This document shows, one piece after another, positions 1-64,000 of a stretch of 64,000 nucleotides of DNA. Location: the NCBI RefSeq assembly GCF_900091515.1, contig NZ_LT607410.1, positions 248,001-312,000 of the forward strand, read 5' to 3'. This stretch comes from Micromonospora purpureochromogenes. GTDB lineage: Bacteria > Actinomycetota > Actinomycetes > Mycobacteriales > Micromonosporaceae. Position 1 is the stretch's first letter, and each line of letters opens with the position of its first letter. Under the pieces are notes generated by a model, which made no database searches, was not told the origin of the DNA, and saw nothing but the letters and a program-made list of their open reading frames with translations. The position numbers and the translations under genes were made by a program.

Positions 1-1320
1 GGCCTCGGCCGCCTCGGCGAGCAGTCGTGATCGGGTCATCCCGGCCCGCGCCTCGGCGTCGTCGACCCGATGCCACAGTTGCAGGGCCCGGTCGAACTGC
101 AGATCCGCGGAGGAGAACGCCAGTGTGCGGGCGGCGGCCTGACCGGCCGTGACCGCGTACGTCAGCGCCTGCGGCCACACTCCCGCCCGGTACCAGTGGA
201 TCGCCTGTTCGGCCGCGGCCGAGCTTTCGGTCACGCACATCCGGGAGTCGGCGGCCAGCGCCTCCGCCATCGCGACGTGCAGTTCGACGCGAACATCAGG
301 GGCGGTCTCCTGCAGGACCGTCTCGCGCAGTAGTGCGTGGTGGAACCGGTACGTCCCCTGGCCAACGCTGAGTATCTGGTGGTCGACGCACTCATGCAGC
401 GCGTCCCGCAGGGTTTCGGCAGGCATGCCGCTGACCGCGTGCAGCAGTTGCCGGCTCATCGCGCGACCGGCCACGGCCGCGGTCTGCAGTACCCGGAACG
501 CGTCCTCGGTCAACTGGCTGAGGCGGCCGAGCATCATCGACCGGATGTCGGGCGGCAGCGCGATGTCCTCGTCCCCGCCGGCCAGTGCGCCGGTGGCCAT
601 CAACTGTTCGGCGTAGAACGGAATCCCGTCGGACAGCCGCAGGCACCGCTCGGCCAGTCGGCGGTCGACCTCGCCGAGCAGTTCGCGCATCTCGTCGAGG
701 GTGAAGGGCCGCAGCTCGAAGCGGTCCGTGCGGCGCATGAACGTGGCACCCCCGAACAGTCGCCACAACGGGTGCGCCCGCCCCACCGGCCGGTAGCTGC
801 CGACCAGCAGCACCCGGCGATCCTCCGCGCGGGTCTGGGCGAGGTGCCGCACCAGGTCGAGCGTGGACGGGTCGGCCCAGTGCAGGTCCTCCAGGATCAA
901 CACCACCGGGGCGTCCGTCGCGATGTGGTCCAGCATCCGGCGCACCGCGAGGAAGACCTGCAAGGGTACGCCCATCGAATCATTGCCGAGGTCGAAGAAG
1001 GCGGTCAGTTTCCGGTACGCCGGGCCGCCCAACTCGGTGGCCCCGCTCTCGCCGTACTCCAGGCCGAAGGTGTCCAGTGCCTCGATCAGCGGCCCGTACG
1101 GCATGGGATCGCCGAAGTGTTCCTCGCACGCCCCGGACAGCACGTGGATGCCGGTCACCCGGGCCCCGCGCAGAAACTCGCTCAGCAGCCGCGTCTTGCC
1201 GAGGCCCGGCCCGCCGCCGACCAGCACCGTCCGGGCAGCGCCGTCGCGGACCTCGGACAGCCGCCGCCTCAACCGTTCCAGCTCGTTCGGGCGGCCGACG
1301 AACGGCGACTCCTCTGTCAC
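1..1320 (-). CDS. LuxR-type (LAL) regulator, N-terminal AAA ATPase part; C-terminus outside window
   Basis: The protein opens with an AAA_16-type ATPase as found in large LuxR/MalT-like (LAL) transcriptional activators: EESPFVGRPNELERL, then Walker A GGGPGLGKT at about residues 36-44, and a Walker B-like region VLILEDLHWADPSTLD. The frame stays open to the window edge, so the expected C-terminal LuxR helix-turn-helix is not seen and the LAL assignment rests on the ATPase half. The GTG start at 1320 overlaps the TGA of the upstream gene (GTGA), indicating translational coupling. Later sequence contains the helical segments typical of the region after the NACHT/AAA core. An alternative is an AAA_16 signalling ATPase without a DNA-binding domain. 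Confidence 0.8.
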   Translation of the reverse strand, partial: MTEESPFVGRPNELERLRRRLSEVRDGAARTVLVGGGPGLGKTRLLSEFLRGARVTGIHVLSGACEEHFGDPMPYGPLIEALDTFGLEYGESGATELGGPAYRKLTAFFDLGNDSMGVPLQVFLAVRRMLDHIATDAPVVLILEDLHWADPSTLDLVRHLAQTRAEDRRVLLVGSYRPVGRAHPLWRLFGGATFMRRTDRFELRPFTLDEMRELLGEVDRRLAERCLRLSDGIPFYAEQLMATGALAGGDEDIALPPDIRSMMLGRLSQLTEDAFRVLQTAAVAGRAMSRQLLHAVSGMPAETLRDALHECVDHQILSVGQGTYRFHHALLRETVLQETAPDVRVELHVAMAEALAADSRMCVTESSAAAEQAIHWYRAGVWPQALTYAVTAGQAAARTLAFSSADLQFDRALQLWHRVDDAEARAGMTRSRLLAEAAEA

Positions 1321-2324
1321 CTGTCACCTCCCGGCCCGGGTCCGTCCATTGTGCCCGCCGGCAGCACTTCCCAGACCACGGCCACGATCCGGTCCAGTTC
1401 GCCCGCGTCGCGCAGCACCAGCGCGAGCCGGTCGTCGTACGCCCGCCCGGTCGGCCCGCCCCCGGTGTCGGTGCCGAACACCGTGTTCAGCACCTCGGCC
1501 ACCACCGTGCGTGCCGGCTCACCCCGGGCCAGCCGGGCCCGGATCAGTTCGACGGCACTGTGTGCCAGGGCGGTGAGGAGCCGCTCGCGCTCGGCGTACG
1601 CGTCGGATGGCGTCTCGGTCCGGTCGTCGGCCTGCTCCGTCGAGGCGACCGGGGCCTGTTTGTGGCCGAGCGGCGTCTCGACGTACCGCTCGAACCACCG
1701 CGGCCGGCAGCCCATCGCCCGCAGCACGGCCCGGATGTCGGCCTGCACCTCGGCCTCCCCGTACGACCCGCCGGCGTGTCGTTCGCAGCGCCGCGCCACC
1801 CAGCTTTCGGTTGGCCACAGGTCGTGGCCGGCGGTGACCGGCGTGCCCACCCAGACGAGCATCTGGGTGGCCAGGTCGATCAGCCAGGCGTCGCCGTGCA
1901 ACTCGGCGGCGAGCCAGGCCGGCACCCGGGGTCGCTGAAGCGCGCCGTACGCGCCGCGCCGCCGACGATGTCCGTCGACGGTGGCCGGAACCAGCCGGCC
2001 GACGATCCAGCCCTCCAGGTTCTCGATCCGCGTGCTCGCCCTGCGGGCCACGTCGTCGACGACGGCCTCGACGTCGTTCTCGAAGCGGTCCAGGCATTCG
2101 TCGCTCAGCCGGGTCACCGATGCCGCACAGCCGACGTGACCTCGCCGCAGCTCGAGCCGCTGGGTGAGCCGCCGGTAGACCACCGGCCACGCGATCGAGT
2201 AGGTCGCGCCGGTCAACCGCGACCGGCGCGCCCCGGTCGCACGCGCGATCGCGGTGGCCAGCAGGCCGCGACGAGCCAGGTCCCGGACCTCGTCGACGCC
2301 GTCGGTGTGGGTCGATCCGAGCAC
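1317..2324 (-). CDS. Hypothetical protein coupled to the LuxR-type ATPase
   Basis: This 335-aa protein has no domain I recognise. It is mostly helical, rich in Arg and Ala, with Trp-containing segments (AWPVVYRRL, WLIDLATQMLVWVG) and a central DECLDRFENDVEAVVDD acidic helix. No membrane segment or signal peptide is evident. The GTG start at 2324 is supported by an excellent ribosome-binding site, TAGGAGGG, 4 bases upstream. It shares four bases with the next gene, so it probably works with the LuxR-type ATPase as regulator or sensor partner; that role is inference from context only. Confidence 0.75.
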   Translation of the reverse strand: MLGSTHTDGVDEVRDLARRGLLATAIARATGARRSRLTGATYSIAWPVVYRRLTQRLELRRGHVGCAASVTRLSDECLDRFENDVEAVVDDVARRASTRIENLEGWIVGRLVPATVDGHRRRRGAYGALQRPRVPAWLAAELHGDAWLIDLATQMLVWVGTPVTAGHDLWPTESWVARRCERHAGGSYGEAEVQADIRAVLRAMGCRPRWFERYVETPLGHKQAPVASTEQADDRTETPSDAYAERERLLTALAHSAVELIRARLARGEPARTVVAEVLNTVFGTDTGGGPTGRAYDDRLALVLRDAGELDRIVAVVWEVLPAGTMDGPGPGGDR

Positions 2325-2636
2325 GGCACCCTCCTAGGAGTCGAACCAACGAAGGTGACCCACTCTGACCCGGGAGACTGCGTAGCGTGAACAGCGGGAC
2401 GATCTGTTTGCGTCACCGGTCAGTCGGGCCGGCGCGCGGCTCAGTCGGGCCGGGCAGCCGCTCGGTCCACAGGGGAGCATGGGTAGGTCGATTCCGACGG
2501 ATGAACGGCGTAGCCCGAGGTCATCGACTTGGCCCGAAAGCGTGATGCCGTCCTGACCGCAAGCGGCTGCCGATGGCGCCGGGTTCAGGGCATCCTGACG
2601 AAGAGACACCCGTGACCGGCTGACAGGACGGCGACC
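2325..2636. other. Intergenic region upstream of the 2324 gene
   Basis: No gene is supported in these 312 bases; open frames here are short and lack ribosome-binding sites. The stretch must hold the promoter of the minus-strand pair ending at 2324. On the minus strand GGGTCA occurs twice in direct repeat just upstream of the ribosome-binding site (about 2353-2370), which could be a regulator site. No convincing -10/-35 pair was identified. Confidence 0.4.
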
Positions 2637-2831
2637 ATGACGGCTTCGGACGAGCTGCGCGAGTACCTCGCGTCGGAGCTGCGCGAAGCCACCTCGGCCG
2701 CCATCCGCGCCGGGGCGGACCCCGACGCGGTGACGGCCGATCTTGCGGAACGGTTACGCCGGGTACGGCTCATGCTGGCCGGCTTGGAGGAAACTGCCGA
2801 TCCCGGCCCGGCTGACGGATCGACTCGCTGA
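2637..2831 (+). CDS. Small helical hypothetical protein (64 aa)
   Basis: This short ORF encodes an acidic, amphipathic helical protein beginning MTASDELREYLASELREA, with typical actinomycete codon bias and heptad-like spacing of Leu/Ala. It starts at ATG with a weak upstream purine stretch (GGACGG). Its last 62 bases overlap tail to tail with the FHA gene on the other strand. No family is recognised. It could be a small adaptor in the same signalling locus, or a spurious ORF; composition favours a real gene. Confidence 0.45.
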   Translation: MTASDELREYLASELREATSAAIRAGADPDAVTADLAERLRRVRLMLAGLEETADPGPADGSTR

Positions 2832-3372
2832 CCGGACCGACGTGCGGTTCCTGGTCGGTGGCGAAGCGGATCTGGTCGCCGGGACGCACCCGGGTGCGGT
2901 CGTGGATCTCCGTACCGTTGACGAAGGTGCCGTTCGGCGCCTCCGGAAACGGGGTGATCCAGGCGGTTTCCTCCTCGTCCACGCTCACGGTGGCGTGCCG
3001 CCGGGAGACGTTGGGATAGCGGGCGAACATGTGGCCGTGCTCGCCGGCCCGGCCCAGCTCGGTGGAGCTGGGCCGGGCCGGCAGGACCACCGAGCCGGAC
3101 GGAAAACTGATCACCAGGGCCGGCGGGACGAGCGACTGGTGACACACCGTGCACCGGTCGTTGCGCGAGTCCGTCGCCCGGGCACCGCAGGACCAGCACT
3201 CCGGAGCCGGCGCTGCGCCCGCGACCGTCTCCGGCTCGGCTTCAGACGCCGCCACCGGCTCGGTGACATCCGGCACGGGCATCAGCTCCTCGCCCGGATG
3301 TTGTGGGCAGAAATAGCCCGTCTCCGCCGGGTAGTTCCGCCGGCAGCGGCGACAGTGCAGCTCGGCCTCCAT
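2770..3372 (-). CDS. Zinc-ribbon plus FHA-domain phosphothreonine reader
   Basis: The 200-aa protein starts with two Cys-pair elements (CRRCRRNYPAETGYFCPQ near the N-terminus and CWSCGAR...CTVCHQ around residues 55-80), which look like zinc ribbons. A forkhead-associated domain follows at about residues 90-180, with the hallmark SRRHA and NGTFVNG motifs. FHA domains bind phosphothreonine peptides made by Ser/Thr kinases; a kinase gene lies three genes upstream in the same operon. The ATG at 3372 overlaps the TGA of the Clp-like gene (TGATG), so the two are made together. It probably links kinase signalling to the AAA+ machine (inference). The C-terminal tail after the FHA domain is Pro/Arg-rich. 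Confidence 0.88.
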   Translation of the reverse strand: MEAELHCRRCRRNYPAETGYFCPQHPGEELMPVPDVTEPVAASEAEPETVAGAAPAPECWSCGARATDSRNDRCTVCHQSLVPPALVISFPSGSVVLPARPSSTELGRAGEHGHMFARYPNVSRRHATVSVDEEETAWITPFPEAPNGTFVNGTEIHDRTRVRPGDQIRFATDQEPHVGPVSESIRQPGRDRQFPPSRPA

Positions 3373-5321
3373 CAGTCGTGCCTCGCATACAACGTCACCA
3401 CGCCGTCGTTGGCGACGATGTCGTCGATCCGCACCTTCCCCGACCGTACGCCCGCGTCGAACAGGTAGCGGGCGAGCGGATTGATCAGTTTGCTCTCCAC
3501 CTCGTTGCCGATCCCGCGGCCGCCGTTGGTCAGCGTCTCGGCAGCGGTGCACCACCCCTCCAGGCGCTGCCGGGCGGCGGGGGCCAGGTCCAGCTCCACG
3601 TCGTGCTCCCGGGCCAGCCGGTCCTGAACGTTCTGCAACTGCCGGTTGAGGATGCTGAGGGCGGTCGGTTCGTTGATGAAGTCGAACACCACGATGTTGT
3701 CGCCAAAGCGGTTGAGCAACTCGGGACGGCCCAGCTTGCGGGTGAAGGTGTCCTTGATCGCCGCCTTGATGGTCCGCTCCAGCTCCTCGTACCCGATCCC
3801 CGGGTGGACGAGCTGGATCTTCTCGCCGGTCTGCGGATCGTCCCGGAAGATGCCCAGGTTGGAGGTGAAGATCAGCATGCACTCGGTGAAGTACGTGGTG
3901 ACGCCCTGTCCGTCGGTAAGCCGGCCGTCGTCCAGGATCTGCAGGAACTTGTCGAAGATCTGCCGGTCCGCCTTGTCGAACTCGTCGAACAGGACCACCG
4001 AGAAGGGCTTGCGGCGGATCGCCCCCGTCAGCTCGCCGCCCGCCTCGTACCCGATGTAGCCGGGCGGTGCGCCGGTCAGCCGGTCGGCCGAGTGGCTCGT
4101 CGCAAACTCCGACATGTCGAACCGCAGATACGCCTCCGGGTCGCCGAACAGCATCGTGGCCAACTGCTTGGCCAGCTCGGTCTTGCCGACACCGGTCGGC
4201 CCGGCCAGGAACAGCACCCCGCGGGGCCGCTTCGCCGAGCTGGTCGCCTGCGCGCCGGACAGGCCCAGGGCGGCGCGCTTGAGGATGTCGAACGCCTTCA
4301 CCACGGCCGCCTCCTGACCGAAGATCTGGCCCGGGACCTCCCGCTCGCCTCGGATGATCTGCTCCCGGACAGTCTCCTGCCGCCACGGGTTCTCGTCCAC
4401 GCCGATCCGGTAGATCTGGATCGCCTCGTCGATGCGGGCGAACGGGATCTTCCGGTCAGCGCCCAGCCGGGCGATCTCCCGCATCGAGTGCAGCGTCATG
4501 TCGTCCGTGCGCTGCGCGAACCGGACCACCCCCGGGTCGGTCACGGCGGGCGGATGAGGGCTGCCGGTAATGATCGGCGCGAAGTACCGGGCGGCCTTGA
4601 TCCGGTCGGCCAGGCCGCAGTTGGACACGGCGATGGTGCGTACCCGTTCCATCCCGACGGTCAACCAGGCCGGCAGGTCCCGCTCACCCTCGGACAACCA
4701 GATGATCGGGTTGTACAGGTCAGTCGGCCGGTCGGGCGGGCCGCCGAGGTGGGTCTCGGCGGTGGCCGCCAGCTTCTGGGCGAACAGGAAGAAGTCGCGC
4801 TCGACTCCCTCCAGCCCGGCCTGGCTGCGCGGAATCCGGGCCGCGTAGTCGATGACCAGGGCGGCCCGGGTGCCGGACGGATCCGCGGCCGGGGTGTCCT
4901 CGGGCTGCTGGGCGGCGGGGATGGCATCGGCGTCGATCGGCGGCGGATCGCTCGCCCCGGCCACCCGCGCCATGCAGGTGCGCAACCGCTCAAGGGTCTG
5001 TTTCCGCCCGAGCATGCGCCGGCCGAGGATCTGCTCGGCGACCGCACGCGCGTTCCGGTCATCGGGCGGGTAGACGGTGACGCCATCGACCTGGTCGGAG
5101 ACGATCAGACAGCGGTAACCGGACGGCCGCAACGCCTGCCAGAGCACCTCGAGCAGGGGAACCGGACGGACACCGTCCGGGGTGCGGCGTCGGGTCTCCG
5201 GCACCAGATAGAGATCGCGTACGTTGCCATACAGGACGTACTGGGAGTGCACGGCGAGGGTCCCGGCCAGTTCCTGGGCGAACGACGGGAAGCCGGGCAG
5301 GAACTCCGACGGTATGCTCAT
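3372..5321 (-). CDS. Clp/ClpB-type AAA+ ATPase with a single D2-like module and a novel N-terminal domain
   Basis: The 649-aa protein carries one AAA_2-type ATPase at about residues 350-560: Walker A AGPTGVGKTELAKQLA, the Clp-specific DMSEF and pore-loop-like GAPPGYIGYEAGG, Walker B SVVLFDEFDKA, and sensor IFTSNLG. A C-terminal Clp D2-small domain follows. This is the unfoldase/disaggregase engine of ClpB/ClpC, but the usual Clp N-domain and first ATPase are absent. Instead there are about 330 residues of an unfamiliar domain containing QYVLYGNVRDLYLVP. The ATG at 5321 has an AGGAG site and overlaps the stop of the gene before it. Operon partners (kinase, FHA protein) suggest phospho-controlled remodelling of a target complex. 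Confidence 0.9.
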   Translation of the reverse strand: MSIPSEFLPGFPSFAQELAGTLAVHSQYVLYGNVRDLYLVPETRRRTPDGVRPVPLLEVLWQALRPSGYRCLIVSDQVDGVTVYPPDDRNARAVAEQILGRRMLGRKQTLERLRTCMARVAGASDPPPIDADAIPAAQQPEDTPAADPSGTRAALVIDYAARIPRSQAGLEGVERDFFLFAQKLAATAETHLGGPPDRPTDLYNPIIWLSEGERDLPAWLTVGMERVRTIAVSNCGLADRIKAARYFAPIITGSPHPPAVTDPGVVRFAQRTDDMTLHSMREIARLGADRKIPFARIDEAIQIYRIGVDENPWRQETVREQIIRGEREVPGQIFGQEAAVVKAFDILKRAALGLSGAQATSSAKRPRGVLFLAGPTGVGKTELAKQLATMLFGDPEAYLRFDMSEFATSHSADRLTGAPPGYIGYEAGGELTGAIRRKPFSVVLFDEFDKADRQIFDKFLQILDDGRLTDGQGVTTYFTECMLIFTSNLGIFRDDPQTGEKIQLVHPGIGYEELERTIKAAIKDTFTRKLGRPELLNRFGDNIVVFDFINEPTALSILNRQLQNVQDRLAREHDVELDLAPAARQRLEGWCTAAETLTNGGRGIGNEVESKLINPLARYLFDAGVRSGKVRIDDIVANDGVVTLYARHD

Positions 5322-6685
5322 CAATTCTCCTGAGTGGGGTCGATCTGTCGCAGGACGGGTTCGGTCACCTCGGTCGGTGGGGGCGTGGCAGCCGACCGCG
5401 GATCGATGTCCACCAGCGCGCGAACCGGCTCGTCGGGCACGTGCACCCGGGCGGCGATCCCGCGCCGGTCCAGCTCCTCGCCGACGCGCCGTAGGCCGTC
5501 GTTGAGCTCGGCGCAGCGGACGGCTTCCCCGCCCGCGCCGGCGGCGACCTGGACCAGTTGCGAGTGCACCCGGCCGGCCTCGTCGAGCCACACGTCCGCG
5601 ACGTGACCGCCCCGCCAGTCCGGCCGGGTCACCAACAGCGCGGCATGACGCCGCACCTGCATGCCGGTGGTGACCGAGTAGCCCAGCTTGCCGAACGCCT
5701 CGGCCACCCCCTCCAGCAGCCGCCGGCGGTCCAGCTCCACCTGCACCCGGTTCAACGCGCTCTGCGCGTCCCGGCGGTCGGTCGAGGTGAGATCCGCCTC
5801 GCCGAGCACCACGACCCGCAGCCGTTCGATCGCGTCGAAGCAGGGTGGCCGCGGCGTACCGAGATCGTTGATCACCTCGGCGACGAGCGGCTGCTCCAGC
5901 GCGGTCAGCAGATTCGCCGCCTCGCGACGGCGGACGATGCGCGGGTTGAGATCCACGTCCACGGTCCGGGCGAGGGACTCCACGAAGGTACGCCCCATCG
6001 GAGAGTGCTTTTTCCGCTCCGCCTTCGCCGCCGCCTCCAGCGCCTGGATCCGGTCGTCCGACGTGGCGTCGGCGTGCAGGCGGCTCAGGATGGCGTCGAT
6101 GTCGGCCTGCAACCGGCTCTCGTCGATCTTCCTCGGCGCTGGCGGTGTCGCACTCTCGTGCCGCCTCCGCGACGCGAGTACCGCCTGATAGCGAGAGAGC
6201 AGTTCGGCGGCGCTCGGCTCTCCCGCAGCGCCGGCGGCCATCCGGGACAACAACTGCTGCCGCTCCCGCGCCGCTTCGGCCCGCTCGACCGCGACCCGCG
6301 CTGCGGACAGCGCCTCCTGAGCCCGTGCAACCAGGCCCGGGGCGCCGGCCAGATGGCATCCGGTCAGGTCCACCGGCCGGGGCAGGGCCAGCCGGACGCC
6401 CGCCCTCGCGGCGCGGGCGGACAGCAGGCGAAGGTCCTCATTGGTCCGGGCCACGGAACCCGCGGCCAGGTCCCAGAGTTGGGCCCGGATCTCCACGTCG
6501 TCCTGCGCGTCCGCCCTGCGCTGCATCTCGTCGCCGAACCGCTCCAGTGCGCGGCCGGTGGCCTCGGTGCCCGCCTGCGCCGCCCGGATCGCCAGCATCG
6601 CGGCCGCTCCGGCCCCGGCAGCGGCCAGGGCCACCGGGGCGACGACGAGGCCCACCGGCAGCACCGCGATCTCTCCACCACTCAT
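5321..6685 (-). CDS. Hypothetical protein: N-terminal hydrophobic segment plus long coiled coil
   Basis: This 454-aa protein begins with a hydrophobic stretch (VGLVVAPVALAAAGAGAAAM) that could anchor it in the membrane. Long Ala/Arg/Glu-rich helices follow (about residues 40-260) with coiled-coil character, then a more compact C-terminal half. I do not recognise the family. A late segment around VTTGMQVRRHAALLVTR alternates hydrophobic residues like a small alpha/beta domain. The ATG at 6685 has AAGGAG upstream and overlaps the kinase stop by four bases (ATGA). Position between kinase and Clp-type ATPase suggests an adaptor or substrate of the system; that is inference. Confidence 0.75.
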   Translation of the reverse strand: MSGGEIAVLPVGLVVAPVALAAAGAGAAAMLAIRAAQAGTEATGRALERFGDEMQRRADAQDDVEIRAQLWDLAAGSVARTNEDLRLLSARAARAGVRLALPRPVDLTGCHLAGAPGLVARAQEALSAARVAVERAEAARERQQLLSRMAAGAAGEPSAAELLSRYQAVLASRRRHESATPPAPRKIDESRLQADIDAILSRLHADATSDDRIQALEAAAKAERKKHSPMGRTFVESLARTVDVDLNPRIVRRREAANLLTALEQPLVAEVINDLGTPRPPCFDAIERLRVVVLGEADLTSTDRRDAQSALNRVQVELDRRRLLEGVAEAFGKLGYSVTTGMQVRRHAALLVTRPDWRGGHVADVWLDEAGRVHSQLVQVAAGAGGEAVRCAELNDGLRRVGEELDRRGIAARVHVPDEPVRALVDIDPRSAATPPPTEVTEPVLRQIDPTQEN

Positions 6686-8961
6686 GAATCCGCTCCTTCT
6701 GCGGCCCGGTCCGGGCCGTCGTCGTTGTCTGACGGTCGGCGTCGCTCGGCTGCGGCGATCTGCTCCTCCTCGGCGGTCACCTGGCGGCCCCACGCCGTCC
6801 AGCGGCGCGACACCCACGCGAGTTGACCGACCGTCGTGGCGATCACCAGGTACTGCGGGAACAGGCTCGCCACCAGAGCGACCGCGGCCAGCGCCCCCAG
6901 CAGCGCCAGCGCGGCCGAGGCCCAGGATCGCTGCATCCACCGGCCGAGCGGGCGCAGCGCGATCGCACCCGCGCCGGGGATCGAATACCGGTTGTGGAAC
7001 CGGCCGCCGATCTGGACGGCGAGAAGACCCTCGGCGAGCAGCGAGACCGAAAGGCAGCAGGACGCGGCCACCCAGGCCAGGCCGATCACCCGGTCGTCGG
7101 CCCGGCCGGCGGCGTCGGCGCCCGTGATCGCCGCGACCCAGGCCACGGCGATCAGGCAGACGCCGGTCACCGCCCAGCCAAGGGCGACCGGCCGGTTCTG
7201 CCGGCGCGACCATTCCCGGAAGGCGGCGATCGCGCGGGTGGACTCCTCGCCCAGCTCACGAACCTGGACCCGATCGGCGATGGTCCGGGCCCGTGCGGTG
7301 GCGAAGCCGGCCAACAGCAGCGCCGCCCAGACCGTCGCGGGATCGTGGGCCAGGTCGGTGAACCACGGCACCTCCCAGGCGAGCTCCGCGTCGGTCCGCC
7401 GCATCTGCTCCAGCACGGCGCGCAGGTCGTCCGGCTGGCGCAGTGCCACGCGCAGGCACACCGCCACCCGATCCCGGTCGGTGACGGTGTCCCGCAGATG
7501 CCGCTGCGCCTCCGGGTCGGTCACCTGCCGCACCAGTTCGGGCCACTCCCGATAGGCGCGGCGCCAGGCCCGGTCCAGGTCGGTGAGGGCCTGACCGCCC
7601 CGCTCGGCGTCCGCCGGGACCGACGTGTCGAACTCCCGCAGCAGCCGGCCGTTCCACAGGTCGCTGAGCACCTCGGGGTTGTCGCCCTCGTTCTCCATTG
7701 CTCGCCGGGCGATGGCGAGCAGGCCGAGACGCGAGATGACGTGGTTGCGGTAGACCGCCGGCCGGGCCGGGTCGAGCGCGCGCAGGATCCGGAGCAGCCG
7801 CAGGTGCCCGGACTCCGTGGCCTCTCCGACGGCGGCCACCACCCGGCGGGCCTCGGCCGCGTCGTCGTCGCTGAACTGGTCGAGCCAGGCCGACAACCCG
7901 TCGAGCCCGCCGTCCCGCTCGACGATCGTCCGCACGGAATGGTTCCAGGCGGTTGTCATCGCCGTCGCCAGCTCGTCGCGCCGCTGGTAAGAGCTGCCGC
8001 GGAACCGGTACGGCTGTTCCGCCGCATCCGCCGTCGACGTGGCCGAGGGCGTGGTGCGGGGAGGCGCCGGCGCCCGGCCGGCCAGCCACAACCCGACCTC
8101 GGTGCCGCTCCAGCGGTCCGCCGGATCGGTGACCAGAAGCCCCTGGCACAGCGCACGCAGCCGGTCGTCCGGCACACCGGAGACGTCCACCGGGCGGGTC
8201 TGCCCGAAGTGACGCCGCACGTCCTCGTCGCTCAGCCCCTCGAACGGGTGCTCACCGGCGGCCAGCTCGAGGACCGTCATTCCCAGGCCCCACCAGTCGG
8301 TCGCCGCGCCGACCTGTCTCAGGTTGCTCCACTCCGGCGGCTGATAGAAGCTGCTGATCGGCTCGGGCCACCCGGCCGCGCCGAGTGGCCCGGCGACGCC
8401 GAAGTCGACGAGGGTCGCCTCCGTCCCGTCGAGCATGACGTTGGCCGGCTTGACGTCGCGGTGCACGTACCCGCAACGATGCAGGCCGATCAGTGCCGCC
8501 GCGACCTGCTGCACCACGGAGGTGAGCTGGGCCAACCCGAAACCGCGGGAATCCGCCCGCTGCCGCTCCCGCAGCGTCTGGCCCGGGACGAAGTCCATCA
8601 CGCTGTACTCGGCCTCGAACTCGAGATGCCGGACCACCCGAGGGTGCCGGCCGGCGAGGTAGGCGGCCAGCGCGGGATCGGGCCGGCGGGCCGGCTGGTG
8701 ACGCTTGACGACAGCCTCGGTGCCGTCCGCGCGGACCCGTACCACGAACAGTCCCGGCCGCTTCAACCGGCGGAGCAGCTCGTAACGGGCGGTCAGCCCC
8801 GCCGGCAGCCCGTCGGCGGGCCAGCCGTCCGGCCGGCTCCGACCGATGTCCAGCAGCGTCTCGTCCAGCGCGTCGCCGCCCCGCGCCGGCGGGAACAGCC
8901 TGGTCCGCCCCGCGTCCAGCAGGGTCTCGTCCAGCACGGCCGGTCGATCGGGCTGGCTCAT
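6682..8961 (-). CDS. Membrane-anchored Ser/Thr protein kinase with twin DETLLD motifs
   Basis: The 759-aa protein has a Hanks-type kinase domain at about residues 60-300: ATP-binding lysine in EAVVKRHQ (K86), catalytic HRDVKPAN, metal-binding DFG in LVDFGVAG, and an APE-like PPEW segment. A helical region follows, then three to four transmembrane helices near the C-terminus (ALGWAVTGVCLIAVAWVAAI; further segments around VIGLAWVAA and ALALLGALAAVALVA). The N-terminus repeats LDETLLDxGR twice (Thr13 and Thr35). In pThr-x-x-Asp context these resemble FHA docking sites, and an FHA protein is encoded in the same operon. The ATG at 8961 heads the four-gene operon and diverges from the gene at 9042. 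Confidence 0.93.
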   Translation of the reverse strand: MSQPDRPAVLDETLLDAGRTRLFPPARGGDALDETLLDIGRSRPDGWPADGLPAGLTARYELLRRLKRPGLFVVRVRADGTEAVVKRHQPARRPDPALAAYLAGRHPRVVRHLEFEAEYSVMDFVPGQTLRERQRADSRGFGLAQLTSVVQQVAAALIGLHRCGYVHRDVKPANVMLDGTEATLVDFGVAGPLGAAGWPEPISSFYQPPEWSNLRQVGAATDWWGLGMTVLELAAGEHPFEGLSDEDVRRHFGQTRPVDVSGVPDDRLRALCQGLLVTDPADRWSGTEVGLWLAGRAPAPPRTTPSATSTADAAEQPYRFRGSSYQRRDELATAMTTAWNHSVRTIVERDGGLDGLSAWLDQFSDDDAAEARRVVAAVGEATESGHLRLLRILRALDPARPAVYRNHVISRLGLLAIARRAMENEGDNPEVLSDLWNGRLLREFDTSVPADAERGGQALTDLDRAWRRAYREWPELVRQVTDPEAQRHLRDTVTDRDRVAVCLRVALRQPDDLRAVLEQMRRTDAELAWEVPWFTDLAHDPATVWAALLLAGFATARARTIADRVQVRELGEESTRAIAAFREWSRRQNRPVALGWAVTGVCLIAVAWVAAITGADAAGRADDRVIGLAWVAASCCLSVSLLAEGLLAVQIGGRFHNRYSIPGAGAIALRPLGRWMQRSWASAALALLGALAAVALVASLFPQYLVIATTVGQLAWVSRRWTAWGRQVTAEEEQIAAAERRRPSDNDDGPDRAAEGADS

Positions 8962-9041
8962 TCGCCGCTCACACCTCCGCGCTCCGGTCCGCCAGAACTC
9001 TGGTGACCCACCAATCCCGCTATAGAGGGAGTGACGGACCA

Positions 9042-10304
9042 GTGAGCTACGTGCAGCTGTGGGGCCGGCGTTTCGGTCAGGCCCTCACCGTTCTCCGCGA
9101 CCCGGACGCGGGTCTGCTCGATCCGTTGCCCAGGCCCGCCGTCAACCCACGGGTCGACGCCGCACAACTCGTCGCACAAGCCCGGGAGAAGGGCCTCAGC
9201 GACGGCCGGCAAGCGCTGTACGACGGGTGGTCGTTCGGGCACGAGGGCGACCCGCCGCAGGCGGTGGGCGAGCCCAAATACGTCGAGACGCTGCGCCGGC
9301 TGCGTGACTCCGCCCTCCACGAGCTCCGTGATCGGCAGCAGAAGACCGCCGACCGGTTGGTCGACCTGCACCACACCGTGCGGGAGGCGGACCGGGCGAT
9401 GCGAGCGGCCCGCGACCGGATGGCCCGGATCGCCACCCGTGATCAGCACGACGAGGACGACTCGCTGCGCGCCCACCTGCGCCGGCGGAACATCGACACC
9501 GATCGGCTGCAACTGCCACCGCTGAACAGTGAGGTGTGGGAGGGCGACGCGCCGCCGATGCGTCTGATCTGGCGGATCCTCGTCCTGCTCTTCCTCGTCG
9601 CGGTGGTCTTCGAGATCGAGCACTACGTCGCCGTGGGCTACCTGCCGTTGACCGATGTGGGACGGACCACGGGTCTGCTGCTCACCGGCGCGATCGCAGC
9701 CCTGACTGTCATCGCGCCCCTGATGTCCGGGCAACTGTTCCGCAACCGGCACGCGACCGGGTCCGACCGGCTGCTGGCTCCGCTGACCTTCGTCCTGCTG
9801 CTGCCGACCATGGCGATCATCCTCGGCTTCGGACTGCTCGCCGCGAGACTGTTCGACCGCGGCGTCACCGGCGGCGCCTCGTTCGGCGGGGCCACCGACC
9901 CGTCCCGGACGGCCGCGCTCGGGCTCACCCCAGCGACGCTGATCGTCGTCTTCGACGTGGTGCTGTTCCTGGCGTGCGTGATGGCGTACCTGTTGGGGCT
10001 CGCCCAGCCGCATCCGTTCCAGCAGGCGTTCGCCCGCAGCCGGCAGGTGCGCAACCGCACGCTCGGGGTGACCCAACGGATGGGTATCCGCATCAACCCG
10101 GACTACCGGGCGATGACCACCACGGACGACGGGCCGGACGATCCGGACCCAATGGTCGCGCCGGAGCAGGAAGCGGCGATCAGGAACGCCTACTGTGCGG
10201 CCGAGGAGGCGTACTACCAGGGGTTGACCGAGGCGGTGGCGGATCCGACGTTCACCGAGGCCGTCATGCGGCATCGGCGAGAGCCGGAGCCGGCCGGTGA
10301 GTGA
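9042..10304 (+). CDS. Coiled-coil membrane protein, function unknown
   Basis: The 420-aa protein has a soluble N-terminal part with a coiled coil (about residues 85-140, LRRLRDSALHELRDRQQKTA). Then come four transmembrane segments: one around LIWRILVLLFLVAVVFEI, one around GLLLTGAIAALTVIAPL, one around LLAPLTFVLLLPTMAII, and one around TLIVVFDVVLFLACVMAYLL. A hydrophilic tail ends it. I see no enzymatic motif. I chose the GTG at 9042 because GAGGGAG lies about 10 bases upstream; an in-frame GTG at 9003 is the alternative. Its layout resembles the protein at 10958-12259, so the two may be distant paralogues or partners. It overlaps the radical SAM gene by 8 bases. Confidence 0.78.
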   Translation: MSYVQLWGRRFGQALTVLRDPDAGLLDPLPRPAVNPRVDAAQLVAQAREKGLSDGRQALYDGWSFGHEGDPPQAVGEPKYVETLRRLRDSALHELRDRQQKTADRLVDLHHTVREADRAMRAARDRMARIATRDQHDEDDSLRAHLRRRNIDTDRLQLPPLNSEVWEGDAPPMRLIWRILVLLFLVAVVFEIEHYVAVGYLPLTDVGRTTGLLLTGAIAALTVIAPLMSGQLFRNRHATGSDRLLAPLTFVLLLPTMAIILGFGLLAARLFDRGVTGGASFGGATDPSRTAALGLTPATLIVVFDVVLFLACVMAYLLGLAQPHPFQQAFARSRQVRNRTLGVTQRMGIRINPDYRAMTTTDDGPDDPDPMVAPEQEAAIRNAYCAAEEAYYQGLTEAVADPTFTEAVMRHRREPEPAGE

Positions 10305-10950
10305 GCGACTGCGGTTGGCCCGCGCCCACTTCCCGGTGACGTCGCTGGGCTACGGCCACCGCCTGGTGCTCTGGGTGCAGGGCTGCCCGCTGGCGTGCCC
10401 CGGGTGCATCGCGAAGGACACCTGGGACCCCGCGGGCGGGGTCGCGGTCGATGTCGCGGACCTGCTCGGGGATGTCCGTCGGGCGGTCCTGGCCGGCGCC
10501 GACGGGCTGACCGTCAGCGGCGGCGAGCCACTGCGGCAGGCCGCCGCGGTCGGGTCGCTGCTTCGAGGCGTACAGGAACTGGGTGCCGCCTTCGACGTGC
10601 TCCTCTACACCGGCTTCGAGCTGGACGAGCTGGATTCCGCGCAGCGGGAGACGGCCGAGCTCGCCGACGTCCTGATCACCGGGCGGTACGTCGCCACCGC
10701 CCCCACCGGGCTCATCTGGCGCGGCTCGGCGAACCAGCGGATGCACCTGCGTACGCCTTTGGCGCGCGACCGCTACACGGACTTCATCGAGTACGAGCCG
10801 GAACACCCGCCCGTCCAGATCGAGGCCGACCGGGAAGGCCGGCTGTGGTGGGCGGGTGTCCCGAACCGTCCCGAGACCAAGCGTGCTCTCGACCGGGGGC
10901 TGGCGGCGCTCGGCTACTCCCTCGAGTCGACGAGCTGGCGCCGCCAGTAG
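10297..10950 (+). CDS. NrdG-like radical SAM activating enzyme (4Fe-4S)
   Basis: The 217-aa protein has the radical SAM signature CxxxCxxC at C30, C34 and C37 (GCPLACPGC), followed by the glycine-rich SAM-binding motif LTVSGGEPLRQ. Length and layout match the anaerobic ribonucleotide reductase activase (NrdG) and pyruvate-formate-lyase activase family, which make glycyl radicals in a partner enzyme. No NrdD or other glycyl-radical enzyme is encoded in the window, so the substrate is unknown. The GTG start at 10297 overlaps the upstream membrane-protein gene by 8 bases, so translation is probably coupled. A role in modifying a component of the kinase/Clp system is a plausible but unproven idea. 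Confidence 0.88.
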   Translation: MSERLRLARAHFPVTSLGYGHRLVLWVQGCPLACPGCIAKDTWDPAGGVAVDVADLLGDVRRAVLAGADGLTVSGGEPLRQAAAVGSLLRGVQELGAAFDVLLYTGFELDELDSAQRETAELADVLITGRYVATAPTGLIWRGSANQRMHLRTPLARDRYTDFIEYEPEHPPVQIEADREGRLWWAGVPNRPETKRALDRGLAALGYSLESTSWRRQ

Positions 10951-10957
10951 CGGCTCG

Positions 10958-12259
10958 TCAGTCCGTCTGGTCTGGCTTCGGCTTCTGGCCCGGCTTCGGC
11001 TCCGGGCCCGACTCGGTGTCTACGTCCGGGTCCGGGTCCGACTCGGTGTCCGGGCCCGGCTCGGTGGGCTCGGTCGGCATTCGGCGCGGGCGGACCAGCC
11101 GGCGCCAGCCCGACTCCGGCGGCGCCTGGAACCGGCGGACGAGCATCGCCGCCTCGGCTCGGACTCGCCGGGCCGCCGACTCGCACCGGTCGACCTCGAC
11201 GACGTACTGCCGTTTGCGGCTGTCCCGCAGGTGGTCGAGCTGCTGGCGGAGCGTCCTCGCCTCGGCGACGTCGCGCAGCAGCGCCCCGTGCCGCGGCCGG
11301 GCCCGGCGCAGGCGCCGATCGCTGCGCCTGACCTGTCCGACCTCCTCGCGTGGCCGGCGATACCCCGCGGTGAACGCGATGGCCCCGGTGAGCAGATAGA
11401 GCAGGAGCAGCACCATCGCACCCAGGCCCGAGCTGGCGTCGGTGGGCGGTGCGGCACCACTGATGAACGACGCCTGAGCGTCGTTGCTGGGCAGCTCGGG
11501 TGCGAGAAGCCGGAGGGCGAAGGCGCCCAGACCCATCGAGAGCCACAGGCCGAGGAGCGACCAGCCGGACACCGCGCGCCGGACGTTCCGTCGCTGCTCC
11601 CTGACGCGCTTGAATCCCTCACCGGCCCAGTGCGCGACATAGGTCGTGGTCACGGCCAGCGCGGCCACCAGCGGCCACACCCTCGCGTCGTTGAGGATCC
11701 GCTCGACGACCTGGTTGAAGGTGATGAGGTCCGCCACCATGGCGAAGAGCAGCACGATGTAGAGGATCGACTGGCCGATCCACCCGCGGCCGGCCAACTC
11801 GCCGACGTTGCCGCTCTGGTAGCTCGGTCCCGGGTCCTCCTCGCCGTCGGGTCCGGCCGGTTCCGGGGTGTCCCGCTGCTCGACGGCGCGGACCGCCCGC
11901 TGCTTCACGTACTCAAGCTCTTTGATCTTGCCGCTCCGGCCCTCCGACTCGTGGTCGAACTGGGTGATGAGGCCGTCGATCCGGGCCTGCAGGTCGCCCT
12001 GCTCGACCTCCTCGACCGTGTGGTGGCGCAGGATCGTGGCCTTCATCTCGATCACGTGCGACTCGATGACCTCGTCGATCGCCTTCATCACACCGTCGTC
12101 GATGCCGAACGGTGCGACGGCCGCGAGGTGCCGCCTGACCCGGGCACTGAGTCGATCTTCGCCGTCCATCGCCGGGACACGATGCAGGCTCAGTTGCCTG
12201 AGCCGCTTGGCGGTCCGACGCAACTCGGTACGGCGCTTCCATTCTTTCGGCATCTTCAC
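10958..12259 (-). CDS. Membrane protein with helical N-terminus and acidic Pro/Asp-rich tail
   Basis: The 433-aa protein has helical soluble regions at the N-terminus (about residues 1-150). Transmembrane segments follow: ILYIVLLFAMVADLI, WPLVAALAVTTTYVAHWAG, LLGLWLSMGLGAFAL and LGAMVLLLLYLLTGAIAF. After a second basic helical stretch, the tail is low complexity, built of Pro-Asp/Glu-Thr-Glu repeats (TEPGPDTESDPDPDVDTES). The family is not recognised. The GTG start at 12259 overlaps the TGA of the preceding gene (GTGA). Organisation parallels the plus-strand membrane protein at 9042, suggesting a heteromeric membrane complex (inference). Confidence 0.78.
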   Translation of the reverse strand: MKMPKEWKRRTELRRTAKRLRQLSLHRVPAMDGEDRLSARVRRHLAAVAPFGIDDGVMKAIDEVIESHVIEMKATILRHHTVEEVEQGDLQARIDGLITQFDHESEGRSGKIKELEYVKQRAVRAVEQRDTPEPAGPDGEEDPGPSYQSGNVGELAGRGWIGQSILYIVLLFAMVADLITFNQVVERILNDARVWPLVAALAVTTTYVAHWAGEGFKRVREQRRNVRRAVSGWSLLGLWLSMGLGAFALRLLAPELPSNDAQASFISGAAPPTDASSGLGAMVLLLLYLLTGAIAFTAGYRRPREEVGQVRRSDRRLRRARPRHGALLRDVAEARTLRQQLDHLRDSRKRQYVVEVDRCESAARRVRAEAAMLVRRFQAPPESGWRRLVRPRRMPTEPTEPGPDTESDPDPDVDTESGPEPKPGQKPKPDQTD

Positions 12260-12975
12260 AATGAGCTCCCGGTGTCGGCGGAAGGGGACGATGTCTCGAG
12301 AACCCAGGTGGGGAGTGCGACCGGGGGGAGGGTGAGCAGCGGGGAGAGCGTCCGCCCGTGCGGGTGGGCGCGTGCCAGCGCGGCCAGGTATTCGGCGAGA
12401 CGCCGCTGGTACAGCTCTACCAAGCCTCGGGCCCGGGTGCCTGGACCGGAGGCCGCCGCCTGGTGCTGCCGCACCGCGGCGACGCGTTCGGCCCGCCGAC
12501 GGTCGACCTGGTCACGGGCGTGCTCAAGCTCTTCCTGCGCCCGCATGATCCGCCGGGAGCGGGCCACCTCCCGGCGGTGCCGCAACATCGCGTCCGACCA
12601 GCGCTGCTCCTCCCGGTTACGGGGTAACAGCTCCTCGGGAGTCAGCGGAAGCCTTGCCGCCTCGACGCGCTGCTCCCACCGTACGACGTCCTCGCGAGCC
12701 CGTTCGATCCGCTCGTCACAGCGGTCGAGCTCGATCGCCGCGGCGCGGCCCATCTGCAGGAACTGGGCGTGCAGGTGGTCGAGCTTCTCGTGCAGTTCGG
12801 CGAGCAGGACGAGCTGATACCCGACGGTGACTGTTTCCCCGGTGCCGGCCAGTTCCGCCTGGCGGCGCCGCACCTCGGCCAGGGCTGGGATGCCTTGCTC
12901 GCCGTCGTGCGTTCCCCGGGCCTGGTCGGCGCGTCGCAGCGCGGCAGAGTAAAACGTGTCGCTCGTGGCCACCAT
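12256..12975 (-). CDS. Coiled-coil hypothetical protein
   Basis: The 239-aa protein is nearly all helix with strong coiled-coil character: QLVLLAELHEKLDHLHAQFL, then Glu/Arg-rich helices AIELDRCDERIERAREDV and QEELEHARDQVDRRRAERV. No membrane segment is seen. The start is set at ATG 12975; an upstream in-frame GTG at 13005 would add ten residues encoded by the palindrome, which is less likely. The gene is translationally coupled to the membrane protein downstream and diverges from the lipoprotein gene, with only about 38 bases between the two start codons. Confidence 0.72.
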   Translation of the reverse strand: MVATSDTFYSAALRRADQARGTHDGEQGIPALAEVRRRQAELAGTGETVTVGYQLVLLAELHEKLDHLHAQFLQMGRAAAIELDRCDERIERAREDVVRWEQRVEAARLPLTPEELLPRNREEQRWSDAMLRHRREVARSRRIMRAQEELEHARDQVDRRRAERVAAVRQHQAAASGPGTRARGLVELYQRRLAEYLAALARAHPHGRTLSPLLTLPPVALPTWVLETSSPSADTGSSL

Positions 12976-12977
12976 GT

Positions 12978-13008
12978 CCTGTGCTGACGGACCGTCCGTC
13001 AGCACAGG
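12978..13008. promoter_or_regulatory. Perfect 14-bp-arm palindrome between divergent genes
   Basis: CCTGTGCTGACGGA and its exact complement flank a 3-base centre. The outer end of each arm supplies the CACAGG purine stretch just before the start codon of the divergent genes (ATG at 12975 on minus, ATGATG at 13011/13014 on plus). Such symmetry suggests an operator or RNA hairpin that controls both genes at once. Confidence 0.7.
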
Positions 13009-13013
13009 GCATG

Positions 13014-14156
13014 ATGACTCACCGGTCTGCCCGGATCGCCGCCCTGGCGCTGTGTGTGCCGCTGGTTGGCGCGATCACCGGCTGCATCCCGCTGATTGAC
13101 GACAAGTTCACGTTCAACTGTCCGCAACCCGCTGCTGCGGGCCTCGCCATCGCGGTCGGCGCCCGAGCCAACAGCCCCGCCCCGGCCCTGCCCACCGACG
13201 TGCGCAAGCTGATCGTCGACACGATGAACGGCTGCGGCAAGATCACCGCGATCCGGGTGGACGGGCGTCCCAGCATCGTCGACGCCGCGGTGTTCGGCAC
13301 CCAGGCGCGGACCAAGTCCAACTTCGCCATCGACCAGAAGGCCTTCCTGGACAGGGCCAGCGCGATGATCGCGAACGCGAAGGCCGGCGCACCCGAGGCG
13401 AACGTGCTGAAGGCGCTGAGTGTGGCGTCGGACGCGGCCGGTCCGGGCGGCACGGTGGTGCTCGTCGACTCCGGCGTGCAGACCACCGCCCCGCTCGACT
13501 TCCGCAGGAACGACCTGCTGTCGCGGCGTCCGGCGGCCGTCGCCAAGCTGCTCAAGCAGCAGCGTCTGCTGCCCAACCTCAGCGGCCGAAAGGTCATCAT
13601 GACCGGGCTCGGCTACACGGCGATGCCGCAGGAGCCGCTCGACGACCGCAACCGGTCGACCCTGATGAACCTGTGGCGCGAGATCGTCCTCGCCGCCGGT
13701 GCGACCGATCCGGTGATCGACTCGAATGCCAACACGGCGGATTCCGCCGTGACCAGCCCGACCGTGAGCGTGGTGAAGTTCGTGGTCGGCGACATCCAGC
13801 CCCGCTGTGACACGCTTGCGGTATTCCCGGACGACGGCGCGGTCGGCTTCGTCCCCGATCAGGCAAGGTTCCGCGATCCGGAGGCCGCCCACAAGATCCT
13901 CGCCAGGTTCGTCGCATTCCTCAGGGAAAACCCCACCGCCCAAGCCGTGGTCAGGGGATATGTGGCCCACTACGGTTCCGGCGACCTGTCGCAACGCCGC
14001 GCCGACCGGGTGAAGCAGGAGTTAGCCACGCTGGGTGCCACTAGAAGGATCACCGCGAATGGGATGGGCTGGGGTCCGTACCCGAGCGTGAGCGCCCCTC
14101 CGGACGCGAAGTACGACCAGAAGAACCGCATGGTCACGATCGAGGTCAGCTGCTGA
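13014..14156 (+). CDS. OmpA-like domain lipoprotein
   Basis: The 380-aa protein has a signal peptide with a lipobox (hydrophobic ALALCVPLVGAITGC, lipidated Cys predicted at C24), so it should sit on the outer face of the membrane. The C-terminal ~110 residues look like an OmpA/MotB peptidoglycan-binding domain: FRDPEAAHKILARFVAFL, VVRGYVAHYGSG, LSQRRADRVKQELATLG and a final MVTIEVSC strand. The middle region (SVASDAAGPGGTVVLVDSG) resembles an alpha/beta vWA-like fold, with reduced certainty. It probably anchors the kinase/Clp membrane system to the wall (inference). Start choice: the second ATG of ATGATG, at 13014, has better spacing to AGGG than 13011. Confidence 0.8.
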   Translation: MTHRSARIAALALCVPLVGAITGCIPLIDDKFTFNCPQPAAAGLAIAVGARANSPAPALPTDVRKLIVDTMNGCGKITAIRVDGRPSIVDAAVFGTQARTKSNFAIDQKAFLDRASAMIANAKAGAPEANVLKALSVASDAAGPGGTVVLVDSGVQTTAPLDFRRNDLLSRRPAAVAKLLKQQRLLPNLSGRKVIMTGLGYTAMPQEPLDDRNRSTLMNLWREIVLAAGATDPVIDSNANTADSAVTSPTVSVVKFVVGDIQPRCDTLAVFPDDGAVGFVPDQARFRDPEAAHKILARFVAFLRENPTAQAVVRGYVAHYGSGDLSQRRADRVKQELATLGATRRITANGMGWGPYPSVSAPPDAKYDQKNRMVTIEVSC

Positions 14157-14470
14157 CCGCGGGTGCCGACCGGCGCAGGAGTACGCGCACCACGACAAGC
14201 GGGACGATGCCCGGCAGATACCAGAGGAGGTCGGCGGGGCGAACTGTACGCCGAGTACCAGCCGGGCCAGCAGCCTGCGTTCGGACAGCTCAGCGGGGAT
14301 CCGGTCAGGTGGAAGCTCCACAGCCCAGCACCATGCCAGGCGGATCGCGCTGGCCACCAGCGGTGGCCGGCGCGGCCAGAGAAACAGCACCCAGGCGTAC
14401 GTCATCGACGCGCGTAGAGCGTGGTCCGGGGTACTGCTGCAACCCGCCCGCGTCGCTTTCACCCCAGTTC
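14146..14470 (-). pseudogene. Decayed DUF2809 membrane protein gene
   Basis: The minus strand preserves pieces of a DUF2809 family protein (small multi-pass membrane protein), spread over at least two frames. One frame has the core: ALRASMTYAWVLFLWPRR, then LAWCWAVEL and AELSERRLLARLVLG. The characteristic C-terminal part continues in another frame (ADLLWYLPGIVPLVVVRVLL), ending in TGA at 14146. An upstream frame holds LQQYPG, matching the family's residues before the ALYA segment. At least two single-base indels therefore separate the parts, and no intact start is seen. The 3' end overlaps the lipoprotein gene by 11 bases. Family recall is from memory and should be tested by profile search. 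Confidence 0.5.
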
Positions 14471-14760
14471 CGGACCAGCCGTCGCAGGGACGGCGTGTCG
14501 CCGTACACACCTGCGGGTCCGCGGCGACCGACCGCCGCCGCGCCACCCCGACGCTGCCGAAGGAGATCTACCAACAGGCCACAATGGACAAGAATCAAGG
14601 GCCGACCGAAGGGTACCTTCTAAGATCCAGACAGGGCGATAGAGAAACGCACTGGCAAGGACAGGCGAGCACGAACCCTCACCCACACGAAACACCGACG
14701 ATCGAGCACCATCCGAGCACCACGCTCCCAATGTGTGGAAATTCGCGGCGCATGCTAAGA
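14471..14760. other. Gene-free stretch before the helicase gene
   Basis: No gene is supported here. Codon bias is weak and AT content is higher than in surrounding DNA (for example around 14580-14720), consistent with a promoter region for the helicase-nuclease pair. No clear -10/-35 pair was assigned. Confidence 0.4.
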
Positions 14761-14808
14761 ACGATCAAGGCTGTGACCGGCGTTCTTGCTGGTCACAGCC
14801 TTGATCGT
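14761..14808. promoter_or_regulatory. 18-bp-arm inverted repeat at the helicase start
   Basis: Two perfect 18-base arms (ACGATCAAGGCTGTGACC and its complement) flank a 12-base loop and end 16 bases before the ATG at 14825. There is no following T-run, so a terminator is unlikely. An operator or translation-blocking hairpin controlling the helicase-nuclease pair fits better; alternatively it marks an insertion boundary. Confidence 0.65.
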
Positions 14809-14824
14809 GAGTGCGCCCGATCAG

Positions 14825-17224
14825 ATGGACGGGGAGCTGCGGTGGCCGGTCTTCACCGATACCGGCCCGCTCTACTCGGCGCAGTCCCCGTCGTCCGTGC
14901 TGGCTCCGGTCATCCGAGACCTCGCGAGCCTGCGCGGTCACGGCATCCCGCAGGTGGTGCTGGACGCCTGGGCGGAACGCATCGACGAGCTCAATGACCT
15001 TCAGGTCGCTACGATCAATCAGGGTCGGCTGCTCGCTGGGGCGAACGTCCTGGTGACGGCTCCCACGTCGTCCGGCAAGACCATGATCGGGGAACTCGCC
15101 GCTGTCCGCGCTGCCCGGCTGGGCGGCAGGTCGGTGTTTCTGCTGCCGACCCGCGCCCTGGTCAACGAGCAGTACGCGCGGTTCTCGCGCACGTACGGGC
15201 CGGCCGGGTTGCAGACCATCCGGGCCACTGGGGAAACCGCCGACGACGTGCCGGCGCTGCTGCAGGGGCAGTTCGACCTGGCCGTGCTGACCTACGAGAA
15301 GTTCGCAGGCCTGGCGCTGGGCAACCCGCACCTGCTAAAGCTGGTCTCCGTCGTGGTCATCGACGAGGTCCAGACGATCGTCGACCCAGGTCGTGGCGCC
15401 TATCTCGAGTTCCTCCTCACCGTGCTCAAGGCGCGCCGGCCCGAAGGCGTCGCGCCGCAGGTCGTCGCGCTGTCCGCAGTGCTCGGCGATCTCGGCGGTC
15501 TCGACAGCTGGCTCGACGCGAACGTCATCGCCCGGACCGAGCGGCCGATCCCGCTGCTCGAAGGGGTACTCGGACCCGATGGGATCTACCGGCACCTCGA
15601 CGCCGACCGCGAGGAGGCATCCGAGCAGCTCATCAGGCCGACCGGATGGACGCAGCGCAACCAGGACCTGATCATTCCGCTGGTCCGCAAACTGGTGGGC
15701 GAGGGCCAGCAGGTCATCATCTTCCGCAGCACGCGGGGATTGACCCGCGGCTGCGCTCGGTATCTCGCGCAGAGCCTGGGCCTGCCCGAGGCGAAGGCGG
15801 CGCTGGAGAGCCTGGCCGGCGCCGACCCCAGTGCCGTGCTGGCGGACCTGCGCCAGTGCCTTGCTGGCGGGGTCGCCTTCCACATCTCCGACCTGGCACG
15901 GGACGAGAAGATCGCCATCGAGGACCAGTTCCGTGCCCCGGACAGCGGCATCCGGGTGCTCGTGTGCACCACGACGCTTGCCCAGGGCGTCAACCTGCCC
16001 GCCGAGACCGTGATCATGGTGGAGCTGGACCACCCGACCGGGCCGACCCAGACAGCCCCGTATTCGGTCGCGGAGTACAAGAACATCGCCGGGCGCGCCG
16101 GCCGGCTGGGACTGACCGACGGGGGACGCGCCGTCTTGATCGCCGGCGGCGGCATCGACGGCGACCGCCGGTGGCACGACTACGTGCTGGGCAAGCCCGA
16201 GGATCTGCGGTCTCAGCTCCTGAATCCGGAGCAGGACACCGCGACGTTGCTGTTGCGCGTGGTAGCAGTCGCCTCACGGCGGGAGGGAACGACCGGGCTG
16301 AACGAGGCTGACGTCATCGCGTACCTGTCCAACAGCTTCGCCGCGCACCAGCAGCGGCTCGCGGGCGCGCCGGACCCGTTCCCCGCCGCCACCGTCTCCG
16401 CCGTCCTACGCGACCTTGTGGATGCCGGTTTGCTGTCCTCCGACCTGTCTGGGATCGAGCTGACTGAGCTCGGGACCTACGTCTCGCAGAGCGGTCTGCG
16501 GGTGTCGTCGGCCGTGCGGGTCGCCCGTGCGCTGCGGGCCGTGCATCCGGCCGCGCTGAACCGCGTCACGATCATCGCTGCGGCGCAGCTGACCGATGAG
16601 GTGACCAGCGCTCGTCCCCCGGTCAACGGAAAAGGCTGGCAGAGGGAGCAGGCGACCTATATCGGCGAGTTGCAGCGCCACGGTCTTGCTGGCCCGGTGC
16701 TCGCGGCCTTGCCCGGCCGGGAGCGCAAGACGGCCGCCGAGCGGGCGAAGCGAGCGGTGGCCTGCATGTGGTGGATGGCCGGCGTCCCGATCGGCCGCAT
16801 TGAGCAGCAGCTCATGGTGCACCTTCCGTCCAAGGACGCCGCCGGCGCCGCCCGGGCCTCCGCGGACCGCACGCAGAGCGTCGTCGGCACCGTCATCGAT
16901 ATCGCCCGGTGCCTGCATCCCGACGCCCAACTCGACGACCTCGCCCGGGTCCTGTCCGTCCAGCTCGAATTCGGCATCCCGCCCGAGTTGGTGCCGCTAG
17001 CCCAGCGTGCCGGTGCCGTGCTGGACCGGACGGACTACCTGCGGCTCGCCGCCCGGTCCCTCACCGATCCGGCGGTGATCCTCGACGCCGCCGACGACGT
17101 CCTGCTGCCGTGCCTCAACGGCAACACCAGCAAGCTCAAGTCGCTGCGGCAGGCCGCCCGCGCCGCACGTGACGGCGAGGACAGCACCGACTTCGCCGAC
17201 CTGCTGCCGGCCTCCACCGACTAA
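14825..17224 (+). CDS. Ski2-like superfamily 2 DEAD/DEAH-box helicase
   Basis: The protein (799 aa from ATG 14825) has Walker A APTSSGKT (about residue 79), a DEVQ Walker B in VVIDEVQTIVD (about 179) in place of DEVH, motif III-like ALSAVLGD, and motifs V and VI: TTTLAQGVNLPAETVIMVEL and NIAGRAGRLGL. This order and the long C-terminal helical domain match Ski2/Hel308-like helicases. In-frame TTG 14786 and GTG 14807 lie inside the hairpin, so ATG 14825 is preferred, though without a clear ribosome-binding site. The next gene, 22 bases on, is an Mrr-like nuclease. Helicase plus PD-(D/E)xK nuclease is a common logic of phage defence (compare Hachiman). Confidence 0.88.
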   Translation: MDGELRWPVFTDTGPLYSAQSPSSVLAPVIRDLASLRGHGIPQVVLDAWAERIDELNDLQVATINQGRLLAGANVLVTAPTSSGKTMIGELAAVRAARLGGRSVFLLPTRALVNEQYARFSRTYGPAGLQTIRATGETADDVPALLQGQFDLAVLTYEKFAGLALGNPHLLKLVSVVVIDEVQTIVDPGRGAYLEFLLTVLKARRPEGVAPQVVALSAVLGDLGGLDSWLDANVIARTERPIPLLEGVLGPDGIYRHLDADREEASEQLIRPTGWTQRNQDLIIPLVRKLVGEGQQVIIFRSTRGLTRGCARYLAQSLGLPEAKAALESLAGADPSAVLADLRQCLAGGVAFHISDLARDEKIAIEDQFRAPDSGIRVLVCTTTLAQGVNLPAETVIMVELDHPTGPTQTAPYSVAEYKNIAGRAGRLGLTDGGRAVLIAGGGIDGDRRWHDYVLGKPEDLRSQLLNPEQDTATLLLRVVAVASRREGTTGLNEADVIAYLSNSFAAHQQRLAGAPDPFPAATVSAVLRDLVDAGLLSSDLSGIELTELGTYVSQSGLRVSSAVRVARALRAVHPAALNRVTIIAAAQLTDEVTSARPPVNGKGWQREQATYIGELQRHGLAGPVLAALPGRERKTAAERAKRAVACMWWMAGVPIGRIEQQLMVHLPSKDAAGAARASADRTQSVVGTVIDIARCLHPDAQLDDLARVLSVQLEFGIPPELVPLAQRAGAVLDRTDYLRLAARSLTDPAVILDAADDVLLPCLNGNTSKLKSLRQAARAARDGEDSTDFADLLPASTD

Positions 17225-17246
17225 TCCTCACCGAGGGAGCACCATC

Positions 17247-17714
17247 ATGAGCGACGATTCCCTAACTGGAACCGCCACCGCGGCCGAAGAGGATCACTGG
17301 CCGTCGTTCGACATCACGCCGAAGGCGTACGAGGAAGCGGTCGCCGCGATCGCCAAGTCGATGAACCTGGACCTGGTCGGCTGGGAGGTCAGACACCTCG
17401 ATCCGGTCGAAGGGCTGGACGGGACATACATCATGGACGTCACGGCCCGGTTCCAGCTGGCGGGCATGGACTTCTTCATCCTGTTCGAGTGCAAGCGCCA
17501 CAAGGACCCCGTCAAACGCTCCGACGTCCAGGTACTACTCACCAAACTCCAGTCAACCGGCGCTCAGAAGGGTGTCGTGGTGGCCGCCACCGGCTTCCAG
17601 AGCGGCGCCCTCGAATTCGCCAAGGCTCACGGCATCGCCTGCGTCCGCCTCGTGGACAACGCATGGACGTACATCACGCGCCACACCGTTACGACGACCG
17701 AGCCCGTACAGTAG
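17247..17714 (+). CDS. Mrr-like restriction endonuclease (PD-(D/E)xK)
   Basis: The 155-aa protein matches a minimal restriction endonuclease fold of the Mrr_cat type. It shows an Asp in the strand before the active site (TYIMDVTARF), the (D/E)xK element in FILFECKRHKDP, then DVQVLLTKLQSTGAQKGVVV and TGFQSGALEFAKAHGIACV, the QxxxxxxAxxxxAxxxgi pattern of Mrr relatives. It lacks a DNA-recognition winged helix, so the helicase probably supplies DNA binding. The ATG at 17247 has GAGGGAG 7 bases upstream and follows the helicase stop by 22 bases, so the genes form an operon. Type IV-like or abortive defence nuclease is the most likely role. Confidence 0.88.
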   Translation: MSDDSLTGTATAAEEDHWPSFDITPKAYEEAVAAIAKSMNLDLVGWEVRHLDPVEGLDGTYIMDVTARFQLAGMDFFILFECKRHKDPVKRSDVQVLLTKLQSTGAQKGVVVAATGFQSGALEFAKAHGIACVRLVDNAWTYITRHTVTTTEPVQ

Positions 17715-17929
17715 CCGAGCGCTTCGATCTTCGTCTGTCACCGCTTGCTTGTTCTTCGGCAGGCCTCGGCAGAGAACCCGGCCTTGGTCCGCCACGCGCC
17801 ATGGACATGGCGGCCCACTGCCTTCCAAGCCCTACAGAGTTACATGGCTCCATGCCGAGGCCGCCGCTGCCGCGACTGGCGGCCGAGGTGTGGACGACAC
17901 GTCGACGCCGTCACCCTCTTCTAGACCCA

Positions 17930-18350
17930 GCCCGAGTCACAGACAATGTGCGGTGCGCCAGACTGATCAGCGCCTGGTAGTAGACGATCTTCTCATCCGG
18001 ATGCTGGACCGGCGCCCGGGTGGTGCGCGGACCGCAGCGTGAAGTTGAGCAAGGAGGCGAAACGCCGGAGTGTGTCCCCGTCCTCGATGCGTACGCAGCC
18101 CGCCACGCGCGCATGGGGTTGCTCAGCTGACGGAACGTGCCGGCGGTCGGGGGCTATCGCCCTGGCGCCCAACTGGATGAACTGAAGGATCCCGGCCGGC
18201 GGCTCCGGCGCTGCCTTCGAGCGAGACGGCGGGCGTCCAGCGGCGCAGTCCACGAGCTGCGGCCGGTCTCCACGGCGGGCGGTGACCAGCGAGTACGGCC
18301 AACCGGGAATCATGATGTGGATGTCCCTGCCGCGCCCGCAGTAAATGTCA
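17930..18350 (-). pseudogene. Possible transposase remnant
   Basis: Two broken minus-strand frames carry pieces resembling a DDE transposase of actinomycetes. One has HIMIPGWPYSLVTA, close in my memory to the IPGWPYS element of that family. The other ends EKIVYYQALISLAHRTLSV, like a transposase C-terminal helix. The segments do not join in one frame and no terminal repeats were found. The rest of 17715-18440 shows no credible gene. The identification is weak and a BLASTX search would settle it. Confidence 0.3.
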
Positions 18351-18440
18351 CTACGCGCGTCTGGAACCGCCGTCTCGTCGGTTGGTCGGCCGGGCGTGGT
18401 GGCGACCTGCTGCCATGCGATTAGCAGTGCTGGCGGGGTC

Positions 18441-18824
18441 TTACGCGGCGCAGGTGACCGGCGTGGGTGTCTGGAGAGCCTGCCGTTGCGGCAAGTCTGC
18501 CGCTGGCCGCGAGGGTGCTGGTGTGGCGGCGAACCAGCCACGGAAAACCCGTGGTCGACATGCGGGGACGGTGTGTTGTCCTCGGGCACGCCGAGGCGCG
18601 GGTGGGGCGGAGGCGGGGCGTGCGGGTCGGGCGAGGTTCATGGCGCGGCGGGCGGCGCGGGCGGCAGGGCACATGCCGCGGTGGTTGGCGCACTGCAGGT
18701 TGCGGCAGTTGCCGTGGTGGTCGGGTTGGTGTGCGGCGATGACGTCGAGAGCGAGCCGCCACAGCAGTGGAGCGGTCACATCGTCGGGTATGACGGCAAG
18801 CAGGCTGAGGCGTTCGTGAGGCAC
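18441..18824 (-). CDS. Hypothetical protein with His/Cys cluster, mobile-element type
   Basis: The 127-aa protein starts at a GTG (18824) with GAAAGG about 8 bases upstream. The N-terminal half is ordered (ERLSLLAVIPDDVTAPLLWR) and then has a His/Cys-rich segment, HQPDHHGNCRNLQCANHRGMC, that could bind metal. The C-terminal 60 residues are Arg/Pro/Ala-rich and disordered. Such proteins are common beside replication-relaxation genes in actinomycete integrative elements. Function is unknown. Confidence 0.6.
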   Translation of the reverse strand: MPHERLSLLAVIPDDVTAPLLWRLALDVIAAHQPDHHGNCRNLQCANHRGMCPAARAARRAMNLARPARPASAPPAPRRARGQHTVPACRPRVFRGWFAATPAPSRPAADLPQRQALQTPTPVTCAA

Positions 18825-19015
18825 GGCAAGGCCCTTTCGTCGGTCGTGTCCGCCGCCTGCCCGGTTCATTGGAGCGGCGGCCGACACGATCGACGCTCAC
18901 CTTTACCGGAAGGTCAAGTCGTCCGTCCCGCTCGGGTTCCTGAGAGCGAAGCCTTGCGGCGCTGAAGGCGATGCCTGAGCGGCCTGTGAGCCGCGCTTCC
19001 ATAGCACTGCGACGC

Positions 19016-20725
19016 CTACTCGACCCTGCGGCGCGGTCTTGGCGGTGGCGTCACGGATGCGGCGTGCAATCGGGCACGGATGGCGGTCAGCCGCTGGTCG
19101 AGGGTGGCGACTTGGTCTCGCTGCTCGTAGGGCAGTGGGGTGCCGGTGTGGCAGTGGGGGCACACCTCGTCGTCGCGCCGATGCTCACCGTCGGGGTCGG
19201 GGCGGGGGTAGGTGATCGCGCAGGTGTCGCAGATGAGCAGGTGCTCGCGGTCGTGCTCGGCGGTGAGCTGGTCGAGGGTGGTGTGGCGGCGGGCCCGCCA
19301 CGGTAGGTGGGCTCGTACGGCGGTGACCTCGTCGTCACGGGCGGCCTGGTAGCCCTCGAGTGCGGCTGCCTGCACCTGCGCCCAGGACCGGGGCGGCGGT
19401 TGGTGAAGCTCGTCGAGCATCCACGTGTCGAGGAGCCGGCCGCCGTCGGCGAGTGTGGTGGCGGCGGCGCGTAGCCGGGGGTGGTCGCCGTGGCGTTCGG
19501 CGGCGGCGAGGAGTTGTTTGGCCTGCTTGGTCCAGGCGGCGGTGTGGCGGTCGAGCAGCGCGGTCCGGGCCTGGTGGGTCAGGTTGGGGTCGTCGCGGTT
19601 GGTCCACCAGGCCAGCAACGTGTCGACGAGTTCGCCGTCCTGGTCGTGCAGGTCGGGCTGGGTGGCCGGGTACCAGCGGGCGAGCAGGTGCTCGGTGGCG
19701 GGTGCGTCGAGGAGTCGGGCGACCTCGTCGGCGGCGTCGTGGATGGCGCCGAGTTGGTCGATGCGGTCGCGGCGGTGCGCGGCTGCGGCGGCTTGGTCGT
19801 AGTGGTGCCGCGCGCGGGTTTGGGCGGTGATGCGGCCGGCGAGGAGTTGCGGCAGTGAGGCGCGTGTCGCGGCGTGGTCGGGTAGCAGCCATACCGGTGC
19901 GTCGATGGCGGCGGTGGGGTCGCGCACGAGCCCGCACGCGGCGACGACGAGGCTGTTGGCGTCGGCGATGTCCCGCCAGGCTTGCCCGCCTGCCGCCTGG
20001 TGGTCGCGGCGGGCGGCGGCGAGCATTTTGCGGGCGGCGGCGAGGAACGTGGCGGCGCGGGCGTCGGTGGTGGTGAGCAGCAGAAGCGGCGGGCAGTGCG
20101 GCCACTGGTCCTGCCAGGCCCGGTCGGCGGCGTAGGCGAGGTAGCGGGTGACTTTGTCGCGTAGCACGGCCTGGGTCATGGTGGCGAGGTCGATCTCGAC
20201 GAACGCGGCGGCGGTGCCGGTGCCGTCGGTGTTCTCGACGTCGACCAGCAGTGCGGCGTCGGGCGTCAGCCGGCGGGTGCGGGTGCCCCAGCCGGGCGAG
20301 CGGGTTTCCCAGGTCTGCCAGCCAGCGCGGTCTGACCACCACCTGCGCAGTGTCAGGCCGGCGGCGGGGCCGTGGTCGCGGACGGCGAGCCACATGTCGG
20401 CGATCGCCGCGGCGTGCGCGACGTGCAGCCCAGACGGGCGTTGCCGGCCCGGCGCGGCGGCCGTCCCGGTGACCAGGCGCGCCCCGGTGGTGCGTAGCCA
20501 CCAGTGCCGCGGCGCGGACCCGGACTCGCGTCCGGGGCGGACCGCGTCGATGAGGCCGGCGGTGCGCAGCCGGTCCAGGCGGTGCCGGACCGTGCGCACC
20601 GGCGCGCCGGTGGCTCGGGCCAGCTGGTTGGTGGTCAGGACCCGGTGGGCGTCGAGCAGGACGAGCAGCTCGTGCGACGGGCCACCGGAGGACCGGAGCC
20701 GCCGCACGAAAGCCTGGTTCGACAT
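19016..20725 (-). CDS. Replication-relaxation family protein
   Basis: The 569-aa protein begins with a winged-helix segment (HELLVLLDAHRVLTTNQLA, TVRHRLDRLRTAGLIDAV). It continues into a domain matching the Replic_Relax family (PF13814 as I recall it), with AAFVEIDLATMTQAVLRDKVTRYLAY and LLLLTTTDARAATFL; the (E/D)-rich strand pattern recalls a nuclease-like fold. Near the C-terminus is a zinc-ribbon, LLICDTCAI...EVCPHCHTG. The ATG at 20725 is chosen because AAGGAGG lies 5 bases upstream. Members occur on actinomycete conjugative and integrative elements; here the gene abuts an origin-like repeat region, which fits a role in replication or mobilisation. Confidence 0.82.
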   Translation of the reverse strand: MSNQAFVRRLRSSGGPSHELLVLLDAHRVLTTNQLARATGAPVRTVRHRLDRLRTAGLIDAVRPGRESGSAPRHWWLRTTGARLVTGTAAAPGRQRPSGLHVAHAAAIADMWLAVRDHGPAAGLTLRRWWSDRAGWQTWETRSPGWGTRTRRLTPDAALLVDVENTDGTGTAAAFVEIDLATMTQAVLRDKVTRYLAYAADRAWQDQWPHCPPLLLLTTTDARAATFLAAARKMLAAARRDHQAAGGQAWRDIADANSLVVAACGLVRDPTAAIDAPVWLLPDHAATRASLPQLLAGRITAQTRARHHYDQAAAAAHRRDRIDQLGAIHDAADEVARLLDAPATEHLLARWYPATQPDLHDQDGELVDTLLAWWTNRDDPNLTHQARTALLDRHTAAWTKQAKQLLAAAERHGDHPRLRAAATTLADGGRLLDTWMLDELHQPPPRSWAQVQAAALEGYQAARDDEVTAVRAHLPWRARRHTTLDQLTAEHDREHLLICDTCAITYPRPDPDGEHRRDDEVCPHCHTGTPLPYEQRDQVATLDQRLTAIRARLHAASVTPPPRPRRRVE

Positions 20726-21072
20726 GCCAACCTCCTTGATCTCGCTCGTATGGCCCACTCTCGGTGACACGGACAGTGTCAGTCGCCTGTCGATCGAACT
20801 CCGTCACAGTGGCCCTGTGCTGCGGTGTGACGGCCGTGAGCGTTGCCGTTCGGGTCCGAAGCGAACGGCAACCCCGACAGCCCCCGCACCGCCGCATCTG
20901 ACGCCCCGTCGACCACAGCGCCATGCCTGCGGACGAGGCACCCCACACCCCTTCCAGCCGTGAATCGTCGCCCCAGGGGCGGACGGTCATCGACGGGTCC
21001 ACTACCGACCTGCCCACCCCCGGCGGCCCGGAGTCGCCTGGGGCCGCCTGATGTGTCCGCCGCGCGGGCAGC

Positions 21073-21116
21073 CCTCGCATCCTCAAACCGGCTCTTGTCA
21101 GCTCTGGCGGACACCC
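21073..21116 (+). repeat. Left copy of 44-bp inverted repeat A
   Basis: This 44-base block matches the reverse complement of 21402-21445 at 42 positions. It contains TGTCAG and the core CTCTGGCGGACACC. It bounds the central part of the TGTCAG array. Confidence 0.85.
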
Positions 21117-21401
21117 TGGTGTCTGACACGGATCTGACACCCCCCAGGCGGGATGGCCGCCGAGGGCTGTCAGAGCAGCTCAGCCGCCATGCGCCTGCCA
21201 AGAGCAGGCCGGTGACGCCGACGGCCGACAGGGCAGCCGTTGCCGTCACCGCCGGAATCTGACAGCGGCGTCGAGACGGCCACGACGCTCTGACAGTCGG
21301 CTGCGCCGCCTGCTGGTTAGGTGAGCTGGTGCGGGCCGGTGGGCCTGTGACCAGGGCTGTCAGGCCAGCCGGAGTCGTTGTCAGAGACCTGTCAGATCGG
21401 G

Positions 21402-21445
21402 GGGTGTCCGCCAGAGCTGACAGGAGCCGGTTTGAGGGTGCGAGG
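21402..21445 (-). repeat. Right copy of 44-bp inverted repeat A
   Basis: This is the inverted partner of 21073-21116, with two mismatches. The pair encloses 285 bases containing several TGTCAG copies. Confidence 0.85.
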
Positions 21446-21657
21446 AGATCACCGCTCATGCCGCGCGGCGGCCAGGTCGACGGTGTCGGCCCGGCAAAGC
21501 ACCAGGGTCTGCTCGCCGTGTCGCGCCCGGACGACCGCCTGGGCGGTTAGGGCCACCGGTTGGCGCGGCCGGATCGACAGCAGGCGTTGCCCCGGTCATG
21601 CAGCACGACGCAGACCCGATCGGGAGGCCGCACTGCGCTTGCGCTTATATAACCGCC

Positions 21658-21685
21658 GTTTGTGTGCTCTGGCGAACGCCTGCCC
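21658..21685 (+). repeat. Left copy of 28-bp inverted repeat B
   Basis: This block is an exact inverted match to 22775-22802 (28 of 28). It contains the core CTCTGGCGAACGCC and is followed directly by CTCACAGC iterons. Confidence 0.87.
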
Positions 21686-21970
21686 AACTCGCACCCGCTC
21701 ACAGCCACTCACAGCGCTGCGCCGCTCCGCGCCGACCGACGGCCAGCCCACGTTCCTACGGGGTCCTGGCAGGGCTGTGAGAGCATGCGGCCCCGGCGCG
21801 AGGGCGCGAGACGAGTGGCTATCCGGGAGCCGTACACCCTGGCACTCACAGCGGCTCACAGCGGCCGGCACGGGCAGGTGGGACGTACTGCTGGCGCTTT
21901 GGGCGCACGAGCCGCGCGGGAGGGACACGGGGTCTCGACCACGCTGACGGCACCCCGCTCGTCCGGGGAC

Positions 21971-22525
21971 ATCATGTCAGCGCCTCACCCCACGTCAGGC
22001 GCCGTCGCACCCCGGGAGATGCGGGGGGCCAACTCCGACGCCACCGCGCCGCCAATGTCAACGGGACTCTTCGATTGACATGTTGTCCGCCGCGGCGTGG
22101 CGCGGCCACGGACAAAATGGCAGAGCCGCCGACAGCGGCACCACGTCGCGTGTCCGGACACGCACGCCGGCTGCAGTCGTCATCCATCCAGACTCGGCTA
22201 TTGACATGGCGTACGTAGGCGTTGCTTGCAGGTGGCTGGAGCGTGTCAACGCGTTCCGCGATCCGATGTCCGAGAGGTGGCACATGTCATCGGCACCGGT
22301 CGTTGACATTTTGTCCGGCGCGGTCGCTGAGCAGGGCTTTGACGGCCGGGATGCGCGCATGACACGGGTTTCCGTTGACATCCGGTCGACCACGGGGCGC
22401 ACCTGCGCCAGCGCCGGCCGCACCGGCGTTATGCCACTGTGGCGGCGCGGACAGACCCGCCGAAGGCCCGCCGGCAGTGGCGCGTGCCTCGCGGTGCCAC
22501 ATGTCCGCCAACAACTCATGACATG
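21971..22525. repeat. TTGACAT iteron array
   Basis: Eight TGACAT/ATGTCA copies occur in about 550 bases. Five are direct (near 22076, 22202, 22305, 22375, 22519) and three inverted (near 21975, 22054, 22284). Two direct copies are followed by (G/T)TTGTCC, extending the repeat. The array sits between the two copies of inverted repeat B. Confidence 0.75.
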
Positions 22526-22774
22526 GACGAACATGAGTGCCTGCGCGACCGCCGTGGCCACGGCCGTGTGACACGTTCACGTCGCCGTCGGCGTGTCATC
22601 GGGCGCGACATCCGGGGGCATTCACGACCGCGAGGCACCCGCTATGCAATCGGCAGTTATCGCTGTCCGTGCGCCTCGGGCGGGCGCGGCGGCACCCAGC
22701 GCGGTGCCGGTCCCGCGGACCAGAGTCAGCGGTTGAACGGCGGCTCTGTGAGTCGCTGTGAGCGGCTGTGAGTG

Positions 22775-22802
22775 GGGCAGGCGTTCGCCAGAGCACACAA
22801 AC
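22775..22802 (-). repeat. Right copy of 28-bp inverted repeat B
   Basis: This is the exact inverted partner of 21658-21685. GCTGTGAG iterons lie immediately to its left, mirroring the left copy, so the whole B-iteron unit is inverted as a block. Confidence 0.87.
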
Positions 22803-23085
22803 GCGGGTTTAGGAGTGACAGGCACGACTCGCCCGGCGCGGAGTCGACATCAACGTAAGCGAGCACCACCCCAGGCCACCACGGCGCCTGTCCAGCCCGC
22901 CAACCCCTACCGCCTTCGCCCGTCCTCGTGACCACCCGGCTTGGTCAACGATCCGCCGACGCCCGGGCCACAGCACGGGCCGTCGGCACCTCCGAGCCGA
23001 TGGCTACTACCGGATCGGTCGGCCGCCCCGTCACTGGCGACACCGTCGCTGCGCCTGTCTTGATCACCGGAAGGACCACCGCACG

Positions 23086-23481
23086 ATGAGCACCCCTGAC
23101 CAGCACCCCACCCCCGCCACTCCCACCCGCCCAGCCGGCGACGGCTCGCACGACACCTGGACCGCCCAGCGGATCCGCGCCCTGGGCGCGGTCACCGACC
23201 TGAGCACCGCCGCCAGGATCTTCCGGCTGTCCCGTTCCGTCGCCTACGACCTCGCCAAACGCGACCGGTTCCCCGTCCCGGTGCTGCGATTCGACACCCG
23301 CTACCGCGTACCGGTCGCGGCGATCCTCGACGCCCTGCACCTACCCGCCGCCGACGACCCGGGGTCCTCGACCGGACCGCCCGGCGACGACTTGACCCCC
23401 GGCGGAAGTCACGCGTCGATCACCCCGTACCGAATCCGCAGCCCCCGGCTGCCGCACGCCCCGACCGAAGGGAACACCTGA
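23086..23481 (+). CDS. Excisionase-like helix-turn-helix protein
   Basis: The 131-aa protein has a MerR/excisionase-type helix-turn-helix at about residues 40-85: [19 protein letters not shown], then [21 protein letters not shown]. This is the layout of Xis proteins that steer tyrosine integrases. Its stop is two bases before the integrase start, so they form one operon. The tails are Pro/Thr-rich and disordered. The ATG at 23086 follows an AAGGACC-type site. A direct function as recombination directionality factor is inferred from the pairing. Confidence 0.85.
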
Positions 23482-23483
23482 TC

Positions 23484-24962
23484 ATGGCGGAAGGACCCGT
23501 CTTCAAACGCTGCTCCTGCCGCGACAGCGACGGACGCAAACTCGGCAACCGCTGCCCGCACCTGCGCCGGCCCAGCGGGGCGTGGAGCCCCACCCACGGC
23601 CGGTGGGCCTACCAACTCGAACTGCCCACCCACCCCGGCAAGCCACGCCGGCAACTGCGCCGCAGCACCTTCGACACCCGCGACGCCGCCACCGCCGACC
23701 GCGACCACGCCAAAGCCCTGCTCGCCCTCGCCAGCGACGACCCGGCCGTCGCCGCCGAGATCGCCGACCTGCTCCTCACCGTCCCCTCCGGCGCACCGCT
23801 ACCGGACCGCGACACCATCGCCCGCCGGGTCCGCGCCGGGCTACCCGCCACCGTCACGACCACCGTCGGCGAATACCTTGAGTCGTGGCTGGCGTCCCGC
23901 CGCAACCTGCGCAGCGTCCAACCCAACACCCTGCTCGCGTACGAGTCGCACATCCGCACCCACCTGGTCCCCCACCTCGGCGCCATCCCCCTGGTCAAAC
24001 TGCGGGTGGAGCACATCGAGGCCATGTTCACCGCCATCGCCGACCGCAGCACCGCCATCGAGATCGCCCGGCAGAGCGACGAACCCGCCATCCGCGCCAG
24101 CGTCCGCGGCCTACGCACCACCCGACCGGCCAGCATGCACCGCATCCGCGCCACCCTGCGCAAAGCACTCAACGACGCCATCCGCCGCGGCAACAACCGG
24201 CTCATCGACTTCAACCCCGCCGCCCACATCGAACTGCCCTCCGGCGTACGCCCCAAGGCCCGGGTCTGGACCGCCAACGCCGTCCAACGGTGGCGCGACA
24301 CCGGCGAGCGACCCAGCCCCGTCATGGTGTGGACACCCCAGCAGGCCGGGGAGTTCCTCGACCACGCCGAAGAACACGACATCGCCCTCTACCCGCTGTT
24401 CACGCTGATCCTGCACCGGGGCCTGCGCCGAGGCGAGGCCGTCGGACTCACCGACACCGCCGTCGACCTCGACAACTCCCTAATCAGCGTCACCCAACAG
24501 ATGGCCACCCACGGCTACACACCCGTCATCAAGAAGGTCAAGTCCGAGTCCGGCAACCGGATCATGGCCCTGGCCAGCATCACCCGTACCGTCCTGCGCG
24601 CCCACCACGCCCGCCGCGCCCAGTGGAAACTCGCCGCTAATCACACGTGGCCCGACACCGGACTGTTCTTCGTCCAACCCGACGGGCAACCCTGGCACCC
24701 CAACACCGTCACCGACCGGTTCGAAGCCCTCGTCCGCGACGCCGACCTACCGCCGATCCGACTGCACGACCTGCGGCACTGCGCCGCCACCTACCTGAAA
24801 GCCGCCGGCGCCGACCTCAAGGACATCCAGGAACTCCTCGGCCACTCCTCCGCCGCCATGACCGACGTCTACACCTCCGTCATCGCCGAACTCGACGTCG
24901 AACGCGCCAAAGCCGAAGCCGCCGCCAAGCTGCTCCCCCGTCGGCGGACACGAGCCGCGTAG
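23484..24962 (+). CDS. int: Tyrosine-family site-specific integrase
   Basis: The 492-aa protein has the expected parts of an actinomycete element integrase: an N-terminal arm-type domain ([20 protein letters not shown]), a SAM-like core-binding domain ([34 protein letters not shown]), and the catalytic domain. All catalytic residues are present: Arg in [13 protein letters not shown], the HxxR box [12 protein letters not shown], His in [11 protein letters not shown], and the nucleophilic Tyr in DVYTSV. The ATG start has GGAAC close by and directly follows the excisionase-like gene. No tRNA fragment was found just downstream, so the attachment site remains unknown. Confidence 0.94.
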
Positions 24963-25218
24963 GCAGCACAGATATCCGGCCGGTCGGACGGCAGGCCAGG
25001 GCTGCCGACCCGACCTGGTCCGGATCTTGACGTGCTCGCTACGACAACGTGGCTGAGACGGGTGGTTGCTGGTGAGCCGGAGATGCCACCATGCGAACCA
25101 CAGCGCCACTATCGCCGGTTGTCCGCTACCGATGAGTCAGCCCAGCTCATCCGGTGCAGCGGTGACGAAATCGGGTCGAGTGTTGGCTTAGCTGTCAGCT
25201 AAACAGGGAGGTCGAACG
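24963..25218. other. Intergenic region downstream of the integrase
   Basis: These 256 bases contain no credible gene. By analogy with other integrative elements the attP site could lie here, but no duplicate of a tRNA end was identified. Confidence 0.35.
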
Positions 25219-25416
25219 ATGTCGGCTGAAGCCGTGCACTACAAGACCCACCTGCCGCGCATCATTGAACGGGTGGAACACGGCGAAGAGATCCCCATCG
25301 ACCGGGCGGGCACCCTGGTGGCGAGGGTGGTATCGCTTGTGCGATGGACCAACCGCACCGCTGTGGGCCCCCTTGCCGGGCAATTGCGCCTCTCAGGTGA
25401 CTGGGACTCCCCATAG
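25219..25416 (+). CDS. Phd/YefM-type antitoxin, C-terminally truncated
   Basis: The 65-aa protein begins MSAEAVHYKTHLPRIIERVE and continues GEEIPIDRAGTLVARVV, the classic N-terminal DNA-binding and dimerisation part of Phd/YefM antitoxins that pair with PIN-domain (VapC-like) toxins. The start has AGGGAGG upstream. Only about 25 residues remain after the core, ending GDWDSP, where family members usually carry a toxin-binding tail. The following toxin is a pseudogene with its N-terminus missing. The antitoxin may still bind DNA but probably neutralises nothing here. Confidence 0.72.
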   Translation: MSAEAVHYKTHLPRIIERVEHGEEIPIDRAGTLVARVVSLVRWTNRTAVGPLAGQLRLSGDWDSP

Positions 25417-25438
25417 ACCAGCTACGCCACGAGCCTGA

Positions 25439-25700
25439 CACCTCTTTCCCCGGTCAGTCTGTGGGAGATCACCATCATGCAGAGCGGGGAAGCTTGCAGG
25501 ACTCCTGACCTCGCCGAGTGGGTGAGGGACCTGGGCTTCCGTGAACTCCCGGTAACGCACGCCCACGCCATCGCCGCCAGCCACCCAATGACCGCGATCC
25601 CTTCGACCGAATGCTCGTGGCACAGGCGATCACAAAGAGTTTGACTCTGGCCTCCCGTGACGCGTCCATGGCGCTGGACGACGCGAGCGGGAATCGGGGT
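25439..25700 (+). pseudogene. PIN-domain (VapC-like) toxin remnant
   Basis: After the antitoxin the sequence encodes parts of a PIN toxin in two frames. Frame one reads SLWEITIMQSGE...LAEWVRDLGFRELPVTHAHAIAAS. Near 25588 the match jumps to a second frame, NDRDPFDRMLVAQAITKSLT then LASRD, the well-conserved C-terminal PIN block with its catalytic Asp residues. The N-terminal part with the first catalytic Asp (LLDTHALLW-like) is absent. One frameshift plus an N-terminal deletion make it inactive. Confidence 0.7.
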
Positions 25701-25959
25701 GATGTCGATGATCCGTTCGGTAGTTACCGGCGCCCCGCCGGTCGAGGTTTCGGTGATGACGGTCTCCGCTCTGTCGGGGGAGGCGAGGGCTCCTCTCCGT
25801 CATCGCTGAACGGATTGTTCCCGCCGGGTGAGCCGACCCGGTGCCGTCGCGAGCTCCGGCCGCGCCCGGCACCGGACCGGCCAGCGAAGCCGTTTGCGTG
25901 CGGTTGCAGAAGTCGGCTGACCGTGCACTGATGTATGTACACATGGGCCGGTTGTAGGG

Positions 25960-26240
25960 TTCGCCTGATGCCGAACTCGACTGGCCCGAACAGCACGATC
26001 TTCTGGCTTTCCTGGACGACCTGAGATCCCGCCCTCGCGTCTTCTACGACAGATAGCTCACCGCCCGGGATGGGATCAGTCACACCACCGTCTCGAACTC
26101 GCGTCATGGCAACAGCGGCCCGGGCGGCTGGGCTGATCCGGATCGCGGAGGCCTTCGGTGAGCCGGAACGCCGCCTGCTGGCGCCGCCTGCTGGCGCCGC
26201 CTGCTGGCAGCCGCGGGCATCGTCGGTGACGACCATCCCA
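25960..26240 (+). pseudogene. XRE-type helix-turn-helix gene remnant
   Basis: One frame reads ELDWPEQHDLLAFLDDLRSR, then a stop, then LTARDGISHTTVSNSRHGNS, which looks like an XRE recognition helix. The match then moves to another frame, AAGLIRIAEAFGEPERRLL, the typical end of an XRE domain, and after a tandem repeat resumes as LAAAGIVGDDHPNP. It carries a stop codon and at least two frame changes. The rest of 25700-26600 has no credible gene. Assignment rests on motif similarity only. Confidence 0.5.
26172..26208. repeat. 13-bp tandem repeat, almost three copies
   Basis: CGCCTGCTGGCGC occurs twice and then partly a third time without interruption. The added 26 bases (not a multiple of three) break the frame of the XRE remnant, so this looks like slippage or duplication inside a former coding sequence. 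Confidence 0.75.
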
Positions 26241-26706
26241 ATCCGATCCGGCAGCCCCGTCCGAACTGCAGCACCTGATCCCCCTTGTACACCGGCGCGC
26301 CGCCGCAACGGCAACGACAGATCATTGAACAGGTTCGGTTCCCGCGCGGCTGGACGGAACTCGCTGCGGCCAACGACAGATCCGGGTCACCGCATGATCC
26401 TCACCCGCAACCGCGGCCGCGCCTCGATCAATGCGCGTCCACCATCTCCTCAGACGGACAGGGACAGCACTTACCATCCACAGTGTCAATCACCCGAAAG
26501 AGGTTCGACTTTAGGACGACACGACGAGAAACTGTCGGGGGGTCCCCGACACAATGAGCGGCACGCGCATCGCCAGCATCGCAGAACGGTGAGGCACGAG
26601 TGCGTCACTGAATGGACGGGGTGGTTCTACGGGCAAGGTAGATACCCGCGAGCTGCAGCTTCAGCAACTGCTGAAGCAGATCGGCCCGTGCGACAGCGAC
26701 ACCCTC

Positions 26707-29700
26707 GTGACCGCTGCCCAGCAGCGATGGCCCGGGGCGCCGGCTCCCCGGGTGCGCAGCGTCGTGGCCAAGGCCATCACCGCCGACCTAATCCACGACG
26801 ACGGTGGTGTCCTCTCCGCCGTCGATGACCCCACGCCCACCGGCCGGCCCACGTTGGTGCAGCGACTGCCGGGTCCGCTGCGCGCGGTGATCGTGGACGT
26901 GGAGGCGGTGATCCGGGCCAGCGCCGACCACCCAAACGGTGACCGCCGGATCTTCCAGATTGGTGCGGTACGCTTGTCGGCCGACTCGCAGTGGTGTGCC
27001 GAACAGCCGTCGTTCAGTTCCTGGGTCAAGCTTCCGAACCTGGAGTGGGAGCAGCAGCTGCGGTCAGCTGACGTCCGCGAGCAGTACACGCAGCACGCGG
27101 TCGACCTGGAGCAGGTGCTAGACGGGCTGCGTCAGTACGTCGCCGACGCTGACCTGCTGGTCGCCTACAACGGGGTCGGGGCTGACTTCCCGATCCTGGA
27201 CGACGCGGCGACCCGGGCCGGGCAGCCAATGCTGCACAACCAGCGCCGGGTGGATGCTCTCTATCTGGCGTACGCGGTGTGGCCCCACGCCGATTCACAC
27301 CGCCTGGCTGAGCTCGCTGATGAGGTCGGCGTCGATCGGTCCGGGCTCAGCTGGCATGAGGCTGCCGACGACGCCGAGCTGACCGCCAGGCTGCTGCGGC
27401 AGGCGGCCGCGGCCGTCCAAGGCTGGGACGTCGGCGTTCGCGAACTGCTGTGCGCGGTCGGTTCCGGTAGCTCGGCCTGGGATCTGCTTTCGTCGCTGCT
27501 GCCCGGCCCGGTACCCCGCCCGGCGGTCGACGACGTAACCGTCGCGCGGGTGCTGGCTGACGCGCTGACTGGCCTCGACACGGCCGGCGGTTATCAGCCG
27601 GTGCGGCGTGGCCGGTCCCGGCCGGTGCTACGGCTGCCTGCTGCGGTTCGCGGCACCGGTGGGGACGTTGACCCGCACGCGCTGGCGCAGGCGGCCGCGT
27701 CCGGGACGGCGGAGCGGCGGGCAGCGCAGCAGCAGATGGCGGAGCTGCTGAGCGGGCAGATCCGCGCCGGCCGGGATGCGCTGTGTGAAGCGCCGACCGG
27801 CACCGGGAAGAGCTTCGCGGTGCTGGCGGCCGCGTTGCAGTGGCTGGACGGCGACCCGCGGCGCCGTGCCGTGATCGCGACCTACACCAAGGCGTTGCAG
27901 ACGCAGCTGGGCGCTGACATCGACCGGCTCACCGGTGTGATCGCCGGCTTAGAACAGACAGCGGACCTGGTCAAGGGGGCGGCGAACCGGTTGTCGTTGC
28001 GTGCCCTGGTTGCAGCGCTCACCGATGCCGCTGCAGCCGTGCAGGCAGGGACCTGGTGGGCAAGGACCGGACGGCCGCAGTTCGCCGCACAGGCCGGATT
28101 TCGGGAGCTGCTGATCTATCTGACCCGGCGGCTGATCACTGCGGGCACAACGCCGCAGGGGTGGCTGGCACGCAGCGCCGACCCGGTGGACCTGCCGATG
28201 TTCCTGGCCGAGTACATCGGATCAACGCACGGTCCGGTGCTCGGATCGTGGCTGCGCATTGTCAGCCAGGACGGCGACGACTACGGCCGCGGGTCGGGTT
28301 CGCCGCTGGCGGCGATGACCGACTCCGTAGCGGAGGCGCTGGCCGGGCATCGGCTGGTCATCGCGAACCATGCGCTGCTGATGAGTCGCCCGGACGTGTT
28401 CGACGAAACCACCCTGCTGATCGTTGATGAGGCGCATGCGCTTGAGCTGGCCGTCACTGGAGCGGCCAGCGCGGTCGTAGATTACCGGCTGCTGGAGAAC
28501 CTGACGGCGGATCTGCGCCGCTGGGCCGACGAGCAGGCTAATGTGCCGCCGCGGCTGCAGGCGGTGGTCGCCGAGCTGGAGGGACACCTCGACACGGAGA
28601 TCCTGCCGCGGGCGGGGCAGGGGGTCTTCGACGCCGCCGGTGGGGAGCCAGGAAGCCGGGCGGCGACCCTGGCCAGCCCGTTCGGCGGGCTAAGCGGTGA
28701 CCGGCCGGCCCGGCAGCTGCTGTCGCGGCTGGACACGATCGCAGTTGTCTCTGAGCAGGTGCACCGGCAGCTGGCCGCGTACCTGCAGGCGCCGGGGATG
28801 CAGTCGGTGTCGTGGTGGGAGAAGGAGCGGGCCGGTTCGCTCGTAACCCGGGTCGCGCGGCTCGCGGACGCGGCCGGACGCATCGTCGCTGACGCCCGCG
28901 CCATCCTCGACCAGGATACGGAACCCAGCACGGACGGTGACGGGGATTCCGGCATGGACGAAGGCACCGAGGACGGTGAAGTCGTCGGCGCGGTCGGCGT
29001 CGATGAGGAGGAGCTCGGCGCGGACGGTGAGGACCTCGGCCCGGATGGTCTGTTCCCGTTGACAGGCCCGGACCTGGGTAACCGGGTGGTGTACGCGGTC
29101 GAGCAGGACCTCGCCGGAGTCAGCGTATCCGCGCGCCGGTACGGATTCTCGCTGACGTCCGCTCCGATCGATCTGGCCCGTGACCCGCAGTGGCTGGAGG
29201 TCCGGCAGCGGTTCGCCCGGATTTTCTACGTGTCGGCGACGCTGCAGGTGTCCGGCCGGTGGGACTACATCCGGGAGCGGCTCGGCCTCGGTCCGGCTGT
29301 TGACGCGCACACCCTGCCGGGCCCGTTCGATCTGGCCGAGCAGGCCCGGCTGGTCTGCTTCACTGACTTTCCGAGCTGGGCCGAACAGACCGACGGCGCG
29401 GTCCGGACCGTCGCGCATCAGCTGGCCGGCTACGGCCGCGAGGTGATCCGTCCCGATCAGCAGGCGGCGTTCACCGGTGGTGCGCTCGTACTTACCACAG
29501 CGACGAGGGCCGCCGCTGCGATCACGCAGCGGCTGCAGGAGCAGGCGGTAGGGGTGCCGGTGACGTCGGCGCCGATACTGGGGAACGCCCGCGCCGCGCG
29601 GACGTTCACCGAGACTGGCGGGTTCTGTGTCGCAACGCGCGGCATGTGGCAGGGCGTCGACTTCCCTGCCGACCGGCTGTCGCTGGTGTGGATCAACAAG

Positions 29701-32571
29701 CTGCCCTTCGCGCCGTTCGCCGACCCCATCATCACCGCCCGCCGCGCTGCGGTCGCCCGCCGCGCCGAACTGGCCGGGCTTGCGGACCCGGACCGGGTGG
29801 CGACCGAGTCGTATTACCTACCGCTGGCAGCGATGGATCTGCGGCAGGCGGTCGGCCGGCTGATCCGGTCGAGTAAACACCGTGGTGTGGTCGTGATCAG
29901 CGACCGGAAGCTCGCCGGACGGACCGCGTTGCGCCGCGCGTACCGGCGGGTATTCCTGGAGTCCCTCGAACCGGGCCTGCTGGTCCCCGACGAGGACACC
30001 GGAGAGGCGGCGGGCGGGAACCTGACGACGATGGCTGACGGGTGGGCGCGGATCTGGCGGTTCCTCGGCGACAACGGCTTGGTCCCCGCCGACCGGCTCG
30101 AGCAGCTGTGCGAACCGGATGCGCTCACCGAGCAAACGCTGCTGCCGGCGACCCGCAAGATTCTGCAGGCGCAGCTGACCCCGCAGCAGGAGGCTGCGGC
30201 CCACGCCGACGGCACACTGGGACGGTTGTTGACCGACCGGTGCGCCGCGATCGGCGGGTATCTGCGGTTCTCTGACACACCGCTGGCTTTAAAGCCACAG
30301 CAGGCTCAGGTGATCGAGGCGGTCGCCGATGGTGCGGATGTGCTGGCGTTGATGCCGACCGGGTTCGGGAAGTCGTACACGTTCCAGCTGCCGGCGCTGG
30401 CGTTGCCGGGTGTCACCGTGGTCGTGTCGCCGCTGATTGCGTTGATGGCCGACCAGGCCCTGGAACTGAACGCCACCGTCGGCGGGGCGGTCCGGGCCCT
30501 GGTTGGGCCGATGGCCGAGTCGAACAGCCGGCGCGGTAAGACGGAGGTAGCCGAGCAGCTCACCGGCATCGGTGAGCACGGCATCAAGCTGGTGTACGTG
30601 TCCCCGGAACGGCTCGGGAACCGCCGTTTCCAGGACTTGCTGCGGACCGCCGCCGCTGCGGGGATCCTGCGGCGGGTGGCCGTTGACGAGGCGCACACGT
30701 TCGTGCAGTGGGGTGACGACTTCCGGCCCAGCTTCCGACGGGCCGGGCGGCTGCTGGCCGAGCTGCGGTTCCGGTACGGGGTGCGGGTGACCGCGGTCAC
30801 GGCGACCGCGAACCGGTCGGTCCGGGAAGGGCTGCGGACCGGCCTGTTCGGCCTGCCCGCCACCTCCGCGCCAGGGGAGGCGTTGGTGACGGTCGCGGCT
30901 GACCCGCTGCGCCCGGAGCTGGCGATCTACCGCCGGGCGATGAAATCTGCCGGGCCGAACACGATCGCCGGGCTGACCGAGGAGGTCGCTGCGGCGTGCG
31001 ACGAACACGCGATCTTCTACTGCCTGACCGTCAAGGAGGTCGACGCGGTCTACGCGCACCTGCGCGAGTTCGTCGGCGACGGCGCGCAGCGGGTCCGCCG
31101 TTTCCACGGCCGGCTGTCCGAGGCGGAGAAGACGGCGGTGCTCACCGAGTTCCGTGACGCCCCGGCCAGGCACGAGGACGGGTACGCGCCGCTGCTAATC
31201 GTGGCGACCAGCGCGTTCGGGTTGGGCGTCAACCGCGGCGACATCCGCTGCGTGTTCGTGGTGTCCCCGCCGACCGACCTGGCCGCGCTGTATCAGCAGC
31301 TCGGCCGTGCTGGACGGGACCAGGCCGGTAGGCCGCCGGCTGATGTGACCGCCCCGTCGGCTGGGCTGGCGCTGGGCTCCGGCCGCGGGTTCCGGACCGT
31401 GGCGTGGATGGCCGCGCAAGGCCTGCCGTCGGCCACGTTGCGCACCGTCGGGCAGGCGGTGCTGACCGCAGCCCGTACCGGTGGGGTTCTGGACCCCGAC
31501 CGGGTCACCGACAGTTGCATGGCATCGGACCTCGCCGCCGGCAGGTTGTCGCGTGACGACGCCCGCCGGCCGGGCACGGTGTCGCAGTATCGGTCGGCGG
31601 TTGTCCGAGCCCTCGCCGTCCTCGCCGAGACCGGGACGGTCGACGACCACGGCGATTTCCCTTCGACAGTGATGATCACCCCGCTCGACGACCCGGCCCG
31701 CTGCGACGACCACACCCTCACCGCCGCCGCCTCTGCGGTCGCTGCGCTCGCTCTCACCTCGCCAGGCCGGCACCGGCTGACCGACGTGCACACGACCCTG
31801 ACCACCCAGGTGCGCGGGTACCGGCTGATCGCTGATGACCCGGCCCAGACGTGGGCGGTCCTGGCGACCCTGCACGATCTCGGCGTCGTCGACGTGTCCC
31901 AGGCCGGGAATAACCGAACCCTGATCGCGGTCGGCCCGGGCGGCAGCAGCGCCCTTCCGGTCGACTATCTGCGGAAGATGACCGGGCACCGGGCCCGCCT
32001 CACCGACGACCTGCGGGAACTGGGCGCCTGGTACGACGCGAGCGTGTGCGCCAATGCCGGGTTCGCGGGCTACTTCTCCCTGACCGGGTCGACGATGCTG
32101 CCCGACGAGGTCTGCTCAACCGCAGCGTGCCGTTGCTCCACCTGCTGGGCGATCAGCGGCGACCCTAGGCCGGTGCCGGCGCTGCTGGAGGCGTTGAACA
32201 CGCCACGGCCGCGGCCGACCGCACGCCGGGACGCGGCGCCGTACCGGGAAGCGGTCCAGCGGTATGTGCGGTCGCTGCTGTGGGACAACTACCGCGGCCT
32301 AACCATCGGCATGATCCACCGGGTTCTGCACGGCGACGAGACGTATCTGGCCGGCGACGGTCGTCGCCGACCACTGTGGCCGCGGCTGCTGTACCACCGG
32401 CTGCGCGGCGTCGACCCCGGCATCAAGGTCGCTCACGTACAGGAAGCCGTCAACGAACTGGCCGGCTGCGGCGACATCACCGGTGACGGCCGGCTGTGGC
32501 GGCTGCCCCGGTACGCCGAACGTGACGCCGCCCGGGCCCGCGCCCAGGCGGTTGGGAATGGGACAAGATGA
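26707..32571 (+). CDS. DEDD exonuclease-DinG helicase-RecQ helicase fusion (1954 aa)
   Basis: Three enzyme modules lie in one protein. Residues about 58-235 are a DnaQ-like 3'-5' exonuclease (VIVDVEAVI with DxE, LLVAYNGVGADFPIL, WHEAADDAELTARLL). Residues about 340-1080 are a DinG/XPD-type helicase: EAPTGTGKS, LLIVDEAHAL, IFYVSATLQVSG, GMWQGVDFPADR and DLRQAVGRLIRSSKHRG. Residues about 1200-1560 are a RecQ-type helicase: ALMPTGFGKSYTFQLPA, VDEAHTFVQWG, TAVTATANRS and QQLGRAGRDQAG. A C-terminal Cys cluster (CSTAACRCSTC) sits near residue 1800. The GTG at 26707 is used; the frame is open further upstream to about 26592. The gene overlaps the next by four bases. Confidence 0.88.
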   Translation: MTAAQQRWPGAPAPRVRSVVAKAITADLIHDDGGVLSAVDDPTPTGRPTLVQRLPGPLRAVIVDVEAVIRASADHPNGDRRIFQIGAVRLSADSQWCAEQPSFSSWVKLPNLEWEQQLRSADVREQYTQHAVDLEQVLDGLRQYVADADLLVAYNGVGADFPILDDAATRAGQPMLHNQRRVDALYLAYAVWPHADSHRLAELADEVGVDRSGLSWHEAADDAELTARLLRQAAAAVQGWDVGVRELLCAVGSGSSAWDLLSSLLPGPVPRPAVDDVTVARVLADALTGLDTAGGYQPVRRGRSRPVLRLPAAVRGTGGDVDPHALAQAAASGTAERRAAQQQMAELLSGQIRAGRDALCEAPTGTGKSFAVLAAALQWLDGDPRRRAVIATYTKALQTQLGADIDRLTGVIAGLEQTADLVKGAANRLSLRALVAALTDAAAAVQAGTWWARTGRPQFAAQAGFRELLIYLTRRLITAGTTPQGWLARSADPVDLPMFLAEYIGSTHGPVLGSWLRIVSQDGDDYGRGSGSPLAAMTDSVAEALAGHRLVIANHALLMSRPDVFDETTLLIVDEAHALELAVTGAASAVVDYRLLENLTADLRRWADEQANVPPRLQAVVAELEGHLDTEILPRAGQGVFDAAGGEPGSRAATLASPFGGLSGDRPARQLLSRLDTIAVVSEQVHRQLAAYLQAPGMQSVSWWEKERAGSLVTRVARLADAAGRIVADARAILDQDTEPSTDGDGDSGMDEGTEDGEVVGAVGVDEEELGADGEDLGPDGLFPLTGPDLGNRVVYAVEQDLAGVSVSARRYGFSLTSAPIDLARDPQWLEVRQRFARIFYVSATLQVSGRWDYIRERLGLGPAVDAHTLPGPFDLAEQARLVCFTDFPSWAEQTDGAVRTVAHQLAGYGREVIRPDQQAAFTGGALVLTTATRAAAAITQRLQEQAVGVPVTSAPILGNARAARTFTETGGFCVATRGMWQGVDFPADRLSLVWINKLPFAPFADPIITARRAAVARRAELAGLADPDRVATESYYLPLAAMDLRQAVGRLIRSSKHRGVVVISDRKLAGRTALRRAYRRVFLESLEPGLLVPDEDTGEAAGGNLTTMADGWARIWRFLGDNGLVPADRLEQLCEPDALTEQTLLPATRKILQAQLTPQQEAAAHADGTLGRLLTDRCAAIGGYLRFSDTPLALKPQQAQVIEAVADGADVLALMPTGFGKSYTFQLPALALPGVTVVVSPLIALMADQALELNATVGGAVRALVGPMAESNSRRGKTEVAEQLTGIGEHGIKLVYVSPERLGNRRFQDLLRTAAAAGILRRVAVDEAHTFVQWGDDFRPSFRRAGRLLAELRFRYGVRVTAVTATANRSVREGLRTGLFGLPATSAPGEALVTVAADPLRPELAIYRRAMKSAGPNTIAGLTEEVAAACDEHAIFYCLTVKEVDAVYAHLREFVGDGAQRVRRFHGRLSEAEKTAVLTEFRDAPARHEDGYAPLLIVATSAFGLGVNRGDIRCVFVVSPPTDLAALYQQLGRAGRDQAGRPPADVTAPSAGLALGSGRGFRTVAWMAAQGLPSATLRTVGQAVLTAARTGGVLDPDRVTDSCMASDLAAGRLSRDDARRPGTVSQYRSAVVRALAVLAETGTVDDHGDFPSTVMITPLDDPARCDDHTLTAAASAVAALALTSPGRHRLTDVHTTLTTQVRGYRLIADDPAQTWAVLATLHDLGVVDVSQAGNNRTLIAVGPGGSSALPVDYLRKMTGHRARLTDDLRELGAWYDASVCANAGFAGYFSLTGSTMLPDEVCSTAACRCSTCWAISGDPRPVPALLEALNTPRPRPTARRDAAPYREAVQRYVRSLLWDNYRGLTIGMIHRVLHGDETYLAGDGRRRPLWPRLLYHRLRGVDPGIKVAHVQEAVNELAGCGDITGDGRLWRLPRYAERDAARARAQAVGNGTR

Positions 32572-34940
32572 CCGCGACCAGCAGCACCGTGTGGCGGCCG
32601 TTCTACGATGAGCCGTTGTTCGTGCCGGAACTACTGCACGGCCCCGACACTGTCCCCGGCCTATTGCGGGACAGGATCGTCGGCTACCTCACCCGGGTCG
32701 CGGAGATCCGGCGGGCACCGCTGCACACCTGCACCGCGTTCAACGCGCTGCATTTCGGGTTCGACCTCGACGCTCACGGCTACCGTGCCGAGGTCCTCGC
32801 CCCTGACCTGTTCGTTCAGGTCGCCGCGGAGCAGCAGGAGCGGCCTGTGCTGCCGGTCGGCACGTTCGTGCACATCGACCGCGGCGGCCGCCGGTCGCTG
32901 CTGGCCGAGGTCGTCGCCCGCTACGGCGCCGACCCGGCCGTCGACGACGACGGCTGGGTACCGGCGGCACTATCCGGTGCCCCGCCCGGCCGCGACGAAC
33001 CCGACGGTACCCGCACCGGTGTCGAACGGGTCATCCTGGACGTGGAAGCGTTCGGGGCCCCGCTCACCGCCGCCGACTACACCGAACTGGACCGGCTGCG
33101 CCGCCGCGGCCAGGTGCTCGACGCCCGTGGTCACCTGACCGGGCCCGTGCACTACCCGGCTGGGAACGGCGGGCGTGACGACGTGGCCCTGTACGGCGCC
33201 TACCTGCTCGGCCCGGCCCGCCCGCTGCTGCTCGGCGGCCCGCTCGGTGGTCTACTCACTGACCCTGGTGACGGGCGGGTGCTCACTGCCGCCCTACATC
33301 AGGCACTCCGCACCATCGACCAACTCCTCGACACCGCCCGCACGCTGCGCCGCTGGCACGGGTACGCCATCAGCCGGGCCCGGTTCAAACAGCGGCGCCG
33401 TGTCGGTTGGCCTGGCCTGCCCGCAGCAGACGTCGACGACGTCGTCGGCGCCGTGCGCCGCAGCGGCCCCCAGCCGCGCTACACCGGTGTCTGGCCGCTG
33501 CTGGCCGCCCGCGTCGCCGGCGACGGCATGGATGCGGACCCGCTTGAGCTCGCCGGCGCCGCCGACGTGCTCGTGCACACCAACCTGACCGCCGCAGATT
33601 TGGTCGCCGAGGCCATCGACGGTCTCCTGCCCGGCGGTGTGCACCTACGCGTCGACGACGTCTGGCAGGCCGGTGGCCTGTGGCGCGCCCAGCGGGAGCC
33701 GATCCCGGCGACGGTGCTGGCCGCCGACCCGCGTACCCCGCTCGGCCTCGGCCACCAGCCCGCCGTCCAGGACAGCCTCGAACCGTCCGAGACCGGCTCC
33801 GCCTCGTCCGCAGGTGGGCGGCAGCCCGCACCACCAGAACCGCCCGCTGAACATGGCGTTCCCAAAGGCGAGGAGACCATCCCGGGTGAGGACGGCACGC
33901 CGGGCGAGGACGCCGCAGCTGGCGAGGAACCCGGCGAGAACCTATCCGATCTCGTCGTCGTCCGCGACAGCCTGGTCGTTTACACCGTTGCGCTGCGCGA
34001 AAGTCACTGGAATGCCGGTGAACTGCCCCTGCCCGAGCAGGCGGCGGACGTCCTCGCCGACGGGCTGTTGATCATGCAGCTGCACCACGACGGTGAGACC
34101 CTCGACGAATCCGAGCAGATCCAGCGGATCAGCCGTGACGGCACGGTCCTGACCGGTATCAGCTGGCCGTGGAGCTTCTACCCGGGCATCAAGGTCACCG
34201 TAGCCGCAGCCCGTAACGCCACCCGGCTCAGCGTCACCACCACCCTGCTCGACCAGCCGCTGCCGTACGGCGACCATTACCGGTGGGAAACCAACACCGC
34301 CATCCTCGCCGCCGCGATCGGCGCCGACCAGCCACCACCGCAACCCACCGCCCCACCCGAGGCGCCGGAGCCGCTGCCGGTCAATACTTCGCAACGGCAC
34401 CGTGGCGTCCCCCAGCTGCGGGGGCTGATCATCGCCGCGCTGCGCCGCCACGGCGCGCCCGGAGCGTTTCAGGCGCGACGACTCACCGGCCCGCAGCTGC
34501 TCGCCGCCCTATTCGGACCCGACCTGGTCGCTCCGCCGCTGATGTGGGAGGTCATCTACACCTGCGACCGGCTCGTCGACGCGGGCAAGCTGACAAAGGA
34601 ATCCGGTGCCACCAGCCCCGGCCGGCTTGGCAGCGGCGGCCCCGATGTGTTCGTGTGGTGGCCCGATGACACCGCCCGCCGTAACGCCCATCAGAACACT
34701 CCCCGGGATGCGGTCCTCGCCGGCCGGGTCCGTGAGCACTGGGTGCCGCCGTTCTGTCGGCTGCTGCAGCCGGGCCACCAGGCCAGTGACACTGCCCGCC
34801 AGGCCTACGCCGCGTGGGTCGTCGAGGTGCGCGGCCCGGACGCCGACACCAACCTGCCGGCCGGTTACACCTTCGTTCGCGGCCAGCTGCGCGGTGCCGG
34901 CGAATCCGCCGGCCTGCTACGTCTCGCGGCCGAGCCGTAG
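32568..34940 (+). CDS. Large hypothetical protein of the helicase trio (790 aa)
   Basis: I do not recognise any domain in this 790-aa protein. It starts at an ATG overlapping the helicase stop (ATGA). The N-terminal 400 residues are a mixed alpha/beta region with conserved-looking stretches such as LHTCTAFNALHFGFDLDAHG and RYTGVWPLLAARV. A disordered, acidic linker follows (about residues 395-455, EETIPGEDGTPGEDAAAGEE). The C-terminal third contains RRHGAPGAFQARRL and VFVWWPDDTARRN and may be a winged-helix or DNA-binding region. Tight coupling suggests it forms a complex with the exonuclease-helicase fusion. Confidence 0.75.
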   Translation: MTATSSTVWRPFYDEPLFVPELLHGPDTVPGLLRDRIVGYLTRVAEIRRAPLHTCTAFNALHFGFDLDAHGYRAEVLAPDLFVQVAAEQQERPVLPVGTFVHIDRGGRRSLLAEVVARYGADPAVDDDGWVPAALSGAPPGRDEPDGTRTGVERVILDVEAFGAPLTAADYTELDRLRRRGQVLDARGHLTGPVHYPAGNGGRDDVALYGAYLLGPARPLLLGGPLGGLLTDPGDGRVLTAALHQALRTIDQLLDTARTLRRWHGYAISRARFKQRRRVGWPGLPAADVDDVVGAVRRSGPQPRYTGVWPLLAARVAGDGMDADPLELAGAADVLVHTNLTAADLVAEAIDGLLPGGVHLRVDDVWQAGGLWRAQREPIPATVLAADPRTPLGLGHQPAVQDSLEPSETGSASSAGGRQPAPPEPPAEHGVPKGEETIPGEDGTPGEDAAAGEEPGENLSDLVVVRDSLVVYTVALRESHWNAGELPLPEQAADVLADGLLIMQLHHDGETLDESEQIQRISRDGTVLTGISWPWSFYPGIKVTVAAARNATRLSVTTTLLDQPLPYGDHYRWETNTAILAAAIGADQPPPQPTAPPEAPEPLPVNTSQRHRGVPQLRGLIIAALRRHGAPGAFQARRLTGPQLLAALFGPDLVAPPLMWEVIYTCDRLVDAGKLTKESGATSPGRLGSGGPDVFVWWPDDTARRNAHQNTPRDAVLAGRVREHWVPPFCRLLQPGHQASDTARQAYAAWVVEVRGPDADTNLPAGYTFVRGQLRGAGESAGLLRLAAEP

Positions 34941-35009
34941 CACCGCCCTGCCTGACCCGCACCGCCACTCCCTCGAGCGTGAACCACCGCGGAAAGTGAG
35001 ACCCCTGAG

Positions 35010-38000
35010 ATGGCTTCCTCGTCACGGCGCCACCGGCGCCGGAACCCGCGTACCTGCGCCCACGAATGCACCCACATCGGCCCGGAACTGGCGGCAGCCC
35101 GCGACGACGCGGTCGCAGCACTCAGAAGCGAACTGGACAAGCTCACCGACCCGATCGGGACCGCGCTCGAATCCCTCAGCGGGGAGCAGTTTGCCAGCCT
35201 CGTCTGGCAAGTGCCTCAACCAGGCAGGACCGACTTCCTGACCCACTTAGGAGTCCCGCCCGCAAGGCGGCCCACCGCCACCGCCGCTCGCATGGGTCTG
35301 AACAAACTGCGGCATTGGCCGAAACACCAACGCGACGATGCCGCCCTGTTCATCACCCACCCTGTCGCCGACCGCCTCCACGCGCTGTGGAAGAAGAACG
35401 CGGCTGGCGGCGAGCAGCAACAGGAAGATGCGCTGCGGGAGGCGCTGACCCATGACCCGAGTCAGACCAACACCCTACGGCTGGCGCTGATCTGTCACAG
35501 CCCTAACACCTGGGCCATGACCGTGGCGCTGCGAGTCGGCTTGGACGCTGCGCTGGGGCACCCGGACTGGCCGCAGACGGCGGTGGACGACATCACGACG
35601 GTATGCCGGCGCGTGGAGTCGGTACGGGCGCAGGTCGCCGCCGCTCACGCACAGCAGCCGCACGACAACGGTCCGCACGACGACAATGAGATCGGTGACG
35701 ATGAGACCGGTGACGAACCCTGCGGTGCCCAAGCCGACGAGGACGCTGCACTGACAACGCCGCCCAGCTCGGGCACGGAACTGATACCCGAAGGACCCAA
35801 TACCGTGTCTGGTGAGACCGACAACCTCCAACCCGTCTCCGACGGCGATGCGGCCGGATCGGGAGAAGACCTCGCCGCCGCCGCCGCGGACCTAGTCGAA
35901 CGTCAAACGCAGGCGCGGCTGGCCGCAGCGACGCTCACGGACCTTCTGCACCGCGGTGAGATCCCGCCCCTGGGCGCCCTCAACCCGGTTGCCGCGTTCA
36001 TCCAAGCCGCTGACCGGGTGCGCGACCTGCTCAGCGGACCGGACCAGACCATTCCCGCTGACGCGACTGTCGAGTACCTGCTCACCGCGCTGTCGGTCAC
36101 CGCCGACCTGAACGACCAGCGGTCCCGGCTCGCCGATTTCAGCCGGCTCACCGGCCCGGACACCGAACGCGACCGGATCGGCAAGGCGGTGGTCCTGGCC
36201 ACCGCACTGCAGCAGATGCCGGTGTGGGGACCGCAGCAGCAGGAGCACGTCACCGGACTGTTGAGCCTGCTCGGTCTGATCGACGCGGCTGCGGCCAAGG
36301 ACATGCAGGCGCTTCCCGCCGCCTTCGCCAGCGTTGAGCAGCACCTTCCGGACAACATCGCCGCTCTGCGGATGCCGGCCCTCGGCGGCCAGTTACAGAT
36401 CACCGGGACCAACTCTGATGCCGACGGCGTCCCGGCCGCAGAAGACACTGCGCCGGCACAGGACCCGACACCAGCTGCCGCCGCGCCGGAGCCGGTGCGG
36501 GAGCCTGCTGTAGTAGAGGGCACCGCCGCCACCACAAAGGCACTCTCCACCACCGGTGTTCCGGTCGTGCAAGCGCCACCTGCGGCCAGCACACCTGCCA
36601 CCGTGACCCCGCCCGCCGGAGAAGACGAGCCCGCCGACACCGCCGCAGGACGTGAACTCGTCCGGCAACTGCTCGGTGCCAGCCGCCTGAGTCTGGCCCA
36701 CCACGCCGCCGCCGCGTGCGGTGACCGGCACCGCGCCGACGCGCTGCGTATCCTGACCCTCGCCGACGCGGTCCGCAGCGAAACGTCTCCGACCGCTGGC
36801 GCGCTGCGGACCGCGTTGGAAGGCGAACAGGGCGGTGCCGCGTCGGGTGACACCGCCGCGCAGATGTTGCTGCTGGCCGGAACGGTGCGGGCCTGTCTTG
36901 TCACCGCCGACGCTGGAGCCGGCCGGATCGCCAAGACGATCGCCGCGTCCCTGCATCAGCTACCGGCCCTGGCCATGATCGCTGACGCGATCGGGACCGC
37001 GACCGAGAAACGCCTCCTGTACAGCCCGGATGTCCTCGCCGCTCTCGCCCCGATCGCCGGAGCCGCCAACGACATCGCCATGACCGTCGAGGCCGCCCAG
37101 TCCGAGGTCAGCCGGCCCCGCAACCTGGACTTCGTCCGGGCCAGCCAGATCGCCGACCTGTGGTGGGCCCCGAACGGTGTCATCGGCCGGATCCTCGCTA
37201 CCGCCGCCGCCGACCGCCGCTCGGAACTCGAAACGGTCGCCGAGCAGCTGCGGCTGTTCGCCAAACGGCAGTACGTCGACGACCTGCTCAACCAGGAGGA
37301 CGCACATCTGCGTTCGGGCAGCAGCCGCCAGCTGCAGGGCCAGCAGCGCCGCAAACTCAAGGAGATGGTCGACCGGTCGGTGACCGCCGTCCGCGCATGG
37401 GCCGACGCGGTCCGCGCGAACCAGGCCGCCGCCCAGGGCCCCGTACCCGCCCACCTGGCGAAGCTGCGCCTCGACGTCCTGGTGCAGTGGCCGGCCGCCG
37501 AACACGAGTTGCAGAATCTGATCACGGTAGCCGCCGACATGCCGTGGATGCTGCAGGCCGAGGCGGCGCAGGCGTGCCTGACCAGCATGCGCGGCAGCGT
37601 CGGCATGCTCGACGGTGACAAGCCCGCCGGCCCGGACCGTGACCCCGACGTGGTCGTGCACCAGGGCCTGCTGCGTTGCGCAGCGCTACCGTTCACCGCC
37701 GATGGGGTACCCGCCCGGCCGGTCACCGTCGACGACGTCCGCACTGCAGCCAACACCAGCTGGGAAGACGCATTCACACAGCGGATCGCCGAGGAGGACT
37801 ACGCCACCGCCGCGCTGATAATCGACGCGGTCACTGACCCGACCCAGAGCCGGGCCATGCACGACCGGCTCGCCTACGCAGCCGCGCAGACCTTCGACGA
37901 GCTGACGACCCTGCACCGCGAAGTGTCCGGCGATGTAGCCCGCGCCACCCGGCTCGGCCAGCTCGACGAGATCGCGAGCACCGCCATGAACAGTGCCCTG

Positions 38001-41000
38001 GCCGCCGCCGACCTCGGCCGGATCGGTGGCCCGCCACAGAGCAGCAACCTCAGTGAGTTCCGCAGCCGGCTCATGGACGTGCGGGCCCTGCTGCCCCAGC
38101 ATCTGCAGGAGGCCCAGAAGGCCCTGCGCAAACGGGCCGAAAACGAGGTCCCGGCCGGCCCCGACCGGCAGCAGCGGCTAACTTCGATCTACGCCCGCAT
38201 CGACGCGGGCGACCTGTCGACCGCCGAGGAATACCTGCTCGCCGCAGTGCACGGGGAGGCGCCGCCGACCGCTGAGCCGTCCGACGACCTGACCCGATTC
38301 CTCGGACTCACCGTACAGGTGGCCGGCGGCCTGACCCGGGGGATGGTCAACGCGATCCGCTACGGAAAACCGCAGGCCTCGCTGGGCGTGACAAACCTGT
38401 CCGCAGCACAGCGAACCACCGCCGACACACTGCAAATGTGGCTCGACATGCGCGACATCCGGCATAACAAGGTGCAAAAGAGCAGCCTGATGGCGGCGCT
38501 ACGACTGGCTGGTATCGAGTTCGCCAACATGCAGCCGCTGCGGGAACTGTCAGCCAGCTCCCGCCGCGCCTGGTGGGACCTGACCGGGGTACGACGGATC
38601 GGGGAGACCCCCGGCGTGCCGCAGTTCAGCCCGTCGGCCGGTGAACGACAGCGGATCATGCTCTGCTGGGGAGAGCCGGACGTGCGGGCCATGTTCGGCT
38701 GGATCGCCCAGGATCCCGGCACCGACCTCCCGGTCATCGTGCTGCTGTTCGCGGCGATGACCCCCGACCAGCGCGAAGAACTCGCCATGATGTGCGCGCA
38801 GCGCAGCGAGAAGCCGGTCATCGTCATCGACGACATCGCCATGCTGCACTTGGCGCTGCACGGCAGTGGCCAGTTCATGGCCACCGCCCGGACGTTGCTG
38901 CCGTTCGCGGCTGCCAACCCGTACGCCCCGGACGGGCTGGCAGCCCTTCCGCTCGAGATGTTCTTCGGACGCCGGTCCGAACGCGCCGACATCATCGACC
39001 CGTACGGCGCGAACCTGCTCTACGGCGGCCGGCAGCTCGGCAAAACGGCCCTGTTGCAGGAAGCCGCCCGCGCGTTCGCTCGCGTTCCCACGAACCTGCC
39101 CATCTACGTGACCCTGCACAACGTCATCGGCACCAAGGTCAACCCGCTCACGCTGTGGGACAAACTGTCCGAGAAGCTCGCCGAAGAAAAGATCCTGCCG
39201 CCGAAGAAGACCCGCGACCCGATCAAGAACGTCACCACCGCGATCAAAGCTTGGCTGGGCGAGAACCCGACCCGGCGGATGCTGCTACTCATCGACGAAT
39301 GCGACGGGTTCTTCGACGCGGACGCCGAGCTCGGCTTCGAGCACGTCACCCATCTGCGGAACCTGCGCGACGAGACCAGCCGCCGATGCAAGCCGGTCTT
39401 CGCCGGCCTGCACCAGGTACAGCGGTTCGCGCATCTGCCGAACCAGCCGCTGGCCGGCGCCCACCTCGGTGAACAAATCGCGATCGGCCCACTCAGCCCA
39501 GAACCGGCGTATCAGCTGCTGTTCACCCCCATGGAAGCCCTCGGGATCAGGTTCGCCTCCGACGAGCTGATCCACCGGATCCTCGCCTACTGCAACTACC
39601 AGCCGAAGCTGCTGCAACTGGTCGGCAAGGCCCTCGTCTCCTCGGCGCTGTCCCGCCGTGACGGCGGCCCCTACTACCTGATCGACGAGAAGCTGCTCGA
39701 CCAGGTCCTCGGATCCGAGTCCCTGCAGCAGCGGGTCCGGCAGACCGTCCGCCTCACCCTCGACCTGGACTCCCGGTACAAACTCATCGCCCTGGTCGTC
39801 GCGTACGCCGCACTTGAGCACGGCGCCGACCACACCATGACGACTTCACAGCTGCGTGAGGAATGCCAGAGCTGGTGGGCGGCCGGGTTCGCCCGCCAGG
39901 AGCCCGCCGAGTTCCGGTCCCTGCTCGACGAAATGCGCGACCTCGGTGTCTTGGCGGTCACCGCCGGCACTCGGTGGCGGCTGCGTTCCACAAACGTGCT
40001 GCGACTGCTCGGCTCGACCAACGAGATCTGGGAAGAACTCTGCAGCTCGCAGTGGCGCAACACGGTTACGAAACTGTCCACCGAACAGGCCCGCGGCCAC
40101 CTCGACAACGGGCTCGTTTCCCCCTGCACCGAGCAGCAGCTGTCCCGGATCGTCAGCCGCACCACCGGCAGCACCGTACGCGTAATCGCCGGAACCCCCG
40201 CCACCGGTGTCGACCGGGTCCGTGACCTGCTGGAACACTCTCGGAAAGGGTTCGGTGCCCGGTTCGACCTGACGGTACCGAACGGCCCTCAGGCGTACGG
40301 GAAGGCGTTGCGGGGTGGTGAGGCAGGAGGTCGGCACCACGTCGTCCTGAGCCAACTGCTTGCCGCGAAACCCGACACCGTCGCCGAATCGATCGCCAAG
40401 GCGATGCAGGTTCAGCCGACGGCAGGCACGACCCGTACCGTCGCTGTCCTCGTCGACGTCAACACCCCGGGGATCCTCGATCTGCTGACCGGCTCGGACT
40501 TCGCCGTCAGCAACGACGACGTGATCACGCTGCGCCGGGCCACCGACATCGGACTGCGCGGCTGGCTGTCGGACAACGAGCTGATGAAGACGTTCACCGA
40601 CGCGACCAGCCAGGCCGAGCTCATGACCGCGACCGGCGGCTGGCCGCTCCTGCTGGACCTGGCCGCCGCCAAGGCCCGCGAGTACACGAGCACCCACAAG
40701 GTGTGTGACCAGGTCACCGCGTACCTGACGGCCGCTGAAGGGGCTGCCGAGTTTATTGAGGCGACCGGACTGCGAACCGACTCTGATGCCGGAGACTCTT
40801 TCCAGGGCCTGATTGACTACGCAGGCCCGGTCACCTCCGACGAACTGGTCGAGTTGTGCGCGGTGACCTGCTCGGATCCGGTACGCACTGCCAGGATCCT
40901 GCAGATCCTCGACGTAGTCGACCAGAGCGACGTCGACGGGCGCTGGACACCGGAACCCGTTACCGCCGCCGCGTGGCGGCGGCTGCACGCACCCGCGTAG
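35010..41000 (+). CDS. Giant protein with AAA/STAND-type ATPase domain (1996 aa)
   Basis: The third gene of the trio starts 69 bases after the second. About 1300 N-terminal residues are helical with low-complexity linkers (for example PAPVREPAVV-like Pro/Ala runs around residues 470-550) and match nothing I know. An AAA_16/STAND-like ATPase follows at about residues 1310-1560: MFFGRRSERADII, Walker A GGRQLGKTALLQEAAR (about residue 1340), Walker B RMLLLIDECDGFFDAD, then winged-helix-like segments (HRILAYCNYQPKLLQLVGKA). Another 400 residues complete the protein. STAND ATPases often act as sensors that oligomerise on infection signals. No nuclease motif was seen, so effector activity may reside in the partners. 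Confidence 0.85.
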   Translation: MASSSRRHRRRNPRTCAHECTHIGPELAAARDDAVAALRSELDKLTDPIGTALESLSGEQFASLVWQVPQPGRTDFLTHLGVPPARRPTATAARMGLNKLRHWPKHQRDDAALFITHPVADRLHALWKKNAAGGEQQQEDALREALTHDPSQTNTLRLALICHSPNTWAMTVALRVGLDAALGHPDWPQTAVDDITTVCRRVESVRAQVAAAHAQQPHDNGPHDDNEIGDDETGDEPCGAQADEDAALTTPPSSGTELIPEGPNTVSGETDNLQPVSDGDAAGSGEDLAAAAADLVERQTQARLAAATLTDLLHRGEIPPLGALNPVAAFIQAADRVRDLLSGPDQTIPADATVEYLLTALSVTADLNDQRSRLADFSRLTGPDTERDRIGKAVVLATALQQMPVWGPQQQEHVTGLLSLLGLIDAAAAKDMQALPAAFASVEQHLPDNIAALRMPALGGQLQITGTNSDADGVPAAEDTAPAQDPTPAAAAPEPVREPAVVEGTAATTKALSTTGVPVVQAPPAASTPATVTPPAGEDEPADTAAGRELVRQLLGASRLSLAHHAAAACGDRHRADALRILTLADAVRSETSPTAGALRTALEGEQGGAASGDTAAQMLLLAGTVRACLVTADAGAGRIAKTIAASLHQLPALAMIADAIGTATEKRLLYSPDVLAALAPIAGAANDIAMTVEAAQSEVSRPRNLDFVRASQIADLWWAPNGVIGRILATAAADRRSELETVAEQLRLFAKRQYVDDLLNQEDAHLRSGSSRQLQGQQRRKLKEMVDRSVTAVRAWADAVRANQAAAQGPVPAHLAKLRLDVLVQWPAAEHELQNLITVAADMPWMLQAEAAQACLTSMRGSVGMLDGDKPAGPDRDPDVVVHQGLLRCAALPFTADGVPARPVTVDDVRTAANTSWEDAFTQRIAEEDYATAALIIDAVTDPTQSRAMHDRLAYAAAQTFDELTTLHREVSGDVARATRLGQLDEIASTAMNSALAAADLGRIGGPPQSSNLSEFRSRLMDVRALLPQHLQEAQKALRKRAENEVPAGPDRQQRLTSIYARIDAGDLSTAEEYLLAAVHGEAPPTAEPSDDLTRFLGLTVQVAGGLTRGMVNAIRYGKPQASLGVTNLSAAQRTTADTLQMWLDMRDIRHNKVQKSSLMAALRLAGIEFANMQPLRELSASSRRAWWDLTGVRRIGETPGVPQFSPSAGERQRIMLCWGEPDVRAMFGWIAQDPGTDLPVIVLLFAAMTPDQREELAMMCAQRSEKPVIVIDDIAMLHLALHGSGQFMATARTLLPFAAANPYAPDGLAALPLEMFFGRRSERADIIDPYGANLLYGGRQLGKTALLQEAARAFARVPTNLPIYVTLHNVIGTKVNPLTLWDKLSEKLAEEKILPPKKTRDPIKNVTTAIKAWLGENPTRRMLLLIDECDGFFDADAELGFEHVTHLRNLRDETSRRCKPVFAGLHQVQRFAHLPNQPLAGAHLGEQIAIGPLSPEPAYQLLFTPMEALGIRFASDELIHRILAYCNYQPKLLQLVGKALVSSALSRRDGGPYYLIDEKLLDQVLGSESLQQRVRQTVRLTLDLDSRYKLIALVVAYAALEHGADHTMTTSQLREECQSWWAAGFARQEPAEFRSLLDEMRDLGVLAVTAGTRWRLRSTNVLRLLGSTNEIWEELCSSQWRNTVTKLSTEQARGHLDNGLVSPCTEQQLSRIVSRTTGSTVRVIAGTPATGVDRVRDLLEHSRKGFGARFDLTVPNGPQAYGKALRGGEAGGRHHVVLSQLLAAKPDTVAESIAKAMQVQPTAGTTRTVAVLVDVNTPGILDLLTGSDFAVSNDDVITLRRATDIGLRGWLSDNELMKTFTDATSQAELMTATGGWPLLLDLAAAKAREYTSTHKVCDQVTAYLTAAEGAAEFIEATGLRTDSDAGDSFQGLIDYAGPVTSDELVELCAVTCSDPVRTARILQILDVVDQSDVDGRWTPEPVTAAAWRRLHAPA

Positions 41001-41014
41001 CCGAGACCGCCAAG

Positions 41015-41065
41015 CCCGTGCCGCCGGTAGTTGTCGTCCTAGACGGCGACAACCGGCGGCACGGG
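41015..41065 (+). terminator. Hairpin terminator after the helicase trio
   Basis: A strong GC-rich stem, CCCGTGCCGCCGG paired with its complement, extends after a small bulge into TTGTCG/CGACAA, with a 10-base loop. It begins 14 bases after the stop of the 1996-aa gene. There is no U-tract, which is usual in actinomycetes. Confidence 0.75.
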
Positions 41066-41234
41066 CGACAGCTTAGGTCCCGGTAATCGACCAGTGCCAC
41101 GCATCTGAATACCGGTTGGCCAGCCCGTATTCGTCGGCCTACGCACCCAGCCATAGGAAGCCGGTATGGCCCGTTCACTGATCATCTTCCTCGCGCCACT
41201 GCGCCGAGGGGGAAGCCAGGACGCCCGCCGAAAT

Positions 41235-42005
41235 GAAGCAAGCGGGCAGCTCATCGATGGGATCCGCTGGCGGGCACGGGTGTGCTCGCCCTGGCGGGAG
41301 GTTCCGGAGTGTTACGGCCATGGCAGACGGTCTATGGACTATTCCGCCGCTGGCAACGCGCCCGGGTGTGGCAGCGGATCGTCACAGGGCTACAGACCCA
41401 GCGCCCGGGCGGCCGATCTGATCACCTGGGACGTCAGCGTCGGCTCGACCATCGCTCGGGCGCATCAGCATGCCGCGGCGCCCGCACCCAACCCGAGCGG
41501 CAGAAGGAACCACCGGGCGGGGTTGAGGACGAGCCGGCTGATCACGCGTTGGGCCGGTCGCGGGGTGGCGGGACCACGAAGCTGCACCTGGCCCGCGAGC
41601 AGGGCCGCAGACCCCTCGCGATGCTGCTGACCGGGGGGCACCGCGGCGACAGCCCGCAGTTCACCCGGATCCTGGCAAGCATCCGGGTCCCTCGGCCCGA
41701 CGGTGCCGACCCCGCACCCGATCAGACCGGGTTTTGGCGGACAAGGCATACAGCTCGCGCGGCAAGCAGGCGGAACTACGCCGATGTGACATCCCGGCCA
41801 CGATTCCGATCAAGATCGACCAGGCAGCCGGTCGCCGCAAGAAGGGGTCGAAGGGCGGTGGGCCACCAACCTTCGACCCCACCGTCTACCGGCAGCGTCA
41901 CGCCGTCGGGTGCGGCATCAACCAGCTCAAACGCCACCGAGCCGTCGCCACCCGGTAGGACAAACTCGCCGTCCGCTACCAGGCCGCACTCCAGCACCCG
42001 AAAAA
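41235..42005 (+). pseudogene. Decayed IS5-family transposase
   Basis: Pieces of an IS5-family transposase common in actinomycetes are scattered over all three frames: LIDGIRWRARVCSPWREVPE, PWQTVYGLFRRWQRARVWQR, LITWDVSVGSTIARAHQHAA, then the DDE-region parts [14 protein letters not shown] and [19 protein letters not shown], and finally [15 protein letters not shown], where a TAG replaces the usual Tyr. At least four frameshifts and one stop break it. The last recognisable residues (LAVRYQAALQHP) end about 40 bases before tRNA-Lys, so the expected end of the gene is lost. Clear inverted termini were not found. Confidence 0.75.
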
Positions 42006-42041
42006 CCTTGGTCGCGCCCGCAGCGTTTGTGCAGGCAGAAG

Positions 42042-42116
42042 TGGTGGGCCGCCTGGGACTCGAACCCAGAACCTAAGGATTAAAAGTCCTCAGCTCTGCC
42101 ATTGAGCTAACGGCCC
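42042..42116 (-). tRNA. tRNA-Lys (anticodon UUU), CCA encoded
   Basis: The minus strand folds into a complete tRNA. The acceptor arm GGGCCGT pairs with GCGGCCC, the D-arm has GCTCAATGGCAGAGC, the anticodon loop is CTTTTAA (anticodon TTT, Lys), and the T-arm is CTGGG-TTCGAAC-CCAGG. The 3' CCA is encoded at 42044-42042. Its 3' side faces the island to the left. Confidence 0.95.
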
Positions 42117-42323
42117 GTTGGGCCATCAGGTTACCCGATCACCCGCCTCCGGGTTGAGGTCCGCCCGGGCAGCGCGGGTGAGGTGAGGCCGTGAGCGCCG
42201 GGCCGCAGAGCGGGCTCTGCTGGATCAACTGTATGCCCGTCGGATTCGGTGAACGTCGGTATCTGGACCCTCGGCTCGTCGCTTAGCCCTCCGGTGCCGG
42301 GTTCGCCTCCGGTCGGGCGGCTG

Positions 42324-43436
42324 TCAGGTGGCGTGCTGGTGGCCGCCGCTCGCGCAGTCGTCCCAGATGCGGGTCAGGTGCCGGGTCATGCGGGCGGTCG
42401 CGGGGTGTGCGGGATGTTCACGGCGGTGGGTGGTGATGGTGTCGGCGAGGAGGGCGCGGGCGGCCTGGCAGTGGCCGAGGTCGTGCAGGACGAGCGCGGT
42501 CGTGGCGTGGATGGCGAGGGTCCGGTGGGCCTGCGGGCCATCGGTGTGGGCGAGGTGCTCGGCGAGCTGACGGTAGAGGTGGTAGGCGCGTTGGTGGTGC
42601 CCGGCGCGGCGCTGGGCGGCGGCGTGCAGGTGCAGGGCTTGCAGGCTTGCGGGGTGGGTGGGCCCGTGCAGGTGGGCGGCGCTGTGATGGGCGTAGGCGG
42701 CCCAGGGGATCGCGCCCGCGAGGTGGTCGAGGCGCAGGTGCAGGTCCGCGAGGAGGGTCGCGGCCTCGGCATGAAGGGGATGGGCCGGTGCGGTGGCAGG
42801 GTCGACGCCGGTGAGGACCTCGTGCAGGAGCTGCCGGGCGCGTAGCGGATCACGCCGAGCGATGTCGCGGGCGGTGGCGACGCGCCGCACCCGTTCCTCG
42901 TCGGTGTGGTCGGGCGGGAGGGTGGGTGTCGCGCGCCAGGCGAGGGTGATGTCGCTGGCGGTGGTGCCCACGGTAACGCGGGCGAGGACGCGGTGCGCGT
43001 GGGTAGCGGCGAGGTGCGGGGATGTTGGCGTGCCGGTGGCGGGCAGGATCCGCGTGGCGTACCGGAGCATGGCCCGGCCGACGGTGTCGGTGATGGCCGC
43101 GGCGTCGAGGGGCCGCACGCGGCAACCGGGCTGGCACTGGTAGGCCTGCCCGGCGTCGGGTAGGTCGGCGCGGGTCATCGGCTGGTGGCACATCCTGCAG
43201 TGCAACAGCCCCGGCGGCAGGAGAACCTCCCGACCATCGGCGACGGCGTCTCCTTCCCTGCCCGCCTGCGGCGGGGTGGTGGCTTTGGAGACCCACTTCT
43301 GCACGAGGCGCGGGTCGAGGTTCAACTGGCGGGCAACGGTGGTGACCGCGCCGTAGGCCCTCACGGCGCGGGTGTCCGCGACGCGCTGGACGGCGGCGTC
43401 GATGAGTTCCGGCGGGTATCTGCGAGGGAAGGCCAT
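42324..43436 (-). CDS. HTH/zinc-ribbon protein with TPR-like repeats
   Basis: The 370-aa protein begins like an IS3 OrfA or sigma-type helix-turn-helix: RRYPPELIDAAVQRVAD, then VTTVARQLNLDPRLVQKWV. A zinc ribbon follows at about residues 80-105, LLHCRMCHQPM...YQCQPGCRVRP, similar to those in recombinases. The second half (about residues 175-350) is a set of helical tetratricopeptide-like repeats rich in His/Ala (LHLHAAAQRRAGHHQRAYHLY, ALVLHDLGHCQAARALL). Such HTH-TPR proteins may act as regulators that sense a partner. It lies downstream of the GNAT gene with a 69-base gap. No exact relative comes to mind. Confidence 0.68.
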   Translation of the reverse strand: MAFPRRYPPELIDAAVQRVADTRAVRAYGAVTTVARQLNLDPRLVQKWVSKATTPPQAGREGDAVADGREVLLPPGLLHCRMCHQPMTRADLPDAGQAYQCQPGCRVRPLDAAAITDTVGRAMLRYATRILPATGTPTSPHLAATHAHRVLARVTVGTTASDITLAWRATPTLPPDHTDEERVRRVATARDIARRDPLRARQLLHEVLTGVDPATAPAHPLHAEAATLLADLHLRLDHLAGAIPWAAYAHHSAAHLHGPTHPASLQALHLHAAAQRRAGHHQRAYHLYRQLAEHLAHTDGPQAHRTLAIHATTALVLHDLGHCQAARALLADTITTHRREHPAHPATARMTRHLTRIWDDCASGGHQHAT

Positions 43437-43505
43437 GGTGTGGATGTCCGTCAGGGATGCCGTCGTCAGCTGGGGGTTCTCGTCTCGGGGTCGATGACGG
43501 TGGGG

Positions 43506-44156
43506 CTAGGCATTCAGGTCCTGCCGCCGGTGATCGGCCGGGCGGGCGGCGTTGATCGGGACGGCGCCACGGCGGTCGGGGTTGCGGCGCATGGGCTGCA
43601 GGGTCGGCCCGTCGGGCAGGGTGATCGCCGGTCGCGCGGTGTAGCCGTGGCGGGTGTACAGGGTATGGGCGTCGGTAGTGGTGTCGGCCCAGGATGGCAG
43701 GTCGATGCGGTCGAGTCGGCGTCGGTGGTGGGTGAGCATCGCTGTCGCCCGTCCCGCGTCTCGGGCGTCGGGGTGTACGGCGAGGAACGCCAGGTGGTAG
43801 TGCGGTTCAGTGGGCCGAGGCTCGGACAGGAGGGTGTCGAGTTGGTCGAAGCGGTCGGTGTACGGGCCGGCGGCGTCGGTGAGCCGGTGGCGGTAGTTGG
43901 CCGGTGGTGGGATGGGCCGGTAGCGGTGGAACCCGACGGTAGCGGCGCTCAGGTCGTCGGTGAGGTGAATGTCGCCGTAGAACATGGCGTGTTCCACCCA
44001 GATCGCTGCGACGTCGGTGAGCACTCGGCGCCGCAGCGCGGGGTCGGGTACGAGCCATGCGGCGAGCGGGGTGGGGTGCAGGGCGGCGGCGATCAGCGTC
44101 GCGGCGGGGTCTTTGTCCGTCCAGCGGGCGGCGCGGATATGCACGGCAGCGTCCAT
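43506..44156 (-). CDS. GNAT-family N-acetyltransferase
   Basis: The 216-aa protein has the GNAT layout: an N-terminal IRAARWTDKDPAATLIAAAL, a central beta strand HYHLAFLAVHPDARDAGRATAML with the acetyl-CoA-binding R/GxxG/A pattern (DAGRATA), and a C-terminal YTRHGYTAR typical of GNAT fold ends. The substrate is unknown. The 3' tail is Arg-rich. It starts at ATG 44156 and lies between the GPP34 gene and the HTH-TPR gene on the same strand. Confidence 0.82.
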   Translation of the reverse strand: MDAAVHIRAARWTDKDPAATLIAAALHPTPLAAWLVPDPALRRRVLTDVAAIWVEHAMFYGDIHLTDDLSAATVGFHRYRPIPPPANYRHRLTDAAGPYTDRFDQLDTLLSEPRPTEPHYHLAFLAVHPDARDAGRATAMLTHHRRRLDRIDLPSWADTTTDAHTLYTRHGYTARPAITLPDGPTLQPMRRNPDRRGAVPINAARPADHRRQDLNA

Positions 44157-44183
44157 CAGGTCGGTCTCCTTGTCATTGAGCGA

Positions 44184-44864
44184 TCAGCGGTAGGCGGCGG
44201 TGGCGAGGTCACCGACCGCGGCGTCGACGGCGGCGGTGATCTCACGTATCGGCCGGTGGTGCTGTTCGGCGACCGCCCGAAGCTGGCCGGTGACGGCCTT
44301 GGTGTCATCGAGGTACAGGTGGGTGGTCAGGCCGAGGACGGCGACGAGGCCGGCGAGGGCGGCGGTGTGGTTGTCCGGCGGCTCGCGGCCGGCGGCGAGA
44401 TACCGCAGCCGGGCTCGGGCCACGACCGCCCATTTGCTGTCAGTGGCGAGGTAGACCTCGCGGCGGGCGAGGCCGCCCAGCCGGCGCCGGCTGGTGTGGC
44501 GGAGGATTCCGCCGGCGTGCAGGCCGGCGCGGGTGCGTTCGTACAGGTCGTCGGCGAACGACGACAGCCATCCCCGCAGCATCGGAGCGGGGTTGGCGTA
44601 GCGGACGGAGGCGATCGCGGTGTCAGCGATCAGGTCGCCGACAGGCGGGTCATGACGCAGCCGCAGCCGCTGATTCCCGCCTGAGCGAGCGTCATCGGTG
44701 TCGTCGAGGACGATCCGTCCGGCCAGGAACAGGTCGATCAGGACCGCGCCGGCCATCCCGAGGGCGAGGGCCTGGCGGTGGATGTGGGGTTGGCCGGTGT
44801 CGTCGTTGTGGCCGAGCAGGAACAACTCGTCACGCAGCGGCAGTTGCGGAATGGACGCGGTCAT
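44184..44864 (-). CDS. GPP34 (GOLPH3-like) phosphoprotein family
   Basis: The 226-aa protein matches bacterial GPP34/GOLPH3 family proteins: PLRDELFLLGHNDDTGQPHI at the start, then ALALGMAGAVLIDLFLAGRI, RLGGLARREVYLATD and LAGLVAVLGL. Eukaryotic GOLPH3 binds phosphatidylinositol-4-phosphate; the role of actinomycete members is not established, though many occur in developmental or stress loci. The length is normal. The gene sits 12 bases after the amidase gene in a minus-strand run of five. Confidence 0.85.
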   Translation of the reverse strand: MTASIPQLPLRDELFLLGHNDDTGQPHIHRQALALGMAGAVLIDLFLAGRIVLDDTDDARSGGNQRLRLRHDPPVGDLIADTAIASVRYANPAPMLRGWLSSFADDLYERTRAGLHAGGILRHTSRRRLGGLARREVYLATDSKWAVVARARLRYLAAGREPPDNHTAALAGLVAVLGLTTHLYLDDTKAVTGQLRAVAEQHHRPIREITAAVDAAVGDLATAAYR

Positions 44865-44876
44865 CGCACCGGCTGC

Positions 44877-45890
44877 CTATCCCCGCCCGGCGGTGCGCTG
44901 CCGCAACCGGGCGTGCACCCCGCCGTACGCGGCAGCCGGGGACGGCAGCAGCGCCTTGTCAACGGCGGCAAGGACCGTGTAGTTCGGGTCGCACACGTTG
45001 CCGATCGGCGCCCGCCCCGCCTGCGACACCAACTGGTAGGCGTCGAGTTCCTCCAAACCCGTGAGGTCTCTCGTCCAGCCGACCAGATCGCGGTGGGCGA
45101 TCCGGTAGGCGTCCTCCAAGGGGCGGGCGCAGCCGACCGACGTGATTGACGTATCGGTCTCCAGGCGGGGCCACACCGTCGAGGCGCTCTTGATGACCTC
45201 GATGGTCAGGGTGGTGGTTGTGGCGATTTCCACCCCGACGCCGCAGGCTTCGCCTTCGCCTTGGCGGGCGTGCCCGTCGCCGAGGGCGAGCATCGCCCCG
45301 TGCACGTTCACGCCCAGGTAGAGGGTGGTGCCGGCGCGCAGCTCCGGGGTGTCCAGGTTCCCGCCATGCATGTCGGGGACGATCGTGGAGCGGGCCTCGA
45401 ACCCGCCGGGGGCGACGCCGATGGTGCCGATCGTCGGGTCCAGGGGCAGGTCGACGGAGTGGTCACTGCCCGTGGCGTGGAAGCGGACCGTGCCGGCCTG
45501 CCGGTTGAGGTCGTACAACCACACCCGCTCCTCGAGAGGCGGCTGCAGGGTGGCGGTACGGGAGGTCGAGGTCAGCGCCCCGAAGTGCGGGAACGTCGAC
45601 GACACACCCCAGTCCCGGGCCGGTTTGATGGCGGCGAGGTGGATGGCGAGGGTGTCGCCGGGCTCGGCGTCCTCGACGAAGAACGGCCCGGACACCGGAT
45701 TCAGGTACGGCATCCGGCACACCTGAGACGGCAGGTCCGCCGGCCCGCGGACGAGACCGCCGAAGCAGTCCTCGGTGAAGACCTGCAGCACGTCGCCGGA
45801 GCGGACGTGGGCCACCGGCATCCGGCCTCCGAAGGTGTAGGCCAACTCGTCGCGGGCGGGACGGTAGGTGATCGTGTCCATGCCGGTCAC
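44877..45890 (-). CDS. Acetamidase/formamidase
   Basis: The 337-aa protein matches the FmdA/AmdA amidase family (hydrolysis of formamide or acetamide to the acid and ammonia). It carries the family's conserved segments: VRSGDVLQVFTEDCFGG, VEDAEPGDTLAIHL, GTIGVAPGGFEA, VPDMHGGNLDTPELRAGTTL and LALGDGHARQGEGEACG, with the metal- and substrate-site His/Asp/Glu residues in the DMHGGN and GDGHA motifs. Start options are GTG 45890, overlapping the permease stop, and ATG 45881. Coupling to an amino-acid/amine permease suggests uptake and breakdown of an amide or amine. Confidence 0.92.
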   Translation of the reverse strand: MTGMDTITYRPARDELAYTFGGRMPVAHVRSGDVLQVFTEDCFGGLVRGPADLPSQVCRMPYLNPVSGPFFVEDAEPGDTLAIHLAAIKPARDWGVSSTFPHFGALTSTSRTATLQPPLEERVWLYDLNRQAGTVRFHATGSDHSVDLPLDPTIGTIGVAPGGFEARSTIVPDMHGGNLDTPELRAGTTLYLGVNVHGAMLALGDGHARQGEGEACGVGVEIATTTTLTIEVIKSASTVWPRLETDTSITSVGCARPLEDAYRIAHRDLVGWTRDLTGLEELDAYQLVSQAGRAPIGNVCDPNYTVLAAVDKALLPSPAAAYGGVHARLRQRTAGRG

Positions 45891-47293
45891 ACCCGCTCCA
45901 CGTCACGCGCCTGCGGCTGCGCGGGCGCCAAGCCGGACAGCACCGGCCGGCGGCCGGACAGGTACAGGCCAGCAAGAACGACAACCCCGAGGGCTAGCCA
46001 GGCCAAGCCGAGGCGCTGCGCGGCGATGTTCGCGTTGACCACCACGTAGGCGAGGATCACGAACCCAATACCGGGCATGACCAGGTGCGCCCACCAGTTG
46101 CCGCTACGTCGGCGAATCAGGTGGTGCACGACCACGGAGACGTGCAGGACCAGGAACGCGACCATCGCCCCAAAGTTGATCAACGATGACAGCAGCGTGA
46201 TCCCGTCGGCGCGGGTGGCCATGTACAGGCCGAGCACCAAAGACACGGCGCCGGTGAGCAGGGTGGCGTTGATCGGCACGTTGCGGCGGATGGACACCTT
46301 CGCCAGGAAGGCGGGCAGTTGCCGGTCGCGAGCCATCGCGTACAACAGCCGGGACGTGGCGACCTGGGCGACCATCGAGTTCGGCAGGCCCCACGCGATG
46401 GCCGTCGCCACCGCGCACAGGGTGGCCAGCCAGCCCCCGCTGGCCACGGCCGTGGCGTCGTAGAAGGCGGTGCCGCTCACGTCGCCCTCGGCCAGCAGCG
46501 CGTCGGAGTCGGGAACGAGCATCGCCGCCAGCCACGTCTGCGCGATAAACAACACCCCCGCCAAGGCCAGGACGGCGCCCATCGCACGGCCGATCCGCCG
46601 GGAACCGCCCTTGGTCTCCTCGGCCAACATGCTGATCCCGTCGAATCCCAGGAAGGACAGCACCGCGATCGACACCGCCCCCGCGACAAGGGACCAGGTG
46701 AAGGTGTCGGCGTTGTAGAACGCCTCCCAACTGAACCGGCCCCTGCCCGAGGCGAGGGCCCAGCCGGCGACGGCCAGGAAGATCGCCAGGACGATCAGCT
46801 CGCCGACGAGCATCACGCGGGTGACCATCGCGGTCATCCGGATGCCGACCGAGTTGACGATCGTGTTGACCGCGACGAACCCGAGCAGCCACAGCCACAC
46901 CGGCACGGCTGGAACGGTGGAGTGCATCGCCACGGACGCCACCAGGTACAGCAGGCCCGGCACGAGGACGTAGTCGAGCAGGATCACCCAGCCGGCCAGG
47001 AAGCCGACCGGCGGGCTGATGCCCCGGCCCGCGTAGTTGTAGACGCTTCCCGACATCGGGAACGCCTTGACCATCTGCGCGTACGAGAACGCAGTGAACA
47101 CCAAAGCCACCACACCGCCCGCGTACGCCAGGGCCACCATGCCGCCGGAGCCGGCGTACACGCTGCCGAAGATCGCCATCGGCGCGATCGGCACCATGTA
47201 CACCAGCCCGTACGCGACCAGGTCCCGGAACCGCAGCCTCCGGGCCAACTCCTGGCGATAGCCGTAGCGCGCCAATTCCTCCTGTGGTTGCAT
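45887..47293 (-). CDS. APC-family amino acid/amine permease
   Basis: The 468-aa protein has about twelve hydrophobic segments and the APC consensus near the N-terminus (FRDLVAYGLVYMVPIAPMAI), followed by FSYAQMVKAFPMSGSVYNYAGR, the second conserved APC block. FLGFDGISMLAEETKGGSRR matches the family's TM6-7 region. It should import amino acids, polyamines or related amines by proton symport. It overlaps the amidase gene by four bases. The upstream region is shared with the divergent peptidase gene and contains the operator-like palindrome at 47411. Confidence 0.92.
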   Translation of the reverse strand: MQPQEELARYGYRQELARRLRFRDLVAYGLVYMVPIAPMAIFGSVYAGSGGMVALAYAGGVVALVFTAFSYAQMVKAFPMSGSVYNYAGRGISPPVGFLAGWVILLDYVLVPGLLYLVASVAMHSTVPAVPVWLWLLGFVAVNTIVNSVGIRMTAMVTRVMLVGELIVLAIFLAVAGWALASGRGRFSWEAFYNADTFTWSLVAGAVSIAVLSFLGFDGISMLAEETKGGSRRIGRAMGAVLALAGVLFIAQTWLAAMLVPDSDALLAEGDVSGTAFYDATAVASGGWLATLCAVATAIAWGLPNSMVAQVATSRLLYAMARDRQLPAFLAKVSIRRNVPINATLLTGAVSLVLGLYMATRADGITLLSSLINFGAMVAFLVLHVSVVVHHLIRRRSGNWWAHLVMPGIGFVILAYVVVNANIAAQRLGLAWLALGVVVLAGLYLSGRRPVLSGLAPAQPQARDVERV

Positions 47294-47647
47294 CGGACCC
47301 CTTCATTGAAGTCGTTATCGGCGGACGGAACATTGATTGCTGCGCCGCCCGTGAATGACCTTTCCGCTTTGAATGGTGGCTCGATTCGAATGGCTTGGTC
47401 GATACCGAATATGCGGACAAGAATTGTTGTCCGCATCGACGTTGCCCCCGCTAGAACGAACGGGCCGGCGGGCAGTTTGCGAGGGGACATCCAGCGGCAG
47501 GGGCAAGGCGCTCGGGCGTAGAGTCGCCACGTCTGAGCACTCGCGCCGGCCCGGAGGACCGAGACTCCCTGGCCTTGCCGGTGCCCCGGCGACTGGTTGA
47601 CGAGCCCGCCGTCGTCCGGTCGCATGGAAGCTGTTCGAGGAGGACCC
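47294..47647. promoter_or_regulatory. Divergent control region between permease and peptidase genes
   Basis: These 354 bases hold no credible gene and must drive both divergent genes. The first 150 bases next to the permease are less GC-rich than coding DNA, and the palindrome described at 47411-47436 lies in the middle. No -10/-35 pair was confidently assigned. Confidence 0.6.
47411..47436. promoter_or_regulatory. Operator-like palindrome, copy 1
   Basis: ATGCGGACAA and its exact complement flank GAATTG. A near-identical palindrome lies at 50985-51009 upstream of the SDR operon. The XRE regulator encoded between the two targets is the likely binder (inference). Confidence 0.75.
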
Positions 47648-49483
47648 GTGAGGCTGGCGGACAGGAACGCTGAAGTGTCCGTGGACGACGCCGTCTGCGC
47701 CTCGGTGAGCTATGACCAACTGCGTACCGGTGCTGACGGCCTGTACTGGTTGGAGACTCGCCCCGAGGCCGGCGGGGGTGCGACGGTGACACGTTGGCGG
47801 CCCGGCGAGGGCAAGCGTGATGTCAGTCCAGAGGGCTTCGATATCAGCAGCGGCGTTCACGCGTACGGAGGCGGATCGTTCGCTGTCATCGAGGGGACGT
47901 TGTGGTGCGTCGGCGGAGATGGCCTCTACCGGAGCCGTCGTCACAGCGAGGAACTCGACCTGGTCAGCCGCGGATCCTTCGGTGACCTGACGATCGGTGA
48001 CGGCGAGTTGTTGGCTGTGCGGGAGTCGGAGCAGGGTGACGAACTCGTCGCGGTGTCTCTCACCGGCGCTCCGCAGATGCGGACTCTCGCCGTATCCCGG
48101 GGGTTCCTCGGCGCGCCTCGGCCGGGTCCGGAGTCGTTGGCCTGGACCGCGTGGAGCGAGCGCGACATGCCCTGGGATGCGTGTGAGGTGTGGGTGGCCT
48201 CCTACTCGCGGCGTGGTCAGGTCGAGGGCCCAGTGAAACTGGCCGGTGGTCCGGATGAGTCTGCGGTGGAGCCGCGGTGGGGACCCGACGGGGCGTTGTA
48301 CTTCGTGTCGGACCGCAGTGGCTGGTGGAACCTCTACCGGTGGGACGGCCTCAAGGTGGAGGCGGTGGCACCGATCGCGGGTGAGTGCGCCGCGGAGCCA
48401 TGGGAGCTGGGTTACGCGTCGTACGGCTTCCTCGACGACGGTCGGATCGTCGTGGCGGTGCAGGAGGGGCCGCGACACCGCCTTGTCGTCATCGAGCCCG
48501 GCGGCACTGTCCGCCCGGTCGACCTCCCGTACACGTCGATCAAGCCGTACCTGGCCGTTCGAGGGAGGACGGTGGCGTTGATCGGATCGTCACCGACCGC
48601 AGCCCCGCAGGTAGCGCTTGTGCACCTAGCTGGTGCCGATCCCCAGGTGGAGGTGCTTGCCAGGTCGGAGCACGCCGCACTCGACGGGGCGCGAGTATCG
48701 ACGCCGACGGAGCTGCGCGTTCGAGTGGCGAGTGATCGGGAGGTGCTTGCCCTGGTCTATCCGCCGACGGGCTCGGCGGCGGACTGGCGGGCACCGGTGA
48801 TCGTCCGGGCGCATCCCGGGCCTACCGCCTCCTGCCTGCTGCGCCTGGACTGGCAGACGCAGTTCTTCACCAGTCGCGGGTTCGCCGTCGTTGATGTCGA
48901 CTACCTGGGTAGCACCGGATACGGCCGGGCGTTCCGGGAATCGCTGTACGGCCGGTGGGGTCTCGACGACGTCGATGACTGCGCGGCGGTGGCGGTTCAC
49001 CTGCTGTCGACCGGGCGGGCGGCGCCCGGGCAGGTGTTCATCCGTGGTGCCAGCGCCGGCGGATACACCGCGTTGCACGCGGTGGCACAGGACGGCCCGT
49101 TCGCCGCAGCCACCGCCGTGTCGGCGATCGTGGATCCTGACCGGTGGGCGGAGACGGTGCCGCGGTTCCAGCGGGCGCACGCGATGCGGCTGCGAGGTGG
49201 TGCCGGCCGGGTCCGTGCCGCCGCTGTCCAGCGGCCGGTGCTGCTCATTCATGGCACCGCCGACGAGGTGGCCGTGGTCGAGGATGTGCGCGAACTCGCC
49301 GACGAGTTGACGTCTCTCGGCATGGCGCCGGAGGTCTTGCTCCTTCCTGATGTCGGTCACTACGTGGCGGCGTCCCGTCGAGCGGGTGCGGCGCTGGAGG
49401 CAGAGCTGGCTCACTACCGCTCGGTGATGGCGGATGCGGCCAACGGTCACGGGGGTTACACAGCGGCCAGCGGTAGTCGGTGA
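47648..49483 (+). CDS. S9-family (prolyl oligopeptidase-type) serine peptidase
   Basis: The 611-aa protein has an N-terminal beta-propeller (repeats such as PRWGPDGALYFVSDRSGWWN) and a C-terminal alpha/beta-hydrolase domain. Catalytic residues are visible: Ser in RGASAGGYTALHA, Asp in LLIHGTADEVAVVED and His in LPDVGHYVAASRR. This is the layout of acylaminoacyl-peptidase/DPP-like S9 enzymes, cytoplasmic, cleaving short peptides. The GTG at 47648 is favoured by GAGGAGG six bases upstream; an in-frame ATG at 47624 is possible. The last 28 bases overlap the XRE gene on the other strand. The palindrome at 47411 is 212 bases upstream. It could process a peptide handled by the regulon. Confidence 0.92.
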   Translation: MRLADRNAEVSVDDAVCASVSYDQLRTGADGLYWLETRPEAGGGATVTRWRPGEGKRDVSPEGFDISSGVHAYGGGSFAVIEGTLWCVGGDGLYRSRRHSEELDLVSRGSFGDLTIGDGELLAVRESEQGDELVAVSLTGAPQMRTLAVSRGFLGAPRPGPESLAWTAWSERDMPWDACEVWVASYSRRGQVEGPVKLAGGPDESAVEPRWGPDGALYFVSDRSGWWNLYRWDGLKVEAVAPIAGECAAEPWELGYASYGFLDDGRIVVAVQEGPRHRLVVIEPGGTVRPVDLPYTSIKPYLAVRGRTVALIGSSPTAAPQVALVHLAGADPQVEVLARSEHAALDGARVSTPTELRVRVASDREVLALVYPPTGSAADWRAPVIVRAHPGPTASCLLRLDWQTQFFTSRGFAVVDVDYLGSTGYGRAFRESLYGRWGLDDVDDCAAVAVHLLSTGRAAPGQVFIRGASAGGYTALHAVAQDGPFAAATAVSAIVDPDRWAETVPRFQRAHAMRLRGGAGRVRAAAVQRPVLLIHGTADEVAVVEDVRELADELTSLGMAPEVLLLPDVGHYVAASRRAGAALEAELAHYRSVMADAANGHGGYTAASGSR

Positions 49484-50841
49484 CGCACGTACTCGCCGAA
49501 CTCGCGGACCTCCGGCTCGCACCGGTAGGGCTCGAGGTCGGCCTGTACCTCGACGATGCGCTGCAGGCAGCGGTGTGAGGTGGTTCGTGCGGCGTAGTCA
49601 ACTGCCTCGCGTGCGGTGGCGCAGGCTTCGTCGATGCGGCCGGCAGCGGCCAGGGACGAGGCCAGGAGCGCGGTGTCGATGGCGAGCCGCCGGACATGGG
49701 TGGGGCTCAGCGCGTTGAGGGCGTCGCCCAGGTGCCGCTGGGTCTGCTGCGGTCGGCCCAGGTCGTGGAAGCAGTGCGCGATCTCGTCGGCGAGGTACGC
49801 CGCGTCGAAGTACCGGATCCACGCCGGCTCGTCCTCGAGCCTGCTGCGGGCCAGTTGCCTCTCCGCGACGTCGAGGTGGGTCAGGCAGTCGCCCTCGCGC
49901 CCAAGGCGGGCGTGCGTACGCGCCACCACCGCGTGCAGCGCGGCTGCCACAGCAGGCGTCGCCTGGGCTTCGCTTCCTCTCACCGCCGTCAACGCCATGC
50001 GCCGTGCCGGCTCAGGGTGCCCGCAGTGCAGCGCGAGGTGGCCAATATTCACGGCGAGCAGGTAGCTGCCGTACAGGCGGTCATCGGCAGCTTCCGTCAG
50101 ACGCAGAGCGCGAAGGTAGCGGCGCTGCGCGAGGCCATGAGCGCCGATGTCGACCGCCTGGTAGCCACACAACTCGAAGAATCCCGCCGCCAGGGTGTAG
50201 AGGTGCCGACCAACAGCCTCGGAGATGGGAGTGTTTGCCAGCAGCCGATTCAGTTCGCCTTCGACATACCGCTGCACCTGGGCATGGACTCGTCCGGCGC
50301 CGTGGGTGTGGTCCAACTGCCGGAACATCGCCAGAGCGGTCTCCACCGAGTGAAGATCCTCATCGTCAACCTGGTCAGGCGAACCGGGTCGTCCGGCCAC
50401 GGGCACCCGGGGTCCCGCCGGAGCGTTCAGCCAGTCCAGAGCGGCGCGATCCAGGACACCAGGTTGGAACGGAACCCGAGCGACCATCTCGGCCAGCCCC
50501 GACGTTTCTGCCGGACGACCGGACAGCACGCTGCTGAGGCCGCCGCCACCGGCTGGTGAGGCGGTCGGCTTGCCTTCGCTGGTCCGGTTCTTGTCGAGCA
50601 GCGGCAGCAGGCGCATCAGGGAGCCGCCGGTCGCCAGCGCCTTGTCGCAGGCCTCGACGAACTCTCGGGAGGGGAACCGGTCGGCCGTCTCCACACGACG
50701 CACCAGATCGGCACTGAAACGGATCATGGTGCCCAGCCGCGCCTGCGAGAGATTGGCGCGTTCGCGGAGCCGACGCAGTTCGGCGCCGAAGAAGTGGCGC
50801 TCGGACAGGGACGGCTGGAGCGCCCGCGGGGTCTGGCCCAT
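49456..50841 (-). CDS. XRE-family regulator with helical C-terminal sensor
   Basis: The 461-aa protein has an N-terminal XRE helix-turn-helix (GAELRRLRERANLSQARLGTM, then VRRVETADRFPSREFVEACD). A long helical C-terminal part resembles TPR-like sensor domains of actinomycete regulators (HGLAQRRYLRALRLTEAADD, CTAREAVDYAARTTSHR). I chose ATG 50841, preceded by AAAGGCGG, over an upstream in-frame start. Its gene lies between two promoter regions carrying matching palindromes (47411 and 50985), and it diverges from the SDR operon. It probably represses or activates both and its own promoter (inference). Confidence 0.88.
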   Translation of the reverse strand: MGQTPRALQPSLSERHFFGAELRRLRERANLSQARLGTMIRFSADLVRRVETADRFPSREFVEACDKALATGGSLMRLLPLLDKNRTSEGKPTASPAGGGGLSSVLSGRPAETSGLAEMVARVPFQPGVLDRAALDWLNAPAGPRVPVAGRPGSPDQVDDEDLHSVETALAMFRQLDHTHGAGRVHAQVQRYVEGELNRLLANTPISEAVGRHLYTLAAGFFELCGYQAVDIGAHGLAQRRYLRALRLTEAADDRLYGSYLLAVNIGHLALHCGHPEPARRMALTAVRGSEAQATPAVAAALHAVVARTHARLGREGDCLTHLDVAERQLARSRLEDEPAWIRYFDAAYLADEIAHCFHDLGRPQQTQRHLGDALNALSPTHVRRLAIDTALLASSLAAAGRIDEACATAREAVDYAARTTSHRCLQRIVEVQADLEPYRCEPEVREFGEYVRHRLPLAAV

Positions 50842-50984
50842 GGCACCGCCTTTCGGGCTGCTCGCAGCCTTATGGCATTGAGCAGCGTGGACATCGCGCA
50901 CATAGGGTCACTCAGTGTTCAGCGCGGCGCAACCAGGAACGCCGGGAACAGCGCAACATGGCCGCCAGCCAAAAGGCGCGCCGT

Positions 50985-51009
50985 ATGCGGACAACCACTT
51001 CGTCCGCAT
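50985..51009. promoter_or_regulatory. Operator-like palindrome, copy 2
   Basis: ATGCGGAC and its complement lie 9 bases apart. The site is between the XRE gene and the SDR operon, about 100 bases before the SDR start. It shares the same arms as copy 1, with a spacer one base shorter. Confidence 0.75.
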
Positions 51010-51110
51010 GCTCGGCATTCACGACAGCCACTCTGAGGGCGAGTGTGAAGAGACGGGGCGCGACCGCTCGTCAGATCCGCCCTGGCTTTTCACGACCCTG
51101 GGAGGTGCCA

Positions 51111-51815
51111 GTGGAGCACGAGACAGTTCCATCCGCCCTGATCGTGACGGGTGCCGGGCGGGGTATCGGGCTCGCCACCGTGCGAGCGATCACGAGCAGG
51201 GGCCTCCCCGTGTACGGGCTCGATATTCATGTGCCCGCAGACGTTCCACGCGGAGACCAGGGCCCTTCCTGGCACGACGTTGACGTCGCGGACGAGCAGC
51301 AGGTGCGGTCGTTCTTCGCCGATCACGTCAAGCCGGGATCGTTGGGTGGGCTGGTGAACTGCGCGGGAGCGGTGGAGCGCACCTCGATCATCGATGCGGA
51401 CGTCGCGGAGTGGGAGCGGATGCTCGCGGTCAATCTGAGCTCCGCTTTCCTGGTGATCCGTGAGTTCGTCGCGTACGCCGCCGCTCCTGCCGCCATCGTC
51501 AACGTAAGTTCCGTCAACGCCCACTTCGGGCACCTGGAGCGACTCGGGTACGCGGTCGCCAAAGGCGGCGTGGAGGCGCTCACCCGAGTGACCGCCCGGC
51601 AACTGGCCGACCGAGGCATCCGCGTCAACACGGTCGTGCCGGGCGCGATCGCCACACAGATGACCCCCGACAAGGCCGCCGGTCACCGCTGCCTTCTCAG
51701 GCGCTGCGGTGAACCGGAAGAGGTGGCGGACGCGATCACCTTTCTGCTGTCGCCGAGGGCGTCGTACATCACCGGCAGCACGCTGCACGTCGACGGAGGA
51801 CTGGGACTGCGATGA
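51111..51815 (+). CDS. Short-chain dehydrogenase/reductase (SDR)
   Basis: The 234-aa protein is a classical SDR: NAD(P)-binding TGAGRGIGLATV near the N-terminus, LVNCAGA, catalytic Ser in IVNVSSVNAHFG and YxxxK in YAVAKGG, and a C-terminal ITGSTLHVDGG. It should oxidise or reduce an alcohol/ketone using NAD(P). The GTG at 51111 has GGGAGG at good spacing. It is the first gene of a six-gene operon in which every junction overlaps. It follows the palindrome at 50985, so it is probably under the XRE regulator. Confidence 0.93.
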   Translation: MEHETVPSALIVTGAGRGIGLATVRAITSRGLPVYGLDIHVPADVPRGDQGPSWHDVDVADEQQVRSFFADHVKPGSLGGLVNCAGAVERTSIIDADVAEWERMLAVNLSSAFLVIREFVAYAAAPAAIVNVSSVNAHFGHLERLGYAVAKGGVEALTRVTARQLADRGIRVNTVVPGAIATQMTPDKAAGHRCLLRRCGEPEEVADAITFLLSPRASYITGSTLHVDGGLGLR

Positions 51816-52612
51816 CGACTACCCACGGCGGTATCACCGAGATCGACTACGCGGCCATGATTCGCGCGCTGAACCAGATCCACTACGCGGGTGAGACGTC
51901 GTTCTACGACACCGCACCGCTGCGTCCCTGCGAGGAGGCGCTCTACCACCGGCTCGACGCGGGAGCGCGGATCCTCGATGTGGGGTGCGGTGCCGGTCGT
52001 GTGACCCGGGCGATAACCGCACTGGGTGGCAGCATCGCCGGCGTCGACATCAACGAGGCCACCTTGGCCGCTGCCCGGGTCGCGTGCCCGAACGGCACCT
52101 TCGTGCTCGGCAGCATGAACGCCCTGCCGCTACCGGCAGACAGCTTCGACCAGGTGTGGTGCCTCCGCTTCTCCTTCAACGCGCTGGCCACCGAGGCCGA
52201 GCGGGTGGAGACCCTGCACGAGATGTGGCGGGTGTGCGCCCCGGGAGGCACCGTCCTGGTGGAGACGTTCAACTGGCACTACGCCGGCCGGTTCGGGCTT
52301 GTTCGTATCGCCAACCTGCTGGACCTGGCCGCGCGCGCTGCGCGATGGCGGGGGCAGCGTCTGACCGGCTCACGGCCGCTGCCCACGCGCGACATCATCT
52401 ATCTCGCCAACAAGGCCAGCGGAGCGGCGCCCGGCTACGCCCACCTCACCACCGCCCAGGAGCTGTATCTCCTCGCGGCAGCGTGCGGCATCCGGCAGTA
52501 CGCGACCGTGACATCGGAGGAGGGTGTCGTGTCGACCCCGGCGCCCCCGGTGCGCGGCAGACACCGTCGGTACTCGATGTGGCTCGTCCTCCGTAAGCCC
52601 GGGGAGCGGTGA
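51812..52612 (+). CDS. SAM-dependent methyltransferase
   Basis: The 266-aa protein has a class I methyltransferase core: ILDVGCGAGRVTRAI (SAM-binding), IAGVDINEATLAAARVA, LPLPADSFDQVWCLR and GGTVLVETFNW. The ATG start overlaps the SDR stop (ATGA). The C-terminal ~90 residues (RARRWRGQRL-like basic stretch, then YLLAAACGIRQYATV) are variable, and the substrate is unknown. Within this operon it may methylate a small molecule. Confidence 0.92.
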   Translation: MTTTHGGITEIDYAAMIRALNQIHYAGETSFYDTAPLRPCEEALYHRLDAGARILDVGCGAGRVTRAITALGGSIAGVDINEATLAAARVACPNGTFVLGSMNALPLPADSFDQVWCLRFSFNALATEAERVETLHEMWRVCAPGGTVLVETFNWHYAGRFGLVRIANLLDLAARAARWRGQRLTGSRPLPTRDIIYLANKASGAAPGYAHLTTAQELYLLAAACGIRQYATVTSEEGVVSTPAPPVRGRHRRYSMWLVLRKPGER

Positions 52613-53535
52613 TGAGTCTTCTGAAAGCCGGCAACCGCGCGCTGGAGATACGGATTGCTGAGTCGGCACCACGCTGCCTGCGGCGCTTTGTCGCCCGACT
52701 CGCTGACACAGAGCTGCCGACAATACCGACCGGGCAGGTTATGCAGGTACGTGGTGGACACCAGACCCGGCTGACCGTCGACGTCGACAGAGGTGAGGTC
52801 CTACTGGAACTGGCTACGGACCTAGCTGGCGATCCCGCCGCGCTGGAGATCGGGGTACTCCAGGCCGCGGCACGATCCGTGGCCGTCATGAAGGACGTAG
52901 AACTGGCGCTCCTGCACGGGAGTGCAGTGACCGCAGACGGCGGACGGTCCGCCATAGCGGTGCTGGACGGCGGACGTGGGCAGGGCAAGACGTCCCTCGC
53001 GCTGGGCGTGGCCGCTCGCGGAGGCAGCCTGCTGGTCGACGAGTTCGCCTTCACCGTCTTCCCCGGCGGCCAGCCCTGCGTCGTACCCATGCCCACCCTG
53101 CCCTGGCACGTACGCGCCGACATGGCGCCGCTGCTGGCACCCCACGCCACCGAACGGCTCCTCTACCCGGTCGATCTTCCCGCCCCCACCACGGACGGAA
53201 ACCGCCCACTGCCACTGAACCTCATCGTCATTCCGGATCACGGCCTTGCGCCCGGCGAGCTGCGTGAGGCGCCAGCTCTCGCCGCCCGGGATCTGCTGCG
53301 CGCCGCTGTGAACGACCACGAGGCGAAGCTACGCGACCCGACTCTGGACCACGTCTCGATCTTTTCCTCGGCCGACGATGTCACCATCAGCAGCAGTCTT
53401 CCCGCATTCAACTCCGGGGAGAAGGCGCTCGACGCACTGGCCGCTGTACCGGTCATCCGCGTCGGCATCGGCAACCCAGATGATCTGCCCGCCAGCGTCA
53501 CCGCGGTGATCCGCCGGATAAGGGGAGCATCGTGA
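52612..53535 (+). CDS. HprK-like P-loop kinase/ATPase
   Basis: The 307-aa protein has a P-loop GGRGQGKTSLALGVAARGG at about residue 120, followed by SLLVDEFAFTVF. This is the arrangement of HPr kinase/phosphorylase-like and PEP carboxykinase-like proteins found in many secondary-metabolite and peptide clusters. The N-terminal 110 residues are a separate domain. The ATG shares bases with the methyltransferase stop and has GGGGAG upstream. The substrate is unknown. A role as phosphotransferase on a peptide or metabolite is a family-based guess. Confidence 0.78.
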   Translation: MSLLKAGNRALEIRIAESAPRCLRRFVARLADTELPTIPTGQVMQVRGGHQTRLTVDVDRGEVLLELATDLAGDPAALEIGVLQAAARSVAVMKDVELALLHGSAVTADGGRSAIAVLDGGRGQGKTSLALGVAARGGSLLVDEFAFTVFPGGQPCVVPMPTLPWHVRADMAPLLAPHATERLLYPVDLPAPTTDGNRPLPLNLIVIPDHGLAPGELREAPALAARDLLRAAVNDHEAKLRDPTLDHVSIFSSADDVTISSSLPAFNSGEKALDALAAVPVIRVGIGNPDDLPASVTAVIRRIRGAS

Positions 53536-54098
53536 TGCGGCAGCCAGACACACCTCCGATGCTCCTCCTCGCCGGTACCAGCGAGGCCGGAAAGTCGAGC
53601 GCAGGCGAGTATCTGGCCGCCCTCGGCGCGCACCGCGTCAAGATCAGGAATATCCTCGTGCGACTCACCTCAGGCCGACAGGCCTACCACGAAGGGGTGG
53701 AGACCCGGGAAGACTTCGGGTACGACGAGTTCGTCTCGAAACTCCTCGAACTGCCCGACGGTGGCGAGACGCCCTTGGCAGTCGAGAGCTTCATCGATGC
53801 CGGTTTGGCTACGACTGTGAAGCGAAAGTGGCCGGCGCCATGCTCGATCATCTTCATCACCGCACCAGAACTCGTCCGCGTCAGGCGCCTGGCAGAGGCC
53901 CGGGGGCTGACCGCCGACGAGGCTCGACGCATCATCCGACGCAAGGACGAGCGGAAACGCGTCCACGAACAGATCCCGGCCTGGCGCGCCATTACCGATC
54001 ATTGGGTCGACAACACCGCCGACATCATCACCTTCAGGGCTCGTCTGCGCGACGCGTTCCAGAGCATCCAGCCATTCTCGGGAGGCCTCCAGCCATGA
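53535..54098 (+). CDS. Small P-loop nucleotide/nucleoside-kinase-like protein
   Basis: The 187-aa protein has Walker A AGTSEAGKSSAGEYLA near the N-terminus and IIFITAPELVRVRRLAEARGL later, the pattern of dephospho-CoA/nucleoside kinases with an Arg-rich lid (ARRIIRRKDERKR). It is shorter than a typical thymidylate kinase. The substrate is not predictable. The GTG at 53532 and ATG at 53535 are alternatives; ATG fits the AGGGGAG site. It overlaps both neighbours. Confidence 0.8.
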   Translation: MRQPDTPPMLLLAGTSEAGKSSAGEYLAALGAHRVKIRNILVRLTSGRQAYHEGVETREDFGYDEFVSKLLELPDGGETPLAVESFIDAGLATTVKRKWPAPCSIIFITAPELVRVRRLAEARGLTADEARRIIRRKDERKRVHEQIPAWRAITDHWVDNTADIITFRARLRDAFQSIQPFSGGLQP

Positions 54099-55288
54099 CT
54101 CGTCGATACGCCTCCTCCGGTGCCGTCGTCGCAACCGAGGACCTCAGCTCCCCTCACATCCTGCTCCTCGATCAGATCCGCAAGACCGGTGAACGACAGA
54201 CCGTCGCCCCCAAGGGCCGACTGGAGCCGGGCGAGGCGCCACTTCATGCAGCCAAAAGGGAGGTGGCCGAGGAAGCCGGACTAACCGACACGCACTACAG
54301 CGCGTATCTCGGGCAGGAGGCATACAGGTTCACCGACAACGACGGCACACCAGCCGCGAAGACCGTCGACTGGTTCCTATTCACGACAGCCACCACCGCC
54401 ACGACGCCGGCCCGGGACGAAGGCTTCGTCCAGGCCCGCTGGCTCGACGCTCTCGCCGCCCGGCAGGCCGCCAGCCATCCCCAGTTCCAGCAGATGCTGG
54501 ATCGCGCCCTTGCCGTCATCACCTGGCGTGCCGCTCATCCCCTGCCGTTCAGCCGGACACTCAGCCGCCTGGTCAACCAGGTGGCAGCAGAGGCTCAGGC
54601 CGCCATCGCTGGACATCCGGATGCCGGAGTCGGGTTGTGTGGATCCGCGGCACGAGGAGACTTTATCGAGGGCTGGAGCGACGTCGACTTCATCGCCTGG
54701 AACCTGCCCCCCACGTCGGCCGCCGCCACGGCGCTCCACGAGATCGTCAGCGAAGCGGCCCAACGCCACGGTCCTCGCGCGTCCCTGCACCTCGCCGACA
54801 GCCACGGGGGCGACGCCCGTCGCCTCGGCCCGCTGTACGACATGAAAATGCATTCGGTGGTGCGCCGCGTAGGGCTCGACACCGCCGTGATCGCAGGTGC
54901 TGCCCCTACCCCCACCACCTCTCCAGAACTGACCGACCTCGCTGGTGACCTTGCCGTACTGCACGAGTTCGCCGTCACCCGTCTGGCCGCGAGCCACCGC
55001 ACAGGATCGGAACGCGAGGACACCGCACGCCGGGTGTTGTCCGTCCTGTCGAGCGCCGGTCGGCTGCTCGTCACACGCCGAGCGCCAGAAGTAGGCCTGC
55101 GGCTTCCCGACGTGATCGAGGCGCTACGCGACCGGCCCGACAGCCAGCTCAGACTGCTCCTCGGGGACTACGACGCCTACCGCCGCGCAGGCGCAAGCGA
55201 CATAGAGCAGGCCGAGCGGCTCGCCGCCCGCGTGCCGGGTGCGCTCGCGGCCACGAAACGCGTGATCGAACAGTCGGCATCCCGATGA
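54095..55288 (+). CDS. Fusion of Nudix hydrolase and nucleotidyltransferase
   Basis: The 397-aa protein starts with a complete Nudix box at residues 41-63 (Gx5E then REVAEEAGL, with G41, E47, R55, E56, E59, E60 all present). From about residue 180 it carries a nucleotidyltransferase (GSAARGDFIEGWSDVDF, the GS...SDxD signature) with a helical C-terminal part. Nudix enzymes hydrolyse nucleoside diphosphate-X bonds; the other domain transfers a nucleotide. A fusion suggests one substrate is trimmed and re-nucleotidylated, or one domain proofreads the other. ATG 54095 overlaps the preceding stop. Confidence 0.9.
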   Translation: MTRRYASSGAVVATEDLSSPHILLLDQIRKTGERQTVAPKGRLEPGEAPLHAAKREVAEEAGLTDTHYSAYLGQEAYRFTDNDGTPAAKTVDWFLFTTATTATTPARDEGFVQARWLDALAARQAASHPQFQQMLDRALAVITWRAAHPLPFSRTLSRLVNQVAAEAQAAIAGHPDAGVGLCGSAARGDFIEGWSDVDFIAWNLPPTSAAATALHEIVSEAAQRHGPRASLHLADSHGGDARRLGPLYDMKMHSVVRRVGLDTAVIAGAAPTPTTSPELTDLAGDLAVLHEFAVTRLAASHRTGSEREDTARRVLSVLSSAGRLLVTRRAPEVGLRLPDVIEALRDRPDSQLRLLLGDYDAYRRAGASDIEQAERLAARVPGALAATKRVIEQSASR

Positions 55289-55992
55289 TCATTTTCGTGG
55301 ACGGGATCGATGGCAGCGGGAAGACCACCCTCATCAGACACCTTGCCGCTGCCCTCAACCGCAGTGGCACCGAAGCAGCCGCCTTCAGCCCACTGTGGCG
55401 TTACCTCCCCACGATCGCCGCCCCGGAACAATTCGCCTCTTGGGTCGTCAGCACCACAGGTATGGAAGTCGCCGAGCCGCTCATCGGGGCAATGATCGAG
55501 CGTCTCGACGACCTCCGCGGCCTGAGCGTCGGACAAAACCGCGTGCACCTGGTTGATCGGGGACCGAAAACCGTCTACGCATCTGCCCGCGCCCACGCCA
55601 GCGAACGACGCGCGGCACTCGAACCCCTACGGAAACGTCTGGCCGTCTCGGTCCGAGCACTCAACCACGTCCAACCGTGCATGGCAGTCGAACTCGGGGA
55701 AGGCGAGGAAGCGCTCAAAGTCGCCCTGCCGCGCCTCACGTCGTCTCAAACCGTGACGCCCCGATACCTGAGGTATTTACGATCTTTCGCCACAGAAATG
55801 CACACCGGCGGCGACTGGCCGGGACTGCCAACACAACGACTACACGTTTCCGGTCCGATCGAACTCAACTGTGCAGCGGTCATCGAGTCCCTCCGCCTTC
55901 CATCGGCCAGCAACGACGATCCGGCTTCTCCCTCCGTGACTCCTCGACTGGCTTGCGGAAGCGCCTCGACAACCCAAGCGGGACGATGCTGA
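55285..55992 (+). CDS. Thymidylate-kinase-like P-loop protein
   Basis: The 235-aa protein has VDGIDGSGKTTLIRHLA at the N-terminus and a DRG motif in HLVDRGPKTVYAS, the signature of thymidylate-kinase-like enzymes. It lacks the usual thymidine-binding region in recognisable form, so substrate specificity is unclear. The last 35 residues lose codon bias and look disordered, so the true end may have moved by frameshift. It overlaps the Nudix-fusion gene by four bases and is the last member of the six-gene operon. Confidence 0.85.
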   Translation: MIIFVDGIDGSGKTTLIRHLAAALNRSGTEAAAFSPLWRYLPTIAAPEQFASWVVSTTGMEVAEPLIGAMIERLDDLRGLSVGQNRVHLVDRGPKTVYASARAHASERRAALEPLRKRLAVSVRALNHVQPCMAVELGEGEEALKVALPRLTSSQTVTPRYLRYLRSFATEMHTGGDWPGLPTQRLHVSGPIELNCAAVIESLRLPSASNDDPASPSVTPRLACGSASTTQAGRC

Positions 55993-56342
55993 TCATCGGC
56001 AACGTCTACGGTGAGTCCATGGCACACCCGCTCGCGCTGACGCCGCGGCTCATTGAGGAGCGCGACGACCTGATGGTGTGCCGGCCGCCGTTCAAGGCGC
56101 ACTTCACCTTCGGTGCCAGGGTCGACCACGCGAGCACCAACGGCAACGCCGACCGGCTGCTCCGCGTACCGGCCACTACAGCGGCACAAGCGCCCCTGGA
56201 CGACGGCCGGAGTTCTCGGTCCAGCATCGCCGCCAAACGGCGAGCGTCCGCGGCGCCGACCGCCGAACTCGGCCGAAGCAGCCGGCGACCTCCGCGAATC
56301 CGTACGGGCAGCAGTGCTTTTGGGTAGCTGGGACCGACCGGC
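55993..56342. other. Gap with an uncertain ORF after the six-gene operon
   Basis: A frame from 55986 to 56327 begins MLIIGNVYGESMAHPLALTP and continues EERDDLMVCRPPFKAHFTFG with fairly ordered composition, then loses coding character from about 56170. It may be a small gene, or the last part of a longer protein cut by frameshift. No ribosome-binding site supports it. The other frames look random. I make no function call. Confidence 0.3.
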
Positions 56343-57125
56343 ATGAGTCAGCGCAGGCCCGCCGAGGCGCCATTGCCGCCCCTGCGGAGGGAAGCTGCGC
56401 CGTTGACAGCCGTGGTTGAAGCCCGTGCGGCCTGGCTCGCTGCCACCGTCGACGTGCTACAGCAGCGGCGATTCGTGGACGCGGCATGGCTCGTGGGATC
56501 CCTCGGGCGCGGCAGCGCCGACCCGTACAGCGACGTCGACCTCGTCGTGGCCGTCGACGACACCACACCGCAGGACGTATTCGATGACCCGGTCGCCGGC
56601 CTGCGGTTGCCCGGCCCGGCGCTGTTCACCAGAGGCAAACCCCGCAACGCCCCAGCCGGCGGCGGCTACCTGACCGCGTGCGTCGAGCTGGCCACCTTGC
56701 CCGTCCTGGTCGATCTTTACCTGTGGCCCACCGCCACCGCCGCCCTCCCCGCCGACGGTCGGCTCCTGCTGCACCGCACGCCACCACCGCCGCGCACCGA
56801 CTTGGCGTTCATGCCGCTACTGGACCGGCACCGCACCCCGGACACCACCGGCGCCGACCCGAACCACCCGGCCAGCTTTCTGATGCTGGTGCAGCTGGCC
56901 GCCAAGTACCTCGCCCGCGGTGACCAACCACGCCATGCCGCCATCACCCGACATCTGGATCTTCCATCCGGCGCCGACACCGTCATGCTGCGGCAGATCC
57001 TCGACGAGCGCATCGAACCGGCCGCCGCCCGGCAGTTGCGTCCCGCCATCGCCGCGGCCCACCGCCTCCTCGACCTTGTCGACACCGTCATCGGCGGCGC
57101 ACTGCCGCGGGACGACCCCTCGTGA
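56343..57125 (+). CDS. Nucleotidyltransferase-domain protein
   Basis: The 260-aa protein has the nucleotidyltransferase signature AAWLVGSLGRGSADPYSDVDLVVAV near residue 60 (GSLGRGS...SDVD), then a helical C-terminal half rich in Arg/Leu. This matches minimal NTase domains like aminoglycoside adenylyltransferases, although the family is broad. The substrate is unknown. It lies just downstream of the six-gene operon and may extend its chemistry. Confidence 0.82.
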   Translation: MSQRRPAEAPLPPLRREAAPLTAVVEARAAWLAATVDVLQQRRFVDAAWLVGSLGRGSADPYSDVDLVVAVDDTTPQDVFDDPVAGLRLPGPALFTRGKPRNAPAGGGYLTACVELATLPVLVDLYLWPTATAALPADGRLLLHRTPPPPRTDLAFMPLLDRHRTPDTTGADPNHPASFLMLVQLAAKYLARGDQPRHAAITRHLDLPSGADTVMLRQILDERIEPAAARQLRPAIAAAHRLLDLVDTVIGGALPRDDPS

Positions 57126-57192
57126 GATGGGCCGGGGCGGTTCGTGACGATCAACAATCCACCGGCCGTGTGAGGGCGTAGCGTTCGCCATC

Positions 57193-57936
57193 ATGTCCGA
57201 CCTGCCGCTCGCGTCCGCGTTCACGGTCTTCGACGGGCATGATTCCGGCTGCTTGTCCTACGGCGTCGAGTCCGGCGGGCGTCGCTGGTTCGTGAAGAAG
57301 GCCACCACGCCGCAGGCCCGGCTTTCGCTGGACCGGGCTATCCGCCTGCACGCGGCGGTTGAGCACGTGGCGATCGTCCGTCCCGAGCGGGTCCTCGACG
57401 GTCCCGACGGGCTGACACTGGTGTACCCGTGGCACGACGGCAACGTGCTCAACCACGCCACCCGGAACGGCTCGGACCGTACCGCGCTGGCCCGTTTCCA
57501 GCGGCTTCCGCTTCCGGAGGTCGCGGCGGCTGTCGACGCGATCCTCGACGCGCACGTGGCCGTCACGGCTGCGGGCTTCGTAGCCGTCGATCTGTACGAC
57601 GGCTGCCTTCTGTACGACTTCGACGCCCGCCGGATGCGACTGATCGACCTGGACGAGTACCGACTCGGACCTTTCGTCCTCGACGCCGACCGTCTCCCCG
57701 GCTCGCGCCGATACATGGCCCCCGAAGAGTTCGTCCGCGGCGCGGTCATCGATCAGCGCACCACCGTGTACACCCTCGGCCGCGCGATCCACCAGCTGCT
57801 CGACTCCCCCGACGGCTGGCGGGGATCCCCGGCGCAGGAGATGCTGACGACGCGCGCGACCCGCGCGATGCCCGCCGACCGGTACCCCGACGTGGCGAGC
57901 CTGACGGCGGCGTGGCGCTCCACGTGGACGCCGTAA
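57193..57936 (+). CDS. Divergent protein-kinase-like protein
   Basis: The 247-aa protein resembles a small kinase fold. A lysine lies in RRWFVKKATTP (ATP-binding strand), and GLTLVYPWHDGNVL occupies the hinge. The usual HRD loop is replaced by GFVAVDLYDGCLLYDFD, with the metal-binding Asp in MRLIDLDEYRLG. An APEE-like YMAPEEF follows. Changed motifs suggest specialised specificity or reduced activity. It starts at ATG 57193, 67 bases after the nucleotidyltransferase. Confidence 0.72.
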   Translation: MSDLPLASAFTVFDGHDSGCLSYGVESGGRRWFVKKATTPQARLSLDRAIRLHAAVEHVAIVRPERVLDGPDGLTLVYPWHDGNVLNHATRNGSDRTALARFQRLPLPEVAAAVDAILDAHVAVTAAGFVAVDLYDGCLLYDFDARRMRLIDLDEYRLGPFVLDADRLPGSRRYMAPEEFVRGAVIDQRTTVYTLGRAIHQLLDSPDGWRGSPAQEMLTTRATRAMPADRYPDVASLTAAWRSTWTP

Positions 57937-57986
57937 TGGACAAGGTGGTCCGGTAAGGAGCGCGGGAGTTGTCGTAGGGTGCTGCG

Positions 57987-58298
57987 GTGGGTGCACTCAG
58001 CCGGGCCGAGTTGGACGCGTTGGTCGACGAGGCGACGGTCGACGCCTACAACGATGACGAGCAGTTGACCGGCCTGTACACGCTAATCGAGGAGCACCTG
58101 GCGGTGCCGTTCACGACACGGGTTCTGGGTGTTGAGGTGGTGGTGCGGCGGGTTGACCTGCGCCACGGCGCAGTGGTTGCGGTCTGCCACCGAGGGCGAG
58201 TCCGTCAGGCGATCGGCATCCTCGATCTTCCACTGCCGGAGCCGTCACCGGCCGGCACGGAGTGGGTCGAGGCGGACCGGCACTGGGTGAACGGATGA
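57987..58298 (+). CDS. Conserved small protein (annotated elsewhere as calcium-binding)
   Basis: The 103-aa protein begins with an acidic helix, SRAELDALVDEATVDAYNDD, continues VPFTTRVLGVEVVVRRVDLR and ends in a beta-rich part with ILDLPLPEPSP. Relatives in actinobacteria are often named calcium-binding, a name whose basis I cannot verify. A GTG start at 57987 is used. It is probably co-transcribed with the next gene 24 bases away. Confidence 0.7.
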   Translation: MGALSRAELDALVDEATVDAYNDDEQLTGLYTLIEEHLAVPFTTRVLGVEVVVRRVDLRHGAVVAVCHRGRVRQAIGILDLPLPEPSPAGTEWVEADRHWVNG

Positions 58299-58322
58299 TC
58301 CTCGTGGCGAAGGTGACCAACG

Positions 58323-59459
58323 GTGAGTGAGTACCAGTACTACGAGTTCGTGGCGGTCGACCGGCCGTTGACCTCGGTGCAGCAGCGTGAGTTGCGGGCG
58401 TTGTCTACGCGGGCGCGGATCACCTCGTCGAGTTTCGTCAACGACTACCAGTGGGGTGACCTGAAGGGCGACCCGCGGGAGTGGATGCAGCGGTATTTCG
58501 ACGCGTTCCTGTACCTGGCGAACTGGGGCACGCACCGCGTTGCGCTGCGACTGCCGGTCGCGGTGTTGGACCCGGGGACGGCGGCGGAGTACTGCGTCGG
58601 GAAGTCGGCCTGTTCGTGGGCGACCCGCACCCACGTGATCCTCGACCTGCACAGTGAGGACGAGGACGGCGACGAGGAGTACGACGGTGGGGGCCACCTT
58701 GCCGCGATCCTTCCCGCCCGGGCGGAGTTGGCCGTCGGCGATCGGCGGCTGCTGTACCTGGCGTGGCTGCTGTGCGTACAGAATCGGGAGCTGGCCGACG
58801 ACGAGCCGGAACCGCCCGTCCCGCCTGGTCTTGGGGACCTGTCCGGGCCGCAGCGCGCCCTGGTCGACTTCCTGCGGCTGGACCCGGACCTGCTCGACGT
58901 GGCGGCCGAGGCGAGCACGCCGCTGAAAAAGCAGACGCCGTCGGCGGCGACGCTGCTCCGCTGGGTAAAGACGCTGCCCGAGCCGGAGAAGAACGACCTT
59001 GTCGTACGGCTGATGCGCGGCGACGACTCGCACCTGCGCTCGGAACTGCTGGCGCGCTTCCACGGGCCGGCCTCGAACGAGAGCACCGGCGCCGGACGCA
59101 CCGCCGGGGAGTTGTTGGCCGCCGCGGACGAACGCTGGTCACGACGGCAGCAGCTCGCCCAGCAGCGCGAGGCGGCCGAGCGGGAGCGCCGGGAGCGGGC
59201 GGCTGCCGCTGCCCGCGAGCAGCGGCTGAACGCGCTCGCCGGACGGCAGGAGCAGGAGTGGCAGCGGGTGGCGGTGATGATCGAGACGAAACGACGGAAG
59301 GAGTACGACGCCGCCATCGTCCTGCTGTGCGACCTGAAGGCGCTGGCCGATCGAGACGGTGACGCCGAGGCGTTCCGGCAGCGGGTGCTGCAGTTGCGGG
59401 AGCGGCACGCGCGTAAGCCGAGCCTGCTGGACCGGCTCGACCGGGCCCGGCTCGGCTGA
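58323..59459 (+). CDS. Conserved hypothetical protein, long coiled-coil tail
   Basis: The 378-aa protein starts MSEYQYYEFVAVDRPLTSVQ, a stretch I associate with a conserved actinobacterial protein of unknown function. The first 250 residues are ordered. From about residue 260 it is a charged helix (QQLAQQREAAERERRERAAA) with coiled-coil character. No enzymatic motif or membrane segment is visible. The start GTG at 58323 lies 24 bases after the small gene, so these are likely an operon. Convergent with the TOTE helicase gene, which ends 17 bases away. Confidence 0.75.
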   Translation: MSEYQYYEFVAVDRPLTSVQQRELRALSTRARITSSSFVNDYQWGDLKGDPREWMQRYFDAFLYLANWGTHRVALRLPVAVLDPGTAAEYCVGKSACSWATRTHVILDLHSEDEDGDEEYDGGGHLAAILPARAELAVGDRRLLYLAWLLCVQNRELADDEPEPPVPPGLGDLSGPQRALVDFLRLDPDLLDVAAEASTPLKKQTPSAATLLRWVKTLPEPEKNDLVVRLMRGDDSHLRSELLARFHGPASNESTGAGRTAGELLAAADERWSRRQQLAQQREAAERERRERAAAAAREQRLNALAGRQEQEWQRVAVMIETKRRKEYDAAIVLLCDLKALADRDGDAEAFRQRVLQLRERHARKPSLLDRLDRARLG

Positions 59460-59476
59460 ATGCGAGCGGGGGACGG

Positions 59477-61855
59477 TCAGCTGCCACTGCCGGCGATGGC
59501 GGTGAAGCCGAGTTGGGTGTAGGACCGGGATCGCTTGCGCCACATGGCGGCAAGGACCCCGACGCGTTCGTCGACGTAGTCGTGGACCTCGACGGTGGTC
59601 TTGCCGGGGTGGGCGCGCAGGATCCGGCCGACGTACTGCACCATGCTGCCCTTGAACGCGACGGGATGGGCCAGGAACAGTGTGTCCAGCTTCGGGCAGT
59701 CGTAGCCTTCACCGACGTACTTGTCGGTCGCCACAACCAGCAGTGGTGGTCCGTCGGCGGGCGGGTTGGCGAGGAAGGCGAGTACCTGCTTGAGGTCTTT
59801 GGCCTTGCGGGTGGCGTAAAGCAGGTGGGGCTCGTGGCCGAGGTCGCGTAGCCGCTGCCCGAGGGCTTCGACGTGGGCGGTCTGCCGGGTCAGGACCAGG
59901 CAGTTGCGGCCGCGGGCGAGGGCGGCGTGTACGTCCTGGCTGACCTGCTCGTTGCGGGTGTCGTCGGCGACCAGGCCGCCGAACACCACCGAGGTGATCG
60001 CCCCGGGCTTGGTGGTGTCGGCGTCGGCGGGCAACGCGAAGTCGGTGTGGTGGATGTGCAGGCCACGGTGCAGCGCCTCCGGGTCACCCTTGTCGATCAT
60101 CGGGATCGTGTGCCGCTTCGGGCCGCAGTGCATGAAAATGACCGGCCCGAGACCGTCGCGGCGGTAGGCGGTGGCGGTCAGGCCGACCCATCGGCGGGCG
60201 GGGATGCGGCGGACTGCCTTCTCGATGGTGGGTGCGCCCGCATGATGGGCTTCGTCGACGATGACCAGCCCGTACCCGCCCAGCCGCTGCGCGGCGTCAT
60301 CCATGCGCGCGACGGTCTGGATCATGGCCAGGTCGATGTACCCGGTGGGCTTGGTCTTCCCGCCGCCGATCTGCCCGATTTGAGCAGGCTCGACGTCGAG
60401 GACGGCAGTGAGGCGGTCCCGCCACTGGTCCATCAGCGGAGCCCGATCCACCAACACGAGGGTAGGCGTGCGGTGGTGCGCGATCAGCGCGCAGCCCATG
60501 ACGGTCTTACCTGATCCCGGCGGGGCTTCCAGCACGCCATGCTCGTGACGGGCGAGATCGGCGACCGCAGCGGGCTGACGGTCGCGCAACGTCGCGGTGA
60601 ACGTCACGTCGATGGGCGGCGGGTCTGCGCGCCGGTCGGTGATGTCCAGCCGGCTGCCGGCCTGCGCCACCAGATCGGCGGCCTTGTCCGCCATCGCCCG
60701 AGGCAGGTACAGGAACTCCAGATCCTCCGTGTAGCAGCGCACGAAACGCGGAGTGTTCCAGTTCGACAACCGCAGGTTCTCGTTCTTGTAGAACTCCGGG
60801 TTGGCCAACGACGCGGCGTGCTTGAGCGAAGCCAGCAGCGACGCGGGCAGCCCGGCCCGGCGGATCGCGAGCATCCCCGCCCACTCGGCATGAACCACGG
60901 CCGGCGCCGCCACTTCGGGACGCAGCGCCGACCGGAACAACACCGCTTCCGGGCCGACCGCAACCGGCCGCAACTCCGCGACCAATTGCCGTACGTCGGC
61001 CAGGCCAAGGCGGCCGACACCCGCGAGAATCGCCCACTGATCGGGGTACGGGGTGAACGTCTCCGGGTCTACGAAGACCGTCGTTCCGACGTCGCGGCAC
61101 TGCTTCTGCAACGGCAACGCGATCAGGTTGCCCAGCCCCTCACCCTTCGCCGGCAGATGGTCCTGCGCAGGGAAGAACCGGTCGTAACTGTCCAACCCGA
61201 GCTCCCCGCGGACAGCCATCGCCTCACGCAGCAACCCGAACCCCAACGCCCGCGCCTCCAGCGCCGGCACCGGCTCAGAGAAGAAGACCCACACATGCGC
61301 GCCCTGCCCCGAGCGGGAAACCTCGACCGCCGTCGGAACGCCGGCGGTGTCGGCGGCCTGGACGTACGCCTGGGCGTCGAGCTGCCACTGCTCGCCATCG
61401 AAATCACAGACGAGAAGCCGACACGAGTCATCGGCCAGCATCGGGTACAGCCCGATGCTGATCCGCCCGGACAGGTGGTCGTGCAGCACCGCGTCGGTCA
61501 ACGGACGGTACCGGCGGGCCTCCTTCGCCTCCTGCCACGTCTGCCCCGGCACCCGCTCCAACTGCGGGTACCAGCCCTTGCGGCCATCCTTCTCCCACCG
61601 CTGGGCGTACACGTCGTCGCGCCCGACGAACAGGGAGCGGAACAACGCCACCCGCTCCATCGCGAGCCGCTCCGCAGCACCGGCCGATCGGCTGGCGACC
61701 GGCTGATCCTGAGTCGTCGCACCAGCGGCCAGCGGCAGCAGCCGAGCAACGTCAGCTCGCAAGGCGGCCAGCTCCGCGCGAAGCACCTCCAACTCCTCCG
61801 CGCAGCGGCAGGCGCAGTCAGTACTGGCAGGACTGGTCGATGTCGCCGTCACCAC
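59477..61855 (-). CDS. TOTE-type primase-helicase (archaeo-eukaryotic primase plus SF2 helicase)
   Basis: The 792-aa protein has an N-terminal archaeo-eukaryotic-type primase-like domain: FRSLFVGRDDVYAQRWE, then RLLVCDFDGEQW and AVEVSRSGQGAHVWVFF, which are the DxD and SGxGxH motifs. A superfamily 2 helicase follows at about residues 420-780: LEAPPGSGKTVMGCALI, LVIVDEAHHAG, LTATAYRR and QYVGRILRAHPG. This fusion is the core of TOTE conflict systems described by Aravind and colleagues. GTG 61855 is used; TTG 61867 is in frame. Such genes are thought to act in genome conflict or repair; no other TOTE component is seen nearby. Confidence 0.9.
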   Translation of the reverse strand: MVTATSTSPASTDCACRCAEELEVLRAELAALRADVARLLPLAAGATTQDQPVASRSAGAAERLAMERVALFRSLFVGRDDVYAQRWEKDGRKGWYPQLERVPGQTWQEAKEARRYRPLTDAVLHDHLSGRISIGLYPMLADDSCRLLVCDFDGEQWQLDAQAYVQAADTAGVPTAVEVSRSGQGAHVWVFFSEPVPALEARALGFGLLREAMAVRGELGLDSYDRFFPAQDHLPAKGEGLGNLIALPLQKQCRDVGTTVFVDPETFTPYPDQWAILAGVGRLGLADVRQLVAELRPVAVGPEAVLFRSALRPEVAAPAVVHAEWAGMLAIRRAGLPASLLASLKHAASLANPEFYKNENLRLSNWNTPRFVRCYTEDLEFLYLPRAMADKAADLVAQAGSRLDITDRRADPPPIDVTFTATLRDRQPAAVADLARHEHGVLEAPPGSGKTVMGCALIAHHRTPTLVLVDRAPLMDQWRDRLTAVLDVEPAQIGQIGGGKTKPTGYIDLAMIQTVARMDDAAQRLGGYGLVIVDEAHHAGAPTIEKAVRRIPARRWVGLTATAYRRDGLGPVIFMHCGPKRHTIPMIDKGDPEALHRGLHIHHTDFALPADADTTKPGAITSVVFGGLVADDTRNEQVSQDVHAALARGRNCLVLTRQTAHVEALGQRLRDLGHEPHLLYATRKAKDLKQVLAFLANPPADGPPLLVVATDKYVGEGYDCPKLDTLFLAHPVAFKGSMVQYVGRILRAHPGKTTVEVHDYVDERVGVLAAMWRKRSRSYTQLGFTAIAGSGS

Positions 61856-61949
61856 CCCATTGAACAAGCCGCCGACGCGCTACCTCAGATACGGCACGGG
61901 CTCACTTGCGCCGCTTGGCCTCCTTCACCGGCGACCGTAGGCTTGTTTC

Positions 61950-62138
61950 GTGGTGTCAGTGATCGAGACAGTAGGGCGTATCGTCGTTGTCGCGATCTTG
62001 CTGACCCTCGTGGTGCTCATGGTGCTCACTCTGTTGAAGCCACGAAACTCCCGGTCCGATGACGGCCCCCTTGATCACCCCCTTCAACCTCCGCCGGACG
62101 GAGGCGCCGGCGGCGATGCAGGTGGCAGTGGGAACTAG
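61950..62138 (+). CDS. Small single-pass membrane protein (62 aa)
   Basis: The protein has one transmembrane segment, VGRIVVVAILLTLVVLMVLTLL, followed by a Gly/Pro/Asp-rich tail. The GTG start at 61950 has no strong ribosome-binding site. It diverges from the TOTE gene, and its function is unknown. Confidence 0.5.
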   Translation: MVSVIETVGRIVVVAILLTLVVLMVLTLLKPRNSRSDDGPLDHPLQPPPDGGAGGDAGGSGN

Positions 62139-62317
62139 TTCAAGCGGCCACGTAGATCGCCAGTTGGAACAGCAGGTTCAAGCAGTCGTGATGCCCTGAA
62201 TGCCTGCGAGCGGCGGCCGGCCAAATCACATCTCGAGCCTGGTGCGCGCAACGGCTACTGGCCCGCCAGCACGGAACCCACACCCCAGGATCGCGGTGCA
62301 GCGCTACCCTGACCGCC

Positions 62318-62731
62318 GTGACGACGATCGAGCAGCTTGAGCGGGAGATTTCGCCCGATCCCGGTCCGAACGCCACCTCCCTCGCCAGGCGCTGTACCGA
62401 CCTGCGACGTAAGCCATTGGTTGAGCTCACGGTCGAAGATCTGCGCATCATGCTCGGGCAAGAAATTGGAGTGCCCGCCTTGCTGCCTCGTGCGGTACAA
62501 GTCCTGCTCCACGATCCGTTGGCTAAGGGCGACTACTACCCCGGCGACCTGCTTTCCAACGTGCTGCAACTACCTGACACGGCGTGGTCGGGCCTACAAG
62601 CGGAGCGGAAGCGGCTGGCCTCTGTTTTGGCTGAGCTCGTTGCCGGTCCCCCGTTCTCCGACCCTGACCTTCGGCCTCGCGACCCGGACCGGCTTCTCCG
62701 TGACACCATGGTGCGGTTTCTTGGTCGATGA
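62318..62731 (+). CDS. CdiI-like (CdiI_3) immunity protein
   Basis: The 137-aa protein resembles contact-dependent growth inhibition immunity proteins: NATSLARRCTDLRRKPLVEL, VEDLRIMLGQEIGVPALLPRA, LLHDPLAKGDYYPGDLLSNVL, the highly conserved block of that family. Immunity proteins neutralise a matching toxin domain; none is encoded here. GTG 62318 is the likely start. It may protect against a neighbour's toxin, or be an orphan left after toxin loss. Confidence 0.78.
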   Translation: MTTIEQLEREISPDPGPNATSLARRCTDLRRKPLVELTVEDLRIMLGQEIGVPALLPRAVQVLLHDPLAKGDYYPGDLLSNVLQLPDTAWSGLQAERKRLASVLAELVAGPPFSDPDLRPRDPDRLLRDTMVRFLGR

Positions 62732-63037
62732 GAGCGGGATCTACTCGTCGGGCAGTGGACCGTCCAGCCTTCCCCCGAACCGGCAAAGGTGAAGGCCAAC
62801 GAGCAGGCCGCGCCGGGATAATGGGTGCTCCAGGGGGTGCTCGGATGTTCCGATGCCGGATGGACTCACGGCACGGTTCCTGGATTCGCACCCCCGCCGG
62901 CCACCTATCGCGACGTCACGCGAGGCAGGCACGGCGCGGACCAGCGCAAATGCGGCCGGACGACGTGCCCCGACTCCGGACAGCAGGACGCGAACCGATC
63001 ACTGACATGAGTCGGTGCCTTTTGTCTCGTTCTGCGC
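62732..63037. other. Gene-free stretch before the tRNA-Lys scar
   Basis: No gene is supported in these ~300 bases. Short frames have poor codon bias and no ribosome-binding site. It separates the immunity gene from the attachment site. Confidence 0.4.
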
Positions 63038-63080
63038 ACTTTTAATCCATAGGTTCAGGGTTCGAGTCCCTGGCGGCCCA
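63038..63080 (+). other. 3' half of tRNA-Lys: probable attachment-site scar
   Basis: ACTTTTAATCC (anticodon loop and right side of the stem for Lys UUU), then CAGGG-TTCGAGT-CCCTG (intact T-arm) and GCGGCCC plus A, match the 3' half of a tRNA-Lys. No D-arm or left acceptor strand lies upstream, and CCA is not encoded. This is the duplicated end left by integration into a tRNA-Lys gene. A tyrosine integrase ends 117 bases downstream. Its T-stem differs by compensatory changes from the intact tRNA-Lys at 42042, so it derives from another allele. Confidence 0.85.
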
Positions 63081-63096
63081 CTCTCCCGCAGGTCAG

Positions 63097-63135
63097 CGGC
63101 CCCGATCGGGGTCGCTTTTGCCGCGATCGGGGCCG
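63097..63135. terminator. Hairpin after the tRNA-Lys fragment
   Basis: CGGCCCCGATCG pairs with CGATCGGGGCCG around a short loop. This may be the original tRNA terminator carried along with the tRNA 3' end. Confidence 0.55.
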
Positions 63136-63196
63136 GTACAGCAGCGAAGTACAGCAGTAGCCGCCTACAGACTTGATGACGTGAACGAATCACGGC

Positions 63197-64000
63197 TCAC
63201 CGGTCGAGCGCCTTGCCGAGCCGCTTGAGCGCTTCGCGGGTGGCCGCCGATGAGACCACCGTGTAGATCTCCATCGTGATGGCGAACTGTGCGTGCCGAA
63301 GGATCTGCATCGCCACCCGAGGGTGCACGTCCAGATCCGCCAGGAGCGAGGCGCAAGTCCGCCGGGCGTCTCGCACCGTGATGCGTCGGACTCCAGCCAC
63401 GTCGCAACGCCGGTCCCAGAAGCGGTTGACGTTGCGTGGCTCGACCGGCCGGCCGTAGCGGGTGGTCAAAATGAGGTCCGACGGCTGCCAGGCGGGGCCG
63501 GCGGCATCCCGGGCAGCGGCCTGCGCGACACGGCGACCGCTGAGGGCCACGGCGCAGATGTCCGGCAGCGGCAGGGTGGCGTCCGAGGCGGCCGTCTTCG
63601 TCTCCCGGTGCAGCAGTTCGGCACCGACCCGCTGGAGCTGCCGATCGATGGTCAGCTCCCCCGCGTCGAGGTCGACGTCGGCCCAGGTCAGCCCCAACAT
63701 CTCGCCCTTGCGCAGGCCGAGCACCAGGACCAGGGCGTACGCGGCGTAAAGCGGGTCGTCGGCGCGGGCCGACTCCAGAAAGCGCCGTGCCTCGTCGCTC
63801 GTCCACGCCTTCCGCTTGCGTTTCCGTACCGGTGGCAGCTTCACCAGGGACGCGACGTTGCGGCTGATCAGCCCTTCGGTGATCGCCTGGGACAACAGCG
63901 TCCGGAGCACCGTCCGGAGGTGGGTGACGGTGGTTGCCGAGGGCAGATCTCGGCAGCAGCGGCCAAGGGCACAGCAGCGACGCTGGGCCGGCTTGCGTCG
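63197..64000 (-). CDS. int: Tyrosine integrase, 5' part outside the window
   Basis: The frame is open to the window edge and covers the core-binding and catalytic parts. RRCCALGRCCRDLPS is the CC...CC insert seen in actinomycete integrases. It is followed by TVTHLRTVLRTLLSQAITEG, then the catalytic Arg in LGLRKGEMLGLTW, RDARRTCASLLAD (box II, with Arg where His is usual), His in LRHAQFAITM, and the nucleophilic Tyr in EIYTVVSS. The 3' end faces the tRNA-Lys scar, as expected for an integrase next to its attachment site. It probably belongs to an element extending right of the window. Confidence 0.88.
   Translation of the reverse strand, partial: RRKPAQRRCCALGRCCRDLPSATTVTHLRTVLRTLLSQAITEGLISRNVASLVKLPPVRKRKRKAWTSDEARRFLESARADDPLYAAYALVLVLGLRKGEMLGLTWADVDLDAGELTIDRQLQRVGAELLHRETKTAASDATLPLPDICAVALSGRRVAQAAARDAAGPAWQPSDLILTTRYGRPVEPRNVNRFWDRRCDVAGVRRITVRDARRTCASLLADLDVHPRVAMQILRHAQFAITMEIYTVVSSAATREALKRLGKALDR

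Follow-up and report, generated by a model that had tools for sequence, protein, structure and literature searches.

The window, that is, the whole 64-kb stretch of DNA analysed, carries three intact genes arranged head to tail and followed by a strong hairpin (Table 1). The coordinates and lengths of the three reading frames agree with those of a first-pass annotation made from the sequence alone, and the hairpin placed there at the operon end is likewise real: its folding energy is -62.1 kcal/mol over 90 nt (z -8.35), which none of 200 shuffles equalled, although it is absent from the output of a terminator scan that requires a T run. For P0001, the open reading frame stands as earlier noted but its start at GTG 26707 does not, because conserved winged-helix-like codons continue in frame upstream. 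The true start therefore probably lies further 5′, and no ATG, GTG, or TTG occurs in the P0001 frame within this upstream segment.

The three genes reside in a composite island of ~87 kb at a tRNA-Lys gene, a site that is without an island in three relatives. Both the helicase-nuclease pair and the integrase that had been proposed for this island were recovered, the former as a DEAD helicase and an Mrr_cat protein (14786-17714) located ~9 kb upstream of the trio and the latter ~2 kb upstream. A homologue of the small excisionase-like protein that opens the integrase module occupies the equivalent position in G057, G060, and G083, where the integrase upstream of the trio is 46% identical to that of the window (36-37% in P. 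mayteni). At the DNA level, the integrase is 83.6% identical to a segment of G006 that lies 1.2 kb from tRNA-Lys.

Table 1. Positions of the operon, its protein domains, and associated island features in the window.
Feature	Position	Strand	Remarks
Small HTH protein, excisionase-like, start of the integrase module	23086..23481	+	HTH_17 E 5.8e-4, under cut-off
Tyrosine integrase of the trio-carrying element	23484..24962	+	Phage_integrase 2e-22
Conserved non-coding stretch 5′ of the operon, possible promoter region	26480..26592	+	Alignment with G070 and P. mayteni
In-frame codons before the called P0001 start, winged-helix-like N-terminus	26593..26706	+	Kept as protein in relatives
P0001, exonuclease-DinG-RecQ fusion	26707..32571	+	1954 aa as called; true start probably upstream
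P0001 DEDDh exonuclease domain, aa 61-230	26887..27396	+	Pfam RNase_T E 7.5e-9
P0001 DinG-type helicase, ~aa 338-1090, without four-Cys Fe-S cluster	27718..29976	+	Pfam, PADLOC, and NCBIfam profiles
P0001 RecQ-type helicase core, aa 1194-1540	30286..31326	+	NCBIfam recQ 3.7e-60
P0001-specific C-terminus with invariant Cys (C...CRCS.CW)	31354..32568	+	Served as diagnostic profile A6
P0002, without known family	32568..34940	+	790 aa; 4-base overlap with P0001
P0002 N-terminal domain, ~aa 1-395	32568..33752	+	Seen only in the P0002 family (32-row alignment)
P0002 C-terminal module, ~aa 470-780	33975..34907	+	hhalign probability 100, E 6.7e-46
P0003, giant ATPase	35010..41000	+	1996 aa
P0003 P-loop ATPase core, ~aa 1298-1535, GGRQLGKT and LLLIDECD	38901..39614	+	Walker A/B in 14/14 rows
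Long G+C-rich hairpin after P0003	41014..41066	+	Folding energy vs shuffles
tRNA-Lys (ttt), island integration hot spot	42042..42116	-	
44-bp copy of the tRNA-Lys 3′ end (93%), att-like remnant	63038..63081	.	Inverted relative to the tRNA

The three proteins

The first-pass annotation had read P0001 as an exonuclease, a DinG helicase, and a RecQ helicase in one 1954-aa chain, and Pfam indeed places on this single chain RNase_T, Helicase_C_2 of the DinG type (aa 923-1086, E 8.9e-24), DEAD (aa 1197-1373, E 8.8e-32), and Helicase_C (aa 1428-1538, E 5.3e-13). NCBIfam adds dinG_rel (6.2e-58) and recQ, both under their curated cut-offs (TIGR01407, 196.8 bits vs 547.7; TIGR01389, 204 vs 640.2; TIGR00614, 186.6 vs 219.8). 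The helicase and exonuclease motifs are retained at 42-82% identity: the catalytic acids and His of the exonuclease are kept in 16 of the 17 aligned rows that hold the domain (in G1041, H replaces one D), and RecQ motifs I, II, and VI in all 18 rows, each of which has 0-3 Cys between DinG motifs I and II. The closest solved chains to the RecQ part in the PDB are RecQ, BLM, RECQ1, RECQ5, and WRN, the WRN chains among these matches being named bifunctional exonuclease-helicase.

Searches of Pfam, PADLOC, NCBIfam, and PHROGs gave no match for P0002, described earlier as unrecognised. A PDB profile search gave nothing usable (best E 1.8), and an AlphaFold model from a two-sequence alignment has a mean pLDDT of 31.2, too low for a fold to be assigned. 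In its N-terminal domain, H53, N59, E114, D158, R176, N339, and D364 are invariant among the rows of the 32-row alignment that have the column. The C-terminal module is also found in stand-alone proteins of ~290 aa and as the last part of ~920-1000-aa proteins, and the short matches to the P0002 profile in 31 of 35 matched family genomes represent this module alone, not the whole system. Profile comparison rejected two candidate identities, a hidden pPIWI_RE protein (hhalign probability 0.3) and a relative of the small protein that accompanies other giant ATPases (0.1).

With respect to P0003, previously called a giant STAND-like ATPase, the label ATPase is sound because all 14 aligned sequences retain both the Walker A and the Walker B motif and several distant relatives (e.g., from Salinibacter, Azospirillum, and Agrobacterium) score above the AAA_22 cut-off; the label STAND-like is the weaker of the two. 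P0003 itself matches no curated family in Pfam or NCBIfam above cut-off, its ATPase matches being sub-threshold (Pfam ATPase_2, E 0.0078). Its best PDB profile match (E 0.014) covers 37 residues around Walker A in the tetratricopeptide-repeat sensor PH0952, a STAND protein, and its C-terminal 892 residues, modelled by AlphaFold with a two-sequence alignment, have a mean pLDDT of 35.4. P0003 is described here as a giant ATPase, probably of ORC/STAND type, whose family spans at least four phyla (Actinomycetota, Pseudomonadota, Rhodothermota, and Cyanobacteriota).

Distribution and genomic neighbours

Recurrence of the trio, a point chosen for checking beforehand, was found at 17 of the 18 P0001 loci examined (6 in Micromonosporaceae and 11 in Streptomycetaceae), all with the same gene order; at the 18th (G180), P0001-P0002 lies near a contig end. 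Purifying selection acts on each of the three genes, with dN/dS values of 0.14-0.38 over 11 gene pairs, which, together with the order recurring at 17 loci, indicates that the trio is more than a chance assembly. Beyond these genes, no gene cluster is common to more than 3 of the 32 compared loci outside Micromonosporaceae. The operon is rare and patchily distributed: P0001 was detected in 4/300 Micromonosporaceae and 11/297 Streptomycetaceae genomes, essentially full-length P0002 in 4/300 and 24/297, respectively, and P0002 in 5 of 151 genomes of relatives, the own genome counted.

P0001 was seen only beside P0002, whereas P0002-P0003 also occurs without P0001, which is absent from 13 of the 24 Streptomycetaceae genomes with P0002. 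According to a tree, P0001 was probably lost on two occasions with P0002-P0003 persisting, so P0002-P0003 forms the core and P0001 is optional. The fusion is therefore not essential and cannot be the sole effector, and the core may have an effector of its own; a replacement gene upstream of P0002 common to the loci without P0001 was sought and not found. Hence, the earlier view of the trio as a unit holds insofar as the three genes travel together, but the unit proper is the two-gene core, with P0001 as an optional part. Relatives of P0002 are present on 5 plasmid records, and P0002-P0003 also occurs on plasmids. A prophage origin of the trio is unsupported, as P0002 and P0003 have no match in phage records or in viral-contig pattern scans.

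In some soil actinobacteria, the operon is thus carried on mobile DNA, and known defence genes lie close by at several loci. Of 10 neighbours taken from various loci, 9 gave PADLOC matches, comprising pPIWI-RE, Wadjet JetC, type IIG restriction, Mokosh-like, PD-T7-3-like, and HamB-like proteins, a scan that is not an enrichment test because these neighbours were selected by size and position. The JetC and type IIG neighbours belong to loci without P0001.

A link did emerge to pPIWI_RE, which is part of a predicted restriction module. Such a module lies near 6 of 17 trio loci vs 1 of 14 loci without P0001, a difference that is not significant (Fisher p 0.073), and the six represent approximately three independent events. 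In G941 and G834, PprRE-PprDinG-PprPIWI-P0001-P0002-P0003 form a one-strand run; G057, G060, and G083 have a divergent module, and G956 has one 9 kb downstream. In G786, pPIWI-RE is ~33 kb away. Furthermore, three alphaproteobacterial plasmids, from Azospirillum, Microvirga, and Bradyrhizobium, encode P0003 relatives as fusions with pPIWI_RE.

Relation to named systems

A homologous trio belonging to a named system, also looked for on grounds fixed beforehand, did not emerge, as none of the named systems tested matches. The nearest relative of P0001 in layout is the ExoDinG subgroup of DinG-like proteins (S. aureus, B. subtilis), with which it shares the hallmark of an N-terminal DEDDh 3′-5′ exonuclease domain followed by a DinG core, although the dinG_rel cut-off is not reached; P0001 goes beyond ExoDinG in having an entire RecQ helicase core, as well as a C-terminus that bears Cys and an N-terminus of winged-helix-like character. 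A DinG protein with a 3′-5′ exonuclease domain has been shown to act as a 3′-5′ exonuclease and 5′-3′ helicase (PMC12345164). The word RecQ is absent from the main text of a 2025 survey of ten DinG subgroups (PMC11981726), and no paper naming an exonuclease-DinG-RecQ fusion was found in the open-licence PMC literature. WRN combines an exonuclease with RecQ, as does P0001, which adds DinG; the likeness is functional only. RecBCD couples two motors of opposite polarity to a nuclease, again a likeness of function only, with the polarity in P0001 taken from the helicase families.

Among defence systems, Hachiman (HamAB) resembles the trio as a helicase-nuclease system, and a HamB-like helicase is encoded in the window (14786-17224). 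Hachiman is reported to sense aberrant DNA (PMC12278908), but the helicases and nuclease of the trio are different, and the giant ATPase and P0002 are its own. The pPIWI-RE module (PprRE, PprDinG, and PprPIWI) likewise includes a DinG-type helicase in a defence-like operon; unlike it, the trio has no PIWI, REase, or Z domain in Pfam. No pPIWI_RE match was found in P0002 or P0003 with Pfam or PADLOC, PprRE has no match in the trio, and PprDinG is not among the best 25 of 40 PADLOC families of P0001. Large P-loop ATPases of the ORC/Cdc6-STAND type, such as BrxC and SspC, take part in DNA-targeting conflict systems (PMC12839542, PMC10853773), which P0003 resembles in being a large P-loop ATPase and from which it differs in its lack of a curated family match above cut-off. 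Type IV CRISPR (CasDinG) was ruled out by score (TIGR03117, 64.9 bits vs cut-off 400) and by partners without a match.

The comparison with Dpd-type systems made in the first-pass annotation was not upheld. The RecQ part of P0001 does match PADLOC DpdF models (2.3e-67), a likeness limited to a RecQ-like helicase, but it scores higher as recQ (204 bits) than as DpdF (NF041063, 175.9 bits vs cut-off 550). P0002 and P0003 match no PADLOC family, Dpd or other, and the three genes include no modification enzyme. Dpd membership was rejected on the scores; no DpdA was found among 10 window neighbours scanned with Pfam.

Proposed function and alternatives

We consider it somewhat probable (roughly 0.55) that the locus represents a mobile anti-invader operon of Actinomycetota, composed of a P0002-P0003 core and the optional effector P0001. 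The proposal of an undescribed defence system thus retains its fusion, its mobility, its nearby defence genes, and its lack of a named match, and we infer defence itself from context and the mechanism from domains. P0003 and P0002 would form a recognition and switching core, in which P0002 is probably a nucleic-acid-binding adaptor with its own C-terminal module. P0001 would serve as a one-chain DNA destroyer whose DEDDh domain digests 3′ ends, while its DinG motor would move 5′→3′ and its RecQ motor 3′→5′, as expected from their families; given these opposite polarities, the two motors could track the two strands of a duplex in the same direction. Such logic would be that of RecBCD, or of the exonuclease-plus-RecQ WRN, in one chain. 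The ATP-driven core may sense some feature of foreign DNA that is being replicated or transcribed and then load or unleash P0001 on it, and at loci without P0001, P0002-P0003 would act alone or with another nuclease. Complex formation among the proteins and the order of steps are likewise inferred.

Several alternatives were weighed. It is unlikely, in our estimate, that the genes serve their carrier element through stabilisation, replication, or exclusion of competitors and not host defence. The window trio does lie between an excisionase-integrase pair and tRNA-Lys, such a pair also precedes the trio in three close same-genus relatives, and the plasmid records of P0002 relatives fit this role, but the neighbours differ among the compared Streptomycetaceae loci, at only one of which is the window integrase matched (G927, 28% identity). 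A genome-maintenance operon that has simply spread on islands, with P0001 acting in the repair of crosslinks or stalled forks and P0002-P0003 loading it, appears improbable as well. The S. aureus exonuclease-DinG is required in crosslink repair with both of its activities (PMC12345164), which shows that a pairing of these domains does not by itself imply defence, and WRN has the same exonuclease-RecQ pairing; yet the rarity of the trio among relatives, its island location, the presence of P0002-P0003 on plasmids, the other defence genes near several loci, and the probable double loss of P0001 argue against housekeeping.

We regard as rather more doubtful the idea that the trio merely extends the RNA-guided or R-loop-directed pPIWI-RE restriction module, without a function of its own. 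The adjoining or nearby modules at six loci and the plasmid-borne ATPase fusions speak for it, but the stretches examined had no pPIWI-RE at 11 of the 17 trio loci and at 13 of the 14 that lack P0001, tblastn found none in the window, and pPIWI_RE is common in any case, being present in 56 of 200 genomes. A divergent Dpd or other named helicase system is very improbable, since the DpdF likeness stays far under its cut-off and below that of RecQ.

Returning to the anti-invader reading, a more far-reaching version can be offered only tentatively: giant ATPases would direct the single-chain, opposite-polarity helicase-exonuclease P0001 to invading DNA, and the same ATPases would serve pPIWI-RE as fusion partners, making up one platform that would drive the destruction of DNA with or without a guide, through exchangeable effectors, in several phyla.

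If the anti-invader reading is true, Actinomycetota would possess an undescribed defence operon of ~14 kb, two of whose three proteins are wholly unrecognised by the 2023 PADLOC library, together with a natural enzyme whose single chain unites a nuclease with two motors. Two lineages that naturally lack P0001 provide a ready comparison of the core with the full system. Moreover, the giant ATPase family ties the trio to pPIWI-RE modules and to smaller unknown gene sets across at least four phyla, a link that makes the role of an ATPase in pPIWI-RE directly testable.

A linked three-gene operon

In this single-contig genome of 6.67 Mb, the three open frames stand at the coordinates assigned by the first-pass annotation, with gene 2 starting 4 bases before the end of gene 1, 69 bases separating genes 2 and 3, and the very stable hairpin reported there following P0003 (the 1996-aa giant ATPase). 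The fusion it proposed is likewise present, since exonuclease, DinG and RecQ domains were all found in the P0001 chain, followed by about 400 P0001-specific residues with invariant cysteines. Relatives of P0001 begin with a winged-helix-like stretch (a label read from the sequence, with no family match behind it), whose same-frame continuation lies upstream of GTG 26707 in the window. The true start is probably located there, although no ATG, GTG or TTG occurs in the frame between the upstream stop and this GTG. P0002 (790 aa) matches nothing in any of four family libraries (Pfam, PADLOC, NCBIfam, and PHROGs), and the ATPase matches of P0003 in Pfam are all sub-threshold, although its P-loop core is conserved.

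P0001 resembles ExoDinG with an added RecQ part, and falls below the curated cut-off of every NCBIfam family among the matches listed (25 of 36). Membership of the trio in Dpd, pPIWI-RE, or type IV CRISPR systems is ruled out in each case by the defining feature tested. A 2025 survey recognizes ten DinG subgroups, and the word RecQ is absent from its main text (PMC11981726); literature searches yielded no published description of the trio.

Searches of 151 genomes (its own and relatives) revealed P0002 in five, including its own, and Plantactinospora mayteni was added by scanning contigs of named genomes; in all six of these Micromonosporaceae, the trio is complete and in the same order. Among 297 Streptomycetaceae genomes, a profile search recovered essentially full-length P0002 in 24, with G834 and G909 having it in two pieces; the remaining 8 of 32 matched genomes hold fragments or the C-terminal module alone. 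P0003 lies directly downstream in 23 of the 24, and in the other (G987) a contig end cuts the P0003-cluster gene to a 209-aa start. P0001 lies directly upstream in 11; at two of the 13 loci without it (G1053, G927), the contig starts only 1-3 kb upstream. Co-occurrence elsewhere was borne out by a profile of the P0001-specific C-terminus, run without regard to P0002, which matched 11/297 Streptomycetaceae and 4/300 Micromonosporaceae genomes, exactly those in which P0001 adjoins P0002, with no P0001 lacking P0002 in either set (Fisher p 7.6e-14 for the 297 Streptomycetaceae, kinship ignored). In a distant actinobacterium (G180, 2.1 Mb), P0001 and P0002 also overlap by 4 bases, with no P0003 in the 2.1 kb between P0002 and the contig end. 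The gene that follows on this strand appears by eye to encode a DnaQ-type exonuclease carrying a BRCT-like part.

Mapped onto a tree of 31 P0003 proteins, the presence of P0001 needs two changes, so low a count arising in 0 of 500 shuffles. Loss of P0001 on two occasions from an ancestral trio is the best reading of this tree, because G180 also has P0001; there may instead have been two gains. Several long branches meet in the tree, which makes its deepest joins unsure.

All 18 P0001 sequences retain motif I and the DE.H box of DinG together with motifs I, II, and VI of RecQ, and all lack the canonical DinG Fe-S cysteines. Of the 17 rows holding the exonuclease domain, 16 retain its residues (G1041 shows H in place of one D). 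Compared with its closest relative, the window gives dN/dS values of 0.19 for P0001, 0.35 for P0002, and 0.30 for P0003, with a range of 0.14-0.38 over 11 gene pairs. The P0001 frame of G919 is split in the 18-sequence comparison; one trio member is split in each of G919, G941, G834, and G909 (L106, L099, L105, L109), and on the AD2-2 plasmid (L048) P0002 and P0003 are each fragmented, reflecting either decay or assembly errors.

The C-terminal module of P0002 also occurs elsewhere. In G027, it forms the end of a 998-aa protein without a family match, whose gene begins 7 bp after that of a PglX methyltransferase (PADLOC 1508 bits), and two Micromonosporaceae genomes encode it as stand-alone 291-aa proteins among neighbours that look alike by eye.

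Locations of features at trio loci and in related records (window coordinates unless a record or genome is named)
Feature	Location	Remarks
P0001 DEDDh exonuclease	aa 61-230	
P0001 DinG-type helicase	about aa 338-1090	
P0001 RecQ-type helicase	aa 1194-1540	
P0001, P0002 and the gene next to them, G180	L053:1212-10273	
Gene next to P0002, G180	L053:1212-2087	
PglX and 998-aa protein genes	L112:93-6147	
291-aa proteins	L115:5724-6599; L116:6929-7804	
tRNA-Lys	42042-42116	1 kb downstream of trio
Partial tRNA-Lys 3'-end copies, att-like	63038-63081; 74872-74911	second beyond window; inverted relative to the tRNA
Replication-relaxation family protein	19016-20770	near integrase; Replic_Relax 3.7e-27
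DEAD helicase and Mrr-type nuclease genes	14786-17714	overlapping
HamB-like helicase	window	PADLOC
pPIWI-RE module (three proteins)	G060	PADLOC
pPIWI_RE	G941	PADLOC
Type IIG restriction	G1037	PADLOC; locus without P0001
Wadjet JetC	G970	PADLOC; locus without P0001
Mokosh-like and PD-T7-3-like proteins	flanking P. mayteni trio	PADLOC
pPIWI_RE-ATPase fusions	L043:5245-15015; L118:4162-14346; L119:5026-14328	plasmids of three Alphaproteobacteria
Sigma-70-ATPase protein	L044:8641-15510	plasmid pBOCT2

A mobile island at tRNA-Lys

The integrase previously noted in the island proved to be a tyrosine integrase just upstream of the trio, accompanied by an excisionase-like gene; relatives of both are positioned likewise in G057, G060, and G083, and the P. 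mayteni trio has an integrase nearby, while no integrase relative was found in the stretches searched around the G070 trio. In G021 and G026, the counterparts of DNA some 12 kb left of the window and of DNA at 74.9 kb each lie within 2.6 kb of tRNA-Lys, and the flanks adjoining tRNA-Lys in G070 (on contig C15, with the trio on C77) correspond to -15.1 and 81.8 kb, which places the window within a composite tRNA-Lys island that measures about 87 kb. The strand of the tRNA relative to its flanking DNA is reversed in the window compared with G026 and G021, and the inverted tRNA 3'-end copies point to a probable inversion of part of the island. Of the 32 loci compared outside Micromonosporaceae, no more than three share any gene cluster besides the trio.

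Defence neighbours and the wider ATPase family

PADLOC matches were obtained for 9 of 10 large neighbours from different loci, picked by size and position, so that this share is no measure of enrichment; the tenth (from G1047) gave none. The helicase-nuclease pair recognized earlier in the island was recovered as a HamB-like DEAD helicase with an Mrr-type nuclease, which may represent a Hachiman-like system whose nuclease differs. Modules of pPIWI-RE (PprRE, PprDinG, and PprPIWI) occur at 6 of 17 trio loci and, among loci without P0001, at 1 of 14 (G862, about 11 kb upstream), counted over unequal flanks (about 10-30 kb upstream, contig permitting; G060, G083, G1022, and two plasmids not extended), leaving out a pPIWI_RE some 33 kb away in G786, and against a pPIWI_RE background of 56/200 Streptomycetaceae genomes. 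The module is divergent from the trio in three close copies (G057, G060, G083), forms a single run PprRE-PprDinG-PprPIWI-P0001-P0002-P0003 in G941 and G834, and lies 9 kb downstream in G956.

Searches with P0003 (tblastn) matched 27 plasmid records, those examined spanning Actinomycetota, Pseudomonadota, Rhodothermota, and Cyanobacteriota. A 3256-aa protein of Azospirillum oryzae joins an N-terminal pPIWI_RE part (PF13032 4.2e-30, PF13111, PF18157) to a C-terminal P0003 relative, its gene being preceded by the REase and Z-domain genes of the module. Microvirga (3394 aa) and Bradyrhizobium (3100 aa) share this layout: the first 960 residues contain pPIWI_RE X, MID, and RNaseH domains that pass their cut-offs, and the ATPase comes after them. 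The partner that follows is about 525-550 aa, with an AAA_33 kinase-like domain in Azospirillum; one smaller partner family follows the ATPase in these three genera, Agrobacterium, Salinibacter, and Thiodictyon, and weakly in S. fungicidicus. A WYL-domain gene adjoins the module or ATPase in Azospirillum, Bradyrhizobium, and Agrobacterium, preceding the module on two of the three alphaproteobacterial fusion plasmids. The 2013 description presents pPIWI-RE as a strict REase-DinG-PIWI triad and, in the portions consulted, does not mention a P0003-like ATPase (PMC3702460). On the Brasilonema plasmid pBOCT2, a 2289-aa protein comprising sigma-70 regions 1.2, 2, 3, and 4 and a P0003-like giant ATPase is a sigma factor on a conflict-type ATPase; a PLD-SNF2 helicase gene follows.

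A putative gated helicase-exonuclease

Beside the observed domains, motifs, linkage, selection, mobility, and neighbours, it is the context from which we infer defence, a likely function of the operon. RecQ enzymes translocate 3'-5', and in RecBCD two motors of opposite polarity follow both strands of one duplex. The exonuclease-bearing DinG of S. aureus is characterized as a 3'-5' exonuclease and 5'-3' helicase (PMC12345164). P0001 would thus carry opposite-polarity motors in one chain, tracking both strands of a duplex in a RecBCD-like manner and feeding 3' ends to the exonuclease domain, with P0003 and P0002 sensing or marking foreign DNA and gating P0001. This specific mechanism is tentative and somewhat doubtful. 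The main weakness of a model with P0001 as effector is a possible second effector in P0002-P0003: the probable losses of P0001 suggest that the pair is of some use by itself, and the pair may therefore hold such an effector. Taken as a whole, the reading of the trio as a defence operon in which P0003 and P0002 would gate the helicase-exonuclease P0001 has a probability of roughly 0.55.
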